Source: Aliiglaciecola lipolytica (GTDB lineage Bacteria; Pseudomonadota; Gammaproteobacteria; Enterobacterales; Alteromonadaceae). Taken from it: a DNA stretch of 64,000 nucleotides. Position numbers and translations under genes: made by a program. Below are positions 1 to 64,000 of the stretch, one piece after another. The notes under the pieces are model-generated. The model saw only the letters and a program-made list of their open reading frames with translations. It was not told the origin of the DNA and made no database searches. The stretch is taken from NCBI RefSeq assembly GCF_018860635.1, contig NZ_JAHKPT010000026.1:124321-188320 (forward strand). Direction: 5' to 3'. Position 1 is the stretch's first letter; each line of letters starts with the position of its first letter.

Positions 1-342
1 CAAGGTTTTTCTGGCTTAGCCGTCCCAGCTTTAATTCAAACCGGCACTAATGACATTCCAATGGGTGCCTCGTTAGACTGGTCAGCGCATCTTGATGCTT
101 ATGAGATGGCGGCATCGACAAACGACCATTACGCACTGGTGCTAGATGATGTGGATCACTATTTTGGAGGTGCCATTTGTCGTCCAGAGTTACCTGGTCC
201 AAAACAACTAGCCGAACTTACGCAAGTCAGTAAAATTTCTGAATTAATGATTAATGGCTACTTTTTCGCACAATCTGACGGGATAGAGCAACTAACCTCA
301 TTACTTTCTACTGAAGGACCCACTGCCCTAAGCAGAAAATAG
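1..342 (+). CDS. Alpha/beta hydrolase, C-terminal part (5' truncated by window)
   Basis: The frame is open from base 1, so this is the last 113 residues of a gene that begins outside the window. It resembles the C-terminal half of dienelactone-hydrolase or PAF-acetylhydrolase-like alpha/beta hydrolases. A late strand carries the likely catalytic Asp (fragment residue 18, in GTNDIP) and the likely catalytic His is residue 53 (in DVDHYFGG). The nucleophile elbow lies upstream and cannot be checked. Substrate unknown. It sits on the same strand as the degraded oxygenase and leuCD, but a hairpin and about 600 bp separate them, so it is probably a separate transcription unit. Confidence 0.6.
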   Translation, partial: QGFSGLAVPALIQTGTNDIPMGASLDWSAHLDAYEMAASTNDHYALVLDDVDHYFGGAICRPELPGPKQLAELTQVSKISELMINGYFFAQSDGIEQLTSLLSTEGPTALSRK

Positions 343-357
343 AACAAATCAAAATAA

Positions 358-388
358 AAGCCTGATTTTTATCATCTAAATCAGGCTT
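358..388. terminator. Hairpin after the hydrolase gene
   Basis: An 11-bp perfect stem (AAGCCTGATTT / AAATCAGGCTT) with a 9-nt loop begins 15 bases after the stop codon. The T-rich tail is only on the minus side, so it is a good hairpin but a weak classical terminator for the plus strand. Confidence 0.5.
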
Positions 389-498
389 CCATACACTCAA
401 TATCGTTTATTGTTCACTTAAAATCACTTCTCGAATCCAAAAACCTAGTTAGCAAGCAATACCCCAACACAGATTTACCAGATGAAAGTGTTTCAACA

Positions 499-512
499 TT
501 GATATTTGTCAT
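499..512. promoter_or_regulatory. FNR/FixK-type half-conserved box
   Basis: TTGAT-ATTT-GTCAT: left half perfect, right half 3 of 5 matches to ATCAA. It is the weakest member of the family of similar boxes in this window, but shares the ATTT spacer of the boxes at 31559 and 32496. It lies in the 343-656 gap, which otherwise holds no gene I can support. Confidence 0.35.
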
Positions 513-656
513 TGCGTGAAAAACAACGCCCGCTACTCTAGTTCGCAAATATCCATCGTTACAAATATGCATGGCGTGTTTAGCGAGTTAACACCAGATA
601 GCAATAAACCAGATAAATTAAAAACCTGAGTTTAGTAAACTTGAGGGAATGAAAAG

Positions 657-945
657 ATGACTCATCTTTTAGCTGTTGACATTTCTGACAACAAGGATGA
701 TTTAAACGCCATAGCAACAGTACGAGAAACGCTTTGTGTATAAGGTGGCCAAATTTCACTATCCAATCACGGTGACAGTATTGACGAAATTGAAGCCCGT
801 TGCATAGAAGAAATCCATCTTCGAGCATCTATTACGCCTGCATTCCAACACGCTTAAAGTTAGGTAACGAAAAGATAAAATCAAATCAAGCATGGCTGCA
901 AAACCGGCGGTTGGTTTCAGTCATTTAAATGCAAATTGCCAGTAA
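657..945 (+). pseudogene. Decayed 2OG-Fe(II) / isopenicillin-N-synthase-like oxygenase, N-terminal remnant
   Basis: The frame from the ATG at 657 reads 28 residues to a TAA at 741 and then continues in the same frame through a stretch containing LSNHGDSIDEIEARC, up to a stop at 855. The order xVDISD...TVRETL...xLSNHG is that of the N-terminal region of isopenicillin-N-synthase-like oxygenases. The shifted frame 871-945 adds KDKIKSSMA...GFSHLNAN, matching the following 'eeK.ki....gYs' segment. The iron-binding barrel is absent and leuC follows directly. Two stops, a frameshift and truncation make it a pseudogene. Assignment rests on pattern resemblance only. Confidence 0.55.
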
Positions 946-968
946 ACGAAATCCGGAGAATAGATTAA

Positions 969-2396
969 ATGGTTAAACAAGATAACCCTAAAACCCTTTA
1001 CGACAAACTTTGGGAACGTCGCTGTATAACGACTTCTGAAGATGGCATGTCGTTGATATACATAGACAGGCACATAGTACATGAGGTTTCCTCAGCCCAG
1101 GCTTTTGAAGGATTGCGCGCAGCAAACCGGCAACCATGGCGTCGTGACTCAGTTATTGCTACACCAGATCATAATGTACCTACCACTGGTCGCGAAGAAG
1201 GCATCGAAGGTATTGCCGATGACATATCGCGAATCCAAGTAAAAACCCTTGATGATAACTGCCATGACTTCAATATTCAGCAATTTGATCTTAAGGATAT
1301 ACGTCAAGGAATAGTGCATGTCATCTCGCCAGAACAAGGGCTAACACTGCCTGGCATGACAATAGTCTGTGGCGATTCTCACACCGCAACTCATGGTGCA
1401 TTTGCCGCATTGGGAGTGGGTATAGGTACGTCCGAAGTCGAGCACGTATTAGCCACCCAATGTTTACTGCAACGCAAAGCCAAAAATATGCTGGTAGAAG
1501 TAAACGGTGAACTGCATCCTGGTGTTACTGCCAAAGACGTTGTGCTTTATGTTATTGGTAAAATAGGCACTGCCGCTGGCACTGGATTTACCATAGAGTT
1601 TGCTGGTTCAACCATCCGCGGCTTAAGCATGGAAGGCCGCATGACAGTATGCAACATGGCCATCGAAGCTGGCGCTCGAGCGGGACTAGTTGCTTATGAT
1701 CAGGTTACCGAGGATTACATTGAAGATCGTCCTTTTGCGCCTAAAAACGAACAATGGCAAGAAGCGACGACTATGTGGCGAGAATTGCATAGTGATGCAG
1801 ATGCCAAATTTGATGTGGAATTTCAATTTAATGCGCAAGATATAAAACCGCAAGTAAGTTGGGGAACGTCACCAGAGATGGTGATATCTGTGGATCAGTT
1901 AATCCCCAACCCAAACCTGTTCAAAGGGAAATCTGAAGACTATCAAAAAGCCCTTGATTACATGGGATTAAGCGCCGGACAACCAATAACTGATATTAAC
2001 TTAGATCGTGTTTTTATTGGTTCTTGTACCAACTCTCGCATCGAAGATATTCGCGCTGTTGCGCAAGTAGTTGAAGGTAAGCAGGTTGCCAAAACAATCA
2101 AACAAGCTTTGGTGGTACCTGGATCTGGTTTAGTCAAACAACAAGCTGAAGCTGAAGGTTTAGACAAAATCATTCTGGCTGCCGGTTTCGAATGGCGTGA
2201 GCCTGGCTGTTCTATGTGCTTAGCGATGAATGCCGATCGTTTAATGACGGGAGAACATTGCGCTTCTACCTCAAATCGTAATTTTGAGGGACGTCAAGGC
2301 AGTGGTGGACGAACCCACCTTGTAAGCCCGTCGATGGCTGCGGCTGCAGCTATTGCTGGTCATTTTGTCGATATCACTGAAGGTGGAGTCCAATAA
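969..2396 (+). CDS. leuC: 3-isopropylmalate dehydratase large subunit (canonical LeuC type)
   Basis: 475 residues, the usual LeuC length. With LeuD it isomerises 2-isopropylmalate to 3-isopropylmalate through a 4Fe-4S cluster. Cluster cysteines are C353 (GSCTNSR), C414 and C417 (PGCSMC). The substrate and active-site blocks [12 protein letters not shown] (134-145) and [12 protein letters not shown] near the end read like those of enteric LeuC. Start at the ATG after a CCGGAGA ribosome site. It overlaps leuD by one base (TAATG). leuA and leuB are not in the window, so this is either a displaced leucine gene pair or a copy serving the neighbouring catabolic genes. Compare the divergent copy at 36566. 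Confidence 0.9.
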
Positions 2397-3037
2397 TGGA
2401 AAAATTCTTATCTCACACAGGTACTGTTTTACCTTTTGATCGCAGCAACGTCGATACTGATGCAATCCTGCCAAAACAATATTTAAAGTCGATTAGTAAA
2501 TTTGGCTTTGGCGATTGGTTATTTGATGATTTACGTTATTTAGATCCTGGTGATGTCAGGACAGACACTAAAACCCGCAGACCTAACCCAGACTTTGTTT
2601 TGAACAACCCTCTATATACTGATGCCAGCATTCTTATTGCGCGGGAAAACTTTGGTTGTGGTTCAAGCAGAGAGCACGCAGTTTGGGCGTTAAAAGGTTA
2701 TGGAATCAAGGCGGTAATTGCGCCTAGCTTCGCTGACATCTTCTATAACAACTGTTTCAAAAACGGCGTATTACCCGTTGTTTTACCTTCAGATGTAGTT
2801 GATAAGTTATTCAAGCTAACGGCACAACATGACGCAATTCAACTTACTGTTGACTTAGAAAATTGTAAAGTGAGTTATGGAACTGAGCACAGTTGGTCAT
2901 TTACTGTTGATGAATCTAGACGCCAAAATTTGTTACAAGGGCACGATGAAATATCAATAACCCTGCTGCAAAAAGGTGCCATCCAAGGTTTTGAAGACCA
3001 ATTGAAAACCACTGAAAAATGGTTGTTTAGCAACTAA
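2396..3037 (+). CDS. leuD: 3-isopropylmalate dehydratase small subunit (canonical LeuD type)
   Basis: 213 residues, the swivelling small subunit that completes the isopropylmalate isomerase with LeuC. NVDTDAILPKQYLK near the N terminus and NFGCGSSREHAVWAL (about 90-104) are hallmark LeuD blocks. The PKQ(Y/F)LK loop is the form found in leucine-pathway enzymes, unlike the PSREMRR loop in the second small subunit at 35943. The start codon overlaps the leuC stop, showing translational coupling. A hairpin at 3086-3117 ends the unit, so leuCD is a two-gene transcript here. Confidence 0.9.
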   Translation: MEKFLSHTGTVLPFDRSNVDTDAILPKQYLKSISKFGFGDWLFDDLRYLDPGDVRTDTKTRRPNPDFVLNNPLYTDASILIARENFGCGSSREHAVWALKGYGIKAVIAPSFADIFYNNCFKNGVLPVVLPSDVVDKLFKLTAQHDAIQLTVDLENCKVSYGTEHSWSFTVDESRRQNLLQGHDEISITLLQKGAIQGFEDQLKTTEKWLFSN

Positions 3038-3085
3038 CAACAATCAATTAACCTAGCGTCTAACACAGATGCTAGGGCAATTAAA

Positions 3086-3117
3086 AAAGCGGATATTGAA
3101 ACATCAATATCCGCTTT
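3086..3117. terminator. Bidirectional terminator between leuD and the aldehyde dehydrogenase gene
   Basis: A 14-bp perfect stem (AAAGCGGATATTGA and its complement) around an AACA loop, with a strong T-run on the minus side and GCTTT on the plus side. It separates the convergent leuCD and aldehyde dehydrogenase units. Confidence 0.85.
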
Positions 3118-3145
3118 CTGATTTACTACAGAGTGTAAATTAACA

Positions 3146-4672
3146 CTACAAAACGGCGCACACCGTTTTCCACTCCAAATAGTTATCCATGGCTTGCTTG
3201 CCGCTGTCACGACCATAACCAGAGTTTTTCATTCCACCGATAGGCATCGCTGGGTCAAACATAGAATGGGTATTAATCCAAACGGTTCCGGCTTGTATCT
3301 GACGAGACAAACGATGAGCAGTCGATAAATTTTCAGTCCAAACACTCGCTGCTAAACCATATTCATTGTCATTACTCCACTGCAACGCTTCGTTAATGTC
3401 ATCATAAGGTTCTGCAACAATTACCGGACCAAAGACTTCTTGGCAATGAATAGGACTGGTGGTGCTTGTACCTGTAACCACAGTGGGCTGTATAAATGTC
3501 CCAGCACTGCCGAAACGTTCACCACCGGTTAAAATAGTCGCACCTTCAGCTTTCGCCCCTTTAATATACTGCTCAATTTTTTGCGCTTGTTGAGCAGAAA
3601 CAACAGGTCCCATTTGCGTATCTTGGTTTAACCCATGCCCTACTTTCAAACCTGCTCCATAAGCTGCAATACCTTCAACAACTTTGTCGAAAATAGAACG
3701 ATGGATATAGGTTCGCGAATTCGCCACACACACTTGACCGCCATTGAAAAAGATACCATTGGCAATGCCTGGAATAGCTAAATCTAAGTCAGCATCTGGG
3801 AGTACAATGGCTGGCGATTTACCACCTAGCTCTAGCGTAACACGGGTTAAATTTTGCTTACTGGCTTCGACTATTGCGCGACCAGTAGCTGTTGAACCTG
3901 TAAAAGCCACTTTATCCACACCCGCATGACTGGCTAACACACTTCCACACTGCGCACCGTCACCGGTCACAACATTCATTACCCCAGGTGGTACGCCCGC
4001 TTCAGTAATTAACTCGGCCAAACGTAATGCTGTGAGCGAAGTTAGTTCTGCGGGTTTATGCACTATGGTGCAGCCTGCGGCGAGCGCTGGAGCTAACTTC
4101 ATGGCAGTAAGAATTAACGGTGAATTCCAAGGGGTAATGGCAGCGACCACTCCCACAGGTTCGCGCACAGTCCAGGCATGAACTTGTTTACCTTCAGGTT
4201 GGTAATTCACTGATGGGTTCAACGTATTGCCATCAAGGGTCAGTGCTTGTCCGGCAAAAAAGCGAAACTGTCCCGCGACAGCTGGCACTTCCGCCCAACG
4301 TGCCACAAACCATGGCTTACCTTGGTCAAGCACCTCTAATTCGCATAATTCATCCATATGCAGATCAACTAAATCAGCGATACGATTTAGAATCATGCTG
4401 CGTTCCATAGGTGTCATCGTTGCCCAAGGACCCTTTAATGCTTGTTGTGCAGCGGCGACCGCATTATCCACATCAGCCTGATTCGCATTGGCGATGCGCG
4501 CTATGATTTTACCCGTAGCAGGATCGCAGGTTTCTAAATACTGGCCACTTTTAGGCGAGCAATACTCTCCGTTAATGAACAGCTGCTTATCAGGTGTTGT
4601 CGCAAGTAAATCGCGTACTGCTTGAGTTTGCGGTTCTGGAATAACGCCGTCGTTTAGTATTGCATTCGTCAT
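3146..4672 (-). CDS. NAD(P)-dependent aldehyde dehydrogenase
   Basis: 508 residues, full-length ALDH superfamily enzyme oxidising an aldehyde to an acid. The oxyanion/cofactor block ITPWNSPL is at 179-186, the general base is E281 (LELGGKSP) and the catalytic Cys is C315 (GGQVCVANSR). The C terminus has the usual PIGGMKNSGYGR block. It is the last gene of the minus-strand run TonB receptor - flavin monooxygenase - maleate-isomerase-fold protein - PuuE-type hydrolase - ALDH, with a good GGAG site before the ATG. It is nearest to the phenylacetaldehyde/betaine aldehyde group, but the substrate cannot be read from sequence. Context suggests an aldehyde intermediate of the same pathway. Confidence 0.88.
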   Translation of the reverse strand: MTNAILNDGVIPEPQTQAVRDLLATTPDKQLFINGEYCSPKSGQYLETCDPATGKIIARIANANQADVDNAVAAAQQALKGPWATMTPMERSMILNRIADLVDLHMDELCELEVLDQGKPWFVARWAEVPAVAGQFRFFAGQALTLDGNTLNPSVNYQPEGKQVHAWTVREPVGVVAAITPWNSPLILTAMKLAPALAAGCTIVHKPAELTSLTALRLAELITEAGVPPGVMNVVTGDGAQCGSVLASHAGVDKVAFTGSTATGRAIVEASKQNLTRVTLELGGKSPAIVLPDADLDLAIPGIANGIFFNGGQVCVANSRTYIHRSIFDKVVEGIAAYGAGLKVGHGLNQDTQMGPVVSAQQAQKIEQYIKGAKAEGATILTGGERFGSAGTFIQPTVVTGTSTTSPIHCQEVFGPVIVAEPYDDINEALQWSNDNEYGLAASVWTENLSTAHRLSRQIQAGTVWINTHSMFDPAMPIGGMKNSGYGRDSGKQAMDNYLEWKTVCAVL

Positions 4673-4702
4673 AAAAGGCTCCTTATTGGATTTCAGTTCG
4701 AC

Positions 4703-5617
4703 TTATATTTGACCAGGAATATGATGTTCTTGCTGATGTTCTAAATACCAATCAGCAATCTCTTCTCGTGTCGTCCACCAAACATCAGGTAAGGTTTTTG
4801 CGTATTCAATAAACTCTCGAATCGCTCTAATCCGATAAGCTCGACCGGTAACATGAGGGTGTAATCCAACGTTCATGATACGAGCCTGAGTTGCACCTTC
4901 TTTATACAGTACATTCAATTCTTCAATCAAAATATCTCTATACTCGTCGGTAGTGTGTCCACGGCGAGTTATGATAGTGAAATCATTGATTTCATTAGAG
5001 TAAGGAACTGACACTATTGGGCCGTTATCAGTGCGGATCATAAAGGGTTGATCATCGTTCATAATGTCGCAATAAAACTTGTAGCCTTCTTTAGCAAGAA
5101 TAGCTGGCGTATTTAGCGTACCGCGCAATGACGACGACAACCAACCAACCGGACGTCTACCAACATATTGTTCAAACATATCGATTGAACGAGAGATAAC
5201 TTCTTGCTCTTTTTCTGGCTGATGTGCGAAATTAGTAAGTAATTCACCTTGCTCGTAGTTATGGGTAATCAATTCCCACCCACGATCTAAACAAGCTTGC
5301 ACCATAGCAGCACGACGCTCAAAAGTGACTGCATTAGTCGTACAACTGGCTTTTACTTTAAGTTCATCAAATAGCTCGTATAAACGCCATATGCCAACAC
5401 GCTGACCGTATTCACGCCAGCTGAAATTTGGAAAATCAGGAATATTACCAGGCAAAGTATCCGGCAATACTGCTGGACCACCAGCATAGTAAGGCTCGTC
5501 GGTGTCCTTAGTCAGATCCCATGTTTCAAGATTGAAGGTTAAAATCAAAGCGACTTTTTTACCATCGGGCCATTTTAATTGACCACGTTCGCTAATTGGT
5601 ACGTAATCATACTCCAT
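4703..5617 (-). CDS. Polysaccharide-deacetylase-fold hydrolase, PuuE/cyclic-amidase type
   Basis: 304 residues, NodB-like fold without signal peptide, so cytoplasmic. It carries the REYGQRVGIWR block (about 68-78) that it shares with the two paralogues at 38030 and 38956. The zinc triad of true sugar deacetylases is not intact: TFDD is TFNLE (27-31) and the H-x3-H motif is H119-N-Y-E-Q. The C-terminal LHPHVTGRAYR block is of the PuuE type. PuuE-like members open cyclic amides such as allantoin rather than deacetylate sugars. I infer a ring-opening amidohydrolase role. Start: ATG after AGGAG, one base beyond the stop of the upstream gene. Confidence 0.75.
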   Translation of the reverse strand: MEYDYVPISERGQLKWPDGKKVALILTFNLETWDLTKDTDEPYYAGGPAVLPDTLPGNIPDFPNFSWREYGQRVGIWRLYELFDELKVKASCTTNAVTFERRAAMVQACLDRGWELITHNYEQGELLTNFAHQPEKEQEVISRSIDMFEQYVGRRPVGWLSSSLRGTLNTPAILAKEGYKFYCDIMNDDQPFMIRTDNGPIVSVPYSNEINDFTIITRRGHTTDEYRDILIEELNVLYKEGATQARIMNVGLHPHVTGRAYRIRAIREFIEYAKTLPDVWWTTREEIADWYLEHQQEHHIPGQI

Positions 5618-5618
5618 C

Positions 5619-6365
5619 TTAAAACTCCTCTAACAAACGTCCAAAACCGCTAACCTTGTCGGTTATGCCGTATGCACGTAATGCATGCCAATAAGTGGAC
5701 GTATTAATCGCAATAACTGGTTTACCTAATTCAAGTTCTAATTTAGGCGCAAGTCTTGCCATACAAAGGTTAGTACCAACTTGTATAATTGCATCAACAT
5801 CATCGCTATCAAGTTTCTTCACAGTATCGCGAGACATTGAAAACGGTGTTTCAGCAATACTCAACCAGCTAGGACGTTGTAACGGAATATCACGCACAGT
5901 TTCGTATCCGTAATCGCTCAAATAGTTTTCAACTTCTTTGTTTGCAACTGGGAAATAAGGCGATAAAAAGGCTACCTTTTTAATTCCACCAATAGCTTCC
6001 ATCGCAGCAATAAGTGACTCTGACCCCATTGAAATTCTTAAGCCTGAAAACGTTTCAATGCGTTTTTTCCAGGCTTCTGCGCCTTTAGCACCACCATAAA
6101 AAGTCACCGCAGACATACCCATAACTAAGTAGTCAGGTGCACAAGTTAATACGCCTCTTACCGCTTCCTCGGTACCTTCATCAATCATCTTGGTGCCGGC
6201 CATAAAACTATCATTTGAAACAGCTTTTGCATTTTCAATTACGATACGGCTGTAGTGATTTGTGACACCAGCAGGGCGCATTTCATCAAATTCAGGTTGC
6301 ACAATTGTATTAGTCGAAGGACCTAATACGCCAAATTTAGCTCTGTATCCAAGTGCGTCTTTCAT
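5619..6365 (-). CDS. Maleate isomerase / arylmalonate decarboxylase fold protein lacking both catalytic cysteines
   Basis: 248 residues of the Asp/Glu-racemase superfamily, maleate isomerase/AMDase branch, shown by GVLGPSTNTIVQPEFDEM (12-29) and the C-terminal LGKPVIAINTSTYWHALRAYGI (213-234). Family members use one or two cysteines as acid/base. The positions that align with them here read G-M84-S-A-V-T-F and Q-V-G197-T-N-L, so neither is Cys; the only nearby Cys is C201. Maleate isomerisation by the standard thiol mechanism is therefore unlikely. It lies between the monooxygenase and the PuuE-type hydrolase with gaps of 8 bp and 1 bp, clearly co-translated. Activity unknown. Confidence 0.7.
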   Translation of the reverse strand: MKDALGYRAKFGVLGPSTNTIVQPEFDEMRPAGVTNHYSRIVIENAKAVSNDSFMAGTKMIDEGTEEAVRGVLTCAPDYLVMGMSAVTFYGGAKGAEAWKKRIETFSGLRISMGSESLIAAMEAIGGIKKVAFLSPYFPVANKEVENYLSDYGYETVRDIPLQRPSWLSIAETPFSMSRDTVKKLDSDDVDAIIQVGTNLCMARLAPKLELELGKPVIAINTSTYWHALRAYGITDKVSGFGRLLEEF

Positions 6366-6373
6366 TATTTTTC

Positions 6374-7567
6374 CTATTTGATTTTGTTAGCTTCTTCAAG
6401 ACTGGTAAACATGGCTTGTCGTCTCAGAAAAGCTAAGCGTTTTTCGTCGTCATTGCAGATATCGTGCATTTCTTGTAAACGCATCGCATGGTTCTCTTCA
6501 GGACTATGCTCTAACAGCTTTTTGTTTTGCATCGTCTGCGCTTGAATAAAACTATGGGTTACTGGACGACGTTGAGCGTCATATAATTCAAAATTAGCGT
6601 CATCATGACCTTCGGTAAGGTTTAACTTGATTTTGTCGGCTAAATTCCAACCGTCATGAATACCGCTATTCATGCCAAAACCACCTAGTGGATTGTTCAT
6701 ATGACAAGCATCACCGACCAAACATACTCGTCCGTGATTGAATTTTTTAGCTACCCGTTGATGTACCCGGTAAATGGTTCTATGTTCAGTCTCAACATCA
6801 TCACGACCGATTAAATCTCGGAATACCTGGTTTTTCTTCTCATCAGACAATAAGTACTCGTCTGGTTGATCTTCACTAGCAGGTACCAAAATTCGCCAAA
6901 CACTTGGCACACGTAGCAGTACCATCCATTCTTTTGGATCGGACACGTAACTAACGTAAGCAAGGTTATCGATGTAGTCTTTTAACTCAACTTTTGTAGA
7001 TAGGGTTAAGAACTTTTCAGGGTAGGTAAAGCCTTCAAATTCAACGCCTAACCATTTGCGAATAATTGAATTACCACCGTCCGCGGCGACCAAATATTTG
7101 GCTTTTACTTTTTCAATCGAAAAAGGCCCTTCTAGTGCCACTTCAACCCCATCGTCGGTCTGTTCGAAGTGGACCACTCGGTGACTAAATCGAACTTCAG
7201 CTTTAGGATGATTATTTAATTTTTCGGCAACCATACTGGCTAGTACATGTTGTTCGCACTGCAAGCGGTAAGGGAATTTTTCCTTACCTTCTAATTCAGA
7301 TAAATCAAATTCAACAACCTCTCCGGTTGCCCGTTCACGGAAATGATAAATCGGCGCTTTCAGTCCTCGTTCGATTAGTTCGTCGGCCATGCCTAGCTCA
7401 TCAAGCATTTCTAAAGTAGGCGGATGGAAGGTCGATGCGCGCAAATCAACAGCACAATTAGGGCCGGCTTCACACAACATGACATCAAACCCCATACTTG
7501 CTAGACGATATGCGGTAACCGTCCCTACAGGGCCTGCACCTGCCACAATAATCTGTGTAGATTTCAT
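6374..7567 (-). CDS. FAD-dependent aromatic-ring monooxygenase (PheA/TfdB family)
   Basis: 397 residues of the FAD_binding_3 single-component hydroxylase group. Dinucleotide motif GAGPVG at 10-15, DG motif at 163-164 (AADGGNS) and GD motif at 285-286 (VGDACHMNNPLGGFGMNSG). Enzymes of this group insert oxygen into phenolic or hydroxy-pyridine rings with NAD(P)H. I place the start at the ATG at 7567, which has AAGGTGA before it; an in-frame TTG at 7588 is possible but lacks a site. It heads the catabolic part of an operon behind the TonB receptor (137-bp gap). Substrate unknown; the neighbours argue for a nitrogen ring or imide precursor. Confidence 0.82.
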   Translation of the reverse strand: MKSTQIIVAGAGPVGTVTAYRLASMGFDVMLCEAGPNCAVDLRASTFHPPTLEMLDELGMADELIERGLKAPIYHFRERATGEVVEFDLSELEGKEKFPYRLQCEQHVLASMVAEKLNNHPKAEVRFSHRVVHFEQTDDGVEVALEGPFSIEKVKAKYLVAADGGNSIIRKWLGVEFEGFTYPEKFLTLSTKVELKDYIDNLAYVSYVSDPKEWMVLLRVPSVWRILVPASEDQPDEYLLSDEKKNQVFRDLIGRDDVETEHRTIYRVHQRVAKKFNHGRVCLVGDACHMNNPLGGFGMNSGIHDGWNLADKIKLNLTEGHDDANFELYDAQRRPVTHSFIQAQTMQNKKLLEHSPEENHAMRLQEMHDICNDDEKRLAFLRRQAMFTSLEEANKIK

Positions 7568-7704
7568 ATTAATTTCACCTTTATTCAAAAAGAGTAAGTG
7601 CTTACATCAAACACCACATCAAAGACATTTAGATGTTGAGTGTTTAAGCGTTATAAAGGGACAATGTGGTTCTCACATTGTCCTAACCTTTCCAGATGAT
7701 TTTT

Positions 7705-9858
7705 CTATAATTCGTACGATACACTCAATCGCCACGTCATCGGGTCGGCCATAAAACGAGGTTGAATCAAACTAAAGCCAAAGCCGGTAAACGCGTATTT
7801 TTCATTACCAAGGTTTTTACCCGATAAAGTGAATTTCCAGCGTTCATAGGCGTAAGCCGCGTAAGCATCGATTAATGTTACTGGCTCTATATGACCAATC
7901 TCTGAGTTATCTGCTGTTGAATAATAATCATCACGATGATTAACATTCGTGCCTAACATTAAGGTTCCGTCACCAATGTCTTGTGTATAGTCCAATCCTG
8001 CTGCATATTGAAACTCAAACACATTGGTCATTTTGTTGCCGACCAAGCCACCGTTTGACGAAACGCCATTAACACTGACAGCGGTATATTCGCTATCTTG
8101 GGAAACACCGTTAGCCCATAAATTCAAATTAGAGGTTAAACGAACATTAAGTTCGACCTCGATACCCTTATGCTCGGCATCGTAATTTTCAGTAATAAAT
8201 GAACCAAATTCGTCTACAGATTGTTGTTGTAAACTAGAATATTCATTGAAAAATCCGGCGACATTGATACGTAAACGGTTGTTCCACCATTCACTTTTCA
8301 AACCCGCTTCATAAGCATCCATCACTTGCATCTCAAAGGGCGTATTAAGACCTTCTGGTGTAGACGCCAAACTATTGTATCCGCCAGCTTTGAAGCCTTC
8401 GGTGTAACTTGTGTAAAGCAACAAGTCGTCGTTGGCTTGATAGTTTAAGGCCACTTTAGGCGTGAATTTTTTGAAGGTATCCTCACGGTTTACCGGACTT
8501 GTTTCTAGGGTAGCGTCAAGGGATTTTTCATCTCGGGTATAACGGGCACCAACAATCAAACCAAGTTTGTCTGTTAAGTTGACATTAGCCTGACCGAATA
8601 CCGCATAACTTTTTGTATCTATGTCAAAATCGCCATAGGAAGGGGCGAAGAAAACCGTTGAATTGACAATTTGTTCGCCTGATTCGTTAAAATAATACAA
8701 ACCGGCAATATAACTTACTCGGTTTTCCCAAGCCTCGCCCTGCAATTGTAACTCTTGGCTAAAACTGTTTTGATCACTGACGGAATCCCGTGAAAATAAT
8801 TCCACGTAACCATCACCTTCTATGCCTAACAACGCATTTGCCACACCGCCACTGAACCCAGTAGACCAATCATTCTGCAACTTTGACCATGAGGTAACCG
8901 ATAACAGCTTCATGGAATCACTGATTTGTTTGGTTAGATGGACACTGGTACCATATTGTTTATCTTCAGTTGAGGATTCAAAAGGCGATAAAACCGTATC
9001 GAATTCGCCAGAGGTAAAGGGTATTTGGTCGTATTCATTATCAACTTGAAAAGGGTCAAGGGAGGATGCATATAGGCCGTCACTTTCATAATTGGTATAA
9101 AAGTACTTCCACCTTGCGGTGTACGTTTCACCTTCATAAAATAAGTCGCCCTGGAAACCTGCGTAGTCTTCTTCACCAACCTCTTTATCTAATGTTGCAT
9201 TATACTGGCGGCCACCATCGCGCTTGCGCAGCATGCCTGTAATACCACCGCGCAGCTTTTCGTCATCACTTAGCGGGCCACTGATACTAAATTTGTCATA
9301 TATTTCGTTCCAGCTACCAATCCCTACTTCGTTTTTAAAGCGGAATAAATCATCTGGTACCCGGGAAATAATTTTCAGGGCACCTGACGAGCTGTTACGT
9401 CCGTAAAGTGTTCCTTGCGGCCCACGAAGTACTTCAATGCGTTCTAGTTCTAGGGATTCAATGAAAGACGCCGCAGATCGAGGTTGATAAACATCATCAA
9501 TGTAGATACCCACTTCTGGCTCAGAAGTAATAAGTGCACCATCGGTCACCCCTCCACCACGAATAAAAGGCGTAATCCCGGCGCTACCACCAGTAACCCC
9601 CTTAATCATGACATTGGGCATAACCTGACTTAGATCTTTTGTATTATCAATTTGTAGTCGTTCAATATCTTCGGGACCCAGTGCGGAAATGGAAACAGGA
9701 GAGCTTTGGATACTTTCCTCTTTCCGCTGTGCCGTCACCGTAATCTTTTCTAGGCTTAAATCAGAGGTTTGACTGTCTTGCCCAAAAGCGACACCTGAGG
9801 AAGCTAAAACACCCCCCAAGGCCATTTTAATCATGAGGCTTATGTTCGCTTTTTTCAT
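7705..9858 (-). CDS. TonB-dependent outer-membrane receptor
   Basis: 717 residues with an N-terminal signal peptide ending near GVAFGQ, a TonB-box-like ITVTAQRKEES segment, a plug domain (FIRGGG, DDVYQPR, LRGPQGTLYGRNSSSGAL at about 100-165) and a C-terminal barrel finishing in an aromatic-rich strand. Energy-dependent uptake of a small substrate across the outer membrane. It is the first gene of the minus-strand run that continues with the flavin monooxygenase, suggesting it imports the substrate of that pathway. Start at ATG after GGAGAAAG. This subgroup is common in aromatic- and terpene-degrading marine bacteria and is not obviously a siderophore receptor. Confidence 0.9.
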   Translation of the reverse strand: MKKANISLMIKMALGGVLASSGVAFGQDSQTSDLSLEKITVTAQRKEESIQSSPVSISALGPEDIERLQIDNTKDLSQVMPNVMIKGVTGGSAGITPFIRGGGVTDGALITSEPEVGIYIDDVYQPRSAASFIESLELERIEVLRGPQGTLYGRNSSSGALKIISRVPDDLFRFKNEVGIGSWNEIYDKFSISGPLSDDEKLRGGITGMLRKRDGGRQYNATLDKEVGEEDYAGFQGDLFYEGETYTARWKYFYTNYESDGLYASSLDPFQVDNEYDQIPFTSGEFDTVLSPFESSTEDKQYGTSVHLTKQISDSMKLLSVTSWSKLQNDWSTGFSGGVANALLGIEGDGYVELFSRDSVSDQNSFSQELQLQGEAWENRVSYIAGLYYFNESGEQIVNSTVFFAPSYGDFDIDTKSYAVFGQANVNLTDKLGLIVGARYTRDEKSLDATLETSPVNREDTFKKFTPKVALNYQANDDLLLYTSYTEGFKAGGYNSLASTPEGLNTPFEMQVMDAYEAGLKSEWWNNRLRINVAGFFNEYSSLQQQSVDEFGSFITENYDAEHKGIEVELNVRLTSNLNLWANGVSQDSEYTAVSVNGVSSNGGLVGNKMTNVFEFQYAAGLDYTQDIGDGTLMLGTNVNHRDDYYSTADNSEIGHIEPVTLIDAYAAYAYERWKFTLSGKNLGNEKYAFTGFGFSLIQPRFMADPMTWRLSVSYEL

Positions 9859-10232
9859 AGTGCTTTCTCCGAAGTTACATTATTATTAGTAAGATTTTAT
9901 GTGTATATCTTCTGCTATTTTCTAAACTAAACTTCACCCTTACTCAGACAAGAAGGGGTAAATTCGTATGACTCTGCACTGCAAACACAAGTGTTTGATG
10001 TATATGGGATTACAGCTAAACTTAATCAGATATAATCGCGCCAAGATGGATTTAATCTACCGTTAACTCACTCACTTCACTATGACAATTGTCAATATTT
10101 GCGCACTAATATTCGGATTTCTGCAACTGCTGAAATAAGCGCTTTTTACTGAATCGGGCAAGTCTGGAAGTCTGTGAACATTTTCGGTTAGGACAAAAGA
10201 ACGGCCGAAGTAAACCGACATTGATCGCAAAC
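9859..10232. promoter_or_regulatory. Receptor promoter gap with FNR/FixK-type box (10082-10095)
   Basis: No intact gene. ATGAC-AATT-GTCAA at 10082-10095, containing the perfect palindrome TGACAATTGTCA, lies about 225 bp before the receptor start. Bases 10150-10225 contain scraps resembling the C-terminal helix-turn-helix of an AraC-family regulator in broken frames; I do not call a pseudogene. Confidence 0.5.
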
Positions 10233-11210
10233 TTATTCACAGGTTGCCTGTGAAAAAAAACGTCTAGGATTAAGAGCATGCTGGCTTAATACTTTTTGTG
10301 CATGCTCTAACTTAAAAGCAGGACCAGTGGCATACACATCAGCATTGTGCATTTGGGGTTGCATACCCAACATAACATCTTGCGCTTCACCCAATTGACC
10401 AGACCAAGCGGGACAAGCTGAAGACAACGTGCGAATAAATCGAATATCACTATCCATTTGCGCTACATCAAAATAGAAATCTTCTGGCTGTTGACCTTGC
10501 CAAATCACGGTAATACTTGCAGCTTGCTTGTCTTTTGCTAAATTTGCATGGGCTTCTAGCATGGCTGTAATAGCAGCAATACCAGCCCCAAACGCTAGAA
10601 AGAACAGATCTCGATGGGCAGTATCACGCAAGAAGTGGGTACCTTTAGGTCCTTCAAGTTTAAGAAGGTCTTTGACTTTGGCTTGAAGAAACCAATATTG
10701 ATGCATAGGATCTAGTTCATTGTGCGCAATATGTAGTTCTATTTTTTGCTGCTCTACACTCGCTTTACTCAACCAATAGCTGCTTGATAGTCCCTCTGAT
10801 GTAAATACATCCACGTATTGCCCAGCTAGATACATAAATTTAACTATCAATGGTAGCTGTAAAGTTACCATTAACATTGTCGGGCTCAACAACTCAATTG
10901 CATCAATCGCACAGGGAATCGAACAAACTTTAGGAATGATTACTTGAGTAAGATTACCGGCATCAATTTCAATATCAGTCAACGCGGTATGGCAACATGA
11001 GAGTATCCAATTGTCATCTCTGTCTTGCTGTAAAAGTTGCTCTGCACGATACGCAGAAGTTTCGCCGGAAAGTAATTGCACCTTACAAAAACCACAGCGA
11101 CCAGAACGGCAACTGTGATTAATCGGATAGCCAGCATTGATACTGGCATCAAGAATTGTTTCGCCACTATTTTGCTGGAAACTAGTTCCATTTATTGTAC
11201 TAATTTTCAT
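10233..11210 (-). CDS. 2Fe-2S ferredoxin/FAD/NAD(P)H oxidoreductase (oxygenase reductase component)
   Basis: About 325 residues. An N-terminal plant-type ferredoxin domain has the cluster set C34-x4-C39-x2-C42...C72 (HSCRSGRCGFC and ILSCC). A ferredoxin-reductase-like flavin domain follows from about residue 95 and an NAD(P)H domain with LAFGAGIAAITAM. This order is that of reductases feeding ring-hydroxylating or other multicomponent oxygenases. No Rieske or diiron oxygenase is in the window, so the partner is distant or is another acceptor. Start uncertain: ATG at 11210 or GTG at 11234, neither with a strong ribosome site. It follows the lyase gene closely and is probably co-transcribed with it. 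Confidence 0.8.
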   Translation of the reverse strand: MKISTINGTSFQQNSGETILDASINAGYPINHSCRSGRCGFCKVQLLSGETSAYRAEQLLQQDRDDNWILSCCHTALTDIEIDAGNLTQVIIPKVCSIPCAIDAIELLSPTMLMVTLQLPLIVKFMYLAGQYVDVFTSEGLSSSYWLSKASVEQQKIELHIAHNELDPMHQYWFLQAKVKDLLKLEGPKGTHFLRDTAHRDLFFLAFGAGIAAITAMLEAHANLAKDKQAASITVIWQGQQPEDFYFDVAQMDSDIRFIRTLSSACPAWSGQLGEAQDVMLGMQPQMHNADVYATGPAFKLEHAQKVLSQHALNPRRFFSQATCE

Positions 11211-11247
11211 AGTTGCAACTTCATGCAGAAACACATTGTGAAATCAA

Positions 11248-12195
11248 TTAATATTGTGCTGTGGCCATCTGAAACCCCTTCGGCAATCCAGCTTCAGGTG
11301 TAAAGCCATACAAATCAACTTCAACAGGTAAACTGTCACGCAGAATTTTTCGAGCTAACAATAAACGCTGATAGTTGATTCCTGTTTTTAATCCCATACC
11401 CTCAAGTAGAAAAACCAAGTCTTCAGTGATTATGTTACCTGAAGCACCGGGAGCAAATGGGCATCCGCCGATTCCTGCCATTGAAGAATCTATGGTTTTT
11501 AAGCCGACCTCGAGGGCGGTCATCACATTAGCGAGTCCCTGACCACGAGTATTGTGCAAATGAATACCTGTAAGTCTGTCTTTGCCCACTAGCTCCCAAA
11601 TCCCGAGAGTTAATCGCTTCACTTGATTTGGGGTACCGAAGCCTGTGGTATCCGATAAGCCCACTTCGTCACAACCAGCTTCAATTAATTTCTCAGCCAT
11701 CTCGAAAACTTTAGACTCAGGTACATTTCCTTCTAAAGTGCAACCAAAGGCAGTAGATAATCCACCTTCCAATATCGGTTTTTGCGGATTATCTGATTGA
11801 TTAATCAATTCTCGAATTTTTGCAACTTCTTGAATTACTTGAGCGTGTGTCCGGCGTACATTTTTTAAACTATGGGTTTCAGACACCGACAAAGGAATAG
11901 TTATTTTATGTGCACCGGCTTTTATTGCATCTTGAGCTCCCCGATAGTTCGGGACCAACACAGCCACATTTAAGCCCGGAATTGTGCGCGCATGAGCGAC
12001 TATTTCAGCGGTATCAGCTAACTGAGGAAGAATACTCGCTGGTACGAATGAACCGACTTCAATTTCAGGAATGCCAGCCGCGGCTAACGCACTAACCCAG
12101 CGTTTTTTATCATTAGTAGACATAATTGGTTTGATACTTTGCAAACCATCTCGTGGGCCTACTTCACTAATTTCCACATCTATATCTGGATTCAT
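11248..12195 (-). CDS. Hydroxymethylglutaryl-CoA lyase family enzyme
   Basis: 315 residues, DRE-TIM fold. EVGPRDGLQ (11-19) holds the catalytic Arg/Asp, the metal-binding HLHNTRG histidines are H212 and H214, and the active-site Cys signature GIGGCPFAPGA has C245. All key residues of HMG-CoA lyase are present, so it should cleave a 3-hydroxy-3-methyl acyl-CoA to an acyl-CoA and a keto acid. No leucine-degradation partners (MCC, isovaleryl-CoA dehydrogenase) are beside it; it pairs instead with the 2Fe-2S reductase. The CoA-transferase at 40855 could supply a CoA ester. A related substrate such as a citramalyl-CoA-like ester is possible. Confidence 0.85.
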   Translation of the reverse strand: MNPDIDVEISEVGPRDGLQSIKPIMSTNDKKRWVSALAAAGIPEIEVGSFVPASILPQLADTAEIVAHARTIPGLNVAVLVPNYRGAQDAIKAGAHKITIPLSVSETHSLKNVRRTHAQVIQEVAKIRELINQSDNPQKPILEGGLSTAFGCTLEGNVPESKVFEMAEKLIEAGCDEVGLSDTTGFGTPNQVKRLTLGIWELVGKDRLTGIHLHNTRGQGLANVMTALEVGLKTIDSSMAGIGGCPFAPGASGNIITEDLVFLLEGMGLKTGINYQRLLLARKILRDSLPVEVDLYGFTPEAGLPKGFQMATAQY

Positions 12196-12598
12196 AACAT
12201 AACACCGACAAAATAAAGATATAAATATATATCATTCGGTCTTTTTCTTCAAATAAATTAGTCTTGGTTCATTTTAAGCCATTAACAAAGCATAATTTGT
12301 GCACCTCAACGAAATCCTAAGGATATGATTTAGATAAATTTATTTAAGTTTAATATGATTATGTTGGAAGAATCAGTTAGCTTGTTGAACTATGCCTGCA
12401 GATGGACACCTAACTTTTCGATTCTAGTTTTATCGCTGGTTTAATCTCTTGAACACATTGCTTTATTGTTATATTAATAGTACTTTACTAATTAGGTTTA
12501 GCATGCGACCAATAGATTTATAGTGTCAGGTTGAAACTGAATATCACTAACAAACACGCATACTAGCTCAGTTGAATAGACTTTTTTGGAGACGAAGA
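12196..12598. promoter_or_regulatory. Divergent promoter gap with partial AATGATATATCATT-type site (12223-12236)
   Basis: 403 bp without a gene, between the divergent lyase and FAD-oxidase operons. AAATATATATCATT at 12223-12236 matches 12 of 14 bases of the palindrome at 32556, about 30 bp before the lyase start. The rest is AT-rich and likely holds two promoters, but I cannot place -35/-10 boxes with confidence. Confidence 0.4.
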
Positions 12599-14179
12599 GT
12601 GAATAGCAGAAGTGATATATCACAGGTTTTAGAAAGCTTAGTAAAATTTGTTGGTCAAGAACACGTTTTAACCGATTCCTATTCTTGTAGTCTCTATGCG
12701 CAAGATGTTTTTACTAAAGAAAAACCTGCTATTGCCGTTGTTCAGCCAGGCTCTACTAGCGAATTAGCTGACGTTGTTAAAACAGCTACAGCACACAAAT
12801 ATATCACTATCCCCCGCGGTGGAGGTATGTCGTACACCAGTGGATATGTGCCGCAACAAGACAATTCTATCATTATTGATATGAGTAGAATGTCTAAAGT
12901 GCTAGAAATAAATGAACAGGATATGTACGTCACAGTTGAGTGTGGATGTACATGGAAAGCGCTTTATGAAGCATTGAAAGGTACCGGTTTGCGTACTCCA
13001 TGCTGGGGAACATTGTCAGGAATTTACGCTACAGTAGGTGGCGGGTTATCACAAAATGGTATGTTTTGGGGATCCGGTCACTTTGGAGCTATAGGTGACT
13101 CTGTTATCAGTATCGAAGTCGTACTTGCTGACGGTTCAATAGTAGAAACCGGATCAGCAGCTCAAGTCAATGGCACTCCTTTTTTCCGCCATTTTGGACC
13201 AGATTTAACTGGCTTATTTGTTGGCGATACTGGCTCGTTAGGATTTAAAACACGGGCAACATTTCGCTTAATGCCCGAATTAACTGCCAGAGAATACATT
13301 TCGATGGACTTTAAGAGTTCGGATGATGCATTAACTACGATGAGTGAAATTTCTCGTCGTGGTTTAGCCATGGAATGTTTCGGATTCGATCCGTTTTTGC
13401 AAGCGCAGCGCAAACAACGGGAGAGTTTAGCCTCTGATGCTAAAGCACTAGTTGGTTTTATGAAATCAGCAGGGTCTATTGGCCAAGCCATCAAACAAGG
13501 ATCTAAGATAGCGTTTGCTGGCAGAGGTTTTATGGATGATGTTGATTTTTCAATACATGCATTTGTAGAAGAGCGTTCACCACAAGCGGCAAAACAATGT
13601 CTTGATGATATCCGCGCCATTGTGAAAAAAAATAACGGTAAAGAGATTGAAAATACGATTCCCAAAATCCTCCGAGCGAACCCTTTTGGTCCAGTAAATA
13701 ATATGGTCGGCCCAAATGGTGAGCGTTGGGTACCCGTTCATGGTCAATTCCCTCACTCAAAAGTCATCCCTGCGTTTAATGCTGCTGAAGCCATTTTTAC
13801 TAGTCACAAAGCTGAAATGGAACGATTGAATATTGGTGTTGGTTATTTATTTGCGGTTATTTCTACCAATGCATTCGTCATTGAGCCGGTATTTTTTTGG
13901 CAAGACTGTCTCAACGAATTGCACGAAAAAAGCGTAGAGTCGGCCCATTATAATAAATTGAAAAAGTTTGACGAAAACATCGAAGCCCGTGACGCCGTTA
14001 CCAAGATAAAAAAAGAAATAGCGGCAAAATTCAGTGAGATGGGTGGTGTGCATTTCCAAATAGGAAAGAGTTATGCCTATAAAGAAGGTCTGAAACCAAC
14101 AGCTTTACAACTCATTGAACGTATCAAAAGGCTAGTTGATCCCGAGCGACTTGTTAATCCAGGCTCTTTAGGATTATAA
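12599..14179 (+). CDS. FAD-binding oxidase/dehydrogenase, vanillyl-alcohol-oxidase/4-cresol-dehydrogenase type
   Basis: About 526 residues. The N-terminal FAD_binding_4 fold is shown by VVQPGSTSELADVVK, PRGGGMSYTSG and GTLSGIYATVGGGLSQNG. The C terminus ends in the family's VDPERLVNPGSLGL. These flavoenzymes oxidise phenolic side chains, alcohols or 2-hydroxy acids. I choose GTG at 12599 because GGAG lies seven bases before it; a TTG at 12572 in the same frame has no site. It is the first gene of a plus-strand run with an aldo/keto reductase, an MFS carrier and a TonB receptor, suggesting an uptake-and-oxidation unit. Confidence 0.8.
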   Translation: MNSRSDISQVLESLVKFVGQEHVLTDSYSCSLYAQDVFTKEKPAIAVVQPGSTSELADVVKTATAHKYITIPRGGGMSYTSGYVPQQDNSIIIDMSRMSKVLEINEQDMYVTVECGCTWKALYEALKGTGLRTPCWGTLSGIYATVGGGLSQNGMFWGSGHFGAIGDSVISIEVVLADGSIVETGSAAQVNGTPFFRHFGPDLTGLFVGDTGSLGFKTRATFRLMPELTAREYISMDFKSSDDALTTMSEISRRGLAMECFGFDPFLQAQRKQRESLASDAKALVGFMKSAGSIGQAIKQGSKIAFAGRGFMDDVDFSIHAFVEERSPQAAKQCLDDIRAIVKKNNGKEIENTIPKILRANPFGPVNNMVGPNGERWVPVHGQFPHSKVIPAFNAAEAIFTSHKAEMERLNIGVGYLFAVISTNAFVIEPVFFWQDCLNELHEKSVESAHYNKLKKFDENIEARDAVTKIKKEIAAKFSEMGGVHFQIGKSYAYKEGLKPTALQLIERIKRLVDPERLVNPGSLGL

Positions 14180-14237
14180 CTTCCCTTTTATTAGGCTAAA
14201 TGCAGTGCGCAAGCATCCGCGAAAGGAACAGAATACA

Positions 14238-15056
14238 ATGACAAATAGCGTTAAAATGTTAGATGGAAATGCAATCCCCAAATTGGGTTTGGGTGTATGG
14301 CAGGCCAGTAACGAACAGGTTGTAAGCGCCATTCACGCTGCTTTCGATGCGGGTTATCGCTTAATTGACACAGCTTCTGTTTATGAAAATGAAAGTGGTG
14401 TTGGCACTGCCATCAAGTCGAGTAATTTAGCCAGAGAAGACATTTTTGTTACCAGCAAGTTATGGAACAAAGATCAGGGTAATGTCCAAAAAGCCCTTGA
14501 GAAAAGTTTAACGCTTCTAGAACTAGATTATTTAGATTGTTATCTGATCCATTGGCCCGCACCTTCTTTAGGTCAATATACCAATGCATGGAAAGAGTTA
14601 ATTAAAGCGCAACACAGCGGTTTGATAAAATCCATTGGGGTGAGCAACTTTTTACCTGAACATATCGACACTCTCATCCAGCAAACCGGCATCACACCAG
14701 TAATAAACCAAATCGAAAAACATCCCCTATTTAGCCAACAATCCTTATCTAAATGGTGCACTGAACGGGATATATTGGTCCAAGCATGGAGTCCTTTAGC
14801 ACAAGGTGGTGAAGGTATTTTTGAGCGTCCAGAAGTGATGGCCATCGCAGCAGCGCATCAAAAGTCTCCAGCACAGGTAGTATTGCGTTGGCACATACAG
14901 AAAAACACCTTAGTCATACCTAAGTCTGTTACTCCATCTCGTATTGCTGAAAATATTGATGTTTTCGATTTCGTTTTGACTCCGGATGAACTCAAAACAA
15001 TAGATGCGTTAGATAAAAACCAGCGACTCGGACCAGATCCACTCGACTTCGTTTAA
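14238..15056 (+). CDS. Aldo/keto reductase
   Basis: 272 residues, NADPH-dependent TIM-barrel reductase. The catalytic tetrad is complete: D44 and Y49 (LIDTASVYENE), K74 (TSKLWNK) and H105 (LIHWPAP). The cofactor block PKSVTPSRIAEN is near the C terminus. Closest in style to 2,5-diketo-gluconate reductase-like enzymes. Start at ATG 14238 with AAAGGA upstream; upstream in-frame codons lack one. It sits 58 bp after the FAD oxidase gene, so the two likely act on alcohol and carbonyl forms of one compound. Confidence 0.88.
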   Translation: MTNSVKMLDGNAIPKLGLGVWQASNEQVVSAIHAAFDAGYRLIDTASVYENESGVGTAIKSSNLAREDIFVTSKLWNKDQGNVQKALEKSLTLLELDYLDCYLIHWPAPSLGQYTNAWKELIKAQHSGLIKSIGVSNFLPEHIDTLIQQTGITPVINQIEKHPLFSQQSLSKWCTERDILVQAWSPLAQGGEGIFERPEVMAIAAAHQKSPAQVVLRWHIQKNTLVIPKSVTPSRIAENIDVFDFVLTPDELKTIDALDKNQRLGPDPLDFV

Positions 15057-15101
15057 GCAGAACCTAATACCTAAAACACAATGACTAACATTGGAAATAA
15101 T

Positions 15102-16322
15102 ATGAATAAACATTATCCATGGCTAATCGCCTCTATTGCATGTATCGCGTTACTTGTTAGTAACGGTATGGGCATTTCCGGTTTATCTGTTTTTGATGAA
15201 TCCCTAATAAAAGAATTCGGATGGAGCCGAGGAGAACTAAAGTTCAGAGATATGGTGACCTTTGCCACTAGTGCTTTATTAGCTCCCTTCGGTGGCATGA
15301 TAATCGACAAGATAGGTGCTAAACGTGCGTTACTTATGGGTTGGGTATTATTAGCCACAGCTTATTTTTCATATAGCCAAATAGATTCATTGCAAGGATT
15401 GTATGTCGTCCACGCATTACTAGGCTTAGTATTGATTCTATGTGGTCTTAATCCTGCGGTTATTTTAGTTTCCAATTGGTTTACCTCAAAACGTGGCGCG
15501 GCCATTGGTATTACCTTAGTTGGCACTAGTTTAGGAGGTGTTTTATTCCCTCAATACGGTTTATATATGAACGAATTGTTCGGATGGCGAGAAACCATGC
15601 AATGGGCCGTCGCATTTCCTTTAACTATGTTGATTGTAGTCGCAGTTTTAGTAAAAGATCGCCCTTCACAGATGAAGCAGAAAGCCAACCAAACAGCGGA
15701 GCAAAGCAAACCTCAACCATTAACAGGTATGAGCTATATAGACGCTCTTCGCACCCGCACTTTTTGGGCACTTACTTTAGTTGCCATGACCACCTTTTAT
15801 ACGGTCTTAGGTGTTCAAGCTCATCTATTCCTATATATGCGTGATTTGGGGTTTGAAACTAGCACTGCCGCAAACGCAATTAGTTTATTTTTTATGTGCG
15901 CGTTGATTGGTAAATTTGTTTTTGGCTTTGTCGCTGACCACATACATTTCAAAAAGGTTTTCATTGGTAATATTGCGATAATGTTGACCGGGTCGTTATT
16001 ATTAGCATTGATGAATAAAGCTGTTTTGTGGGAAGCAATCGTATTGTTCGGCCTAGGCTGGGGCGGCGTGTACACGACCATTCAATTGTCTGCAGTTAAT
16101 TGTTTTGGATTAAAATCAGCAGGTAAAATACTAGGGACAATTACCGTATTAGATTGCTTAGGCGGCGGATTAGGTATTTGGCTTACCGGGGTATTTTATG
16201 GAATGAACTCAAGCTACGATTTAGCTTTTTGGGTATTCTTTGGACTTATTTTGATAGCCATTCCGTGTATTACCCAAGTAAAAGAAACTGCCTATACTAA
16301 ATTAAGTAAAACGGCTGCTTAG
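15102..16322 (+). CDS. MFS transporter, monocarboxylate/oxalate-formate type
   Basis: About 406 residues with roughly twelve hydrophobic segments and a polar central loop rich in K and Q (about 195-215). Segment 1 runs into SGLSVFDESLIKEFGWSRGELK, the layout of the OFA/monocarboxylate porter family, which moves organic anions across the inner membrane. I prefer ATG 15102 (GGAAAT before it); an ATG at 15081 adds seven residues. It lies 25-45 bp after the aldo/keto reductase and before a TonB receptor, so it probably imports what that receptor delivers or exports a product. Confidence 0.82.
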   Translation: MNKHYPWLIASIACIALLVSNGMGISGLSVFDESLIKEFGWSRGELKFRDMVTFATSALLAPFGGMIIDKIGAKRALLMGWVLLATAYFSYSQIDSLQGLYVVHALLGLVLILCGLNPAVILVSNWFTSKRGAAIGITLVGTSLGGVLFPQYGLYMNELFGWRETMQWAVAFPLTMLIVVAVLVKDRPSQMKQKANQTAEQSKPQPLTGMSYIDALRTRTFWALTLVAMTTFYTVLGVQAHLFLYMRDLGFETSTAANAISLFFMCALIGKFVFGFVADHIHFKKVFIGNIAIMLTGSLLLALMNKAVLWEAIVLFGLGWGGVYTTIQLSAVNCFGLKSAGKILGTITVLDCLGGGLGIWLTGVFYGMNSSYDLAFWVFFGLILIAIPCITQVKETAYTKLSKTAA

Positions 16323-16736
16323 CCAACGATATTGAGCTAAGGCCTTAACGTATTTTGTTAGGGTCTTGGCGCCCTCCCCCTTCTCTGATTGATTACATCT
16401 TTTTCATCCCACTTGGTTTCTCTTAATACAATTTTGCTACTTTTAAACTAGCACCTTCCTGCAAACATCTTGGAAAATGCTAATAATATTAAGTATTTAC
16501 CGCAGTTCAACAGGTTTAGATAAATTAAAACACAAAAATCACTTGGTTTTTGACATTTGTTAAGGCGGCGAAAATTCAAGCTGCTTATGCTGGTAGCACA
16601 TAAGCACAAAGGTTGCGAGTGTCGGTTAACTTTTAAATGTTACAGGTTATTTAAAAAACACAAAAATCACAAAAGAACGTTTCATTTTTCGTAAAAGTTA
16701 ATCGCTGCCTAGATAAACACTAAAAAAGGAATGGTT
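16323..16736. promoter_or_regulatory. Receptor upstream gap with FNR/FixK-type box (16550-16563)
   Basis: 414 bp without a gene. TTGAC-ATTT-GTTAA at 16550-16563 lies about 175 bp before the receptor start. A weak, interrupted GC-rich inverted repeat around 16338-16372 may end the preceding operon. The gap makes it likely that the receptor has its own promoter. Confidence 0.45.
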
Positions 16737-19205
16737 ATGATCAACTCTAAATTACGCAAATACGTGTATATTGCGGGAACCGCATTCGCGTTATCTCCAA
16801 TTGCTACAACGCTGGTACACGCTCAAGATGCTGGCGCAGAAACTGAGGTTAACAGTAATTCACTGGAAAGAATTACGGTTAGTGCGCGTAAAACAGATGA
16901 ATCCATTATAGAAGTACCTCTTTCAATCCAAGCATTTACTAGTGCAGATTTAAAAGAGAAAGGAATTGCAGACATAGAGACCTTAGCTAATTTTGCCCCT
17001 AATTTGGATTTCCAAAACGTGGGTAACTCCCAACCAGGTAGATATAATCCAGGTATTCGCTTTAGAGGAATGGATATCGCTATTACCACACCGACCACAC
17101 AAACAGGTGGTTTCTTGGTAGACGGTGTTGCCATGCTCGGCGGTGCAAGTTCAGTTTCATTTAGTGATATCGCACAGGTAGAGGTAATCCGTGGGCCACA
17201 ACCAGTCTATTTTGGCCGTGGTACTTTTGGTGGTGCAATTAATTACACTACAGTCACCCCAACTAGTGATTTTAATGGTGGCGTTTCGGTTAACTACAGT
17301 CCTACATTTGGTAGCCAAGAGCTAGAAGGTTATGTAGAAGGTGAAGTTATTGAAAATTTAAATGCTCGCCTAACTGCATTTTCTCGTAAACAAGGGGCCC
17401 CTTTTACAGCCAATGATGGCGGTGAACTTGGAGAAGAAAAAACCACAGGTGTTTCGTTAATAGTGTCATTTACACCAACTGATGACTTAAGTATAAAAAC
17501 ACGCTTTGCCTATTCCGAAGATGATGATGGCGCGACAAGTGGTACATTTGTGCCTTTCTCTATTTATAACAATATTTCAGCTGGTGATGGAATTACTATT
17601 CCAACCAACAACGGCATTCAGGATGTTACCTTTACCCAGCCTTGGCTTACTGGTTCCCTACCAACAATAGATGTGAGCAACAACGCAACGTTTTACGACC
17701 TTGTAGTTGCAGGGCAACCAATGTTTGACCAAATACTTGCCGACGGCACTTACAATACCTTAGATTTACTAAACCAACGCCCCGACTCAGGCGATACTCC
17801 AAGCCTTAATAAAATTGGCCTAGCTGCTGAGTTAGTGGTCTTTTCATTAGATGCTGAATACCTAATCTCAGATGACTATACCTTGTCAATATTAGCTGGC
17901 TACAATAAAAGAGATACCACGCAAATTCGTGATAGCGACCAAACAGACAGTGAAGCTTGGATAACGGCAACTTGGTTAGAATTAGAGTCTTGGTCAACCG
18001 AAGCGCGTTTCACATTCGATAATGCAGGCAAGTTGCGTTGGATGGTAGGTGTAAGTAAATCAGAAATTGACCAAATGGGCGACGTTGACGGCGGTTGGAA
18101 TGTATTTAACGGTTTGTTTGGTGGTCTAGAATTTGGTTATGGTTCAAGCTCACTTGATGCTACCAACATTGCTTCTACGGGCGTTTTTGGTGCCATTGAA
18201 TATGATTTTACTGACGAATTTACAGCAGTATTTGAAGGTCGCTATCAAGAAGACACCTCAATTACCCGTGGTGGTGTAAGCGAAGCAACGTTAACTGATG
18301 CAGTTGAACAAGACTACGACGCTTTTTTACCTCGAGTGAGCCTTCAATACAAACCAAATGCTGATACCAATGTATTCCTTACTTATTCAGAAGCGCTATT
18401 GCCTGGTTCGTATAATGCGCAACTTGACTCTATAGACCAAGACGACGCGGCAGCATTCCTAGCAGAAAACCCGAATGTACAAAAGACCACAGGTGAAGAA
18501 AGTTTAGCCAGTTATGAGCTAGGCTTAAAACAGGCTGTATTAGATGGCAGCGTGTGGTACTCATTAGTCGCATTTTATCAAGAATGGGAAGGAATGAAGT
18601 CTTCTGGTTTATATACATTTTTTGGTGCAAGTACGGGAACCCCTTATTTCTTAAACCCAACAATGGAAGGTTCAAGTACACAGCAAGGTATCGAAGCTGA
18701 AGGTCGTTGGCAGGTTAGCCAAAACCTAAATGTTCAATTTGCTTATGGTTATACAGAATCTGAATACGATAGTTACTACAGTAACTCGTTCCGTAGTGTA
18801 TTAGGCTTGCCATACGGTACTTTCCTCGAAACTGCTGGCAACACGCTCCCTCGTTCACCAAAACACAGTGGTGCAATAGGTGTTAGCTGGAAAGATACGT
18901 TAAATAGCGAGTGGGATTATTCTGCACGTGCAGATTTAACCTACAGAGGTAAAACCTATACTGACGAGCTCAATTTGACCACAATTGATTCATACTCACT
19001 ATTGAGTCTCTCTTTGGGATTCCAACATGAAAGTGGTATCGATGTAGAACTGTACTGTAAAAACTGCACAGACGAGGATGGTTGGGCAACTGGACGTCGA
19101 AACACTGACTTCAGTGCTATCCCTAACTTCTTCACTTCACAAGGTGCGGTAGTTGACCCTATCATGCCAAGAGAAGTTGGCGTTAAAGTCGCTTACGCAT
19201 TTTAA
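16737..19205 (+). CDS. TonB-dependent outer-membrane receptor
   Basis: 822 residues. Signal peptide ending near TTLVHAQ, TonB-box-like ERITVSARKTDES, plug with IRFRGMD, FLVDGVAMLGG and VIRGPQPVYFGRGTFGGAI, and a barrel ending in VGVKVAYAF. Cysteines near the C terminus (CKNCTDEDGW) are unusual for these receptors. The start is probably ATG 16737, six bases after AAGGA; the ATG at 16731 is too close to that site. Terminated by a strong hairpin at 19226. It follows the FAD oxidase/reductase/MFS genes on the same strand and differs clearly in sequence from the receptor at 7705. Ligand unknown. Confidence 0.9.
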   Translation: MINSKLRKYVYIAGTAFALSPIATTLVHAQDAGAETEVNSNSLERITVSARKTDESIIEVPLSIQAFTSADLKEKGIADIETLANFAPNLDFQNVGNSQPGRYNPGIRFRGMDIAITTPTTQTGGFLVDGVAMLGGASSVSFSDIAQVEVIRGPQPVYFGRGTFGGAINYTTVTPTSDFNGGVSVNYSPTFGSQELEGYVEGEVIENLNARLTAFSRKQGAPFTANDGGELGEEKTTGVSLIVSFTPTDDLSIKTRFAYSEDDDGATSGTFVPFSIYNNISAGDGITIPTNNGIQDVTFTQPWLTGSLPTIDVSNNATFYDLVVAGQPMFDQILADGTYNTLDLLNQRPDSGDTPSLNKIGLAAELVVFSLDAEYLISDDYTLSILAGYNKRDTTQIRDSDQTDSEAWITATWLELESWSTEARFTFDNAGKLRWMVGVSKSEIDQMGDVDGGWNVFNGLFGGLEFGYGSSSLDATNIASTGVFGAIEYDFTDEFTAVFEGRYQEDTSITRGGVSEATLTDAVEQDYDAFLPRVSLQYKPNADTNVFLTYSEALLPGSYNAQLDSIDQDDAAAFLAENPNVQKTTGEESLASYELGLKQAVLDGSVWYSLVAFYQEWEGMKSSGLYTFFGASTGTPYFLNPTMEGSSTQQGIEAEGRWQVSQNLNVQFAYGYTESEYDSYYSNSFRSVLGLPYGTFLETAGNTLPRSPKHSGAIGVSWKDTLNSEWDYSARADLTYRGKTYTDELNLTTIDSYSLLSLSLGFQHESGIDVELYCKNCTDEDGWATGRRNTDFSAIPNFFTSQGAVVDPIMPREVGVKVAYAF

Positions 19206-19225
19206 TTTGTAATTGGTTATTCGAG

Positions 19226-19251
19226 GGCGCCTAATCTAGGCGCCTTTTTTT
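19226..19251 (+). terminator. Rho-independent terminator after TonB receptor
   Basis: 8-bp GC-rich stem (GGCGCCTA / TAGGCGCC), 3-nt loop, followed by seven T's. It begins 21 bp after the stop codon. Confidence 0.92.
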
Positions 19252-19284
19252 ATTGCATCACTTAACACACTCATTGGCTTAATT

Positions 19285-20052
19285 ATGTTACTAACTCTGC
19301 CCCCAACTATGCGCTTATTGCATAAAACGACTAAATCTTTAGCCCCCATACTAGTTTGTAAAATATTGGCTGGCACTATGTTGCTTGGTACGGCAATCAC
19401 TAGCTATGCAGAAGATTTAAAATCTGTGCCATTTTGGACTGTCCAACAGGGCCATTGGCTTAGTGAAAATACCTACATGGATGGTAAATTTAATACTAAG
19501 ATAAAACACTACGGCACTATCTTCTCTATTGATGTGAATGCAACAGAGGCCAGTATAACGGAAAGGAAATTCTACCCACCTGGTTATTTTCCAGGTAGCG
19601 CCGTTGGGCTCGAAATACCCGAATCAATGGGTGTACAACTGGTGCAAATTAGCAAAGCCCATTCTGTCAATAATCTGCAAGCACCTGGCAGTGTGGTCTT
19701 CTCCCCTCTCAATGCCTATAGAGCTGGAACAGAAGACAAAATACAACCGGTTACGCAAAATAGTGCTCTTTTTACCTCAACCAATAAATCAACTAAGCAA
19801 CTCGCTTACCAAATGCTAATCTCTTTACCCAATCCCAATACGCGTATTGTGGTTAATTTAGGACTTAATCCAGAAGATAAAATATATGAACTCGGGCCAT
19901 TGCGGGGCGTTTCTGTATTTTCGGCAGTTCGAATTCAACACGCTGAGATAGAAAAACAACAAAAGTTATTACGCCAGCGCTACAACACCGGTGTTGTGGT
20001 GACAACCGATGAGCAAGGAAAATATAAAGCAACATGGTTAGAAAACCAGTAA
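19285..20052 (+). CDS. Secreted protein of unknown function
   Basis: 255 residues. The N terminus has a positively charged and hydrophobic stretch (about 9-42) ending at ITSYAED, a likely Sec signal peptide, so the product is periplasmic or outer-membrane associated. The mature part is beta-rich by appearance (WTVQQGHWLSENTYMDG, TIFSIDVNATEASITERKF) and ends in a charged helix rich in Q, K and R. I do not recognise the family. Neither the ATG at 19285 nor that at 19309 has a clear ribosome site. It stands alone between the receptor terminator and the terminator at 20147. Confidence 0.6.
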   Translation: MLLTLPPTMRLLHKTTKSLAPILVCKILAGTMLLGTAITSYAEDLKSVPFWTVQQGHWLSENTYMDGKFNTKIKHYGTIFSIDVNATEASITERKFYPPGYFPGSAVGLEIPESMGVQLVQISKAHSVNNLQAPGSVVFSPLNAYRAGTEDKIQPVTQNSALFTSTNKSTKQLAYQMLISLPNPNTRIVVNLGLNPEDKIYELGPLRGVSVFSAVRIQHAEIEKQQKLLRQRYNTGVVVTTDEQGKYKATWLENQ

Positions 20053-20146
20053 GTAGCTGTATACCTCCTAGCTTGTAAATGGCAATAAAGCATCAACCAG
20101 CACTTACTATTGGCGCACCTTAGTGGATGAATAGCAGGCATTAAAA

Positions 20147-20175
20147 AAGGCTTTAACATAAAATGTTAAAGCCTT
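20147..20175. terminator. Bidirectional terminator
   Basis: 12-bp perfect stem (AAGGCTTTAACA and complement) with a 5-nt loop; a T-run follows on the minus side. It lies between the convergent secreted-protein and membrane-protein genes. Confidence 0.85.
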
Positions 20176-20198
20176 CTGACTATCTGAAGTGACATACC

Positions 20199-20879
20199 TT
20201 AGAAAGGTTTAGTCGCTCCCAAGAAGCCTACACCAGCAATAATGATCCAATATAGATATGCTAAATAGCGAGAGATTCGAATCGAGTTCTCAAGTTCAGC
20301 TTCTAAAGCGTCATCTTGTTTTTCAGCTAGTTGTCTGAAAATAGTTGTCCATTGGCGCATAACAAATCTTAGGTACAAACCAATACACAACAAAACAGAA
20401 AACAATAAAATCTTTACTGAGAACCATCGCATTCCTTCTACCGCAATAAAAGGACCGTTTCCTGATAGAGAAGAAATAGCACAGATAGCGATTACAGGAA
20501 TAAATATATAACGTAGCTTTTCGTCTATTTTTGTCAGCATCACACCACGATCCGTTTCGCGGAAGAAAAAAGCCGTCCAACAAAGTGCCAACCAAAGCGC
20601 AAAAACAGACCAAACTGCTACCAGTGCCCAACCACCATAGGGCTGTATTCCCCAGATATTTCCCATGTGGAAACCAAGGGGAAATAATAATAAAATGCCT
20701 GTTCTAGCGAGTATATCTATGCGATATGCGGTTTCTAAATGTCGTTTCCTTTCGTCCATAGATAACTTTCTATTAACGACGTTAAACGAGATTTGGAATA
20801 CCCCCCACTCACCACCTAACCAGTAAACCATTGCAATAATATGTGCCCATTTTAGAACGGAAAGTTCTACGATACCCAT
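20199..20879 (-). CDS. Integral membrane protein, CopD-like
   Basis: 226 residues with about six hydrophobic helices. It begins VLKWAHIIAMVYWLGGEWGVF, a histidine followed by W-L-G-G in the first helix as in CopD and related haem-binding or copper-resistance membrane proteins; a second conserved-looking His is in PLGFHMGN. Function unknown; a role in electron transfer is possible but unproven. Good GAGGAG ribosome site. It is the only minus-strand gene between the receptor unit and the divergent oxidoreductase/hydrolase operon. Confidence 0.6.
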   Translation of the reverse strand: MGIVELSVLKWAHIIAMVYWLGGEWGVFQISFNVVNRKLSMDERKRHLETAYRIDILARTGILLLFPLGFHMGNIWGIQPYGGWALVAVWSVFALWLALCWTAFFFRETDRGVMLTKIDEKLRYIFIPVIAICAISSLSGNGPFIAVEGMRWFSVKILLFSVLLCIGLYLRFVMRQWTTIFRQLAEKQDDALEAELENSIRISRYLAYLYWIIIAGVGFLGATKPF

Positions 20880-21032
20880 TTGTTAACTCCTCTTTTAAGC
20901 TGAGTTTACAATACAGTGAGAATTTGTACCGTCCTTAACAAAAATCAAAATTGCTAAAGAAAACCCAAAAACAGCTATAAATACATTTCAAATTCGAGGG
21001 CCATCAATGATTATCGATGACAGATGTCTTAT

Positions 21033-21046
21033 ATGACAATTATCAA
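21033..21046. promoter_or_regulatory. FNR/FixK-type box before the oxidoreductase/hydrolase operon
   Basis: ATGAC-AATT-ATCAA, 89 bp before the start of the oxidoreductase gene; the right half is a perfect FNR half-site. It could also serve the divergent membrane-protein gene 150 bp away. Confidence 0.55.
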
Positions 21047-21134
21047 AGTACCTTGCAGCTAAACAAACTAAACTAATATCAAATTACATTGTCAGTCGAA
21101 GTTGACTGCATATTTGCTGATAAGAAGAGAAAAC

Positions 21135-22130
21135 ATGATCAATACAATCGTTCAATTAAGTGAAACGCCTGTAGGCGTGCCAAAACCATCTGATTTTAAA
21201 TTAGCGACAGCTGAAGTAGCTAATTTGCAAAACGATGAGGTGCTGTGCCAGATTATGTATTTGTCGTTAGACCCTTATATGCGCAGTCAAATATCAGGAT
21301 TACATATTTCCGGTTCGGTATTGCCAGGAACAATGATGAACGGTGAAACAGTAGCACGTGTCATCGATAGCAAATCTAATGAGTTTAAAAAGGGTGATAT
21401 CGTACGAGGTTTTGGAGGCTGGCAGCAATATGCAGTTTTACCGGCTAAAGCGCTCACTAAATTGCCTGCAGATGCCTCGTCTTATTCTGCTTATTTATCT
21501 GCTTTAGGTTCTACAGGTTTAACAGCTTACGCTGCTTTAATTCTTAAAGGTGCCCCCAAACAAGGTGACACAGTAGTTATTCCGGCAGCAACTGGTGGAG
21601 TAGGTTCTACAGCCGCTCAGCTTGCCAAAATATACGGATGCAAAGTTATCGGCATCGCCGGCGGCGAAGAAAAATGCCGCTTGGCCGTTGAAAAACTGGG
21701 CTACGATGCTTGTATTGACCGCAAAAATGAAAATGTCGCAGAGAAATTGAAAGAGTACTGCCCTGACGGTGTAGATATTTATTTAGATTTAGTGGGTGGT
21801 GAAACATTAAATATCGTTTCAACCCAATTGGCCATAGGCGCTCGGGTTATTCTGTGTGGCATCATGTCTGAAGTGAATAAAACCGAGCGTTCTGGTGGCC
21901 CTATGCCAGCAATGTGGATAAAAAGCCGGGCTACTGTATATGGCTTTGTGGTTTATGATTTTGAAGGACAACGAGCCGAGTTCATCAAAGAATGTCAATC
22001 ATACATCGACGATAAACGATTAGTGTTGTTTGAAGAGATTACTACAGGCATTGAAAATGCGCCCGACGCTTTCTGTCGACTAATGAACGGTAAAAATATC
22101 GGTAAAGTTATAGTCAAAGTTTCAGAATAG
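21135..22130 (+). CDS. NADPH-dependent medium-chain oxidoreductase (PTGR/quinone reductase type)
   Basis: 331 residues of the zinc-free MDR group that reduces alpha,beta-unsaturated ketones and aldehydes. MSLDPYMR-like LSLDPYMRSQ near residue 45, the nucleotide fold ATGGVGSTAAQLAKIYGC and GIAGGEEKC, and CPDGVDIYLDLVGGE. No structural or catalytic zinc cysteines. The start is ATG 21135 with AAGAAGAG before it. A paralogue lies at 24139. It is the first gene of a two-gene operon with the alpha/beta hydrolase 12 bp downstream, suggesting enone reduction followed by hydrolysis. Confidence 0.87.
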   Translation: MINTIVQLSETPVGVPKPSDFKLATAEVANLQNDEVLCQIMYLSLDPYMRSQISGLHISGSVLPGTMMNGETVARVIDSKSNEFKKGDIVRGFGGWQQYAVLPAKALTKLPADASSYSAYLSALGSTGLTAYAALILKGAPKQGDTVVIPAATGGVGSTAAQLAKIYGCKVIGIAGGEEKCRLAVEKLGYDACIDRKNENVAEKLKEYCPDGVDIYLDLVGGETLNIVSTQLAIGARVILCGIMSEVNKTERSGGPMPAMWIKSRATVYGFVVYDFEGQRAEFIKECQSYIDDKRLVLFEEITTGIENAPDAFCRLMNGKNIGKVIVKVSE

Positions 22131-22142
22131 AAGGGGTAGGTC

Positions 22143-22952
22143 ATGACAGCAGTGAAAAGACACTATATTGATTTACCCAACGGCCAAATTCACTTTGTTG
22201 TGGCTGGTCAAGGACAGCCTGTTTTCTTATTGCATCAATCGCCAATGAGCAGCGCTGAGTGGGATGACATCATCCCACTACTTGCCAAGGACTTTATGAT
22301 AATTGCACCAGATATGCCTGGACACGGTCAATCTTATGATCCAGATTATCCGATGCAAATAGAGGATTTTACCGATGTAACCGTACAGTTTATCGAAAAA
22401 CTCGGATTTGAGTCGGTAATGTTAGTTGGCAATCATTCAGGTGCTGCCCTTGCCACCTCAATTGCCACTCGATATCCAAATAAGGTGTCTAAGTTAATCA
22501 TTTCCTGCGAAATGCTGGCATCTAAGGAACAAATTCACGCGTTTATCGAAGCATTGAAAAAGAAGCCTTTGAGCCGAGAAATTCCTATGGATTCAGAAGG
22601 ACAGTTCATTGCCGACGCTTGGAAACGCTATCAAATGCTCGCACCTACAAGTTCATTAGAAACCCGTTATAAGCCCTTTATAATTGGCCAGGCTGGACGA
22701 TTGCGCCCCTACGATATACATCATTGTGTCTTAGAGTGGATGGAAAAAGAAGATTGGATGAGCCGCATTGAATGCCCTACGTTGGTATTCGGGGCAGAAA
22801 ACGATTTATTTTACTCTGAACAAGAGCTTGAAAAAGCCTTAGAGCGCATTAAACAGTGTGAAATAACCACCATTAGTAATGCGGGAGCCCTTAGCACTTT
22901 TGAAAATCCGCAACAAATGGGTAAAAAGTTTCGGGCTTTTCTGAACCACTAA
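22143..22952 (+). CDS. Alpha/beta hydrolase with catalytic His position replaced by Ala
   Basis: 269 residues. HQSPMSSAEWDDIIPLL and PDMPGHGQS are the oxyanion and cap-entry blocks. The likely nucleophile is S99 in VGNHSGA and the acid D221 in GAENDLF. At the usual histidine position before ENP the sequence is NAGA249LSTFENP, so the catalytic His appears to be Ala. Either the enzyme uses another residue (H194 or H269 are possible), is a non-hydrolytic member such as a lyase, or is inactive. The family includes ring-cleavage-product hydrolases and formylmaleamate deformylases. Co-operonic with the NADPH reductase; ribosome site is AAGGGG. Confidence 0.8.
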   Translation: MTAVKRHYIDLPNGQIHFVVAGQGQPVFLLHQSPMSSAEWDDIIPLLAKDFMIIAPDMPGHGQSYDPDYPMQIEDFTDVTVQFIEKLGFESVMLVGNHSGAALATSIATRYPNKVSKLIISCEMLASKEQIHAFIEALKKKPLSREIPMDSEGQFIADAWKRYQMLAPTSSLETRYKPFIIGQAGRLRPYDIHHCVLEWMEKEDWMSRIECPTLVFGAENDLFYSEQELEKALERIKQCEITTISNAGALSTFENPQQMGKKFRAFLNH

Positions 22953-22971
22953 TTATCCCTCAACTATCGAC

Positions 22972-23083
22972 AGGGCTATAAATAGCCCTACTGACTATTC
23001 CGGCCCACCTTTGTGGGCATAACTAATTCAGCGTCACAAACAAAAAACCTCAGAGGTATTGATGAAAATACAACTGAGGTTTT
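22972..23083. terminator. Two hairpins between convergent genes
   Basis: First, an 8-bp stem AGGGCTAT / ATAGCCCT (22972-22989). Second, a 10-bp stem AAAACCTCAG / CTGAGGTTTT (23044-23053 with 23074-23083), flanked by T-rich runs on both strands. The second is the better terminator and serves both sides. Confidence 0.65.
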
Positions 23084-23130
23084 ATCCAACGCTGATAATA
23101 ATTAATATCAGCTTGTTAGGTGATTACCAA

Positions 23131-24024
23131 TTAAGAGTAATACGGGTCTTTCATTGGACCTAGAGACTTAGAACGTACTGGCTGCAATGGCGCAGGATCT
23201 TGCGTTCCAGGATAATCTGGCCCCCAGTTTACAGGGTCACCGTGCATTTCCATTTTCGCATTATCAGTATACCAATCAACCAAACGACCATCACAACGTA
23301 GTAACCAAGTAGCGCCTTCAGGACCCGCTTTAAAGTCACCATGACGAATCAACGGAGGACGGAAGAAGTAAACACCTGGCCACTGTTCACCGAAGTTGAA
23401 TTCAAATGTTCCCTGAAGAGTATAGGCTTCTTCATATACTGGGTGATGAGCCAATGGATGCTCAACCCAATCTGGCTTAGCTTTAATTAAACGGGTATAA
23501 AAGTCGGTTTTTTCATCACGGAACAATAATTTAATGAACAAACCTGGTACCGGTGTACCACCAGCAGAGAAATCCATAGGGCTACCAATTTCAACAGGAA
23601 CCCAATCCATCAAATTACTGTGCTTAACAACTAGTTTTTGGTCTTCGCGAACGCCTTCTTTATCTGCACTGGCTTCTTCAAATTCCCAAGTACCAAATTC
23701 GCGGAAGTACAAAATTTCTGTACCTGGTTTAACTTCAATTGCCGGACACAATACACCAGGAGGAGTACACCAGTAGCCACCTTCGATAAGAACTTCATCA
23801 CCAATTTTCACTTCACCACCGAGGACATACCATTCGGTTTGTGCCACATGAACACCAGCGGGACGAGCCCAGTAGGTGTCGAACAAAATCTTGGCTGATA
23901 CTGAACCATCTTCTTCGTCATAAGAAAGGTTGCGTTGTCTAGCTTCGCCTTCGGTAGCACCTTTTAATTCTGAAGGATGCCAAATCAAGTCCTTTTCGTC
24001 GATCATTTCTACATGAGGTCTCAT
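23131..24024 (-). CDS. Two-domain cupin protein (DUF4437-like)
   Basis: 297 residues built as two cupin repeats without signal peptide. Repeat one has HVAQTEWYVLGGEV and GGYWCTPPG. Repeat two has HHPVYEEAYTLQGTFEF and FFRPPLIRHG. The H...E...H pattern suits a metal centre. Resemblance is to DUF4437 cupins, whose chemistry is largely uncharacterised; cupins in catabolic clusters often are ring-cleavage dioxygenases, isomerases or lyases. It follows the NADPH reductase at 24139 on the same strand (115 bp), so the two are likely one unit. A metal-dependent step on the reductase's substrate or product is my inference. Confidence 0.7.
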   Translation of the reverse strand: MRPHVEMIDEKDLIWHPSELKGATEGEARQRNLSYDEEDGSVSAKILFDTYWARPAGVHVAQTEWYVLGGEVKIGDEVLIEGGYWCTPPGVLCPAIEVKPGTEILYFREFGTWEFEEASADKEGVREDQKLVVKHSNLMDWVPVEIGSPMDFSAGGTPVPGLFIKLLFRDEKTDFYTRLIKAKPDWVEHPLAHHPVYEEAYTLQGTFEFNFGEQWPGVYFFRPPLIRHGDFKAGPEGATWLLRCDGRLVDWYTDNAKMEMHGDPVNWGPDYPGTQDPAPLQPVRSKSLGPMKDPYYS

Positions 24025-24138
24025 GATTTCTCCAATTAGTTATAGTTAAAATTATAGTTTTAAAGGGCTACAATTACTTCAGTCCTTTAGTAATTTTGTT
24101 CCACTAATTCATTACAATATTAGCGAAACAACGTAAAT

Positions 24139-25167
24139 TTAGAAGTCAACGATTTTGATGCCACAGCTTCTACCATCAAACATCGATTGCAGAGCATCAG
24201 GGGCAGATTCCAACCCTTTAAAAACATCTTCTGTTGGTTTGAGTTGACCAGATTTGTACCAGTCAATGAGTTCCTTTTCGGCCGCAGGGAATTGATTAAA
24301 GTAGTCCCATACAAAAAAGCCTTCCATCCGCGCTCTTTTGTAAATCACGTTGTAATAATAACGAGGACCTGGCAATGGCGGCTCTTGATATTCGGTAGAA
24401 ATCATTCCACAAATTACGGCTCGACCTTTTAGCGCAATATTTTTTAGTGCAAGGTCGAGAATATCGCCACCGACATTATCAAAATAAACATCTATGCCTG
24501 TTGGACAATATTGTTTAAATTTAGCGTCAATATCGTCATTTTTATAATCTATCGTTTCGTCAACACCAACAAACTCTTTTAGCCATTGGCACTTATCTTT
24601 GCCGCCAGCGATACCAACAACTTTGCAGCCTTTAATTTTAGCAATTTGGCAAACGATTGAACCAACACCACCAGCTGCAGAAGAAACTACAACCGTCTCC
24701 CCTTTTTGAGGTTTACCAATATCTAGCAAACCAAAATAGGCAGAAAATGCGGATGAGCCTAAGATACCTAAATGAAGATACTGGGGTTGTTGTGGGTTAT
24801 CGACTTTTTGTAAGGTTTTAACTAACAATTCACCGATATCGCCGCTTTGAACCGAATAGTCTTGCCACCCTGTAGAGCAAGCTACAACATCACCGACTTT
24901 ATAGTCTTTGTTTTTAGACACTAATATTTCGCCGACACCACGTCCTCGCATGACATCGCCTATCTCGATTGGCTCATGAAAGCGGCTCTCTTCACCCATT
25001 AGATAAGCTCGTTGCGCCGGAGAAAAACCCAATGCAGAGGTTTTCACCAAAAATTCACCTTCACCCGGCTCTGGAATCGGTGTTTCTTTGATCTCAAATA
25101 GTTCAGAAGTGACTGCTTCACCCTGACGAATATTTCGACTCAAACAAAGTTGCCTATTTAATGTCAT
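24139..25167 (-). CDS. NADPH-dependent medium-chain oxidoreductase (PTGR type), second copy
   Basis: 342 residues, same zinc-free MDR family as the gene at 21135. SSAAGGVGSIVCQIAKIKGC and GIAGGKDKC form the NADPH site, with CPTGIDVYFDNVGGDILD. This copy looks closer to classical prostaglandin/leukotriene reductases. ATG follows GAGGAC. It is the first gene of the unit that continues with the cupin. The perfect palindrome at 25223 lies 56 bp upstream of the start and the long gap beyond holds the divergent GntR gene. Confidence 0.87.
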   Translation of the reverse strand: MTLNRQLCLSRNIRQGEAVTSELFEIKETPIPEPGEGEFLVKTSALGFSPAQRAYLMGEESRFHEPIEIGDVMRGRGVGEILVSKNKDYKVGDVVACSTGWQDYSVQSGDIGELLVKTLQKVDNPQQPQYLHLGILGSSAFSAYFGLLDIGKPQKGETVVVSSAAGGVGSIVCQIAKIKGCKVVGIAGGKDKCQWLKEFVGVDETIDYKNDDIDAKFKQYCPTGIDVYFDNVGGDILDLALKNIALKGRAVICGMISTEYQEPPLPGPRYYYNVIYKRARMEGFFVWDYFNQFPAAEKELIDWYKSGQLKPTEDVFKGLESAPDALQSMFDGRSCGIKIVDF

Positions 25168-25716
25168 TGGTTCGTCCTCAATTGCTTTACAAAGAACCGT
25201 TATTTGTATTCAAAGTTTAATAAAGCGAATTCGCTTCAATGAAATAACCGTTCGATTAATCTGTTGACTGTTGATATGGTCTGTTTGCAAAAATGCAGGC
25301 TAACTGAATATGCTCTCGCAAATTCAAAGTGTCGAAACGTCGAATTATCGTCACTCTTGAGTATTGACCGATAATTTAGGGTAAATCTTTAACGCAGGTC
25401 TATCGTAAAAATGTTTTCTGTGAAAGCCCGTATTCATACAGTAATTGGATAATAGCGTTCAGTCGATGGGTATTAAAATGATAATTGTCAATAAACGAAG
25501 AATTAAATCTAATTTTTCGACAAATTGTAATAAAAAACAATAAAGAAATACTAAACGAATATAAGCATTTTTTGCTAAAGCATTAATTTTAAAGAGATTA
25601 ACGATCAGATGATTGTTTAATATGCAACGACCAAATGAAAAGGTATAATGACTTACGTATAATTCTTTTGTGAGTTAAACACCGTTTAAAATACACGACA
25701 GCTTAAGGAAAGAAAT
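25168..25716. promoter_or_regulatory. Divergent control region between reductase/cupin and gntR
   Basis: 549 bp without a gene. It holds two notable sites: the 14-bp perfect palindrome AAGCGAATTCGCTT at 25223-25236, placed to affect the reductase/cupin promoter, and an FNR/FixK-type box ATGAT-AATT-GTCAA at 25478-25491, roughly midway between the two starts. The stretch 25495-25680 is very AT-rich and probably contains the gntR promoter. Confidence 0.5.
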
Positions 25717-26520
25717 TTGTCTAAGTTAACTATTATTAAAACACTTAAACAGTATAGCCAACACATTGGCTTAGAATGGAATGGACCTACTCCCCTGTAT
25801 CACAAGTTGTACAGTTTATTGAAAGACCAAATCGTCGATGGCACCATCAGTTACGGGGCTCAATTACCCACAGAGCAAGAGCTGGGTGAAGCTTTTAAAT
25901 TGTCTAGAATAACTGTAAAGCGCGCCATGGATGAGTTAGCTGCAGAAAAATTAGTGGAACGTCGTCGTGGACGTGGCACTTCGGTTACCTATAAATATAA
26001 ACCTAAACCAGCCAAATCTCCGTTAGTGGGGTTACTCGAAAATATCGAAACCATGGGTCGACATACGCTATCTCGAACCATCGAAATTTCACAAACTGTA
26101 CCACCAGCTGATATTCGTGAAGCGCTTGATTTAAAAGATGGTGAAACAGCCTGTCGCTTGCTTCGTGTTAGGTTAACAGAAGACGAAAAAGTACCTTATG
26201 CATACTACATAAGCTGGACTTTGACGCCAGCGAGTACCTTTAATGCAGAGGCATTAAACAATCACACACGGATCGAATTACTCAGACAAATCGGTATCGA
26301 TATTTCACGTATTGATCAGATAATTAGTGCTGAGGTGGCTAGTCCCGAAGTTGCTAGGGAGCTCAATATTCGTGAAGGAAGTCCATTGTTAGTACTTGAG
26401 CGTCGTTCTTATGATAGCAATGACAAACTCGTCGACATTCTGTATTGCCGATATAACCCGTCTATTTTCCAATATCAAATGACGATGGATTTAGATGGCT
26501 ATAAAGAAAATGCACAATAG
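25717..26520 (+). CDS. GntR-family transcription regulator with UTRA domain (HutC type)
   Basis: 267 residues. A winged helix-turn-helix spans about 26-92 (PLYHKLYSLLKDQIVDG, LPTEQELGEAFKLSRITVKRAMDEL), followed by a UTRA ligand domain (about 105-250) that binds a small metabolite. It starts at TTG with AAGGAAAG before it; no ATG fits. HutC-type regulators usually control neighbouring catabolic genes and release DNA on binding a pathway intermediate. Divergent from the reductase/cupin unit and upstream of the DUF1838/methyltransferase region. Its operator is not proven; the AATGATATATCATT palindromes or AAGCGAATTCGCTT are candidates. Confidence 0.88.
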   Translation: MSKLTIIKTLKQYSQHIGLEWNGPTPLYHKLYSLLKDQIVDGTISYGAQLPTEQELGEAFKLSRITVKRAMDELAAEKLVERRRGRGTSVTYKYKPKPAKSPLVGLLENIETMGRHTLSRTIEISQTVPPADIREALDLKDGETACRLLRVRLTEDEKVPYAYYISWTLTPASTFNAEALNNHTRIELLRQIGIDISRIDQIISAEVASPEVARELNIREGSPLLVLERRSYDSNDKLVDILYCRYNPSIFQYQMTMDLDGYKENAQ

Positions 26521-26595
26521 TTCTACATTAGGAATGGTTGTTGCTGACAGCCATTTGAACAAGGTATCGTTAACCACGATATAGTTGTGAAGAGT

Positions 26596-26632
26596 AGCGC
26601 CAAGCTAATCGAAATTAACTTGGCGCTTTTTT
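26596..26632 (+). terminator. Rho-independent terminator after gntR
   Basis: Stem AGCGCCAAG / CTTGGCGCT extended inward with one mismatch to 14 pairs around a CGAA loop, followed by five T's. Confidence 0.88.
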
Positions 26633-26635
26633 ACT

Positions 26636-27673
26636 TTAAGATTTTTTAACAGGTGCTGGGGTTTGTTCGTTAGCGTAATGCTCTAAACTAGACCAGCTAG
26701 GCTCTACCCATTTGGTTGGAGCTGAAAAGTACTTAGGATAGTGTTTTTTCGCATAGGCCAAGACCTTTGGAGAAACCATATCCATGTTGTCATAACAGCC
26801 CATGATACAATTATAATAAGCATGACCTTCTGCCTGACCCATCAACATCCACGGTAACCATGGGGTAATTCGGTTCCAACTACCAGAAAACAGTAAACTG
26901 GTTACTTTAGGATCTGCTAAGTCTTCTTTATCAAATACATATGTGAACATCTCAGAAACGCGATTCATTTCACCTGATGATTCACGTGGCCATTTGTCTG
27001 GTTGTAGTGCATTTTTATAAAACAAATGCGTACTATTTTGCAGCATGACTTTATCATCGCCTACTTCAGTCCAAGGTAAAATCATTGGAATGTCAGGCAT
27101 CTCAACTTTTTTATTCAAACCGCCGTATGAAGGTGGTTTTGGATAGAAGGGGCCAATTTTAAAGTTGAACGGGTCATTGGCGATATGCACCACTTTAACC
27201 GTTTCATCAGTATATGGATTTTCCCACTCTTCTAAGACTTCACCAGTTTTTAAATCGGTATAAAAACCAACTTCACGGAGTAATTTTTCATATACGCCAG
27301 TTCCAGTGTCTTTCAGTCTTGCAAAAGAGAAACCTTCAAAACCACATAGTTCGCGATTTTTTTCACCTTTTCTAACACCAATAACCGTACCGCGATACCA
27401 ACCAAACTTCTCTTTACCGAAGTCCATATCACCCATGATTCGCGCCAAGGCGTCACGGTTCCAATAGTTGTCGCTATATTTAAGGGTATCACTATCTTTG
27501 GGCAATTTAGCTTTTACACTCGGATCTATAGTAATGGCTTGAGCTCTGCCAACGGCCAAACCAAGACCAGCAGTTGCTACACCAGCGCCAATAAGATTCT
27601 TTGCTGTTTTGCTTAAAAATTCTCGACGAGAATTACTCTCTTCGATTTCATTGTCTTTCTTATCACTTTGCAT
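26636..27673 (-). CDS. Tat-exported DUF1838 family protein
   Basis: 345 residues. The N terminus has a twin-arginine motif SRREFL (15-20) and a hydrophobic run to VGRAQA (46), so it is exported folded through Tat, probably with a cofactor. The body (GWYRGTVIGVRKGEKNRELCGFEGFS, ENPYTDETVKVVHIANDP) has the DUF1838 character. Members occur in aromatic- and terpenoid-degrading proteobacteria but their function is not established to my knowledge. Good GGAG site. It closes a minus-strand series after the methyltransferase and the 116-residue protein, with a 208-bp gap. Confidence 0.72.
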   Translation of the reverse strand: MQSDKKDNEIEESNSRREFLSKTAKNLIGAGVATAGLGLAVGRAQAITIDPSVKAKLPKDSDTLKYSDNYWNRDALARIMGDMDFGKEKFGWYRGTVIGVRKGEKNRELCGFEGFSFARLKDTGTGVYEKLLREVGFYTDLKTGEVLEEWENPYTDETVKVVHIANDPFNFKIGPFYPKPPSYGGLNKKVEMPDIPMILPWTEVGDDKVMLQNSTHLFYKNALQPDKWPRESSGEMNRVSEMFTYVFDKEDLADPKVTSLLFSGSWNRITPWLPWMLMGQAEGHAYYNCIMGCYDNMDMVSPKVLAYAKKHYPKYFSAPTKWVEPSWSSLEHYANEQTPAPVKKS

Positions 27674-27880
27674 ATTTATCTCCGCATTTAATAATTAAGT
27701 CGCTTCTGCCAACAAACTTCATAATCTAGAGTGAAGTTCTGATCACGCTTTCAAGCATTGATCTGGTTATTTGTTACTTAAGTGCCTTGCTTCACACAAT
27801 ACTGACCTGCCCTCGCCGTAAGGTTTAATCGCCTCAGCGGCAGAACAGATTGGATATTTACTCACCTAAATGATTTTGAG

Positions 27881-28231
27881 TTAATCAATCTTGCCACTAG
27901 CGATATCATCAATAACTTGATCAAATCGACTTTTACTATCTCTGGCTTTTAGTTCAGCAGATTCTTGATTCATAACACTGAAAAGATTACCTAGGAACAC
28001 CTGACGCCTAGCTTCACGCTGTTCAAGTGTGGCTTGATCTGGCGTGTATTTCTCAACATCATCAGCACTAATCTGGTTCTTTTCTATGGCTAGCTTTTCC
28101 AAGGTATCAAGACGATCCCTTGTAGCTGAAAGTTCTTGTGCAAGAACCATCACCATATGCATTAAATAGTCAGATTCTGGAGCTGCGTAAAAATTTGGGC
28201 GTTTGCCTTTAATAATTTTATTTTGATTCAT
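27881..28231 (-). CDS. Small helical protein of unknown function
   Basis: 116 residues, cytoplasmic, strongly helical, with a probable coiled coil around 30-50 (VLAQELSATRDRLDTLEKLA) and a charged C terminus. No recognised domain. It has a clear AAAGGTG ribosome site and lies 47 bp after the methyltransferase gene, so it is almost certainly co-translated and may be a partner subunit or regulator of that enzyme. Confidence 0.62.
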   Translation of the reverse strand: MNQNKIIKGKRPNFYAAPESDYLMHMVMVLAQELSATRDRLDTLEKLAIEKNQISADDVEKYTPDQATLEQREARRQVFLGNLFSVMNQESAELKARDSKSRFDQVIDDIASGKID

Positions 28232-28278
28232 GTTTTCACCTTTTAGACTTTATTATTGGGTCGTGTGTAGAGTTAACG

Positions 28279-29499
28279 TTAGACAGCTTTTTGCGCTATC
28301 AACACTTCCCAACCACCACCAGGTGCATACTCTCCAGCCGTAAACTCTCGATCCGCCAGCTCCTGCGCTTTTTCTTCAGAATAGGACTCACTTTGCGCCA
28401 TTAATTCCATAATAGCCATTGGTGCTGTATCAAACTTAATGTCTTCTCGCTTAAATCCAGCTTCAACTGCTGTAGCAATTTGATCGGTATTTCGCATAGC
28501 CGTCCAAAACGGCTCGTTGTTGTACCAAGTTTCGTTATCTAAGATAAGTTGAGTGTAAACGTCCATATCATCAAATGGCGGTAAATCAGCGTGGATCATA
28601 ATTCCACCAGGCTTAAGCAAACGCATACATTCTTTGAATATCTTAGGCATGGCATTTTTGGAAGTTTCATGCAGTAAAATGTGAGAGACAATCAAGTCAA
28701 AACTCTCATCTGGATAATCGGTTTTTTCAGCATTAGCAAGCTTAAAATGAACCGGCAATCCTAACCCTTCAGCACGGTAATGGCCGTAGGTGACACAGGC
28801 TTCAGATACATCAATAGCGTGTACTTCAGCCTCTGGAAATAATTCAGCAAAAGGTAATGTTGAGTGACCAATTGTGCAGCCCATATCCAAAATACTTGTG
28901 GGGTTAAAGTCTGGATAATTACGCTTTATATAGTTACAAACCGACCTTCCCATGTCGTCATTGTTTGGGCCCATATAACCTAGGGCGTAAATATAAACGC
29001 CTCTGTCATACAGTGCGCCACTATATAACTTGCTTACATCTTTAGGTCCACAATATCCCCCAGGCATACAATGAATATCCAATTCAGAAATATATTTAGG
29101 AACAACGAAACCTTCATCAATTTTTAACGAACCGCCCGCTTTGGGTAAATTTTTCGCTTTCTCTTCTAAGTCATCCATTCTCTGTTCAATGCCATCAATT
29201 ACTGAAAACCACTGTAATTCTTGACTGGAGCGATTCACGCTTAAATAGGTTTTAAAAATGGGGTCATCGGCGAAAGCTTGTCTTGCTTCTTTGAAATCTT
29301 GAGGATCACGCTTATGGGTTTTGTTAAACTTTGCGATAGCGCGAGTTTGATAGGTATTTTGTACCAAAGGTAATATGTCTTGCTGGATATACCCCTTTAA
29401 ACTTTTCACAAACTCTTGACGAGCACGATCGTCGGCATCACCAACAACCAGCATTGGATGTTCATTCTGTTGAAATGTATTCAGTAAATTCGATGACAT
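28279..29499 (-). CDS. SAM-dependent methyltransferase
   Basis: 406 residues. A 190-residue N-terminal helical extension of unknown role (with a CMPGGYCGPKD segment near 144-153) precedes a class I methyltransferase domain: motif I LDMGCTIGH (204-212), acidic Asp after strand 2 (HAIDVSEACV), motif IV YPDESFDLIVSHILLHE and RLLKPGGIMIHADLP. The usual GCG in motif I is GCT. Substrate unknown; the long extension argues for a specialised O- or C-methyltransferase rather than UbiE. Next to a c-type cytochrome and an amine-oxidase-like flavoprotein on the same strand. Confidence 0.8.
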   Translation of the reverse strand: MSSNLLNTFQQNEHPMLVVGDADDRARQEFVKSLKGYIQQDILPLVQNTYQTRAIAKFNKTHKRDPQDFKEARQAFADDPIFKTYLSVNRSSQELQWFSVIDGIEQRMDDLEEKAKNLPKAGGSLKIDEGFVVPKYISELDIHCMPGGYCGPKDVSKLYSGALYDRGVYIYALGYMGPNNDDMGRSVCNYIKRNYPDFNPTSILDMGCTIGHSTLPFAELFPEAEVHAIDVSEACVTYGHYRAEGLGLPVHFKLANAEKTDYPDESFDLIVSHILLHETSKNAMPKIFKECMRLLKPGGIMIHADLPPFDDMDVYTQLILDNETWYNNEPFWTAMRNTDQIATAVEAGFKREDIKFDTAPMAIMELMAQSESYSEEKAQELADREFTAGEYAPGGGWEVLIAQKAV

Positions 29500-29676
29500 A
29501 ATTTTTCTTCCACATGTCTAATGTTTAAATATATTGGTATCAAAGCAAATGCCGTGATTGAAAATTTATTGTAAATTGACCCAACTTTAAGATGACGCAC
29601 ACTTGTTCCAATCGAGTTAGACAAATAAAAGTCTGTTAAGCATCAAATGACCAAACTGATAAAATCAAGTAATAAA

Positions 29677-29988
29677 CTAAAGTGATGCAAAGTACGCTGC
29701 TAGATCCGTTATTTCTTTGTCATTTAACGGCTTTGCTAACAAGTTCATCATCGGATCTTTACGTTCACCACTACGAAAAAGTTTTAGTTGATTTTCCATA
29801 TATGGACCGTGCTGACCTGCTAAATTCGGCCAAATAGGGCCATAACTAATACCAGCACTGCCATGACAACCAACACACCCATCTTTAATTGCGAGCTTTT
29901 TTCCAGCTTCGACATCACCAGCTAAGGCGTCTAAAGAGGGGACTAACGCAATCAATAACACTAGGATGACTTTAAATTTTATCTGCAT
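29677..29988 (-). CDS. Periplasmic c-type cytochrome (c553-like)
   Basis: 103 residues. Signal peptide to about residue 24, one haem site C38-V-G-C41-H42 and a distal Met in the DPMMNLLAK region. The start is ATG 29988 with GGAG six bases before it. It is a close paralogue of the cytochrome at 42245: CHGSAGIS..PIWPNLAGQ and FR.GERK.P.M are shared. Directly downstream of the flavin amine-oxidase-like gene (58 bp), suggesting it accepts electrons from that Tat-exported flavoprotein. Confidence 0.85.
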   Translation of the reverse strand: MQIKFKVILVLLIALVPSLDALAGDVEAGKKLAIKDGCVGCHGSAGISYGPIWPNLAGQHGPYMENQLKLFRSGERKDPMMNLLAKPLNDKEITDLAAYFASL

Positions 29989-30046
29989 ATCAAACTCCAA
30001 CATTTACTCATTCGGTATTCATTATTTTCTAAAAATCGAAATTGGT

Positions 30047-31471
30047 TTATACCAAACGAGATAAAATCTCCTGCGTGACGCGCTCACTTGATTCAAGCGC
30101 ACCTTCCATACCTGATGACCACTGAGCAGTATGCTCGCCTGCAAAGTGGAGGTTGCCAGCCGGTTTAGCCATAGATTCGCTATAACGACTAACCTGACCA
30201 GGATGCCAAACGGCAAAAGAACCTTTTGACATAGGCTGTTGCTGCCAAGAATTCACTTTAACGAACCGCACTGATCCTTTTGCCTCAGGTAATGCTCTGT
30301 AAAATTCTTTTTGGATTAATGCGCTGGCTTCGGAAATCGACATTTTGTCTAAGGCCTCAACGGATTGACCATTTATCCAAACCGTAAGGTTGGTGATACG
30401 CCCCACCTGACTAGGGTCGGTTGCCATAACACGCTCAATGACAGTGTCAGCCCATACATTTGGTAATATGCCTGAGCCTTCCCAGAACGGTTTTTCAACT
30501 TCGAAATAGGCTTGATACACCTGACTGTAAACAAGCTTATTAATTGCTTCATTTTGCAGGGCTGGTAGACCAGGAATAGATACGTCTCGCAATGTAGAAA
30601 ACGGTAAAGAGCTAATCACATAACTTGCTTGATGTTGGGAGCCATCGGCACAAGTCACATGCATTTTATTGCCTTTTTGAACAATCGATGTAACCACTTT
30701 ATTCTTTAAAACTGGAGCTTTAATTGCTTTCGCCATAGCTTCAGGTAAACGCTGATTGCCATTTGCAACCATTCTCACACCACCGGGAGTTTGCATTGAT
30801 TGATACAGTAATCTGTTAGTCCGATGTTGAAATAGTAATGAAGTATCTTCTAAGGTACGGCCGTAGTTATTAGTGCGTCCGATAATATCAATGGCTTCGG
30901 GAGAAAAACCTTTTTCAGCTAATAGGTTAGCCACCGGAACATCCAATCCAAAATTAGCTTTTTTGAGCCAATCATCAGGAGAACTTAAAGGCGGTCTTCC
31001 CAATACAGTTAACAACGCTCTATCTGGCGGTAATGAACGGTACTTTTCGGGAAAAGGATTATATTTTGAGGTTGGCCAATCAGTTGGCAAGACTCTTTGA
31101 CCTTTGACAAAGAAAGTTTGTCTTATAGGCTCGTTGCCTAACATAAAGTCGACTTGATTTAATGGAACGCCTAGACGCAAAGCCGTGTATAAAGTACGTC
31201 CATAATTAGAACCAATTGTTTGACCACCAGCCTCTGGTTTGCCCGGCACATCATCTAAGGTGAATAAGCGACCACCAATTCTATCCCGGCCTTCTAAAAC
31301 AGTAACGGATAGTCCCGCTTGCTCTAACAAATGGGCAGAATTCAAACCTGATAAACCTGCTCCAATGATTATAACATCGGTTTTTCCATTTCCCCATGAA
31401 AGCGGCGGAAACATCGCGGCTCCAGCCAATGTGGCAGTGGATTGGAGAAATCGTCTTCGGTTCAACTTCAT
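30047..31471 (-). CDS. Tat-exported flavin amine oxidase-like oxidoreductase
   Basis: 474 residues. Twin-arginine leader MKLNRRRFLQ followed by a hydrophobic stretch ending near LSWG, so periplasmic. FAD site GAGLSG at 37-42 with E60 and the GRDRIGGR block, and the C-terminal FAD block LHFAGEHTAQWSSGMEGALESSE typical of monoamine oxidase/phytoene-desaturase-fold enzymes. Substrate unknown; it could oxidise an amine or a saturated ring. The following cytochrome makes it more likely a dehydrogenase than an oxidase. An FNR/FixK-type box lies 88 bp before its start. Confidence 0.82.
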   Translation of the reverse strand: MKLNRRRFLQSTATLAGAAMFPPLSWGNGKTDVIIIGAGLSGLNSAHLLEQAGLSVTVLEGRDRIGGRLFTLDDVPGKPEAGGQTIGSNYGRTLYTALRLGVPLNQVDFMLGNEPIRQTFFVKGQRVLPTDWPTSKYNPFPEKYRSLPPDRALLTVLGRPPLSSPDDWLKKANFGLDVPVANLLAEKGFSPEAIDIIGRTNNYGRTLEDTSLLFQHRTNRLLYQSMQTPGGVRMVANGNQRLPEAMAKAIKAPVLKNKVVTSIVQKGNKMHVTCADGSQHQASYVISSLPFSTLRDVSIPGLPALQNEAINKLVYSQVYQAYFEVEKPFWEGSGILPNVWADTVIERVMATDPSQVGRITNLTVWINGQSVEALDKMSISEASALIQKEFYRALPEAKGSVRFVKVNSWQQQPMSKGSFAVWHPGQVSRYSESMAKPAGNLHFAGEHTAQWSSGMEGALESSERVTQEILSRLV

Positions 31472-31558
31472 ATCAAATATCCTATATATGATTGGAGCGT
31501 GCTAATTGGTTTTTCAACATAGTTAGCTTGAGCCTATCCCAGGGTTTTGCGACTAGCA

Positions 31559-31572
31559 TTGATATTTGTCAA
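31559..31572. promoter_or_regulatory. FNR/FixK-type box before the amine-oxidase/cytochrome operon
   Basis: TTGAT-ATTT-GTCAA: nine of ten half-site bases match TTGAT/ATCAA. Position 88-101 bp upstream of the translation start fits direct control. Confidence 0.7.
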
Positions 31573-31674
31573 TACAAAAAGAAAAAGATTAAATCGAATT
31601 AGACAGGAGTTTTTGATGATTTTAAAAGAGCGCTGGGCGTGTCCTTGCCCAAAATGACAGTCACATTTAATGAA

Positions 31675-32382
31675 CTAGCATTCAGCCAATTCGCTTAACG
31701 CAGGTAAATTCAAAATTTGTAGGTGATTTAGTTTGGGGAAAGCGACCAAACCGTCGGATTTTAACTTAGCCAAACAACGACTCACCGTTTCTATGGTTAA
31801 CCCCAAATAGTCAGCCATATCTTGACGGGACATATACAATTCAATGCGATCAACACGGGCACCGGGTAATCGTTCTAATAATTGCATGAACAAGAAACAT
31901 AATCGTTCTAGCGCTTTTTTCTGACCTAAAACATAAAGTTGTTCCATCACTCTAGAAAATATGGCCGATTTAATCTGTTCCATATTTTGCTTAAGGTGAC
32001 CGCCTTCTTCACTAAGGCTATTTAGTTTTTTGCGACTGAATTTGTATAGTTCAACTTTGGTTAAGCAGCGAACCGCACAATCATAATTTATTGAATGGGT
32101 TAATCCAATGAAATCACCGGGAAATAAAAAACCAATGATTTGTCGTCTGCCATTACTGAAGATTCGCTCAATCGCTACAGTTCCGGAGATCACGTTATAA
32201 ACAAAATCAGCAGGCGTATCTTGGCGAAATAAATACTCGCCTTCATCGCACTTGGATTGTTCAGCATAGGAATCCAAACGGTCCAATTCATTAGGTGTCA
32301 TGCCATGAAATAACAGGCAATCGTTAAGCACTGTATTGGTATAAGTAGGACGTATATGTTTAGGTATAAATATTGTTGACAT
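31675..32382 (-). CDS. Crp/Fnr-family transcription regulator without FNR iron-sulfur cysteine cluster
   Basis: 235 residues. Cyclic-nucleotide-binding-like beta barrel (about 25-125), dimer helix (125-160) and winged helix-turn-helix (about 163-228). The recognition helix reads IE198TVS201R202, the ExxSR pattern that reads TTGA half-sites in FNR and FixK. The N terminus has only C22 and C45, not the FNR C-x2-C-x5-C set, so oxygen sensing by a 4Fe-4S cluster is unlikely in the usual form. Start is ATG 32382 with AAGGA; longer forms lack a site. A perfect FNR box lies 114 bp upstream, which suggests autoregulation. Confidence 0.85.
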   Translation of the reverse strand: MSTIFIPKHIRPTYTNTVLNDCLLFHGMTPNELDRLDSYAEQSKCDEGEYLFRQDTPADFVYNVISGTVAIERIFSNGRRQIIGFLFPGDFIGLTHSINYDCAVRCLTKVELYKFSRKKLNSLSEEGGHLKQNMEQIKSAIFSRVMEQLYVLGQKKALERLCFLFMQLLERLPGARVDRIELYMSRQDMADYLGLTIETVSRCLAKLKSDGLVAFPKLNHLQILNLPALSELAEC

Positions 32383-32495
32383 ATCATTATTCCTTTTTAA
32401 CAAGATAATTACATGAATTTTGATTACTAGCAAGTACTTAGCTGCATTTTTGATCAGCAACTTTTAAAGCAAACAGCATACCAAAATCCTGATTT

Positions 32496-32509
32496 TTGAT
32501 ATTTATCAA
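32496..32509. promoter_or_regulatory. Perfect FNR/ANR box
   Basis: TTGAT-ATTT-ATCAA, all ten half-site bases match the FNR/ANR consensus. Located 114-127 bp before the start of the Crp/Fnr gene. Confidence 0.8.
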
Positions 32510-32555
32510 TATTTTTCAAAGACTTATTTGGCAGTTTTAGTTCAGATAATGAACA

Positions 32556-32569
32556 AATGATATATCATT
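32556..32569. promoter_or_regulatory. 14-bp palindromic operator candidate
   Basis: AATGATATATCATT, identical to its reverse complement. The first 12 bases recur at 40651-40662 before the opposing operon and 12 of 14 at 12223-12236. Its binding protein is not identified. Confidence 0.5.
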
Positions 32570-33111
32570 AGTATTAAATTTAGTTTATTTGGTACATAAT
32601 GATGCATAGCGTTTACCTATTTTGGTAACTTATTCTGAGTACGTATTATTAACAAGCGGATTAAGCTCAGGAGGGATATGGGCAATTACACAGCAAAATT
32701 GGTCAATTCATCAGCGAACCAACACATTGTGTTTGTCCGATTTCTTGTCTTTGACATTTGTCATGGCTGATTTAACTAAAGCATGCAAAATAGTTAAGGG
32801 GGAGTTCTGTTCACCAGCGTTGTGAAAATATAAGTAGTAAGTGAAGCATTCCATCAGTTGCGTAAACAAAGTTGTAGTTTGGCAAAATCAGGTTAGTTTC
32901 CGTCTTTAGATGTGTTTGATTCTCGACTACCGACAAATTGGTCTTCTCACTCAGATCAGTGTTAGTTAGATAATTTTTTTAATCACTACCAATCATCAAC
33001 AGCCCACAAAGCGATAGGGCGCAAGATATAGACAGTAAGTTAAACAGCGCAGCTTAAAACCATGGAGTTAACAGGCGGTGCATTAACATTACAGTAATAA
33101 AGGAGTCACCC

Positions 33112-34269
33112 ATGACGAGTACCGTCGAGTTTATTACCGCAAATAAGATTATTTGTAACATTGGAGCTATTGAGCAAATCGCTGAGCATTGTCGCGCCCT
33201 TGGCATTAAACAGCCTCTTATCGTCACCGATCCTGGATTGGTAAAAGCGGGCCTAGTTACCCATATAACCGCGCCTTTAAACAAAGCCGGAATCACCGCC
33301 GTAATTTATAGTGATATTCAGGCAGATCCACCAGAATCATTGGTATTGTCTGCTGCAGAATTTGCAAAACAACTTCATGTAGACGGGGTAATAGGCTTTG
33401 GTGGAGGTAGCAGTTTAGACGTCGCTAAACTACTTGCTGTGTTGGTAAACTCGAAGCAGCCTTTGAAGGATATGTACGGGTTGGACAAAATTAGAGATAA
33501 ACGTTTACCGCTAATTTTACTTCCTACTACTGCTGGGACAGGATCGGAAGTTACTCCCATCTCAATTATAACTACCGGAGAAACCACAAAATCCGGTGTC
33601 GTTTCGCCCTCTTTATTACCTGACATAGCGATTTTGGATGCCACCTTAACAGTAGGGCTTCCACCGGCAATTACAGCTGCTACTGGTATCGATGCCATGG
33701 TGCATGCAATAGAAGCTTTTACCGGAAAAATTAAGAAAAACCCTTATTCAGACATGTTAGCAAAAGAAGCGTTGCGCCTAATGTCGCAAAACTTGTTAGA
33801 AGCAGTGAATAATGGCAGTAACCTAGAAGCTCGTTCAAACATGCTGCTAGGCGCACTAATGGCAGGACAAGCTTTTGCCAACTCACCAGTGGCAGCGGTC
33901 CATGCCCTAGCCTACCCATTAGGCGGTAATTACCATATTCCCCATGGCCTGAGTAACTCATTGGTTTTACCCCACGTGTTACGTTTTAACGCACCTGTAG
34001 CGGCCGATTTGTATGCTGAACTGCTGCCTAGTGTCACCTCGGGGCAAAATCATCAAACCGGTCAAAAAGGCTGTGATGCATTCATTAATGTCATCGACAA
34101 TTTAATTACTGACGTTAGCTTGCCCAAAAGTTTACAGGCATTAAATGTTCCCCGTGAAGACCTAGGAATGTTGGCCGACGAAGCGATGCAACAGCAAAGA
34201 CTACTAGTTAATAATCCCCGCGAGGTGACTCGCGAAAATGCCCTCGACATATACGAATCGGCCTATTGA
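33112..34269 (+). CDS. Iron-containing alcohol dehydrogenase (group III; maleylacetate-reductase-like)
   Basis: 385 residues. NAD binding at GGGSSLDVAK (97-106) and TTAGTGSE (139-146). All four metal ligands are present: D194, H198, H264 and H278. It would interconvert an alcohol and a carbonyl with NAD(P)H; maleylacetate reductases belong to the same superfamily. First of three plus-strand genes with the KKCGH lyase and an amidase. AAAGGAG ribosome site. It could reduce the aldehyde or keto product of the following lyase or a ring-cleavage product; I cannot choose. Confidence 0.88.
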   Translation: MTSTVEFITANKIICNIGAIEQIAEHCRALGIKQPLIVTDPGLVKAGLVTHITAPLNKAGITAVIYSDIQADPPESLVLSAAEFAKQLHVDGVIGFGGGSSLDVAKLLAVLVNSKQPLKDMYGLDKIRDKRLPLILLPTTAGTGSEVTPISIITTGETTKSGVVSPSLLPDIAILDATLTVGLPPAITAATGIDAMVHAIEAFTGKIKKNPYSDMLAKEALRLMSQNLLEAVNNGSNLEARSNMLLGALMAGQAFANSPVAAVHALAYPLGGNYHIPHGLSNSLVLPHVLRFNAPVAADLYAELLPSVTSGQNHQTGQKGCDAFINVIDNLITDVSLPKSLQALNVPREDLGMLADEAMQQQRLLVNNPREVTRENALDIYESAY

Positions 34270-34338
34270 AAATGCAATAAACAGCAACGTTGTTTTAGTT
34301 CGAGATTTTATTAAATATTAATGGAGAAAAGTTAAAAA

Positions 34339-35199
34339 ATGGCTAGTCCAATACTGAGAGAAAAATTAGACAAAGGTGAATTTATATTTGCCCCTGGAAT
34401 TCAAGACATGATCACAGCGGTAGTTGCGAACAAGGTTGGATTTGAAGTAGTTTATGGCACTGGCTACTGGTTAACAGCTTCAGCTTATGGCATAGCCGAC
34501 GCTGGAATAGTAAGTTACACTCAGATGGTTGACCGTATGCGTACTCTTGTTAAAACCAGTAATGCAGCGGTAATGGCCGATGCAGACACAGGTTTTGGCG
34601 GATTATTAAACGTACATCACACTGTCCGTGGTTACGAAGAAGCGGGCGTTTCTGCCATCCAAATCGAAGACCAAGAGTTTCCAAAAAAATGCGGTCACAC
34701 GCCTAATCGCAAAGTGGTTCCTTGCGCTGACATGGTCGAAAAAATAAAGGTTGCTGTTGACGCTCGTACTGACAGAAACATGTTAATCATAGCTCGAACA
34801 GACGCCCGTCAAGCCGAAGGTCTAGACGCTGCTATCGCCAGAGCTCAAGCCTATTACGAGGCTGGTGCAGACGTCCTTTTTGTTGAAGCATTGGAAACCA
34901 AAGAAGAAATGCGTAGAGCTTGTAAAGAAGTTGGCGGTCCAATGTTTGCAAATATGTCAAATGGTGGCTTCACGCCTATTTTGACCGTTGAAGAAATGAA
35001 AGAGGTGGGATATGCCATTGCTATCGCCCCTTCATTAACCAGTTTAGCGGCAGCCAATGCAGTAGAAAAATCGCTGATTGCAATGAAAGAACAAGGTAGC
35101 GCTGAACCAGAAGGCGTGCCAATCAACGACTTCAGCGAATTCTGTTCTTTAATAGGATTCGAAGATGTATGGGCTTTTGAAAAGAAATGGGCAAAATAA
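34339..35199 (+). CDS. Isocitrate-lyase/PEP-mutase family carbon-carbon lyase
   Basis: 286 residues, TIM barrel. Magnesium site DADTGFGG (81-88) and IEDQEFPKKCGH (109-120) with the catalytic C118 of true lyases; PEP mutases lack KKCGH. Known activities in this branch are 2-methylisocitrate lyase, 2,3-dimethylmalate lyase and oxaloacetate hydrolase; each cleaves or hydrolyses a malate-like acid. No prpC or prpD is nearby, so the methylcitrate cycle is not indicated. Position between an alcohol dehydrogenase and an amidase, opposite an operon with a LeuCD-type hydratase, favours cleavage of a substituted malate to pyruvate plus a monocarboxylate. Confidence 0.87.
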   Translation: MASPILREKLDKGEFIFAPGIQDMITAVVANKVGFEVVYGTGYWLTASAYGIADAGIVSYTQMVDRMRTLVKTSNAAVMADADTGFGGLLNVHHTVRGYEEAGVSAIQIEDQEFPKKCGHTPNRKVVPCADMVEKIKVAVDARTDRNMLIIARTDARQAEGLDAAIARAQAYYEAGADVLFVEALETKEEMRRACKEVGGPMFANMSNGGFTPILTVEEMKEVGYAIAIAPSLTSLAAANAVEKSLIAMKEQGSAEPEGVPINDFSEFCSLIGFEDVWAFEKKWAK

Positions 35200-35223
35200 A
35201 CAAGGTAGAGAAAGAGTAATTAC

Positions 35224-35859
35224 ATGACTATTAGTGAAGATATTGATCAAAATTACGCAAATGTATACGGCAACAAAGTAGGCTATGGTAAAAAACCAGC
35301 GTTACTGCTGATTGACTTTGTAGAAGCCTATTATGATAAATCTTGCGAACTGTATGCCGATGTTGAAGATGCGTTAGCATCCGCGCAACGGGTTCTAGAA
35401 GCCGCTCGAAAAGCCGGCATTTTAGTTATCTATACAAACGTTGTTTATCATAAATCTGGGGTAAACGGCGGAGCCTTTTTTAAGAAAGCTAAACCTTTAC
35501 GATATTTAACAGAAGGTTCGCCTATGGGTGCTTGGGCAGGAACATTGAAACCTACCGAAGACGAGTTGGTTATATCCAAACAATACCCAAGTGCTTTTTT
35601 TGGTACATCCTTAAGTTCTACCTTAGCGGCTTATGGTGCAGACAGCGTGATATTAACAGGCTTAACAACCAGTGGTTGCGTACGTGCTAGTTGTGTTGAT
35701 GCTTGTTCACATGGCTTTATACCGATAATAGTAGAAGAAGCTTGTGGTGATCGTCATGAAGATCCACACAAGGCTAACTTGTTTGACATGAACGCAAAAT
35801 ATGGCGATGTTGTTAGTGAGGCAGATATCATAACTTACCTGCAATCTTTGACCGCATAA
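35224..35859 (+). CDS. Isochorismatase-fold amidase (N-carbamoylsarcosine amidase/maleamate amidase type)
   Basis: 211 residues, cysteine hydrolase. The triad is complete: D31 (LLIDFVEAY), K119 (ISKQYPSAFFGT) and C152 (TTSGCVRAS). This TSGCVRA form is that of amidases such as N-carbamoylsarcosine amidohydrolase and maleamate amidase, not of isochorismatase. It would release ammonia from a half-amide or carbamoyl group. Last gene of the plus operon, ending in a shared terminator. A paralogue heads the opposing operon at 40574. Confidence 0.87.
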   Translation: MTISEDIDQNYANVYGNKVGYGKKPALLLIDFVEAYYDKSCELYADVEDALASAQRVLEAARKAGILVIYTNVVYHKSGVNGGAFFKKAKPLRYLTEGSPMGAWAGTLKPTEDELVISKQYPSAFFGTSLSSTLAAYGADSVILTGLTTSGCVRASCVDACSHGFIPIIVEEACGDRHEDPHKANLFDMNAKYGDVVSEADIITYLQSLTA

Positions 35860-35874
35860 AAGCGCTAGTGCAAT

Positions 35875-35910
35875 AAAAAAGTCAATCAACTAAGGTTGAT
35901 TGACTTTTTT
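35875..35910. terminator. Bidirectional terminator between the convergent operons
   Basis: Ten-bp perfect stem GTCAATCAAC / GTTGATTGAC, TAAG loop, with six A's before and six T's after, so it works on both strands. Confidence 0.93.
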
Positions 35911-35942
35911 AGTTAAAGCGACTTACCTGCTCTTAACCCCAT

Positions 35943-36569
35943 CTAATTTTGCAAATACAACCAACTATGTTGTTTGCGTACTTGCTGCTCAAATGCACTA
36001 ATTTCTTTTTCATGTTGCAGAGTGACACCAATACTGTCTAAACCATTTAGCAGCATTTCTTTGCTACCCGTCTCTATATCAAATTCAAATTTTAGACCTT
36101 GGGGGCTTTCAACTTTTTGCTCCTGCAAATCTATTTTAAGCTTTAAATGTTGCGGATCTTGTTGAGTTTCAGCAGATAACTGCATGACAGCTTCGTTACT
36201 AAGCACAACAGGTAGTATGCCGTTGCGCATACAATTCTGGTAAAAAATAGCGCCAAAGCTAGGAGCAATAATGGCCCGTATACCATATTCAGCCAAAGCC
36301 CAAACCGCATGTTCACGTGATGAACCACAGCCAAAATTGTTACCCGCTAGCAACACTGTGGTATTAGCGTATTCTGGTTTATTTAAGATGAAGTCGGGGT
36401 TGAGTTCGCGAGAATCGGGCATCACATAACGCCAAGAAGCAAATAGCCCCTCACCCAAGCCCTTTTTAGATACTCGACGCATTTCCCTACTCGGAATAAT
36501 GGCATCAGTATCAATATTGATTCTTAATAATGGCGCGGCAATACCACAGTGAGTTGTAAATGCTTTCAT
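35943..36569 (-). CDS. LeuD-like small subunit of a second, divergent hydro-lyase
   Basis: 208 residues. NFGCGSSREHAVWAL shows the IPM-isomerase/aconitase small-subunit fold, but the substrate loop is IPSREMRRVSKKGLGEGLF where LeuD has LPKQYLK. This loop selects substrate in the family, so a substrate other than isopropylmalate is likely, for example a substituted maleate or citraconate. The start overlaps the large-subunit stop (ATGA) and GGAG lies in the preceding gene. Last gene of the five-gene minus operon. Confidence 0.85.
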   Translation of the reverse strand: MKAFTTHCGIAAPLLRINIDTDAIIPSREMRRVSKKGLGEGLFASWRYVMPDSRELNPDFILNKPEYANTTVLLAGNNFGCGSSREHAVWALAEYGIRAIIAPSFGAIFYQNCMRNGILPVVLSNEAVMQLSAETQQDPQHLKLKIDLQEQKVESPQGLKFEFDIETGSKEMLLNGLDSIGVTLQHEKEISAFEQQVRKQHSWLYLQN

Positions 36570-37981
36570 CGATCACTCCTTGGAACCGCACGCGGATCGG
36601 TAATACAACCGTATATGGCACTGGCGGCCACGGTTTCTGGACTGGCTAAATGGGTACGAGTCTCTGGACCTTGGCGAGATTCAAAATTACGATTACTCGT
36701 AGATAAAACCCGTTGTTGTTTACCAAAGTGCTCCCCCCCAGCATAGAAGCACATGGAACATCCACTTTCTCTCCACTCAAAACCTGCATCTAAGAAAACC
36801 TGATGTAAACCTTCACGCTCGGCAGCCGCTTTTACTTGCTGCGAACCGGGAACACAAATGGCTTTCACATGAGTAGCCACTTTTTTACCTGCTAAAATAG
36901 CTGCAGCTTTACGAAGATCTTCAATTCGCGAATTGGTACATGAACCGATAAATGCGCAATCTATCTTGAGGCCGAGCAACTTATCGCCTGACTTTAAGTC
37001 TTGATAAGCTAGAGCACGTGTTGCCGCTGTGCGTGCATCTTCAGAAGCTAAGGTATTTAATTCAGGAACGGTTTGGCTGATACCACAAGCATGTTGTGGG
37101 CTTGTACCCCAAGTGATGGTAGGTTCAATATCTGCAACGTCTATTTTAATTTCAGTATCGAACAAGGCATCCTCATCGGTGCGCAGATTATGCCAATATT
37201 CTACAGCAGTGTCCCATTGCTCGCCTTTAGGCGCATAAGGGCGACCTTGTAAATAGTCGATGGTTTTTTGATCCGGTGCTACTAAACCTGTAAATGCCGC
37301 AAACTCTACAGCCATATTACATAGAGTCATTCTCGCTTCTATCGACAGGGCTTCTACTGCAGGACCAGCAAATTCTATTGCATGACCAGCGCCACCGTGG
37401 GCACCAAATTTACTGATAAGGTGGAGAATCATATCTTTGGCTGTGACACTTGAATTCAGTTCGCCTTCAAACCAAACCCGCATCAATTTGGGTTTATTAA
37501 TACGTAGAGTTTGAGTCGCCATTGCATGTTCAGCTTCAGAAGAACCAATCCCCCAAGCAGCCGCACCTAAAGCACCTTGAGTACAGGTGTGACTATCCGG
37601 GCAAACTAGGGTTAAACCTGGTTGTACGATACCCAATTCTGGACTAATGACATGGGCGATACCTTGTCGTTCATCACCTATGTCAAATAAGGTAATGCCC
37701 GCGGCTTTGGCTTCTTTACGTGTAGCTTGAATAAAGTCTTTCCCTGAAGGCATGACAGTTTCATCACCACGACCTGGAAATGTATCGACAATATGATCCA
37801 TGGTGCAAAAAACTTGGTCTGGATGACGAACTTTTCGTCCAGTTTCGGCCAAACTTTGCAACGCAATAGAACCTGTTCTTTCGTGTAAAAAGACTCGGTC
37901 AATGTAAACTAAGTAAGTCCCATCAGGTAATTGTTTAACCTGATGAGCATCCCATATCTTCTGAAAAAGTGTTTTGGACAT
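36566..37981 (-). CDS. LeuC-like large subunit of a second, divergent hydro-lyase
   Basis: 471 residues from ATG 37981 (AAGAG before it; a TTG six codons earlier has no site). Cluster cysteines C348 (GSCTNSR), C408 and C411 (SGCSMC) are kept. The active-site neighbourhood differs from the LeuC at 969: CPDSHTCTQGA (127-137) for [18 protein letters not shown] for DHNVPTT and SMCFYAGGEHFG for [11 protein letters not shown]. With the PSREMRR-type small subunit this points to a dedicated hydratase. 2,3-Dimethylmaleate hydratase and citraconate/maleate hydratases are known enzymes of this fold. Substrate here is inferred from neighbours only. Confidence 0.85.
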   Translation of the reverse strand: MSKTLFQKIWDAHQVKQLPDGTYLVYIDRVFLHERTGSIALQSLAETGRKVRHPDQVFCTMDHIVDTFPGRGDETVMPSGKDFIQATRKEAKAAGITLFDIGDERQGIAHVISPELGIVQPGLTLVCPDSHTCTQGALGAAAWGIGSSEAEHAMATQTLRINKPKLMRVWFEGELNSSVTAKDMILHLISKFGAHGGAGHAIEFAGPAVEALSIEARMTLCNMAVEFAAFTGLVAPDQKTIDYLQGRPYAPKGEQWDTAVEYWHNLRTDEDALFDTEIKIDVADIEPTITWGTSPQHACGISQTVPELNTLASEDARTAATRALAYQDLKSGDKLLGLKIDCAFIGSCTNSRIEDLRKAAAILAGKKVATHVKAICVPGSQQVKAAAEREGLHQVFLDAGFEWRESGCSMCFYAGGEHFGKQQRVLSTSNRNFESRQGPETRTHLASPETVAASAIYGCITDPRAVPRSDR

Positions 37982-38029
37982 TATTATCTCTTGTCTCAAG
38001 GATAAGGAGGGTTCTAACGCCCCTACAAA

Positions 38030-38953
38030 TTATTGCTGTGCTTGCCAGCTCTGGTAAATATCACTCGCGCTAGCACTCCAAACTCCATCTTTACTACTGA
38101 TGTATTCAAGTACTTTCTCGAAGCAAGCAATACGGTGGGGTTGACCCAACATCCATGGATGTATATTCAATGCTAATAGACGCCCACCTTGTGTTTCGGC
38201 TTCACTTAACAACAGGTCACATGCATCTTGAATTTGCTCAACATAGCTATCTTCACTGTGCAGATTGTTTTGCAAAATAAAAAAATCATCCAGTTCATTA
38301 GATAAAGGCATGTTGCTGAGTTGACCAGTTTCAGTTCTAAAGGCATAGGGCAACTCATCGTTAACCCAATCGCACATGTAGTCGATACCATTTTGCTGCA
38401 ATAACTCAGGGGTATTTTCTGATTGCAAGCGACCAGGACTTAACCAGCCTTTCACCGGCTGCTCAAAGCGCTCACGTAAAGTTTGCACACTTTTAGCAAC
38501 CCAACTTGCTTCATCGTTTGGCGAAACTTCGCCATGATGCAACATGTCCATCTGCCAACCATGGGCAATGACTTCATTACCTCGCTCTTTAATGACATCC
38601 ATCAAATAAGGTGCGCGTTCAACCATGGCGCCATTAATCGCGATAGTTGGTTTGATATTAAATTTATCTAATGCTTTGAAGATTCGAAATATACCGACGC
38701 GATTACCGTAATCACGCAAACTAAAGTGGCGTAAATCTGGATAAGGCATTTTCATACCACCAGGCACGGCAACTGGGTTTGCACCCTGGTTCAAAGGAAA
38801 AAACTGGACGTTGATATTTACCCAAAGCGCTAGTTTTTTGTTATTTGGCCAGACAATAGGTTTACGCTCTGTCAGCATCGACCAATCATATAAATCGTGG
38901 TCCATTCCGTAATGTCGTTTGGGATATTGAAGATAAGAATCATCTAGACTCAT
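38030..38953 (-). CDS. Polysaccharide-deacetylase-fold hydrolase, PuuE type (copy 2)
   Basis: 307 residues, no signal peptide. LRDYGNRVGIFR (79-90) is the block shared by the three copies. The first metal position reads WVNINVQFF in place of TFDD, the second region is AHGWQMDMLHH (130-140) and the C-terminal block LNIHPWMLGQPHRI is of PuuE type. Probably a cytoplasmic cyclic-amide or imide hydrolase. It follows copy 3 after 2 bp with an AGGAGGG site overlapping the preceding gene end. Tandem arrangement with copy 3 suggests either two substrates or a two-subunit enzyme. Confidence 0.75.
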   Translation of the reverse strand: MSLDDSYLQYPKRHYGMDHDLYDWSMLTERKPIVWPNNKKLALWVNINVQFFPLNQGANPVAVPGGMKMPYPDLRHFSLRDYGNRVGIFRIFKALDKFNIKPTIAINGAMVERAPYLMDVIKERGNEVIAHGWQMDMLHHGEVSPNDEASWVAKSVQTLRERFEQPVKGWLSPGRLQSENTPELLQQNGIDYMCDWVNDELPYAFRTETGQLSNMPLSNELDDFFILQNNLHSEDSYVEQIQDACDLLLSEAETQGGRLLALNIHPWMLGQPHRIACFEKVLEYISSKDGVWSASASDIYQSWQAQQ

Positions 38954-38955
38954 GA

Positions 38956-39897
38956 TTATTTCCCTCCTTGCTTGGCAGCTATATCAGCGACACTATCGTC
39001 ATAACAATGCTGCATGTAATAACTTGCTATTTCGCGCCCAGTAGCTACCCAAACATCACTGTGTCCGGTGATGTATTCCAAGGCTTCTTCGTAGGCTTTT
39101 AGACGATGTGGGCAACTCACTTGATAGTTGTGAGTTGGAATACACATGATGGTTCCACTCTCTTCGCCTTCTTGGTACAAACGGTCAAAATTTGCTTTGA
39201 GCATTTTTCCATATTGACGAGGTGTAACTTTATTAGATACGTAAGCAATGGTGTCATTCATCTCTAATGAATAGGGAATTGACACAAACTTTTTACCAGA
39301 ACGAGTATGGATAGGAGTTGGTTGATCATCATGAAATAAATCACAAGTGTAAAAGCCGGCATCATCGCCAAATAATTCCGTTCCCACTTCGGCAAACAAG
39401 TCAATAGTATGGTCACTGTGCGATAGTGCTGGGGCTAAGTAACCAGCACATTTCTGTCCGGTATGTTTATAGATGGTTTCAATTGAGTCGCGGATCATTT
39501 CTCGTTCCTGCTCCACGCTCATTCCATAAGTATAACGAGTGTTATAGATACCATGACTGAAAAACTCCCAGTCCCGTTCTTTACACAGGCTAATAATCTC
39601 AGGATGGTGATCACATAATGCGGTAGATAATGATATGGATCCGCGCACACCATATTTATCCAGAAGCTGCATTTGACGCATATGACCCACACGATTACCG
39701 TAATCACGAATACCATATCCGGCAATGGCAGGATAAGGTTGCGGCCAAGCCTTACGAGATGGATTTGCAGGTGGATCTAGCTCATAAAACTCAATATTGG
39801 GTGCTACCCAAAATGCGACTTTAGCGCCATTTGGCCAAGTGATTTTAGGACGTTTGTGATAAGGCCAATAATCATAGTAACCGGGATCTGTATGCAT
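38956..39897 (-). CDS. Polysaccharide-deacetylase-fold hydrolase, PuuE type (copy 3)
   Basis: 313 residues, cytoplasmic. IRDYGNRVGHMR (63-74), FWVAPNIEFYEL (29-40) at the first metal site and FFSHGIYNTRYTYG (112-125) in place of the H-x3-H motif; C-terminal IPTHNYQVSCPHRL. As in the other two copies the canonical zinc triad is incomplete, which fits the metal-independent PuuE allantoinase group rather than chitin deacetylases. Second gene of the operon headed by the amidase at 39915, so hydrolysis of a cyclic amide followed by amide hydrolysis is an obvious inferred order. Confidence 0.75.
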   Translation of the reverse strand: MHTDPGYYDYWPYHKRPKITWPNGAKVAFWVAPNIEFYELDPPANPSRKAWPQPYPAIAGYGIRDYGNRVGHMRQMQLLDKYGVRGSISLSTALCDHHPEIISLCKERDWEFFSHGIYNTRYTYGMSVEQEREMIRDSIETIYKHTGQKCAGYLAPALSHSDHTIDLFAEVGTELFGDDAGFYTCDLFHDDQPTPIHTRSGKKFVSIPYSLEMNDTIAYVSNKVTPRQYGKMLKANFDRLYQEGEESGTIMCIPTHNYQVSCPHRLKAYEEALEYITGHSDVWVATGREIASYYMQHCYDDSVADIAAKQGGK

Positions 39898-39914
39898 TAA
39901 AAAAACTCCTTCTA

Positions 39915-40574
39915 CTATTTTTCTAACCAGTCATATACTTCTTGTACGGCTAATACATCAGCATATTTCAATGATAAATCGGTAAGGTTAGCGAAGTGAT
40001 AGCTTTCATGTTTGTCAGCAACACACTCGATCGGCACTATAGTGCGATATCCGCGTGACAAACTATCTACCGCAGCGGCTCTGATGCAACCAGAAGTTGA
40101 ACCACCGGTTAATATAACGGTATCCACTTGGTGCCATACGCATAGGCTTTGCAGTTGAGTTTCAAAAAACGGAGAAGGCATTTTTTTACAGTAAAAAACA
40201 TCTTTTTTACGGTCGACTTGCAAACGGTCATCAAGCTCTGAGCGCTCACTATCAAATTTAATATTCTGTAAACTATCGGGAGTATCTGTGCGGGTTCCCC
40301 AGATACCAGCATCTTCACCAGAATCCATATATGCCACATTAGTCCAAACAACAGGCCAACCCAATGCACGGAATTTTTCCGCAAGTTTATTGACATATTC
40401 AAGCTGTCGCGGGTCTGTCTCGTAGGCAGTTTTAAAAAGATCGGTTCGAGTGTAGGCCTTTTGCAAATCTATATTGACCAAAATAGCCTTATTTCCAAAA
40501 CCAAAACGCTTTCGGGCTGGATTAGCCTGAACCTCCGCAAAAATCTGACGGGCCGTTTTTTCAGATAATTCCAT
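39915..40574 (-). CDS. Isochorismatase-fold amidase (copy 2)
   Basis: 219 residues. Triad D36 (VNIDLQKAY), K130 (YCKKMPSPFFET) and C163 (STSGCIRAA), all in place. Amidase-type SGCIRA signature as in N-carbamoylsarcosine amidase and maleamate amidase. About 30-35% similar by eye to the copy at 35224, so an old duplication or separate recruitment. It heads the minus operon amidase - two PuuE-type hydrolases - LeuCD-type hydratase. AGGAG site before ATG; the candidate operator at 40651 is 77 bp upstream. Confidence 0.86.
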   Translation of the reverse strand: MELSEKTARQIFAEVQANPARKRFGFGNKAILVNIDLQKAYTRTDLFKTAYETDPRQLEYVNKLAEKFRALGWPVVWTNVAYMDSGEDAGIWGTRTDTPDSLQNIKFDSERSELDDRLQVDRKKDVFYCKKMPSPFFETQLQSLCVWHQVDTVILTGGSTSGCIRAAAVDSLSRGYRTIVPIECVADKHESYHFANLTDLSLKYADVLAVQEVYDWLEK

Positions 40575-40650
40575 AGTCGCTCCTATTTGCCTAAACTTAA
40601 CTATATGTTTGATTCTAACTCAGGGTGTGACTCGTTTTCGGTCACAACCA

Positions 40651-40773
40651 AATGATATATCAGCATATCTTTTATGCGTAAGTATTGATACTTTTATGTA
40701 CCCTTAAACACTCTTATGATTCACAAAAAATGAATCTTGAACATCTCCACTAAGCACTAACTTAAGAGTGTTT
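40651..40773. promoter_or_regulatory. Operator candidate and nested inverted repeats before the amidase operon
   Basis: AATGATATATCA at 40651-40662 repeats twelve bases of the palindrome at 32556. Next to it, AAACACTCTTA (40706-40716) is the exact inverse of TAAGAGTGTTT (40763-40773), and inside them GATTCA and TGAATC form a smaller hairpin around an A-rich loop. The nested structure could be an RNA hairpin or paired operator. Confidence 0.4.
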
Positions 40774-40797
40774 GCATAAAACCAAAAAGAGTAAAAA

Positions 40798-40817
40798 AAA
40801 GGGCTAAAACGCCCTTT
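40798..40817 (-). terminator. Rho-independent terminator after the CoA-transferase gene
   Basis: 7-bp stem AAAGGGC / GCCCTTT with a 6-nt loop; on the minus strand it is followed by a run of T's. Confidence 0.8.
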
Positions 40818-40854
40818 AAAACAACCACATTTCGGAGTAGGTTGAAAACTTTTA

Positions 40855-42048
40855 TTAATCAGTGGTAAGGGCTTTTACTACTTTTAAATCAATTAATTCT
40901 GCTATTTGTTTATCACTGTATCCGGCGTCTTTAAGCACCCGAATGGTATCTTCGCCTTCTTTTGGTAAATCATGATGTAGAACAGTACGTTTACCATCTA
41001 ATTCAATCGGTAAAGAAGGCAGGTTAGCGATACCTTGGGGTGTTGTAACCGGTAGTAATCCACCACTATTAAGGTGCGGATCATTAAACAAATCAGAGGG
41101 AGTATTGATTGGCGCAAAGGGAATACCCGCACGCTCTAGACGGTCCATCAGGGTTTGCTTATCTAAGCCACTAAACAATTCCTTGATTACCGGAATAATT
41201 CTATCTTTCTGCTTCACCCTATCATTGTTTTTATCTAGGCTGCTGTCTGCTGCAAATTCGTGTAGTTCAAATTCTTTACAAAAGTGTTTCCACAAAGTGT
41301 CACTGACAACCCCAACAAAAACACGTTCGTCATTTTTACAATTGAAAATTTCGTAGATTGACCAAGCACTTCTGCGCACAGACATAGGAGGGGGAGCTTC
41401 ACCTAGCACCACTTCTTGGGCCATATGCTGACCAACAAAATATGCGGTAGTCTCAAATAATGAACTAGTAACGTGACGACCTTTACCGCTCGTATGGCGT
41501 TCATGCAAAGCAGAAAGAATGCCGATAACACCAAACATACCGCCAGTGATATCAATAACAGAAGAGCCAGCCCGCATAGGCTTGTCAGGAAGACCTGTCA
41601 TATAAGCCAGTCCACCCATCATTTGCGTCACTTCATCCAACGCAGTACGATTTTCATATGGGCCGGTTAAAAAGCCTTTTAATGAACAATAAATAAGTCT
41701 TGGATTCAGTTGACTCATTGCTGCATAACCAAACCCAAGCTTTTCCATCGCACCAGGTCTGAAGTTTTCAATCAACACATCCGCTTCGCGAATTAAGTTT
41801 AACGCAACCTCTTTACCTTCTGCTGATTTGAGATCTATACACACACTGCGCTTATTGCGGTTATACATGGGAAAGTAACCAGCACCCGAACCTTTTAGGC
41901 GGCGCGTTTTATCACCTTCAATAGGCTCTATTTTTGTCACCACTGCACCTAAATCTGCTAGTACCACACCAGTAGCAGGCCCCATAACCATATGTGTAAA
42001 TTCTACGACTTTGAGGTCTTCAAGTGGGTATGAATTTCCTGATGACAT
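40855..42048 (-). CDS. Family III (CaiB/BaiF) CoA-transferase
   Basis: 397 residues from ATG 42048 (CAGGAT ribosome site; an earlier in-frame start adds a hydrophobic, unlikely stretch). LKVVEFTHMVMGPATGVVLADLGA and IEPIEGDKTR open the protein as in formyl-CoA and carnitinyl-CoA transferases. The likely catalytic Asp is D138 (YENRTALDEVTQMMGG). It moves CoA between carboxylic acids, for example from succinyl-CoA to a dicarboxylate. The HMG-CoA-lyase-like enzyme at 11248 could use the product. Single-gene unit with its own terminator, upstream cytochrome gene 197 bp away. Confidence 0.87.
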   Translation of the reverse strand: MSSGNSYPLEDLKVVEFTHMVMGPATGVVLADLGAVVTKIEPIEGDKTRRLKGSGAGYFPMYNRNKRSVCIDLKSAEGKEVALNLIREADVLIENFRPGAMEKLGFGYAAMSQLNPRLIYCSLKGFLTGPYENRTALDEVTQMMGGLAYMTGLPDKPMRAGSSVIDITGGMFGVIGILSALHERHTSGKGRHVTSSLFETTAYFVGQHMAQEVVLGEAPPPMSVRRSAWSIYEIFNCKNDERVFVGVVSDTLWKHFCKEFELHEFAADSSLDKNNDRVKQKDRIIPVIKELFSGLDKQTLMDRLERAGIPFAPINTPSDLFNDPHLNSGGLLPVTTPQGIANLPSLPIELDGKRTVLHHDLPKEGEDTIRVLKDAGYSDKQIAELIDLKVVKALTTD

Positions 42049-42244
42049 AAATAATAATCCTGTAATAAAGGGTAGGCCAAATGCCCTAATGAGCATATGT
42101 TATAGCTTTATACCTTTTATATCAAGAAATTCTACTCATGAGCTAAAATAATGATGAGTTTTAATTACTTAAGTTCTAAAAACATTGATATAAAAGGACA
42201 ATTTCACTGCAAAGCGAAAAATCTGAAGCCAAGTTGTTATGGTT

Positions 42245-42556
42245 TTATTTTAAAGACGCGTAATAAGCTGCTAATGCTTTAATATCTTTGTCGCTTAATC
42301 CTTTAGCCATTGCCGCCATCGTCGGTTCTTTACGCTCACCATTACGGAATGCTTTAAGTTGCTTTTCTAGATAAGCGGATTTTTGCCCAGCCAAATTTGG
42401 CCAAATAGGACTGAGGCTGATACCAGCACTACCATGGCAACTAGCGCAAATCATCGATTTCGTTTTACCCACCGATATTAACGCATCAGCGGCAAAGGTT
42501 TGCGTGACAAAAACCATGCTTGATATCGCTATCAAAAAGTAACGTATTTTGAGCAT
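42245..42556 (-). CDS. Periplasmic c-type cytochrome (c553-like), second copy
   Basis: 103 residues. Signal peptide to about residue 23, haem site C37-A-S-C40-H41, distal Met in EPTMAAMAK. Strongly similar throughout to the cytochrome at 29677. ATG 42556 is preferred over TTG 42562. Here the likely electron donor is not adjacent: the 2-hydroxyacid oxidase-like gene is 360 bp upstream and cytoplasmic by sequence. An FNR/FixK-type box is 156 bp before its start. Confidence 0.85.
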   Translation of the reverse strand: MLKIRYFLIAISSMVFVTQTFAADALISVGKTKSMICASCHGSAGISLSPIWPNLAGQKSAYLEKQLKAFRNGERKEPTMAAMAKGLSDKDIKALAAYYASLK

Positions 42557-42915
42557 ATTCAAATTTCACCTGTATCAATAAATAAGGATTTCGTTATCAA
42601 TTCTAATTTAACAATGGATAACCCTTTTTTTCATGAGGTAAGATGAAGGATGTAACAACCAAATAACCTCAATCAGTTATTTCAATATACGTTGTATAAC
42701 CAGGTGCTACATTGACTAAAATCAAAACTGCACACGGCATTCAAATTAATTAAAAATAACCAATAAAAACAAAATATTAGAGAAAAACAGAAGATTAAGG
42801 CGTGGTTAAATTTAGTATGATTGTCCCGTTAATTAGGAAAAAACTTTGAAATATAAATATGCAAAGTGAAATGAAAATGGCAAGCCATACTTTATTAAGT
42901 GACTGCTTAAAGGGG
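42557..42915. promoter_or_regulatory. Cytochrome upstream gap with FNR/FixK-type box (42712-42725)
   Basis: 359 bp without a gene. TTGAC-TAAA-ATCAA at 42712-42725 matches nine of ten FNR half-site bases. Remaining sequence is AT-rich; no terminator hairpin for the upstream gene was evident. Confidence 0.6.
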
Positions 42916-44031
42916 CTACAGGTTTTTCGCTAATACGCCATCTACTACCAGCGCAGCAATGGCCATCGACGCGGTCAGCCCCGGTGATTCTATACCGTAC
43001 AGATTAACTAAACCTGCAATACCATGTTGTGATTCAGTCTGAATCATAAAATCTCTTGCCTCTTCACCTTTCCCATGGAGTTTAGGACGAATTCCAGCAT
43101 ATGAAGGCGCTAGAGAACCGTCTTTAAGGTTAGGCCAGTATTTTCTAATTTGCTGATAAAACCCATCGGCTCTAGCAGGATCGACCTTGTAATCCAATTC
43201 ATTGACCCACTCGACATCAGGACCAAAACGGACTGAATTACCTAAATCTAATGTGGAATGCACTCCTAAACCAGCACTTTCAGGAACAGGATAAATAAGG
43301 TGGCTAAACGGCGCTTTGCCAGACAAGGCGTAATAGTTTCCTTTTGCATAATGAATAGCAGGCACGCTACTTTGCGGTAAACCCTCAAAACATCTAGCAA
43401 TTTTCTGGGCGTGTAAACCTGCGCAATTAATTAAGTACTTTGCGTTAATTTGTATGTTTTGGTCGCCACCAATATCCAGTAGAATTGAATTGTCAGTACA
43501 TTTAGCTGAACCCAATTCCGCCCCTAGTGCTACCGCGCCACCAGCACTTTCCAACTCACCTTGTAAATTTAACATAAATCCATGACTGTCTATAATGCCC
43601 GTTGAAGGCGAAAACAATGCACCGTAACAGGCAAGTTCAGGCTCTAAAGCTAAGGCTTTTTGTCTGCTGTAAAATTCAAGATCTGACACATTATTGGCAC
43701 GTGCGTTTTGTTGAATTTCAGTTAGCTTTTGCAACTGAAGTTCAGATGTAGCGACAATCAGTTTGCCACATCTTTTATAGGCAATATTGCGTTCCTCGCA
43801 ATACGCATAAAGCATTTTATTCCCCTGAACACAAAGCCGAGCTTTAAGAGAATTAGGCTGATAATAAATACCAGCATGTATTACTTCGCTATTGCGAGAG
43901 CTAATTCCTGTGCCGATTTGAGATTGACTTTCAATGACAATAGTTTCCACACCTTTTTGAGCCATTTCTCGTGCAACAGCTAAGCCAACGACGCCAGCGC
44001 CGACAACAATACACTCTACAGACTCGGCCAT
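42916..44031 (-). CDS. FAD-dependent 2-hydroxyacid oxidoreductase (L-2-hydroxyglutarate oxidase-like)
   Basis: 371 residues of the DAO/GlpD fold. FAD motif GAGVVG (11-16), and SSRNSEVIHAGIYY with SLKARLCVQGN, the block typical of L-2-hydroxyglutarate dehydrogenases; C-terminal NLYGIESPGLTASMAIA. It would oxidise an L-2-hydroxy acid to a 2-oxo acid, passing electrons to quinone or oxygen. AGGAG site before ATG. Divergent from pckA with a LacI-type operator between them, so it may serve carbon flow rather than the amide pathway. Confidence 0.83.
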   Translation of the reverse strand: MAESVECIVVGAGVVGLAVAREMAQKGVETIVIESQSQIGTGISSRNSEVIHAGIYYQPNSLKARLCVQGNKMLYAYCEERNIAYKRCGKLIVATSELQLQKLTEIQQNARANNVSDLEFYSRQKALALEPELACYGALFSPSTGIIDSHGFMLNLQGELESAGGAVALGAELGSAKCTDNSILLDIGGDQNIQINAKYLINCAGLHAQKIARCFEGLPQSSVPAIHYAKGNYYALSGKAPFSHLIYPVPESAGLGVHSTLDLGNSVRFGPDVEWVNELDYKVDPARADGFYQQIRKYWPNLKDGSLAPSYAGIRPKLHGKGEEARDFMIQTESQHGIAGLVNLYGIESPGLTASMAIAALVVDGVLAKNL

Positions 44032-44115
44032 TTAATCACTCCTAGGCGCATAAATAAGGGGATGGGGAAGTTAAACATTACAGAGATTTCTTAGTCTCAG
44101 CCAGCGAACAGCTTT

Positions 44116-44129
44116 TGAAAACGCTTACA
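44116..44129. promoter_or_regulatory. LacI-family operator candidate between the flavoprotein gene and pckA
   Basis: TGAAAACGCTTACA fits the TGWAARCGYTTWCA form of LacI-family operators and closely resembles those at 50182 and 56968. It is 85 bp before the flavoprotein start and 177 bp before pckA. Confidence 0.6.
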
Positions 44130-44305
44130 TGCTTAGAATTCGATGAATTGTTATAACTTATCGCTTTTTTTTTTGAATGAGTAGTAAGTTGATCTAGTTT
44201 TTCCTTTTCAGACCCATTAGTGTTAGGGAGTCTAACTTTAATAACAAAGTTAGCTTAAATACAAAAATAATAATAAAAATATAAAACCCTACGGAAAAAT
44301 AGTTC

Positions 44306-45916
44306 ATGAATACTGAAAAACTAACCAAATATTTAGACAACAACGGCATTCTTGATGCCACGGAAATTATTCATAATCCATCCTATGAGTTTCTGTTTGA
44401 AGAAGAGACAAAAAGTGATTTAGTTGGTTATGAAAAAGGTATTGAAACAGAACTCGGTGCAGTGTCTGTCGACACTGGTATATTTACCGGTCGCTCACCA
44501 AAAGATAAATACATCGTTCGCGATGACACCACTAAAGATACGGTATGGTGGTCTGATCAAGGCACAAATGATAACAAACCGATTAGCACTGAAGTATGGC
44601 AAGAGCTAAAACAAACGGTTACTCAACAGTTAAGCAGTAAAAGACTGTTTGTTGTGGATACCTTTTGTGGTGCAAATGCAGATACCCGTTTGAAAGTGCG
44701 GTTTGTGACCGAAGTGGCATGGCAAGCACACTTTGTGAAGAATATGTTTATACGTCCAACAGAACAAGAACTTGAAGGTTTTGAACCTGACTTTCTAGTT
44801 CTGAACGGTTCTAAAACGGTGAATAAAAAGTGGCAGGAACACGGCTTAAATTCAGAGAATTTTGTCGCCTTTAACCTCACTGAAAAAGTCCAAATTATCG
44901 GCGGTACATGGTACGGCGGCGAAATGAAAAAAGGTATGTTCTCAATGATGAATTACTTTTTGCCGCTCAAAGGTATTGCTTCCATGCATTGCAGCGCGAA
45001 TGTGGGTAAAGATGACGATGTGGCAATTTTCTTCGGTTTATCAGGTACAGGAAAAACCACACTATCGACAGATCCACACAGAAAACTCATTGGCGATGAC
45101 GAACATGGTTGGGATGACAACGGTATCTTCAATTTTGAAGGTGGTTGTTATGCGAAAACGATTAATTTGAGCAAAGAACAAGAGCCGGAAATCTATGCTG
45201 CAATACGTCGTAATGCGTTGTTGGAAAATGTGTCTGTAGACAGTAATGGCAAAATCGATTTTGACGATAACTCAAAAACTGAAAATACCCGAGTCTCTTA
45301 TCCCATTGATCACATAGAAAACATTGTCCAACCTATTTCTAAAGCCGGTCATGCAACTAAAGTTATCTTCTTAACCGCTGATGCTTTTGGTGTGCTTCCT
45401 CCTGTTGCTAAGTTAACCCCTCAACAAGCTGAGTACTACTTTTTGTCTGGATTTACAGCCAAATTAGCAGGTACAGAACGAGGAATTACAGAGCCGACAC
45501 CAACGTTTTCGAGCTGTTTTGGTGCGGCTTTCTTAAGTCTTCATCCAACAAAATACGCAGCAGTTTTGCGTAAACGAATGCACGCAGTGGGTGCCGAAGC
45601 ATACTTGGTAAATACTGGCTGGAACGGCACGGGAAAACGTATTTCCATTAAAGCTACTCGCGCGATTATAGATGCCATTTTAGACGGTTCAATTAATCAA
45701 GCGGAAATGAACACACTTCCAATCTTTAATTTGTCGGTACCTAAACACTTACATGATGTTGAAGACAATATTTTGGATCCTCGTGACACTTATGAACAAG
45801 CCGAACAATGGACTGAAAAGGCCACTAATTTAGCAACTTTGTTCACTAAGAACTTTGTGAAGTTTACTGATAACGATGAAGGAAAGGAAATTTCTAATTC
45901 TGGACCAAAATTATAA
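44306..45916 (+). CDS. pckA: Phosphoenolpyruvate carboxykinase (ATP)
   Basis: 536 residues, full length. P-loop GLSGTGKTT (244-252), metal/ATP block [13 protein letters not shown] (261-273), and the N-terminal [14 protein letters not shown]. Converts oxaloacetate plus ATP to PEP plus CO2, the entry to gluconeogenesis; it is needed when organic acids such as those from the upstream catabolic genes are the carbon source. Monocistronic, with an AT-rich leader, an operator candidate upstream and a terminator at 45962. Confidence 0.96.
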
Positions 45917-45961
45917 AGTGAACGAAAACTGCTCAACAACATTTTGAGATCAGTAAAAATG

Positions 45962-45996
45962 AGCAGCAATTTGCATAAGTCAAATTGCTGCTTTTA
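45962..45996 (+). terminator. Rho-independent terminator after pckA
   Basis: 12-bp stem AGCAGCAATTTG / CAAATTGCTGCT, 7-nt loop, then TTT and further T-rich sequence. Confidence 0.88.
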
Positions 45997-46050
45997 ATTT
46001 TCTACTCATAACTGGGGTTGACCGCATTAACAGTAAGAAAGGGCCTTTCT

Positions 46051-47052
46051 CTAATTCAACTCGATAACAGATAAACGTTCAATAAGTTTGGGTTCGAAAA
46101 CGCGCTGAATTTCTCTATTTGACTCTTTATAAACATATTTCAAAACCCATTGAGCCGCCATTTTCCCCATTTCTAATACTGGGTTATCAATAGTGGTTAA
46201 TTTGGGAAACATATGTTTTGCAAATAACACATCATCAAAACCAATCACGGATAAATCTTCTGGCAGCACCAAACCATGCTCTCTAGCACAACTCATTGCA
46301 CCGGATGCCATTTCATCATTTGAACAGGCTAATGCACTAAAATGTTCACCTGAATTGAGTAAATAATTCATCCCTGCGATACCACCGGTCTCAAGATAAT
46401 CACCTACATAATGGAGTTTTTCATTAAACACCACGCCATACTCTTGCAACGCTCTTTTGTGACCAATTAAACGCTGCTTAGTATCTTCTTTATAAGTAGG
46501 ACCGCTAATGTAGGCGATGTCTCTATGTCCTTTTTTCAACAAAGTCTGTGCGGCCATATAACCACCAGCTTGGTTATTAACAATAAAACACTGATCTTGC
46601 ATGCTTTCGACGACGCGGTTCATAATTAAAATGGGGAGTTTGCTTTTGTTTAGCTCAATTAAATATTCATCAGAGATGGCTTCAGAGTGCACAATCAAGG
46701 CATCACATTGACGACTGATCAGAAAATCAATACCGTCTTTCTCTTCCGCCTCTTCATCATGACCGGCAGAAATAATCACGTGTTTACCAGCGGCTCTTAG
46801 CTCTGTTTCCACGCCGCTCATCATCTGTCCAAAAAATGAGCTATTAAGGTTAGAAACCAAAAGACCAATGCTATTTGCTTTATTTGATGCGAGTGAACGA
46901 GCGAAATTATTTGGCACATAGCCAAGCTCTTTCATGGCATGCATTACTTTGTCACTAGTGCTTTGTCTGACTTTCACATTGCCGTTCATGACTCTGGAAA
47001 CCGTTGCCAAAGACACCCCAGCATGTTTTGCTACTTCGTAAATCGTTGCCAT
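46051..47052 (-). CDS. LacI-family transcription regulator
   Basis: 333 residues. N-terminal helix-turn-helix TIYEVAKHAGVSLATVSRVMNG (3-24) with the hinge helix NNFARSLA, then a periplasmic-binding-protein-like ligand domain to the C terminus. Closest to GalR/PurR-type sugar repressors. It ends the minus-strand sugar locus (receptor to transporter), and three TGWAARCGYTTWCA sites in the window are its probable targets. Effector probably a beta-glucoside or its hydrolysis product. Confidence 0.92.
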   Translation of the reverse strand: MATIYEVAKHAGVSLATVSRVMNGNVKVRQSTSDKVMHAMKELGYVPNNFARSLASNKANSIGLLVSNLNSSFFGQMMSGVETELRAAGKHVIISAGHDEEAEEKDGIDFLISRQCDALIVHSEAISDEYLIELNKSKLPILIMNRVVESMQDQCFIVNNQAGGYMAAQTLLKKGHRDIAYISGPTYKEDTKQRLIGHKRALQEYGVVFNEKLHYVGDYLETGGIAGMNYLLNSGEHFSALACSNDEMASGAMSCAREHGLVLPEDLSVIGFDDVLFAKHMFPKLTTIDNPVLEMGKMAAQWVLKYVYKESNREIQRVFEPKLIERLSVIELN

Positions 47053-47114
47053 AAATTTTTGCTAATATTCGCCCTGAGACTAGAGGATAGCTAGCCTACT
47101 ATACAATCGCCACC

Positions 47115-47143
47115 TTGTAATGAATAATTATGCGGCATTACAA
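47115..47143. repeat. Inverted repeat upstream of lacI-type gene
   Basis: TTGTAATG (47115-47122) and CATTACAA (47136-47143) are exact inverses separated by 13 bp. No T-run, so an operator or mRNA hairpin rather than a terminator. Confidence 0.4.
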
Positions 47144-47203
47144 AACATCCGATGTGTGTAAAGTTTAGGGCAATCAGGCAAGGATACTACTGATTAGAAA
47201 AAA

Positions 47204-48745
47204 CTACGCCAATGCTCTTTGCCCCTTGAGTTCTAGAGTAATTTTTTTCTGTTGTTTATCGGTAAGGGGATAAAACAACATCAAAATTGCAGCAGCTATA
47301 CCAAAAAATCCAGGTATCCAGCTCATCAACAATTTAATACCAGGTAAGCTATCTGCAACTGTCGTTTGGTCCATACCGTCGTAGCCATAACTAGACAATA
47401 CTACCAGCACTAATGCTCCTGCGAACCCTCCGCCAGTTTTCTGCACAAATGTACCTGCAGAATAGACTAAACCCGTTGCTCTTCGTCCGTTTTTCCATTC
47501 AGAATAATCAGCGGAATCCCCTAACATCGAAAAGAACAAAGTAGGAAAAATAGCTGCAAAGAATTCTGCGGAACAACCTAGCACAAACACTAAGGTGACA
47601 TTTCCTTCAGGCACCCAGTAAAAGCAAATAGTTAGTATACTGCCAATAACTAATGAACCAATAAACAGTACTCTACGACCAAAAACACGAGCGAGAAACG
47701 ATGTGCTTAATGCACCAAAAATAGATACCACTAACAGGGCTACGAAGAATTGACCTGTCATCAATTCATCACCAATAACGTACTTAAAGTAATAGGCAAT
47801 CACACCGTATTTGATGCCATTAAACATCATGGTTAAAAAGCCCATACCTAACAAGATTAACCAAGGTTTATTAGTTATCAGGTCAATCATATCCTGTTGA
47901 GTCGAGCTAATTTGCTCTCTGGGTTTGGCCAGAAAGCGGTTTATTAGTATCCAAGTCCCAACAATAACAACCGCAAATATCACACCGGTTAATACGTTAC
48001 GGTAATAGAAAAACAGACTAATACTCATCAAAGGTAATAAAATAAACGGCAGATTTTTAGTCAGATCCCACAGCTCAGTTTTCAACCCTGAGGTGTTATT
48101 GACTGCAGGTTTCACTCGCTCTTTAGTGGATAAAAACGTAAAGACCATTAACGCAACCAATATTCCAGCAAACAGATACATCGTTGATTGATAACCCTGT
48201 ACATCATTACCTTGGCCAAATAAGTCGACGAAATACGGTAAAAACCCCATAACCAGCAAACCACCAAAGAATGCGCCGGCGAAGCGATACGCAGATAAAC
48301 TGGTCCGTTCAACATCACATTCGGTCATCACTCCCATTAAAGCCGAATAAGGCACATTATTGAGGGTATAACAGAGTGTTAAGCCGATATAAGTGACATA
48401 GGCGTAGATTAGCTTGTTACTCGCTGACCATTCTGGTGTGGTAAAACATAGCACCATGAATAGGCCAAGTAATGGCGTAGAAAATAAAATCCACGGTCTG
48501 AACTTGCCCCACCGAGTATCTGTGCGATCGGCAATCATCCCCATAATGATATCGGTTATACCATCAGATAGTCTGACCACGAGGAACAACAATGCGGCCG
48601 CTGCGGCAGTCAAACCGAACGTATCAGTATAAAAAACAGCTAAATAAGCAAGCGCCCCGCGCCAGACTAAATTAGCGGCGGCATCCCCCATGGCGTAACC
48701 GACTTTTTCAATTATTGGCAGTTTGGTTATTTCGCTTTGCATCAT
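47204..48745 (-). CDS. GPH-family sugar:cation symporter (MFS)
   Basis: 513 residues with about twelve membrane helices. The N terminus KVGYAMGDAAANLVWRGALAYLAVFYTDTFGLTAAAA and RLSDGITDIIMGMIADRTDTRWGKFRPW are hallmark blocks of melibiose/glycoside:cation symporters. It imports a di- or oligoglycoside across the inner membrane with Na+ or H+. Located 8 bp after the GH1 beta-glucosidase gene, so the imported substrate is probably a beta-glucoside. Two adjacent ATG codons are possible starts. Confidence 0.92.
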   Translation of the reverse strand: MMQSEITKLPIIEKVGYAMGDAAANLVWRGALAYLAVFYTDTFGLTAAAAALLFLVVRLSDGITDIIMGMIADRTDTRWGKFRPWILFSTPLLGLFMVLCFTTPEWSASNKLIYAYVTYIGLTLCYTLNNVPYSALMGVMTECDVERTSLSAYRFAGAFFGGLLVMGFLPYFVDLFGQGNDVQGYQSTMYLFAGILVALMVFTFLSTKERVKPAVNNTSGLKTELWDLTKNLPFILLPLMSISLFFYYRNVLTGVIFAVVIVGTWILINRFLAKPREQISSTQQDMIDLITNKPWLILLGMGFLTMMFNGIKYGVIAYYFKYVIGDELMTGQFFVALLVVSIFGALSTSFLARVFGRRVLFIGSLVIGSILTICFYWVPEGNVTLVFVLGCSAEFFAAIFPTLFFSMLGDSADYSEWKNGRRATGLVYSAGTFVQKTGGGFAGALVLVVLSSYGYDGMDQTTVADSLPGIKLLMSWIPGFFGIAAAILMLFYPLTDKQQKKITLELKGQRALA

Positions 48746-48753
48746 TTACTTTG

Positions 48754-50085
48754 CTACCTACTAGTAATCAGTTGTTTATAGGCAAGTCCACTGTCTTTAA
48801 TAGTGCGACTCTGGGTAAGATAGTCAACATACACAATACCAAACCGCTTCTCGTAACCTTCTGCCCACTCAAAGTTATCCATCAAACTCCAGGCGAAATA
48901 ACCGGCGATATCAACACCCTGCTGGGAGGCGTCATCAACAGCATTGAGATGTGATTGAAAGTAGTCAATTCTGTCTTGATCATTCACTCTGCCGTGTTTA
49001 ATTTCATCCTGCATCGCCGCACCATTTTCAGTGATGTAAACTGGTGGCAGTGTATAACGTTGATGAAGAGATATTAAGAGCTCAGAAAGTGCTTTAGGGT
49101 AAACTTCCCACCCCATGTCAGTAGTGACTACACCTTTAGGTTGAAGCTCTTCATACCAGCCTTTGCCATCGCTGCGATATTTTAGTCTGGTATAAAAATT
49201 TACTCCTAAGAAATCTAAGCGCTGGCTAATCAAGTCCATATCGCCCGGTAAAATATCAGGTCGGTTTTGTGGTTCAATTAGCTCAACCACATCTGGATAG
49301 AGCCCTTCCATAACGGGTCGCATGTACCACTGATTAATATAATCATCGGCTATTTTCGCTGCCTTTATATCTTCAGCCACCTGAGTCTCTGGATAGCAGG
49401 GGGTGAAATTAAGTACAATTCCAGCCTTAGTATCGGGACAATTTCGACGCAATGCGCGTATGCCAAGACCGTGAGCTAACAGTAAATGATGGGCTGACTT
49501 CCTACCGTTTGCTTGTCCCCTTTTACCCGGTGCGTGCACACCATTTTCATAACCTAGGTAAGCTGAACAAAATGGTTCGTTTAAGGTAGCGTACGCGTAT
49601 ACTCGGTCTCCCAAAGCTTTAGCAACTAAATTCACGTAATGCTCGAAATGAAATGCGGTTTCACGATTCAGCCAACCACCCTTTTCTTCTAAGTGCTGAG
49701 GCAAATCCCAATGATATAAAGTGACAAAGGGTTTGATGTTGCGCTTAACTAACTCTTCCACCAAATCAATGTAAAACTGCATCCCTTTATCGTTTAGAGA
49801 ACCGTCTTTTTTGACCACCCTAGGCCAAGAGATGGAAAATCGATAGGCATCCACGCCTAAAGAGTCAATCAACTCCACATCTTCGCGCCAAAACTTAACA
49901 TGCTCACATGCCACCAGCCCGTTAGAAGCATCGGAGATTTTACCGGGTGTAGCACAAAAAGTGTCCCAAATTGATTCTAATCTGCTGTCCGCTGCTCCTT
50001 CAATTTGGAAAGAAGACGTTGCTACACCGAACACGAAGTCATGGTCCAGTAATTTTGATGAAGATGGTAAGGAAAGGTTGCTCAT
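48754..50085 (-). CDS. GH1 beta-glucosidase
   Basis: 443 residues, full-length family 1 glycosidase. Acid/base E170 in ATLNEPF and nucleophile E353 in YITENGAAM; N-terminal FVFGVATSSFQIEGA and the subsite residue Q/H-W pattern LYHWDLPQHLEEKGGW (123-138). No signal peptide, so cytoplasmic: it hydrolyses beta-glucosides taken up by the neighbouring transporter. A LacI-type operator lies 97 bp before the start. Confidence 0.94.
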   Translation of the reverse strand: MSNLSLPSSSKLLDHDFVFGVATSSFQIEGAADSRLESIWDTFCATPGKISDASNGLVACEHVKFWREDVELIDSLGVDAYRFSISWPRVVKKDGSLNDKGMQFYIDLVEELVKRNIKPFVTLYHWDLPQHLEEKGGWLNRETAFHFEHYVNLVAKALGDRVYAYATLNEPFCSAYLGYENGVHAPGKRGQANGRKSAHHLLLAHGLGIRALRRNCPDTKAGIVLNFTPCYPETQVAEDIKAAKIADDYINQWYMRPVMEGLYPDVVELIEPQNRPDILPGDMDLISQRLDFLGVNFYTRLKYRSDGKGWYEELQPKGVVTTDMGWEVYPKALSELLISLHQRYTLPPVYITENGAAMQDEIKHGRVNDQDRIDYFQSHLNAVDDASQQGVDIAGYFAWSLMDNFEWAEGYEKRFGIVYVDYLTQSRTIKDSGLAYKQLITSR

Positions 50086-50181
50086 GATTTGATAATTACT
50101 AATTCTGTTAATGGTTAATCGGTATCTTTTTGATGGTCAACAAAGTGTTAAGCGCGAAAACTATAACGAAAACCACCCAAA

Positions 50182-50195
50182 TGAAAGCGCTTACA
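50182..50195. promoter_or_regulatory. LacI-family operator candidate before the GH1 gene
   Basis: TGAAAGCGCTTACA, near-perfect palindrome centred on GCGC, positioned 97 bp upstream of the beta-glucosidase start. Confidence 0.75.
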
Positions 50196-50314
50196 TTTAG
50201 AGGTTAGTTGGATTCGCAATAAAAAGCAATGCTTAACGTTAAAAAAATGTAAATGCTGGAATTATTCTATCCCCAATACCTGTTTTGTTGATTTTTACTA
50301 CAAACTCATCATCG

Positions 50315-51823
50315 TTAATTGGGTGGGCTACAATATTGTTGAATAAAACGTTGATGACTAGGTAATTGGGAAACCGCCTTAGATATTGATTGTTCCAGTG
50401 AAGATAAGAACTTTTCTAACTCCATCGCCGGCATTCCCTGAACACTGGGATGGTATTGTTTCGGCTCAATCCCTTGACCAAGCATAACTTGTGTCCAAGA
50501 ATCGACTCTAAACAATTCACCATCGGCTTGAAATGCATGGGCGTGATCGGTAAACAGCCGTATTCGATGAGCCAGACTCTCTGGCACCTCCATGCTTTTA
50601 CAATGTCGCCAAAATTCGCTGTCTTGCCGTTGAGTAACATGATAGTGCAAGACGATGAAATCGCGGATTTTTTCGATCTCGTCGGTGGCTTGTTGATTGT
50701 ATTCATCAATTACCGAATCGGATATTTCCCCACATGGGAAAAGCCTGAGTAAGCGAATAATGCCCATCATAATGAGATGAATACTGGTTGATTCCAAAGG
50801 CTCCACAAAACCGCTAGCCAAACCAAGGGCTAGACAGTTTTTATTCCAATGTTTACGACGCCTACCTGTGCGATATTTTATCACTCTGGGCTCGGTAATA
50901 ACCTCGCCCTCAATATTCGATAAGAGATACTCTTTAGCTTGTTCATCAGTCATGTACTTGCTGCAATAAACAATGCCATTTCCAACCCTATGTTGTAATG
51001 GAATCCGCCATTGCCAGCCACTGTGATGAGCAATAGAACGAGTGATTGGAGATACTTCCCCTACCGACTTAGTTTGTACCGCAATCGCACTATCACAAGG
51101 TAACCAATGCGACCAATCTTCATAACCCGTATGTAACGCTTGCTCGATTAGCAAACCTCGAAAGCCGGTACAATCAATAAATAAATCGCCCTCGACTAAC
51201 TGTCCTGAATCCAATTTTAAGCTAGTGATAAAACCGTTTTTGGGGTCTTTATTTACTGCGGCAATTTTTCCTTCTATCCTTTTCACTCCTCGAAATTCGC
51301 TAAACTTACGCAAATAAGCGGCATATTTACTGGAATCTAAGTGGTATGCATAATTGATAGATGACTTATCTGAAAGCGCAAATTTATTGGCCTTAGCAGC
51401 TTCCAATTCAAAACAGTATTTACCAAAGTCCTTTGCAACGCCCTGTTCTTTTCCGTATAGCCAGAAGTGATGAAATGGAGCAATAAAGCTTTCTTTACCT
51501 GTCATACCGAATGAATGAATATAGCTATCTCCTTGCTTACCCCAATTATCAAATTGAATGCCTAGCTTAAAGGTAGCTGACGTTTCTGCCATAAACTGAG
51601 ACTCATCAATGCCCAACAGTTTATTGAATACTCGCATGGGCGGAATAGTTGCCTCACCGACGCCAACGGTACCGATTTCTTCAGACTCCACCAAGGTCAC
51701 ATTGATGACGGAAGGCATCTGTTTAGCCAATGCTGCGGCAGCTATCCAACCAGCGGTTCCACCGCCAGCAATAACCACATTTTTGATTTTTCTGTTCACC
51801 TTCTGCTCACCTTTGCGATCCAT
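50315..51823 (-). CDS. Flavin-dependent tryptophan-halogenase family protein
   Basis: 502 residues. FAD motif GGGTAG (20-25), catalytic-type Lys K86 in TFKLGIQF, and the halogenase signature W270-Q-W-R-I-P275; the SGFVEPLESTS block (337-347) is intact. All hallmarks of an active FADH2-dependent halogenase are present. It would need a flavin reductase, not seen nearby. Its place after TonB receptor, SapC and JmjC-cupin genes matches a widespread Xanthomonas/Caulobacter/Alteromonas arrangement whose halogenases, where tested, prefer indoles over free tryptophan. The start codon directly follows the stop of the cupin gene. Confidence 0.9.
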   Translation of the reverse strand: MDRKGEQKVNRKIKNVVIAGGGTAGWIAAAALAKQMPSVINVTLVESEEIGTVGVGEATIPPMRVFNKLLGIDESQFMAETSATFKLGIQFDNWGKQGDSYIHSFGMTGKESFIAPFHHFWLYGKEQGVAKDFGKYCFELEAAKANKFALSDKSSINYAYHLDSSKYAAYLRKFSEFRGVKRIEGKIAAVNKDPKNGFITSLKLDSGQLVEGDLFIDCTGFRGLLIEQALHTGYEDWSHWLPCDSAIAVQTKSVGEVSPITRSIAHHSGWQWRIPLQHRVGNGIVYCSKYMTDEQAKEYLLSNIEGEVITEPRVIKYRTGRRRKHWNKNCLALGLASGFVEPLESTSIHLIMMGIIRLLRLFPCGEISDSVIDEYNQQATDEIEKIRDFIVLHYHVTQRQDSEFWRHCKSMEVPESLAHRIRLFTDHAHAFQADGELFRVDSWTQVMLGQGIEPKQYHPSVQGMPAMELEKFLSSLEQSISKAVSQLPSHQRFIQQYCSPPN

Positions 51824-52858
51824 TTATCGATTTAGTTTATTGATTAACATGGCACGAAGTTGGCGTGACATCATTTCATTCATGGGCGCTAAAAAACCAT
51901 GGGCTTCAGGCGGTAAATGCGCTGTAGGTTGCTCACCCTCACCAAAAATATAGTAATCAAATATATGCTTCCAACCTGCCTTTTCATGTGCCGGTTTATC
52001 GCGAAGACTTAGCATCGCGTGGTACAACACATTCATCGCAGCCCCCATATACTTTTCCGCATTACTCCACCAATAATTGACTAACACATTATATGGGCTT
52101 AGCGCCTCGACTTGATGCCACCACATACTCGGAATATAGATACCATCGCCCGGTTCTAATTCCGCGACTTGTCCGTGGGCTAATGCTTGTTTAATTTTCG
52201 GGTATTTTTCATAATCAGGATTGTGCAAATCCACCATAGTAATCGCCGGGCCACCTGGTGTAGGAGCTAAGGGGCCGGGATATAAGTTCGCAATTTGATC
52301 CGGTGGGAAAGTAATAAAACGCCGTTTTCCGGTGACAACGCAAGCAATATTGTCAGAAGCATCGTAGTGACAGCGAGCAATTGACTTGTTGCCAATCCAA
52401 ATACTGGGTATCGGGGGTTCGGTCGCATGCTGTTTTTGGATAACAGGAATATGCAAATCATTGTCAGCGCGAAGTCCAGGGAAATTCAAATCAATAACAT
52501 TTGATGCAATGTAATATCCTGGTGGGCGCTGATCGTAAAGATGTTCCATTATAAGGTCGAGCACCTCATCTACTTGTGCCCGTTTAGACTCATAATTTAA
52601 CTCAGTTGCATTTTCATTGTAGGCGTACTTCCCTTCTATATCAGGATTGCCAAAGTAAGCAAATACTGACTTACCATTATAAAACGACTTTAAATAGTCA
52701 ACGCTTTTTTGCGCAGATTCCAAACCTACTTCCACCAGCTTCCAATGCTTAACCACACCTTTAAGTACTACAGGGTGGCTATACTGATGAATATCATTAG
52801 GCACCTCCCCTGACTGACAATTTTCAATAACTTCAGTTTGTTTGGTGATGTTTAACAT
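51824..52858 (-). CDS. JmjC/cupin-8-like 2OG-Fe(II) oxygenase
   Basis: 344 residues. Iron triad H164-Y-D166 (ARCHYDASDN) and H248 (MWWHQVEAL) in a cupin-8/FIH-like fold, with WIGNKSIARCHYD and FITFPPDQIANLYPGP. Probably a cytoplasmic hydroxylase of a protein or small molecule. Second-last of the receptor-associated group; stop and the halogenase start are immediately adjacent. Known of the set: such cupins are found beside SapC and tryptophan halogenases in many Alteromonadales; their substrate is not established. Confidence 0.85.
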   Translation of the reverse strand: MLNITKQTEVIENCQSGEVPNDIHQYSHPVVLKGVVKHWKLVEVGLESAQKSVDYLKSFYNGKSVFAYFGNPDIEGKYAYNENATELNYESKRAQVDEVLDLIMEHLYDQRPPGYYIASNVIDLNFPGLRADNDLHIPVIQKQHATEPPIPSIWIGNKSIARCHYDASDNIACVVTGKRRFITFPPDQIANLYPGPLAPTPGGPAITMVDLHNPDYEKYPKIKQALAHGQVAELEPGDGIYIPSMWWHQVEALSPYNVLVNYWWSNAEKYMGAAMNVLYHAMLSLRDKPAHEKAGWKHIFDYYIFGEGEQPTAHLPPEAHGFLAPMNEMMSRQLRAMLINKLNR

Positions 52859-52879
52859 AGGTACTCTAAGCTCTGCTTA

Positions 52880-53608
52880 TTAAGCAAATGTGGCGTTTTT
52901 ACGCTGAATCAATTTTCTAATATTAGTAACAGATGCCACTGCCGCGTACGCAAACTGTAAATATCCCGATTGATTAAGCTCAAAAAGTTGCTCTGCTGAC
53001 AGCGCTCTTAGTTTCTCCTCATTAATCGTAAAATTTCCAGATACTTTGCACTTTTCGCCGTTGTTTAAATCAAATTCGATATTAACCGGCTCAATCAACT
53101 CGCAACTTAGGAAACTATTAAACATTGCATCTTGGATTGCCATGCCCTCGTGAATAGACTGCAATCGGGTAGCGATATGATTCAAATAAGGACTGTTACC
53201 GCCATGCTCGAGAAATAATGGCTGCCCTTTGTCGGTGGACACCTTGGGATGTTGCATATCAATGTGTATAACCGGAGACGGATCTGAATGGGGATCTTGT
53301 TGCTGAAAACCGATTAAAAAAGGCCCTCGTTCAATCATAGCTGGTATGTAGCTAGCGTCCCAACCTGAAGGAGTTGTATCGCTTAGGAAAAGGTTTTCAT
53401 CTTTTTGCAAACCAAGCATAACAACACATTGATATTTACCCGTCTGTTGGTCTAATTGGAAAAAGATTGGATATTCTTTTTGTAATTCAACAAATTCTAG
53501 TGGGAAAACCAATACGCTGGCTACATCGTCGGCAAACTCTTTAGCATAATGCGCAAGCACCTTAGTATCTTTATGCTGCACATTATTCAAAAGCACATGT
53601 TTGGCCAT
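52880..53608 (-). CDS. SapC-family protein
   Basis: 242 residues, cytoplasmic. ASVLVFPLEFVELQKEYPIFF and DASYIPAMIERGPFLIGF are the SapC family blocks; the name comes from a Campylobacter surface-layer locus, but the function is not clear. GAGGAAA ribosome site. It follows the TonB receptor and precedes the JmjC cupin by 21 bp, as in the conserved set. Confidence 0.85.
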   Translation of the reverse strand: MAKHVLLNNVQHKDTKVLAHYAKEFADDVASVLVFPLEFVELQKEYPIFFQLDQQTGKYQCVVMLGLQKDENLFLSDTTPSGWDASYIPAMIERGPFLIGFQQQDPHSDPSPVIHIDMQHPKVSTDKGQPLFLEHGGNSPYLNHIATRLQSIHEGMAIQDAMFNSFLSCELIEPVNIEFDLNNGEKCKVSGNFTINEEKLRALSAEQLFELNQSGYLQFAYAAVASVTNIRKLIQRKNATFA

Positions 53609-53749
53609 TGTATTTCCTCAATAATTTTTTGCTCGTTGGTTATTTCAAACCAGTAAATTAAAAATGAAAATATTCATATTTAATTGAACAAAATAAGAAG
53701 TGTCAGTGTGCTACATCTTCAAATCCTATTCAAATATTTACAAAAACAA

Positions 53750-53809
53750 AAGCCGCAATAAACAGCGGCTTATGGACGATGGCAAACACCACCACTGGTG
53801 TTGTTTGCC
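53750..53809 (-). terminator. Hairpins ending the TonB receptor gene
   Basis: AAGCCGC (53750-53756) pairs with GCGGCTT (53765-53771) and is followed on the minus strand by a T-rich run. A second, one-mismatch hairpin GGCAAACACCACCA / TGGTGTTGTTTGCC (53781-53809) lies just before it. Likely a terminator or attenuator between the receptor and sapC. Confidence 0.75.
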
Positions 53810-53822
53810 GTTTCATACCGCC

Positions 53823-56800
53823 TTAGAACTTGTAACGAGCCCCCATTTGATAGCGTGCACCTAAATCGGTTGCATACCATAATTGCGTTTCGTTTCGTGC
53901 GTGTTCACGGATGTCTTCTTCAGTTATATTCAAACCTTCAAAGAACACTGTGAATTGGTCGTTAATATCGTAGCTAACGTTTACATCAAGTTGAGTATAA
54001 GACTCCACATAACGCGGGTTATTAGAACTACCTTTATTCACTTCTGCCAAGTATTTATCACGCCAGTTAAGGGCAACACGTGCTTGGAAACCATCTTTTT
54101 CGTACATAGCCACTAAGTTAGCCGTATCACTCAAACCCACTAAAGCAAATTGCGACTGGTTAGGATCCGCTTCGTTATCAAAGCCCACATCTCCGCGTAC
54201 AAACGTATAGTTAGCCTGCACACCAAAGCCGGTATCACCAAAGAAGTGTTGTACCGCAAATTCAGCGCCATAAATTTTGGCTGCTCGGTTATTGTCTGGT
54301 GTATTAGTACGGAAAATGACTTCAGGATCATCCTCATTTGCGACCAAATCCCAACCTTCGGTTTCGGCTAACTGTTGAATTTGTTCTGGCGAACCAGTGT
54401 AATCATCAGCTCCACCAGGGAAGGCTTCTGGTTGACTTAGCAATACCATCATGGCGTAAAGTGATGTGTCATCAAGTGCAATACCGCGGTCGGCTAGCGC
54501 TTGAACGGCAGCCTCGGCACGGGGACCGCCAGTTACATCACGAATACCTAGTAGTGGTTGGTCAACTTGACGGCTACCTAAGAAATTAACCACATCTTTT
54601 TGGAACAAACCGGCTGAAACATAACTTGTTTCATCGTAGTACCATTCCAATGATAAATCGACGTTAGACGACTCCAAAGGTAATAAGGCAGGATTTGACG
54701 CATCCGCTGTTGGTTGCGCACCCAACAATGTTGAACCACCACCGCCAGCAAAGTTTGAAGCAGATACACCTAAACTTCCAAACCCTGCTCGAGCAATTGT
54801 TTTGCTATATGAGAAGCGACCGATTAAATCATCTTTAATCTCAAGTTTTAAATCCAGGCTCGGTAATAAAAAGTCATAGTCACTTTCTGCCGTAACATAA
54901 CTGGTTTCTGAACCATCCACATATGACACTACGTCATTATTGTCTTCCCATTGAAAGTAGTTACGACTAATTAATGAAGTCGAAGTCACGTCTGTAGTTT
55001 CATAACGCACACCGGTTAAGATGCTAAATGGCATTTCTCCGATTTCACCTTCTAAGGCGACTTGAACGTAAGCGGCTAAGGAATCTTCTTGTATCGTATC
55101 GTCGAATGACAATGCGTCCTCGGTTCCAGCTGGAATACCAGGATAAAGAGCTTCTGCTGCAGTATACAAATCAGGCGCGTTAGCAATGAAACCATAACCA
55201 CCAGAGTTTGTGGTAAAGTCGTCAAACTCACCCGGCAAATCAAACGGTTGAATCAAGTCACCGAATTCACCAGGGTTAGCGACCCCCCAATTACCCAAAG
55301 CAATGTTGTTGCCGGCAGTTTGAAATGAGCGAGATTCCATTTCACGAGCTTCCACACCAAAATCAAAATGACCGCTGTCTAGGAAGTAAGTAGCGTCAAG
55401 TTTATACTGGGTGATTTTAGACTCTTGGCTGGCGTTTCTAATGCGAGCAATCGACGAACCTACATCACCGGCATCCACTTGCCCGTTATTGTTTGCACCT
55501 CGAATGCTGTCGTCATATACATTAGTGTAGGTAGGCAAGTCACCATCCCAAAACCATTCTCTTGAGGTCACTGTTGGCGCCCCTAAACCTACCGCCAGTT
55601 CGCCGGAACCTCTTGGACCTGTCCCCCGACTATGCATCGTTGAGTCGTGCGCATCAAACATGATTTTAAAATCATCATTAACATTGTATTCAAAGTTCAC
55701 ACCAATCGAATCTAGTGTATTCGTCTGTTCACGCCACTGTTGCTCGTACCCTTCATCTACACCTCCAGCATAGGTTTCAGATATATAGATGGGTGTTTTC
55801 ACAGCAGAATTATCGAACTCTACCGTCCCGGTATTTGTACCGATTTGCAGCCAGTTACCAATTTCACCACGTTGCTCAACAATTTCGTTTTCAGCAAAGG
55901 TGTAGTCTAATGACGCTTTAAAGTCATCCGTTGGTGCAAACTGCAATGTTAGCTGCATATTGTCGCGAGTTCTTTGGGTATTTGAAAATGCATAACGGAT
56001 GTCATTGGGACGCGCATAAAGCTGTCCCTGCTCTGGAGCATTAACATAGTTTGCTGTGGTGTTGTTATTCCACATTCTATCCGGATCGGCGATATCATCC
56101 CAATAGTCAATATTCCAGTTATTCACAGTGGCGCCGGTATAACCTGAATCACGTTCTTGATGCACAGCAGACAAACTCACACCAAATGTTTTCTCATCAT
56201 TAGCGTAGCTTACAATAGTAGATAATTCAGGGGTAAGATCATCACCAGTACGGTTGGTAGTATCGTGTACCGCTTTTGCGCCGACAGTAGCCACAAAACC
56301 TTCTTGATCAAGTGGTTTAGCGGTGATTATATTAATGGTTGCACCAATTCCACCAGTTGCAATGTTCGCTTTACCTGTTTTGTATACTTCTACAGCTCTG
56401 ATACTTTCCGATGCTAGGTTTGCAAAATCGAATGAGCGCGTGTTTCCACTTTTAGTTGTACCATCCGCACCTGAGCCTGCACCATAGGTTATTGCTGCAG
56501 GCATTGTTCTACCGTTTAAGGTAATCATGTTGTTTCCACCCGCAAAACCGCGGACAGTAACTTCAGAGCCTTCGCCATTAGTACGACTGATCGAAACACC
56601 GGTTATACGTTGCAGCGATTCTGCTAAGTTGGTGTCAGGGAATTTACCGATATCTTCAGCAGAAATAGCGTCAACTACACCAGCTGACGAGCGTTTTATG
56701 GCCGCAGCCTCTTGTAAACTTCCCCGTAAACCTGTTACTTGGATAACCTCTAAGTCTTCAGCTTCTTGTGCAGCTAGTGGTGCGCACAGTGAAGCCCCTA

Positions 56801-56855
56801 AAACGAGCGAAAGGCTCGTTGCTAGATGGGTTTTTGCAAACCTTGTTTTAGTCAT
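53823..56855 (-). CDS. TonB-dependent receptor, large Xanthomonas/Caulobacter type
   Basis: 1010 residues. Signal peptide to APLAAQ, TonB box-like EVIQVTGLRGSLQ, plug with DAISAEDIGKFPDTNLAESLQRITGVSI (about 60-87) and VRGFAGGNNMITLNGR, then a large barrel ending in YQMGARYKF. This type is typical of glycan-uptake loci. ATG 56855 has GGGAGA seven bases before it; the TTG at 56870 lacks a site. A LacI-type operator is 113 bp upstream, linking it to the GH1/transporter genes. Ligand presumably a beta-glucan oligosaccharide or glycoside. Confidence 0.94.
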   Translation of the reverse strand: MTKTRFAKTHLATSLSLVLGASLCAPLAAQEAEDLEVIQVTGLRGSLQEAAAIKRSSAGVVDAISAEDIGKFPDTNLAESLQRITGVSISRTNGEGSEVTVRGFAGGNNMITLNGRTMPAAITYGAGSGADGTTKSGNTRSFDFANLASESIRAVEVYKTGKANIATGGIGATINIITAKPLDQEGFVATVGAKAVHDTTNRTGDDLTPELSTIVSYANDEKTFGVSLSAVHQERDSGYTGATVNNWNIDYWDDIADPDRMWNNNTTANYVNAPEQGQLYARPNDIRYAFSNTQRTRDNMQLTLQFAPTDDFKASLDYTFAENEIVEQRGEIGNWLQIGTNTGTVEFDNSAVKTPIYISETYAGGVDEGYEQQWREQTNTLDSIGVNFEYNVNDDFKIMFDAHDSTMHSRGTGPRGSGELAVGLGAPTVTSREWFWDGDLPTYTNVYDDSIRGANNNGQVDAGDVGSSIARIRNASQESKITQYKLDATYFLDSGHFDFGVEAREMESRSFQTAGNNIALGNWGVANPGEFGDLIQPFDLPGEFDDFTTNSGGYGFIANAPDLYTAAEALYPGIPAGTEDALSFDDTIQEDSLAAYVQVALEGEIGEMPFSILTGVRYETTDVTSTSLISRNYFQWEDNNDVVSYVDGSETSYVTAESDYDFLLPSLDLKLEIKDDLIGRFSYSKTIARAGFGSLGVSASNFAGGGGSTLLGAQPTADASNPALLPLESSNVDLSLEWYYDETSYVSAGLFQKDVVNFLGSRQVDQPLLGIRDVTGGPRAEAAVQALADRGIALDDTSLYAMMVLLSQPEAFPGGADDYTGSPEQIQQLAETEGWDLVANEDDPEVIFRTNTPDNNRAAKIYGAEFAVQHFFGDTGFGVQANYTFVRGDVGFDNEADPNQSQFALVGLSDTANLVAMYEKDGFQARVALNWRDKYLAEVNKGSSNNPRYVESYTQLDVNVSYDINDQFTVFFEGLNITEEDIREHARNETQLWYATDLGARYQMGARYKF

Positions 56856-57442
56856 GTTGTTTTCTCCCAAAAACTACCTTGATTGTACTCATTACTACAT
56901 TTTTCACCCGCGCACGTCCTGCTTATGCCACCCTAAGGTTGTAAAATTATTGTAATAACAAGCAAAATGTAAGCGCTTTCATTAGAATAGAGCACGAAAA
57001 TGTGGTCGTCAACTAATAATCATCGAAAATGAAACTTTTATTAACTATTTATTTACACCCTCCAAATTCACCGCTTTACGATGCTTTACTGAAAACCTTT
57101 AAACAAAAGGCTTAGCGGCTAACCTGACAATGAAAGGTAGGTCCTAAAAAAGATAGGGGCAATTGAATTAGCATTATGAAAACCGCTATACGCTTAACCA
57201 AATATTAACAATTAAGAAATCAAAGACTGTTTGCGCGCTACCAAAGATGCTCTAAGTGCTTGTTAATTATTTGTTCTAGATAATTTTAATACGTAGAGAG
57301 CGGATTCAATAATAACGATATCAATACCCGCGCGGTTCGAATTTCCGTTGAGCAAAACTTGTTATTAAACTGACCTAGATCAATGTGACCTTATGAATTA
57401 CTGATTAAATACAATTCAAAGATTCACATATAAGGGGAAACC
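56856..57442. promoter_or_regulatory. Receptor promoter gap with an FNR-type box on the far side
   Basis: 587 bp without a gene. The LacI operator is at 56968-56981. CTGAC-CTAG-ATCAA at 57370-57383 is an FNR-like box 60 bp before the small membrane-protein gene. Nothing else was recognised. Confidence 0.5.
56968..56981. promoter_or_regulatory. LacI-family operator candidate before the large TonB receptor
   Basis: TGTAAGCGCTTTCA, the inverse of the 50182 operator with all 14 bases matching, 113 bp upstream of the receptor start. Confidence 0.75.
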
Positions 57443-57697
57443 ATGATGACGAATTCAAAAGTAATGACGTTACTCAAAGTGGTGATAATCTCGGGATTAT
57501 GTTTAATTATGTTAGGGATTTATTTACATCTTTTTAGTCAAACAATTGATGAGATGGGAATAGACGGAATCATCATCAGTGCAGCCTGTGTGGCAGTGGG
57601 AATGATTATGTCACTTCCAACTAAAATGATTATTACCTTTATTTTAGTCAAGCGTGAGTCCGAACAAACAGAGCGCGTCTTGGATAACAGAATATAG
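57443..57697 (+). CDS. Small inner-membrane protein of unknown function
   Basis: 84 residues with two hydrophobic helices (about 10-32 and 43-68) and charged ends. AAGGGGAAA ribosome site. No recognised family. The FNR-like box 60 bp upstream suggests oxygen- or redox-linked expression. Confidence 0.6.
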   Translation: MMTNSKVMTLLKVVIISGLCLIMLGIYLHLFSQTIDEMGIDGIIISAACVAVGMIMSLPTKMIITFILVKRESEQTERVLDNRI

Positions 57698-57796
57698 CCC
57701 CGTTATTTTAAAAATAATTTATTAATCGAAATTATTGACTAAATATCAATCAATATTATACTGTACAAAAACACAGTACAATATTGAGAGGATGTT

Positions 57797-58015
57797 ATGA
57801 CACGAGAATTAATTAATTTACACGATTCAATATGTGAATCCACTCGCAGTGAAATACAGCAACAAAGAATTGAACAAAAGAATAAAGATAGGGCCGTCCG
57901 AGACCAACAATTTGATAGCCTTATCAGGCGTTTGGATAATCTAAGAATGCTAGCGAAATCGAAAAATAAAAACCATAGCACCGAACGCAGAATTCAAACT
58001 AGTTTTGCTTTTTAA
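57797..58015 (+). CDS. Small charged protein of unknown function
   Basis: 72 residues, rich in R, K, Q and E, predicted all-helical (ESTRSEIQQQRIEQKNKDRAV), no membrane segment. Good GAGAGGAT ribosome site and ATG. I do not recognise it; the composition fits a nucleic-acid-binding or adaptor peptide. Confidence 0.5.
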   Translation: MTRELINLHDSICESTRSEIQQQRIEQKNKDRAVRDQQFDSLIRRLDNLRMLAKSKNKNHSTERRIQTSFAF

Positions 58016-58083
58016 GTGTTTCCTTTAGCGAGTATTAAAGGCTTACCTGAAAAGTTATTTTGATTAGATTTTGCAGAGCTGGA

Positions 58084-58956
58084 TTAACCAGCTCTCAGGT
58101 TTTCAATACGTTTTTCCAATGGCGGATGACTTGAAAATAGCTTTTGTATTTTTCCTGCATTAATCGCAAAAGCAGCCATTTCGTCAGGCATATCAGGGGT
58201 TCCCTGAAAACTTTTCAATTTAGCTAGGGCCGCAATCATATTTGCCCTACCCGCGAGTTTCGCACCACCTTCATCTGCTCTAAACTCTCTATATCGAGAA
58301 AACCACATCACTAACATCATCGCTAAAAAGCCGAGAATAATTTCAGCAATAATAGAGACGATCCAAAAAGCCGGACCATGACCTCTTTCAACCTTAAAAA
58401 CCACTCGATCAACGACATGCCCAATGACTCTAGATAGAAAAACGACAAAAGTGTTCACCACACCTTGAATTAGGGTCATAGTGACCATGTCACCATTAGC
58501 GACGTGACTCACTTCGTGAGCCAGTACTGCCTCAACTTCATTTTTGTTCATATGTGAAAGAAGCCCAGTACTAACTGCGACTAACGCATTGTTGCGATTC
58601 CAGCCTGTCGCAAATGCATTAGGAGATTGACTATTAAAAAGTCCAACTTCAGGCATTCCAATACCCGCCATTTCAGCTTGCCGCCTTACCGTATCTACAA
58701 GCCATCGCTGAGTCGTATCTACTGGTTGTTCAATAACATGAACCCCCATTGAGCGTTTGGCCATAAACTTGGAAAGAAACAAAGAAATAAAGGCCCCGCT
58801 AAAGCCAATAACTCCAGCATAAATCATTAGCGCAGTTAGGTCTAAATCAACCCCATTTTCTGCCAGTAACCCTTGAAACCCCAAAAGACTAAATGTCACG
58901 CTCAATAACGCTATGATGGCTATATTTGTACCTAAAAACAGAAATATTCTTAACAT
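58084..58956 (-). CDS. htpX: Heat-shock membrane metalloprotease HtpX
   Basis: 290 residues, family length. Zinc motif H147-E-V-S-H151, two N-terminal helices and a further pair after the motif, third ligand in RADEGGAKLAGR. M48 protease of the inner membrane that degrades misfolded membrane proteins with FtsH. AAGGAG ribosome site. Monocistronic. A short inverted repeat (AGAGCTGG/CCAGCTCT) overlaps its stop codon. Confidence 0.95.
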   Translation of the reverse strand: MLRIFLFLGTNIAIIALLSVTFSLLGFQGLLAENGVDLDLTALMIYAGVIGFSGAFISLFLSKFMAKRSMGVHVIEQPVDTTQRWLVDTVRRQAEMAGIGMPEVGLFNSQSPNAFATGWNRNNALVAVSTGLLSHMNKNEVEAVLAHEVSHVANGDMVTMTLIQGVVNTFVVFLSRVIGHVVDRVVFKVERGHGPAFWIVSIIAEIILGFLAMMLVMWFSRYREFRADEGGAKLAGRANMIAALAKLKSFQGTPDMPDEMAAFAINAGKIQKLFSSHPPLEKRIENLRAG

Positions 58957-59369
58957 TTACGGCTCCTTTTTTCGGTTTAAAACGAACACTGCTTAGATAG
59001 AAATATTAATAATTATAAAAAGCAATCAAACAAGTTCATTTGCATAGTTCAATATGGGTCTTGAAAAAAATTGTGCAATAGAATAATTGCACTTTTTAGC
59101 GCTAATTTACGTAAAATATCGATAAGTTTTCTTTGAAACAACTTATCAGCCGTGTAATCTTAGAAAGTTTATCAATGTATTTACGGTTGAAATGATGATT
59201 TTGCTGAGTTGAAATCGGCAAAATAGGGTTAAATCCGTAAAATAAGTAGTTTTTGAGTGAAGATAGATGGCAATTGCAAAGTAAATTGTTGTTCAGTATC
59301 AATAACTCGCTATAATTTGTTATTCTTTGGTGAGTGACAAAATTTAAATTTAGATCGTTGGAGATTATT
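58957..59369. other. Intergenic gap between htpX and the cytochrome c5-like gene
   Basis: 413 bp with divergent promoters presumed. AT-rich; I see no gene, RNA or clear operator. The frame at 59102-59752 on the minus strand is a shadow of the cytochrome gene. Confidence 0.4.
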
Positions 59370-59768
59370 GTGAAATTAAAAGCGTTGTTGAGCGTGTTAG
59401 TTGGAAGTTTGTTGATGTTTGCCGTACAAGCGCAAAACATGTCTGAGGAAGATATCAAATCCCGTATTGCGCCAGTTGGTTCTGTGCATGTTGCGGGTGC
59501 TAAAGCAGACTCGGCTGCAGCTTCAGGTCCTCGTTCTGGTGAAGACATATATAATACCGCTTGTTTCGCTTGCCATGCATCAGGTGTGTTAAATGCTCCT
59601 AAACTGCATGATGCCGCTGATTGGTCACCGCGATTGGAAAAAGGAATCGACGAAGTATTGCATAACGCACTCAATGGACTTGGTTCTATGCCTCCACGAG
59701 GAACCTGTGGCGATTGTTCAGATGACGATATAAAAGCAGCAATAGAATTCATGATAGAAGGTGTCTGA
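59370..59768 (+). CDS. Cytochrome c5-like monohaem protein
   Basis: 132 residues starting at GTG with GGAG before it. Signal peptide to about residue 22, linker, haem site C65-F-A-C68-H69, C-terminal Met in LGSMPPRG and the extra cysteine pair in GTCGDCSDDD typical of cytochrome c5. Periplasmic or membrane-tethered electron carrier to terminal oxidases. Not related closely to the two cytochromes in the catabolic region. Confidence 0.9.
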   Translation: MKLKALLSVLVGSLLMFAVQAQNMSEEDIKSRIAPVGSVHVAGAKADSAAASGPRSGEDIYNTACFACHASGVLNAPKLHDAADWSPRLEKGIDEVLHNALNGLGSMPPRGTCGDCSDDDIKAAIEFMIEGV

Positions 59769-59829
59769 TTTTAGTTAGTTTCGCTGGTATAAGGTTCTTT
59801 ATGATCAATCATTTATTGGATTAAATTAA

Positions 59830-62451
59830 TTGACTGAAGACTTAAATGCAGGACAGTTAACAGTTGAGGAATTGCGAGAACTAATTCCTCAGCTTCAGCA
59901 GTTAACAGAAAAATATAAGCGCTCTGAGCATATCCAAAGAGCGCTTTTTGACATCTCAGAGTTAGCTGGTTCTATCAGCGAACTTTCACGCCTGTATGTA
60001 GCAATTCACGAAATCATTGGGCAATTCATGAATGCTCAAAACTTTTTTGTAGCCCTTTACGAAAAAGATGATGAGTTTGTGGAGTTCCCGTATTTCGTCG
60101 ACCAGTTTGATGAAAGCGTAATCAAGCAAATTCCCGCGAAAGATTTACTCGGTGGTATCGCTGGCTATATTCTCAAAAGCGGCCAACATTTGGTTTTAAC
60201 CGAAGAAAACTTCGAAAAAGAATCCAAAGAACGTAATTTCAAAGCAATTGGTAAAACGCCTGTAGATTTAATTGGTGTGCCTCTCAAGCGCGGCAATCGG
60301 GTTATCGGCGCTATGGTAGTTCAAAGCTACGACAAAGCGGTTCGATACGTTAAAGATGAATTAGATTTATTGCTGTTCGTATCTCAGCACATTGTTAATG
60401 CACTCGATAGAGTTAAAAGTCGAGAGCTGACAGAACAAACGATTCGCGAGAGAACAAAACAATTACGCGAAATCAACGATGAGCTTCAAGAAGAGATATT
60501 AGAGCGTCAAAAAGTTGAATCTTTACAACAAGCACTTTTTGAAATTTCTGAAATAGCAGCTTCTGTTGAAGGGGAGATGTCTGATTTCTATGCTAGTTTG
60601 CATGACATTCTAGCCCGCTTATTGAGTGCTCCTAACTGTTATGTTGCAATTATTGATGAAAAACAAAGCTCGCTGGAATTTCCATATTACAGTGATGAAA
60701 TAAATGATGTTGTCAATTCAAGGCCATTAAGTAATGGACTCACCGAATTTGTATTGCGTTCAGGCAAAGCAGAATTAATCGATCCAGATCGGGTTAATGA
60801 TTTAGCCGCTCAAAACGAGTTAGATCAAAAAACTGCAGATAACATGCTAAAGCATACCAATTCTTGGATAGGCTCTCCTTTGTATGTGGATGGTGTTATT
60901 TCCGGCGTCATTGCAGTTCAAACCTATGGAAAAGACAGCAAATACACCCTTAAAGATTTGGAACTATTAAAGTTCGTTTCACACCATATTGCGGTAGCTA
61001 TAGAACGTAAAAGAGCTGCAGAGTCGATTCAAAAATATAATATGCAGTTAAGCCGAAAAGTGCGAGAACGCACTGACGAGTTACATCAAACCAATTTGTA
61101 TTTAAAGAAACAAATTGAAGAACGCAAAGACATAGAATTAAAGTTAATCCACGATGCCCACCATGACGCGCTCACCAACCTGCCCAATAGAGTCATGTTT
61201 AACAGTCGATTAGAATTAGCTGTTGCAAACAAAAATCGTTACCCTGAACATCAGTTTGCTGTGCTTTTTATCGACTTAGATAGGTTCAAGCAAATTAATG
61301 ACAGCTTGGGTCACCATGCTGGTGATATGTTCTTAGTTGAAGTTGCCAAACGCATCAGTAAATGCATACGTGCCCACGACCTATTAGCTCGGCTAGGAGG
61401 CGATGAGTTTGTTATTCTGCTTGATAGCTTCGACGATTTTAATGATGTGGAAGAGGTTGCCAATCGGATTATTCAAACACTTGCAATTCCCTTTCAATTC
61501 GACAACAAAGAAATGTATTCAGGGGCGAGTATTGGAATAGCAAATATTGAACAAGGATATAAAACAGCAGACGAATTGATTCGCGACGCAGATGCAGCTA
61601 TGTACCAAGCAAAAGCACTGGGACGTGGACGCTTTGTCCTATTCGATACCAGTATGCGTCAAAAACTATTGGAAGAACTCGAATTAGAAAATGAGTTTCG
61701 TAAAACCCTCAATAACCAACATTTTGATTCTCAAGTTCAAGCGATTGTAAATTTCCAAACTAATAGGATCCTCTATCACGAGTTTTTTGTGCGTTGGATT
61801 CATCCTACAATAGGTAAAATAAAGCGGGAACAGTTCTGGAAGGTAGCCCAATCGAGTGGATTGACCGTAGAAATTGATAACTTTATGCTGGATCAGGCCA
61901 TTAAGGTTTTGCAACATTGGCGCACATTAGGTGAGTCTGAAGCGACTCAAAAGATAGCAATTAACTTGTCAATTAGTCATCTTTCACAAAGTCGCCTAGT
62001 AAACCAAATAATTGAACGGGTTAAATCTGCGCAAATTGATCCATCGAATTTAGTGTTTGAGTTTGATGAAAACGAACTAAATCATCGCAGCCAGTTTATG
62101 TTACCAGCGATTAAAAAGCTTAAACGTTCCGGGGTAATTTTGGTTTTAGATAACTTTGGAAGTGGTCTTGCTTCTTTAAGTTATTTATACAGCTACCCAT
62201 TTGATTACGTAAAAATTGATCATAAATTCGTTAAATCGATAACTCGCTCAAAACGCAATTACAATTTGATTCGTTCTGTATTAGCCATATCAAGTCAGTT
62301 GTCATTTAAACTGATAGCGGAAGGCATTGAAAATGAAGATCAGTACAATGCACTAGTCGAGGCGGGCTGCACCTTAGGCCAAGGTCATTATATACAATCA
62401 CCCATCAGTATGACGGCGATTTTGGCACAAGATTCACTTCCCACTAGATAG
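59830..62451 (+). CDS. GAF-GAF-GGDEF-EAL signalling protein with degenerate EAL
   Basis: 873 residues, TTG start (no suitable ATG upstream), cytoplasmic. Two GAF repeats (about 30-195 and 228-395) look like a tandem duplication; each begins with a QxALF(D/E)ISE(L/I)A helix. Coiled coil 396-440, then GGDEF domain: inhibitory site R514-A-H-D and active G523-G-D-E-F. In the EAL domain the signature is EFF (651-653) and the DDFG motif is DNFG, so one metal-binding Asp is Asn; AEGIE and QGH are kept. Likely a c-di-GMP synthase with a c-di-GMP-sensing or inactive EAL module. Its 3' end overlaps the rep stop by 18 bp. Confidence 0.92.
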
Positions 62452-64000
62452 AATGTTTCTCAAATTTGCTATTCCAGTTTGACCTTTTTGCTGGCGCACT
62501 TCTGCACTGTCTTTTACTTTTTTATGTTCCCAAACAATATCATCTTGAGGCAACTCGTAAAGAAAACGACTTGGTTCAGGTTGAATCACCTCACCAAATT
62601 GACGACGTTCTTTGCTTAAGGTAAAAAACAACTCCTTCTGTGCTCGAGTAATACCAACGTAAGTCAATCGTCGCTCTTCTTCGATATTGTTTTCATCGAT
62701 GCTACTTTGATGCGGTAATAGTCCTTCTTCCATACCAACCATGAAAACATAAGGAAATTCCAATCCTTTAGACGCATGTAAAGTCATAAGTTGTACCTGA
62801 TCTGACTCCTCTGCGTCTTCGTTACGTTCCATCATATCTCGTAAAATCAACCGATTAACAACCTCTTGCAGGGTCATCGGTGGGTCCAGTTCATTGCCTT
62901 CGAGCATATCGCTTATCCAACCGAAAAGCGTACTGATATTTGCCATTGCCATTTCAGCTGCTTTGGGACTAGTGCTAGACTCGTAAAGCCATTCTTCGTA
63001 CTGCATAGCTTTGATCATGCCCCGAATGGCAGCAATACCATCACCACGAACGGCGTTGTCAGAAGCTTCAACAATCCAGCGACTAAAGGCCTCGATATTC
63101 TGCTGGGCTTTGCCGCTTAAAACGCTGTGTAATTGCGGATGACACGCGGCCTCAAAAATAGAGCATCCTAACTGATTGGCAAAGCTACCTAACTTTTCCA
63201 AGGAAACACGGCCAATTCCACGGGTAGGAGTGTTAATCACTCTAAGCAGCGCATTGTCGTCATCTTGATTAACTAATAGTCGTAAGTAAGCCATCAGGTC
63301 TTTGACCTCAGTGCGACCAAAGAACGACATTCCGCCATTGATTTTGTAAGGGATTCGATTACTCATCAATATCTTTTCAAACAACCGAGATTGATGATTG
63401 CCACGATACAAAATCGCATAATCTTTAAATTGGGTATTCTTCATAAACTTATGAGCAAGCAGTTCAGCAACAACCCGTTCTGCTTCATGCTCTTCATTCT
63501 TTGCAATCAGCACTTTAAGCGGCTCACCGTACCCTAATTCTGAAAACAACTTTTTTTCGAACACATGAGGGTTGTTTTGAATGAGAATATTCGCGCTATG
63601 AAGTATTCGCCCTGAAGAACGATAGTTTTGTTCCAGTTTTACTAGTTTCAAGCTGGGAAAATCTTGCTGCAAAAGCACTAAGTTTTGCGGTCTGGCTCCG
63701 CGCCACGAGTAAATGGATTGGTCATCGTCCCCTACCACAGTAAACCTTGCCCGTTCCCCAACTAACAATCTAACCAGCTCGTACTGACTCGTATTGGTAT
63801 CTTGGTATTCATCAACCAGCAAGTATTTAATTTTGTTTTGCCATTTTTGCCGAACGGTTTCATTATTTTGTAAAAGCAAGGTAGGCATCAAGATTAAATC
63901 ATCAAAATCTAGTGCGTTGTAGGCTCTAAGATGTGTTTGATATTCATGATAAACTTTCGCAAATTCCACTTCTCCGGGCGACAATGCACGCTTTTGCAAC
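62434..64000 (-). CDS. rep: ATP-dependent DNA helicase Rep, C-terminal part (N terminus outside window)
   Basis: 521 residues visible of about 670. Superfamily 1 motifs II ([10 protein letters not shown]), III ([15 protein letters not shown]), IV (LEQNYRSS), V ([16 protein letters not shown]) and VI ([14 protein letters not shown]) are all present; Walker A lies beyond the window edge. Length and the [16 protein letters not shown] sequence favour Rep over UvrD. Replication-fork helicase. Convergent with the GGDEF gene, overlapping its end. Confidence 0.93.

What the first reader, a model, noticed from the sequence alone, without database searches (positions are those of the whole stretch)
33112..40574. 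Convergent operons that could form a cyclic amide/imide to substituted-maleate to pyruvate route
Seen: two PuuE-type cyclic-amidase-fold enzymes, two amidase-type isochorismatase-fold proteins with complete D-K-C triads, a divergent LeuCD-type hydratase, a KKCGH lyase and an iron alcohol dehydrogenase in two operons sharing one terminator and a palindrome. Known: PuuE-fold enzymes open cyclic amides, maleamate amidases have this fold, 2,3-dimethylmaleate hydratase is a LeuCD homologue and 2,3-dimethylmalate lyase an isocitrate-lyase homologue. Inferred: these join as ring opening, half-amide hydrolysis, hydration and C-C cleavage. I know of no described pathway with exactly this gene set.
Basis: partly seen in the sequence, partly recalled or inferred. 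Interest (0 to 1): 0.78.

Follow-up and report, generated by a model that had tools for sequence, protein, structure and literature searches.

The report
Co-regulated cyclic-imide breakdown operons
Two neighbouring sets of genes in a marine bacterium look like one switchable pathway that opens a nitrogen-containing ring and splits the product into ordinary food acids; the same gene set recurs in very different bacteria, but the compound it eats is still unknown.

Summary
A trio of genes (amidase, PuuE-type A, PuuE-type B) is found in 76 of 80 related loci from three proteobacterial classes and Bacteroidota (adjacent and in order in 74), and in 8 of 9 plasmid loci. A LeuC-type hydratase subunit lies within about 10 kb in 39 of the 80, and 36 of those 39 also carry a C-C lyase. 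The LeuC copies fall in several deep groups, the window's own apart from the leucine-biosynthesis copy, and the lyase is isocitrate-lyase-like or HMG-CoA-lyase-like; recruitment for one chemistry would look like this. The palindrome AATGATATATCA occurs at only two places in the 5.03-Mb genome, one upstream of each operon, and its core is enriched upstream of GntR, amidase, HMG-CoA-lyase-like and CoA-transferase genes in relatives. PuuE-A keeps ten residues shared with true PuuE in 90 of 90 sequences; PuuE-B has mostly lost two, which suggests a catalytic/accessory pair. The substrate is not identified and no activity is shown. Known enzyme families, in a catabolic module that my limited literature searches did not find described.

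The parts
31675..32388 (-). Crp/Fnr-family regulator (FixK-like), upstream of the Fe-ADH operon; may belong
   Evidence: Pfam cNMP_binding and HTH_Crp_2; FixK model 142 bits, cut-off 300; Crp homologues in 10 of 80 loci; FNR-type boxes at 31559 and 32496 flank it
32556..32569 (.). operator-like palindrome upstream of the + strand operon (98 nt before the Crp ORF as listed, 554 nt before Fe-ADH)
   Evidence: one of only two sites of AATGATATATCA in the genome
33112..34269 (+). iron-containing alcohol dehydrogenase; not conserved with the unit
   Evidence: Pfam Fe-ADH; 1 of 80 loci
34339..35199 (+). isocitrate-lyase/PEP-mutase-family C-C lyase, KKCGH motif
   Evidence: PrpB model 260 bits, cut-off 354; nearest solved relatives are 4iqd (annotated carboxyvinyl-carboxyphosphonate phosphorylmutase), petal death protein and methylisocitrate lyases, with 2,3-dimethylmalate lyase seventh; alignment
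35224..35859 (+). isochorismatase-fold amidase 2
   Evidence: nearest solved relatives N-carbamoylsarcosine amidohydrolase, then chains 3ot4/3uao and 4l07; homologue as best match in 10 of 80 loci
35874..35911 (.). bidirectional terminator between the convergent operons
   Evidence: 17-bp perfect inverted repeat; folding z -6.6
35943..36569 (-). LeuD-type small subunit of the hydratase
   Evidence: loop IIPSREM where the housekeeping LeuDs of this genome and E. coli read IIPKQFL
36566..37981 (-). LeuC-type large subunit of the hydratase
   Evidence: in a clade of 14 (98/97) apart from housekeeping LeuC
38030..38953 (-). PuuE-type protein B, probable accessory or partner subunit
   Evidence: 78 of 80 loci; the Glu shared by PuuE and PuuE-A is Gln in 75 of 88 and the Asn before it is kept in 12 of 88
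38956..39897 (-). PuuE-type protein A, probable catalytic ring-opening subunit
   Evidence: N34, E36, E39, H115, D186, D190, D191, N214, D215, H256 invariant in 90 of 90 and shared with the genome's own purine-cluster PuuE
39915..40574 (-). isochorismatase-fold half-amidase
   Evidence: D36/K130/C163 in 87 of 87; first gene of the trio
40651..40662 (.). operator-like palindrome about 79 nt upstream of the amidase gene
40855..42096 (-). CaiB-type CoA-transferase adjoining the operon
   Evidence: Pfam CoA_transf_3; homologue in 42 of 80 loci, down to 27% identity
25717..26520 (+). GntR-type regulator, candidate to bind the palindrome
   Evidence: homologues, 27-50% identical, in 24 of 80 loci; palindrome core upstream of 11 of 26 GntR genes, shuffles 0.27 to 0.35
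11248..12195 (-). HMG-CoA-lyase-like enzyme, possible CoA-dependent alternative to the 34339 lyase
   Evidence: Pfam HMGL-like; homologues near the trio in relatives
12611..12622 (.). third palindrome-core site, in the 5' part of the FAD-oxidase ORF 12572-14179

Best explanation
This is a co-regulated, horizontally mobile catabolic module for a cyclic imide or a similar cyclic amide. PuuE-type A, probably with PuuE-type B as a partner subunit, opens the ring to a half-amide. The isochorismatase-fold enzyme removes ammonia to give a substituted maleate-type diacid. The LeuCD-type Fe-S hydratase adds water to give a substituted malate. A C-C lyase then splits it to a 2-oxo acid (pyruvate if the hydroxylated carbon bears a methyl group) and a second acid: the isocitrate-lyase-type enzyme directly, or CaiB plus the HMG-CoA-lyase-like enzyme through a CoA ester. 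A GntR-type regulator acting on TGATATATCA probably switches both operons. Shown by sequence: the gene set, its conservation, several LeuC groups and two lyase types, conserved residues, and the shared palindrome. Inferred: each reaction, their order, the pairing of A and B, the regulator that binds, and the class of substrate.
For: Trio in 76 of 80 loci of two phyla, adjacent and in order in 74, in 8 of 9 plasmid loci, adjacent in 7, and adjacent in 5 of 7 loci from an even draw of the phylum. LeuC in 39 of 80, and in 34 of 59 loci of full length; with the four LeuC genes of the own genome I estimate under 2% by chance. A lyase is present in 36 of those 39. LeuC copies form several deep groups, the window's apart from the housekeeping copy. 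Plasmid clusters hold a gene for every step. Two palindrome sites in 5.03 Mb, one per operon; core, at one mismatch or less, upstream of GntR 11/26, HMGL 5/13, CaiB 8/54, amidase 12/85, against 0.35, 0.07, 0.82 and 1.07 in dinucleotide shuffles, but LeuC 0/21 and the two isocitrate-lyase types 0/7 and 0/23. PuuE residues intact in A, not in B. Published precedent for a PuuE-related cyclic imidase followed by an amidase: HxnM and HxnN of Aspergillus nidulans (PMC9304392, passages read).
Against: No substrate or activity is known. LeuC is absent from 41 of 80 loci and a lyase from 31 of 80; 21 loci are cut short, and I did not search those genomes for copies elsewhere. In the even draw LeuC lay in 2 of 7 loci and a lyase in 4 of 7. 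The independent-pairs test of LeuC with lyase is underpowered (4 pairs on supported branches, median p 0.25). The 80 loci are the closest relatives, not an even sample. Two picked plasmid loci (Salipiger, Rhizobium) pair the PuuE-type proteins with other amidases, the first also with hydantoinase genes, and the Acidiphilium cluster has a hydantoinase/oxoprolinase gene about 11 kb away, so the ring opener may serve several substrates. The window LeuCD also passes NCBIfam's isopropylmalate-dehydratase cut-offs. The palindrome core is also seen upstream of 3 of 24 archaeal-type LeuC genes (0.62 expected), inside a presumed operon.
Confidence: 0.58

Rival explanations
1. The PuuE-type proteins and amidases act on hydantoins, ureides or pyrimidine fragments (N-carbamoyl chemistry), and the LeuCD and lyase serve a separate diacid pathway that merely shares the regulator.
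For: The closest solved relatives of both isochorismatase-fold proteins include N-carbamoylsarcosine amidohydrolase; RutB and BiuH models hit the 35224 protein weakly; the Salipiger plasmid locus has hydantoinase genes beside the pair, and the Acidiphilium locus one about 11 kb away.
Against: The trio recurs with LeuCD plus lyase in distant bacteria, and in three plasmid clusters whose listed genes include no hydantoinase. The own genome has a separate PuuE in a purine cluster.
Confidence: 0.17
2. Substituted-pyridine catabolism: an upstream flavin monooxygenase and a ring-cleaving dioxygenase give a substituted N-acylmaleamate, which PuuE-A/B and the amidase hydrolyse to a substituted maleate.
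For: The window FAD monooxygenase 6374-7570 is closest to PnpA and HspB of known structure, and an arylmalonate-decarboxylase/EutA-like gene lies beside it; maleamate-amidase-fold enzymes are known in such pathways (recalled).
Against: The monooxygenase is found in only 2 and the Amdase-like gene in only 1 of 80 trio loci; the 12-base palindrome, at one mismatch or less, has no site near that operon.
Confidence: 0.12
3. Polysaccharide or sugar deacetylation: the PuuE-type proteins are true carbohydrate deacetylases and the neighbours are incidental.
For: Pfam assigns Polysacc_deac_1 to both.
Against: PuuE-A carries the residues of PuuE, and the second His of the deacetylase motif of 3qbu is not kept (Asn119 or Thr120, depending on the gap). 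Co-occurrence with amidase, hydratase and lyase has no place in that role.
Confidence: 0.04

Closest known systems
Nicotinate fermentation of Eubacterium barkeri, terminal steps: 2,3-dimethylmaleate hydratase and 2,3-dimethylmalate lyase (recalled)
   Same: A LeuCD-type hydratase followed by an isocitrate-lyase-family lyase (recalled)
   Different: There the ring is opened by an enamidase after reduction and the diacid arises by B12 rearrangement (recalled); here PuuE-type proteins plus an amidase precede, often with a CoA-dependent lyase option
HxnM/HxnN of Aspergillus nidulans nicotinate utilisation (PMC9304392, passages)
   Same: A PuuE/HpPgdA-related cyclic imidase followed by an amide hydrolase
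   Different: Product is 2-hydroxyglutarate; no hydratase or C-C lyase step is named in the passages read
Bacterial cyclic-imide pathway of imidase and half-amidase (maleimide, succinimide; recalled)
   Same: Ring opening, then half-amide hydrolysis
   Different: Unsubstituted products join the citric acid cycle directly and need no LeuCD or isocitrate-lyase-type lyase (recalled)
Maleamate amidase and NicF of nicotine/nicotinate degradation (4l07, 3uao; functional identities recalled)
   Same: Isochorismatase fold, D-K-C triad, maleate-type product expected
   Different: Only distant sequence relatives; no PuuE-type pair or LeuCD there (recalled)
PuuE allantoinase (3cl6)
   Same: Fold family and shared residues of PuuE-A
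   Different: Scores about a quarter of the family cut-off; own genome has a separate PuuE in a purine cluster

Membership tests
PuuE allantoinase (TIGR03212) | score above the curated cut-off of 424.6 bits | tested here: not met
   117.2 (B) and 108.2 (A) bits
PuuE allantoinase (TIGR03212) | conserved Asn/Glu/His/Asp positions of PuuE (choice of positions is mine) | tested here: met
   PuuE-A shares N34, E36, E39, H115, D186, D190, D191, N214, D215, H256 with the own-genome PuuE but differs at D65, N119 and H264; PuuE-B has Gln for the Glu in 75 of 88
PuuE allantoinase (TIGR03212) | purine-catabolic gene context | tested here: not met
   the purine context belongs to another PuuE-like gene, G000 contig C32 (neighbours judged from sequence by eye)
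cyclic imide hydrolase (HxnM / P. putida imidase) | sequence match to the characterised enzymes and imide hydrolysis | not testable with these tools
   no sequence of these enzymes was held; only the related fold 3qbu matched PuuE-A (E 1e-14)
maleamate amidohydrolase (isochorismatase fold) | D-K-C catalytic triad | tested here: met
   87 of 87
maleamate amidohydrolase (isochorismatase fold) | hydrolysis of maleamate | not testable with these tools
   needs an assay
3-isopropylmalate dehydratase LeuCD | family model scores | tested here: met
   leuC 571.7 bits against 560.25; leuD 225.3 against 116.25
3-isopropylmalate dehydratase LeuCD | leucine operon context and grouping with housekeeping LeuC | tested here: not met
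   leuABCD is on contig C13; separate clade of 14 with 98/97 support
2,3-dimethylmaleate hydratase | substrate | not testable with these tools
   no reference sequence or assay
methylisocitrate lyase PrpB | score above cut-off 354.4 | tested here: not met
   260.4 bits; a likely PrpB lies elsewhere (contig C27)
isocitrate-lyase/PEP-mutase superfamily lyase | K-K/R-CGH catalytic loop and metal-site acidic residues | tested here: met
   C118, G119, H120, D81, D83, E110, D111 invariant in 16 of 16; their roles are recalled
E. barkeri-type nicotinate pathway | enamidase, 2-methyleneglutarate mutase, methylitaconate isomerase | not tested
   not searched for in the genome

The most novel reading that the evidence does not exclude
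The module is the lower half of a route by which marine bacteria consume tetrapyrrole pigments. Dialkyl maleimides released from chlorophyll, haem or bilins (such as hematinic acid or ethylmethylmaleimide) are opened, deamidated, hydrated and split to pyruvate plus glutarate or butyrate. Hints only: in Halieaceae-type loci two alpha/beta-hydrolase clusters near the trio hit the Pfam chlorophyllase model in the one member scanned of each (32.6 bits, above the cut-off of 26; and 15.2, below it); a CpeT-family gene (cyanobacterial relatives handle bilins, recalled) lies near the trio in seven flavobacterial loci, one of them checked by Pfam; TonB receptors lie nearby in some loci; an invariant Pro in the lyases is, from memory, typical of lyases whose substrate bears a methyl group on C2.
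Probability: 0.08. Interest if true: 0.88.

Novelty: new variant of a known kind. Interest (0 to 1): 0.62.

Why it matters
A conserved gene trio with its own operator-like palindrome, found with several LeuC groups and two lyase types, marks an unassigned catabolic pathway in marine bacteria such as Alteromonadaceae, Halieaceae and Maribacter. It offers a reason for extra 'LeuCD' and 'polysaccharide deacetylase' genes that annotation probably misnames, and it gives a short list of compounds to test. If the substrate proves to be a pigment-derived maleimide, it would bear on how tetrapyrrole nitrogen is recycled.

Tried and rejected
Sugar deacetylase reading: rejected on the PuuE residues and context. 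Allantoin reading: rejected, separate PuuE-like gene in a purine cluster. Pheophorbide-oxygenase idea for the Rieske protein near the trio: not supported, the one member scanned is VanA-type. The DUF1838 structure model (pLDDT 81) is a beta-rich protein with only weak, low-TM matches including nitrobindins; it gives no function. The co-occurring 243-aa protein (pLDDT 87) resembles DUF1849 of unknown function. Ten literature searches, for this gene set, for maleimide or tetrapyrrole degradation, for chlorophyll-degradation clusters, for DUF1838 and for dimethylmaleate/imide enzymes, gave no matching pathway (listings only, apart from passages of PMC12746152 and PMC9304392); the library holds only openly licensed PMC papers, so absence there is weak evidence. 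No Rfam match at gathering score and no tRNA in the window. The independent-pairs test was underpowered.


Full report
What is there. The convergent operons share a perfect 17-bp bidirectional terminator at 35874-35911. The LeuCD is an extra copy: the genome carries a complete leuABCD operon on contig C13 and two further LeuC-like genes, one in the window at 969 and one on contig C11 that is interrupted by a stop. The genome also holds a separate PuuE-like gene in a cluster with purine genes, judged by eye from the sequences. The nearest named relative is Aliiglaciecola sp. 3_MG-2023, 98% identical in PuuE-A.

One regulon. The palindrome AATGATATATCA occurs at two places in 5.03 Mb, one upstream of each operon. 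The 10-base core TGATATATCA occurs at six places in the genome: three lie in this island (the third in the 5' part of the FAD-oxidase ORF at 12572) and the other three lie inside genes on other contigs without visible relation. Across the window and 89 fetched loci the exact core is found 11 times against 2 in reversed sequence. Within -220 to +60 of gene starts in the 89 loci, at one mismatch or less, it is found upstream of GntR 11 of 26 (mean of dinucleotide shuffles 0.35), HMG-CoA-lyase-like 5 of 13 (0.07), CaiB 8 of 54 (0.82), amidase 12 of 85 (1.07) and the 243-aa protein 7 of 20 (0.20; in part the same sites, as that gene is often divergent from the amidase). It is not enriched upstream of inner genes: LeuC 0 of 21, the two isocitrate-lyase types 0 of 7 and 0 of 23, PuuE-A 1 of 88 (0.85), PuuE-B 3 of 87 (1.5); the flavobacterial HMG-CoA-lyase type has 1 of 24 (0.28), and the archaeal-type LeuC, with 3 of 24 (0.62), is a mild exception. 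A GntR regulator is therefore the best candidate; one lies at 25717. No binding was tested.

A conserved unit. Of 80 loci found with PuuE-A, 76 hold amidase, PuuE-A and PuuE-B, adjacent and in that order in 74; of the six others four are on short or cut loci. LeuC homologues lie in 39 of 80 loci, and in 34 of 59 loci of full length; 36 of the 39 also have a C-C lyase (isocitrate-lyase type, HMG-CoA-lyase type or both), and 13 loci have a lyase without LeuC. Among full-length loci 18 have the isocitrate-lyase type, 27 the HMG-CoA-lyase type and 6 both. These loci are the closest relatives found and are not independent: on a quickly built PuuE-A tree with many weak forks, presence of LeuC changes at least 12 times over 70 rows, and the pairwise test was too small to decide. 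In seven loci outside the family, taken from an even draw of 398 genomes of the phylum in which 9 had PuuE-A, the trio was adjacent in 5, LeuC was present in 2 and a lyase in 4. In the order, 4 of 295 genomes had PuuE-A. The module is thus rare and patchy. Copies sit on plasmids typed as conjugative or mobilizable: Burkholderia plantarii p1, Sphingomonas pJE1, Sphingobium pTomTYG65b and Acidiphilium, the last with several transposase genes alongside. Bacteroidota PuuE-A form one clade that lies among Pseudomonadota sequences in the midpoint-rooted tree.

Several hydratases and lyases. LeuC copies in these loci form several groups: the window type (14 rows, 98/97), a group led by Billgrantia and Halomonas with one plasmid row (7 rows, 100/98), and two archaeal-type groups (4 rows, 100/97; 20 rows, 100/99). 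The second copy of the two sphingomonad plasmids sits weakly beside the housekeeping LeuC and the window's 969 copy (88/77). The housekeeping copies fall between the first two groups; whether the two archaeal-type groups were taken up separately cannot be said without outside sequences, and joins of long branches are unsure. LeuD copies differ from housekeeping LeuD in the loop that reads IIPKQFL in E. coli and in the own leuABCD, and IIPSREM in the window; that this loop sets substrate choice is recalled. Unlike hydratases and lyases beside one trio argue that hydration of a maleate-type diacid and its cleavage are real steps.

The ring opener. PuuE-A keeps ten Asn, Glu, His and Asp residues shared with the genome's purine-cluster PuuE in 90 of 90 sequences, while PuuE-B has Gln for the Glu in 75 of 88 and keeps the Asn before it in 12 of 88; PuuE-B keeps most of the His and Asp positions. 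Together with their adjacency this suggests a catalytic and an accessory subunit; no complex was modelled. The amidase triad is intact in 87 of 87. A published imidase of the related fold (HxnM) acts just before an amidase in Aspergillus nidulans (PMC9304392, passages).

Limits. No call identifies the substrate. Other genes near the trio vary by lineage: Rieske VanA-type, amine oxidase, DUF1838, CpeT-family, nitrilase-type. The Fe-ADH is not conserved (1 of 80), and the window's lyase subtype and second amidase are restricted (5 and 10 of 80).

Noticed in passing
window 3146-7588: A second imide-like operon: PuuE-type C, arylmalonate-decarboxylase/EutA-like protein, PnpA/HspB-like FAD monooxygenase and aldehyde dehydrogenase, followed by a TonB receptor (7705-9858).
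   Followed up: partly
window 969-3037: A third LeuCD pair, nearest to but distinct from the housekeeping copy, opposite the 3146-7588 operon.
   Followed up: partly
window 26636-31471: Proteins with Tat-like signal sequences (judged by eye), a DUF1838 beta-rich protein and a flavin amine oxidase, plus a methyltransferase and a small protein whose homologues sit near the trio in other genera.
   Followed up: partly
window 31559-31572 and 32496-32509: Two FNR-type boxes flank the Crp/Fnr gene; three such matches in the window against 0.4 expected.
   Followed up: no
L012, L015-L017, L024, L039, L087: An alternative set near the trio: PuuE-type C with, in most of these loci, CitE-like lyase, MaoC-like protein, acyl-CoA dehydrogenase and CaiB genes, perhaps a CoA-ester version of the same logic; these names were given from sequence by eye.
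   Followed up: no
L114:8953-10368 (own genome, contig C11): A further LeuC-like gene that is interrupted by a stop codon, beside a LeuD-like ORF.
   Followed up: no
L057, L069, L070, L074-L077: CpeT-family homologues near the trio in flavobacteria (28-100% identical to the one member checked by Pfam).
   Followed up: no
window 42916-44031: L-2-hydroxyglutarate-oxidase-like gene (named by eye) close to the CoA-transferase; possible link to glutarate.
   Followed up: no
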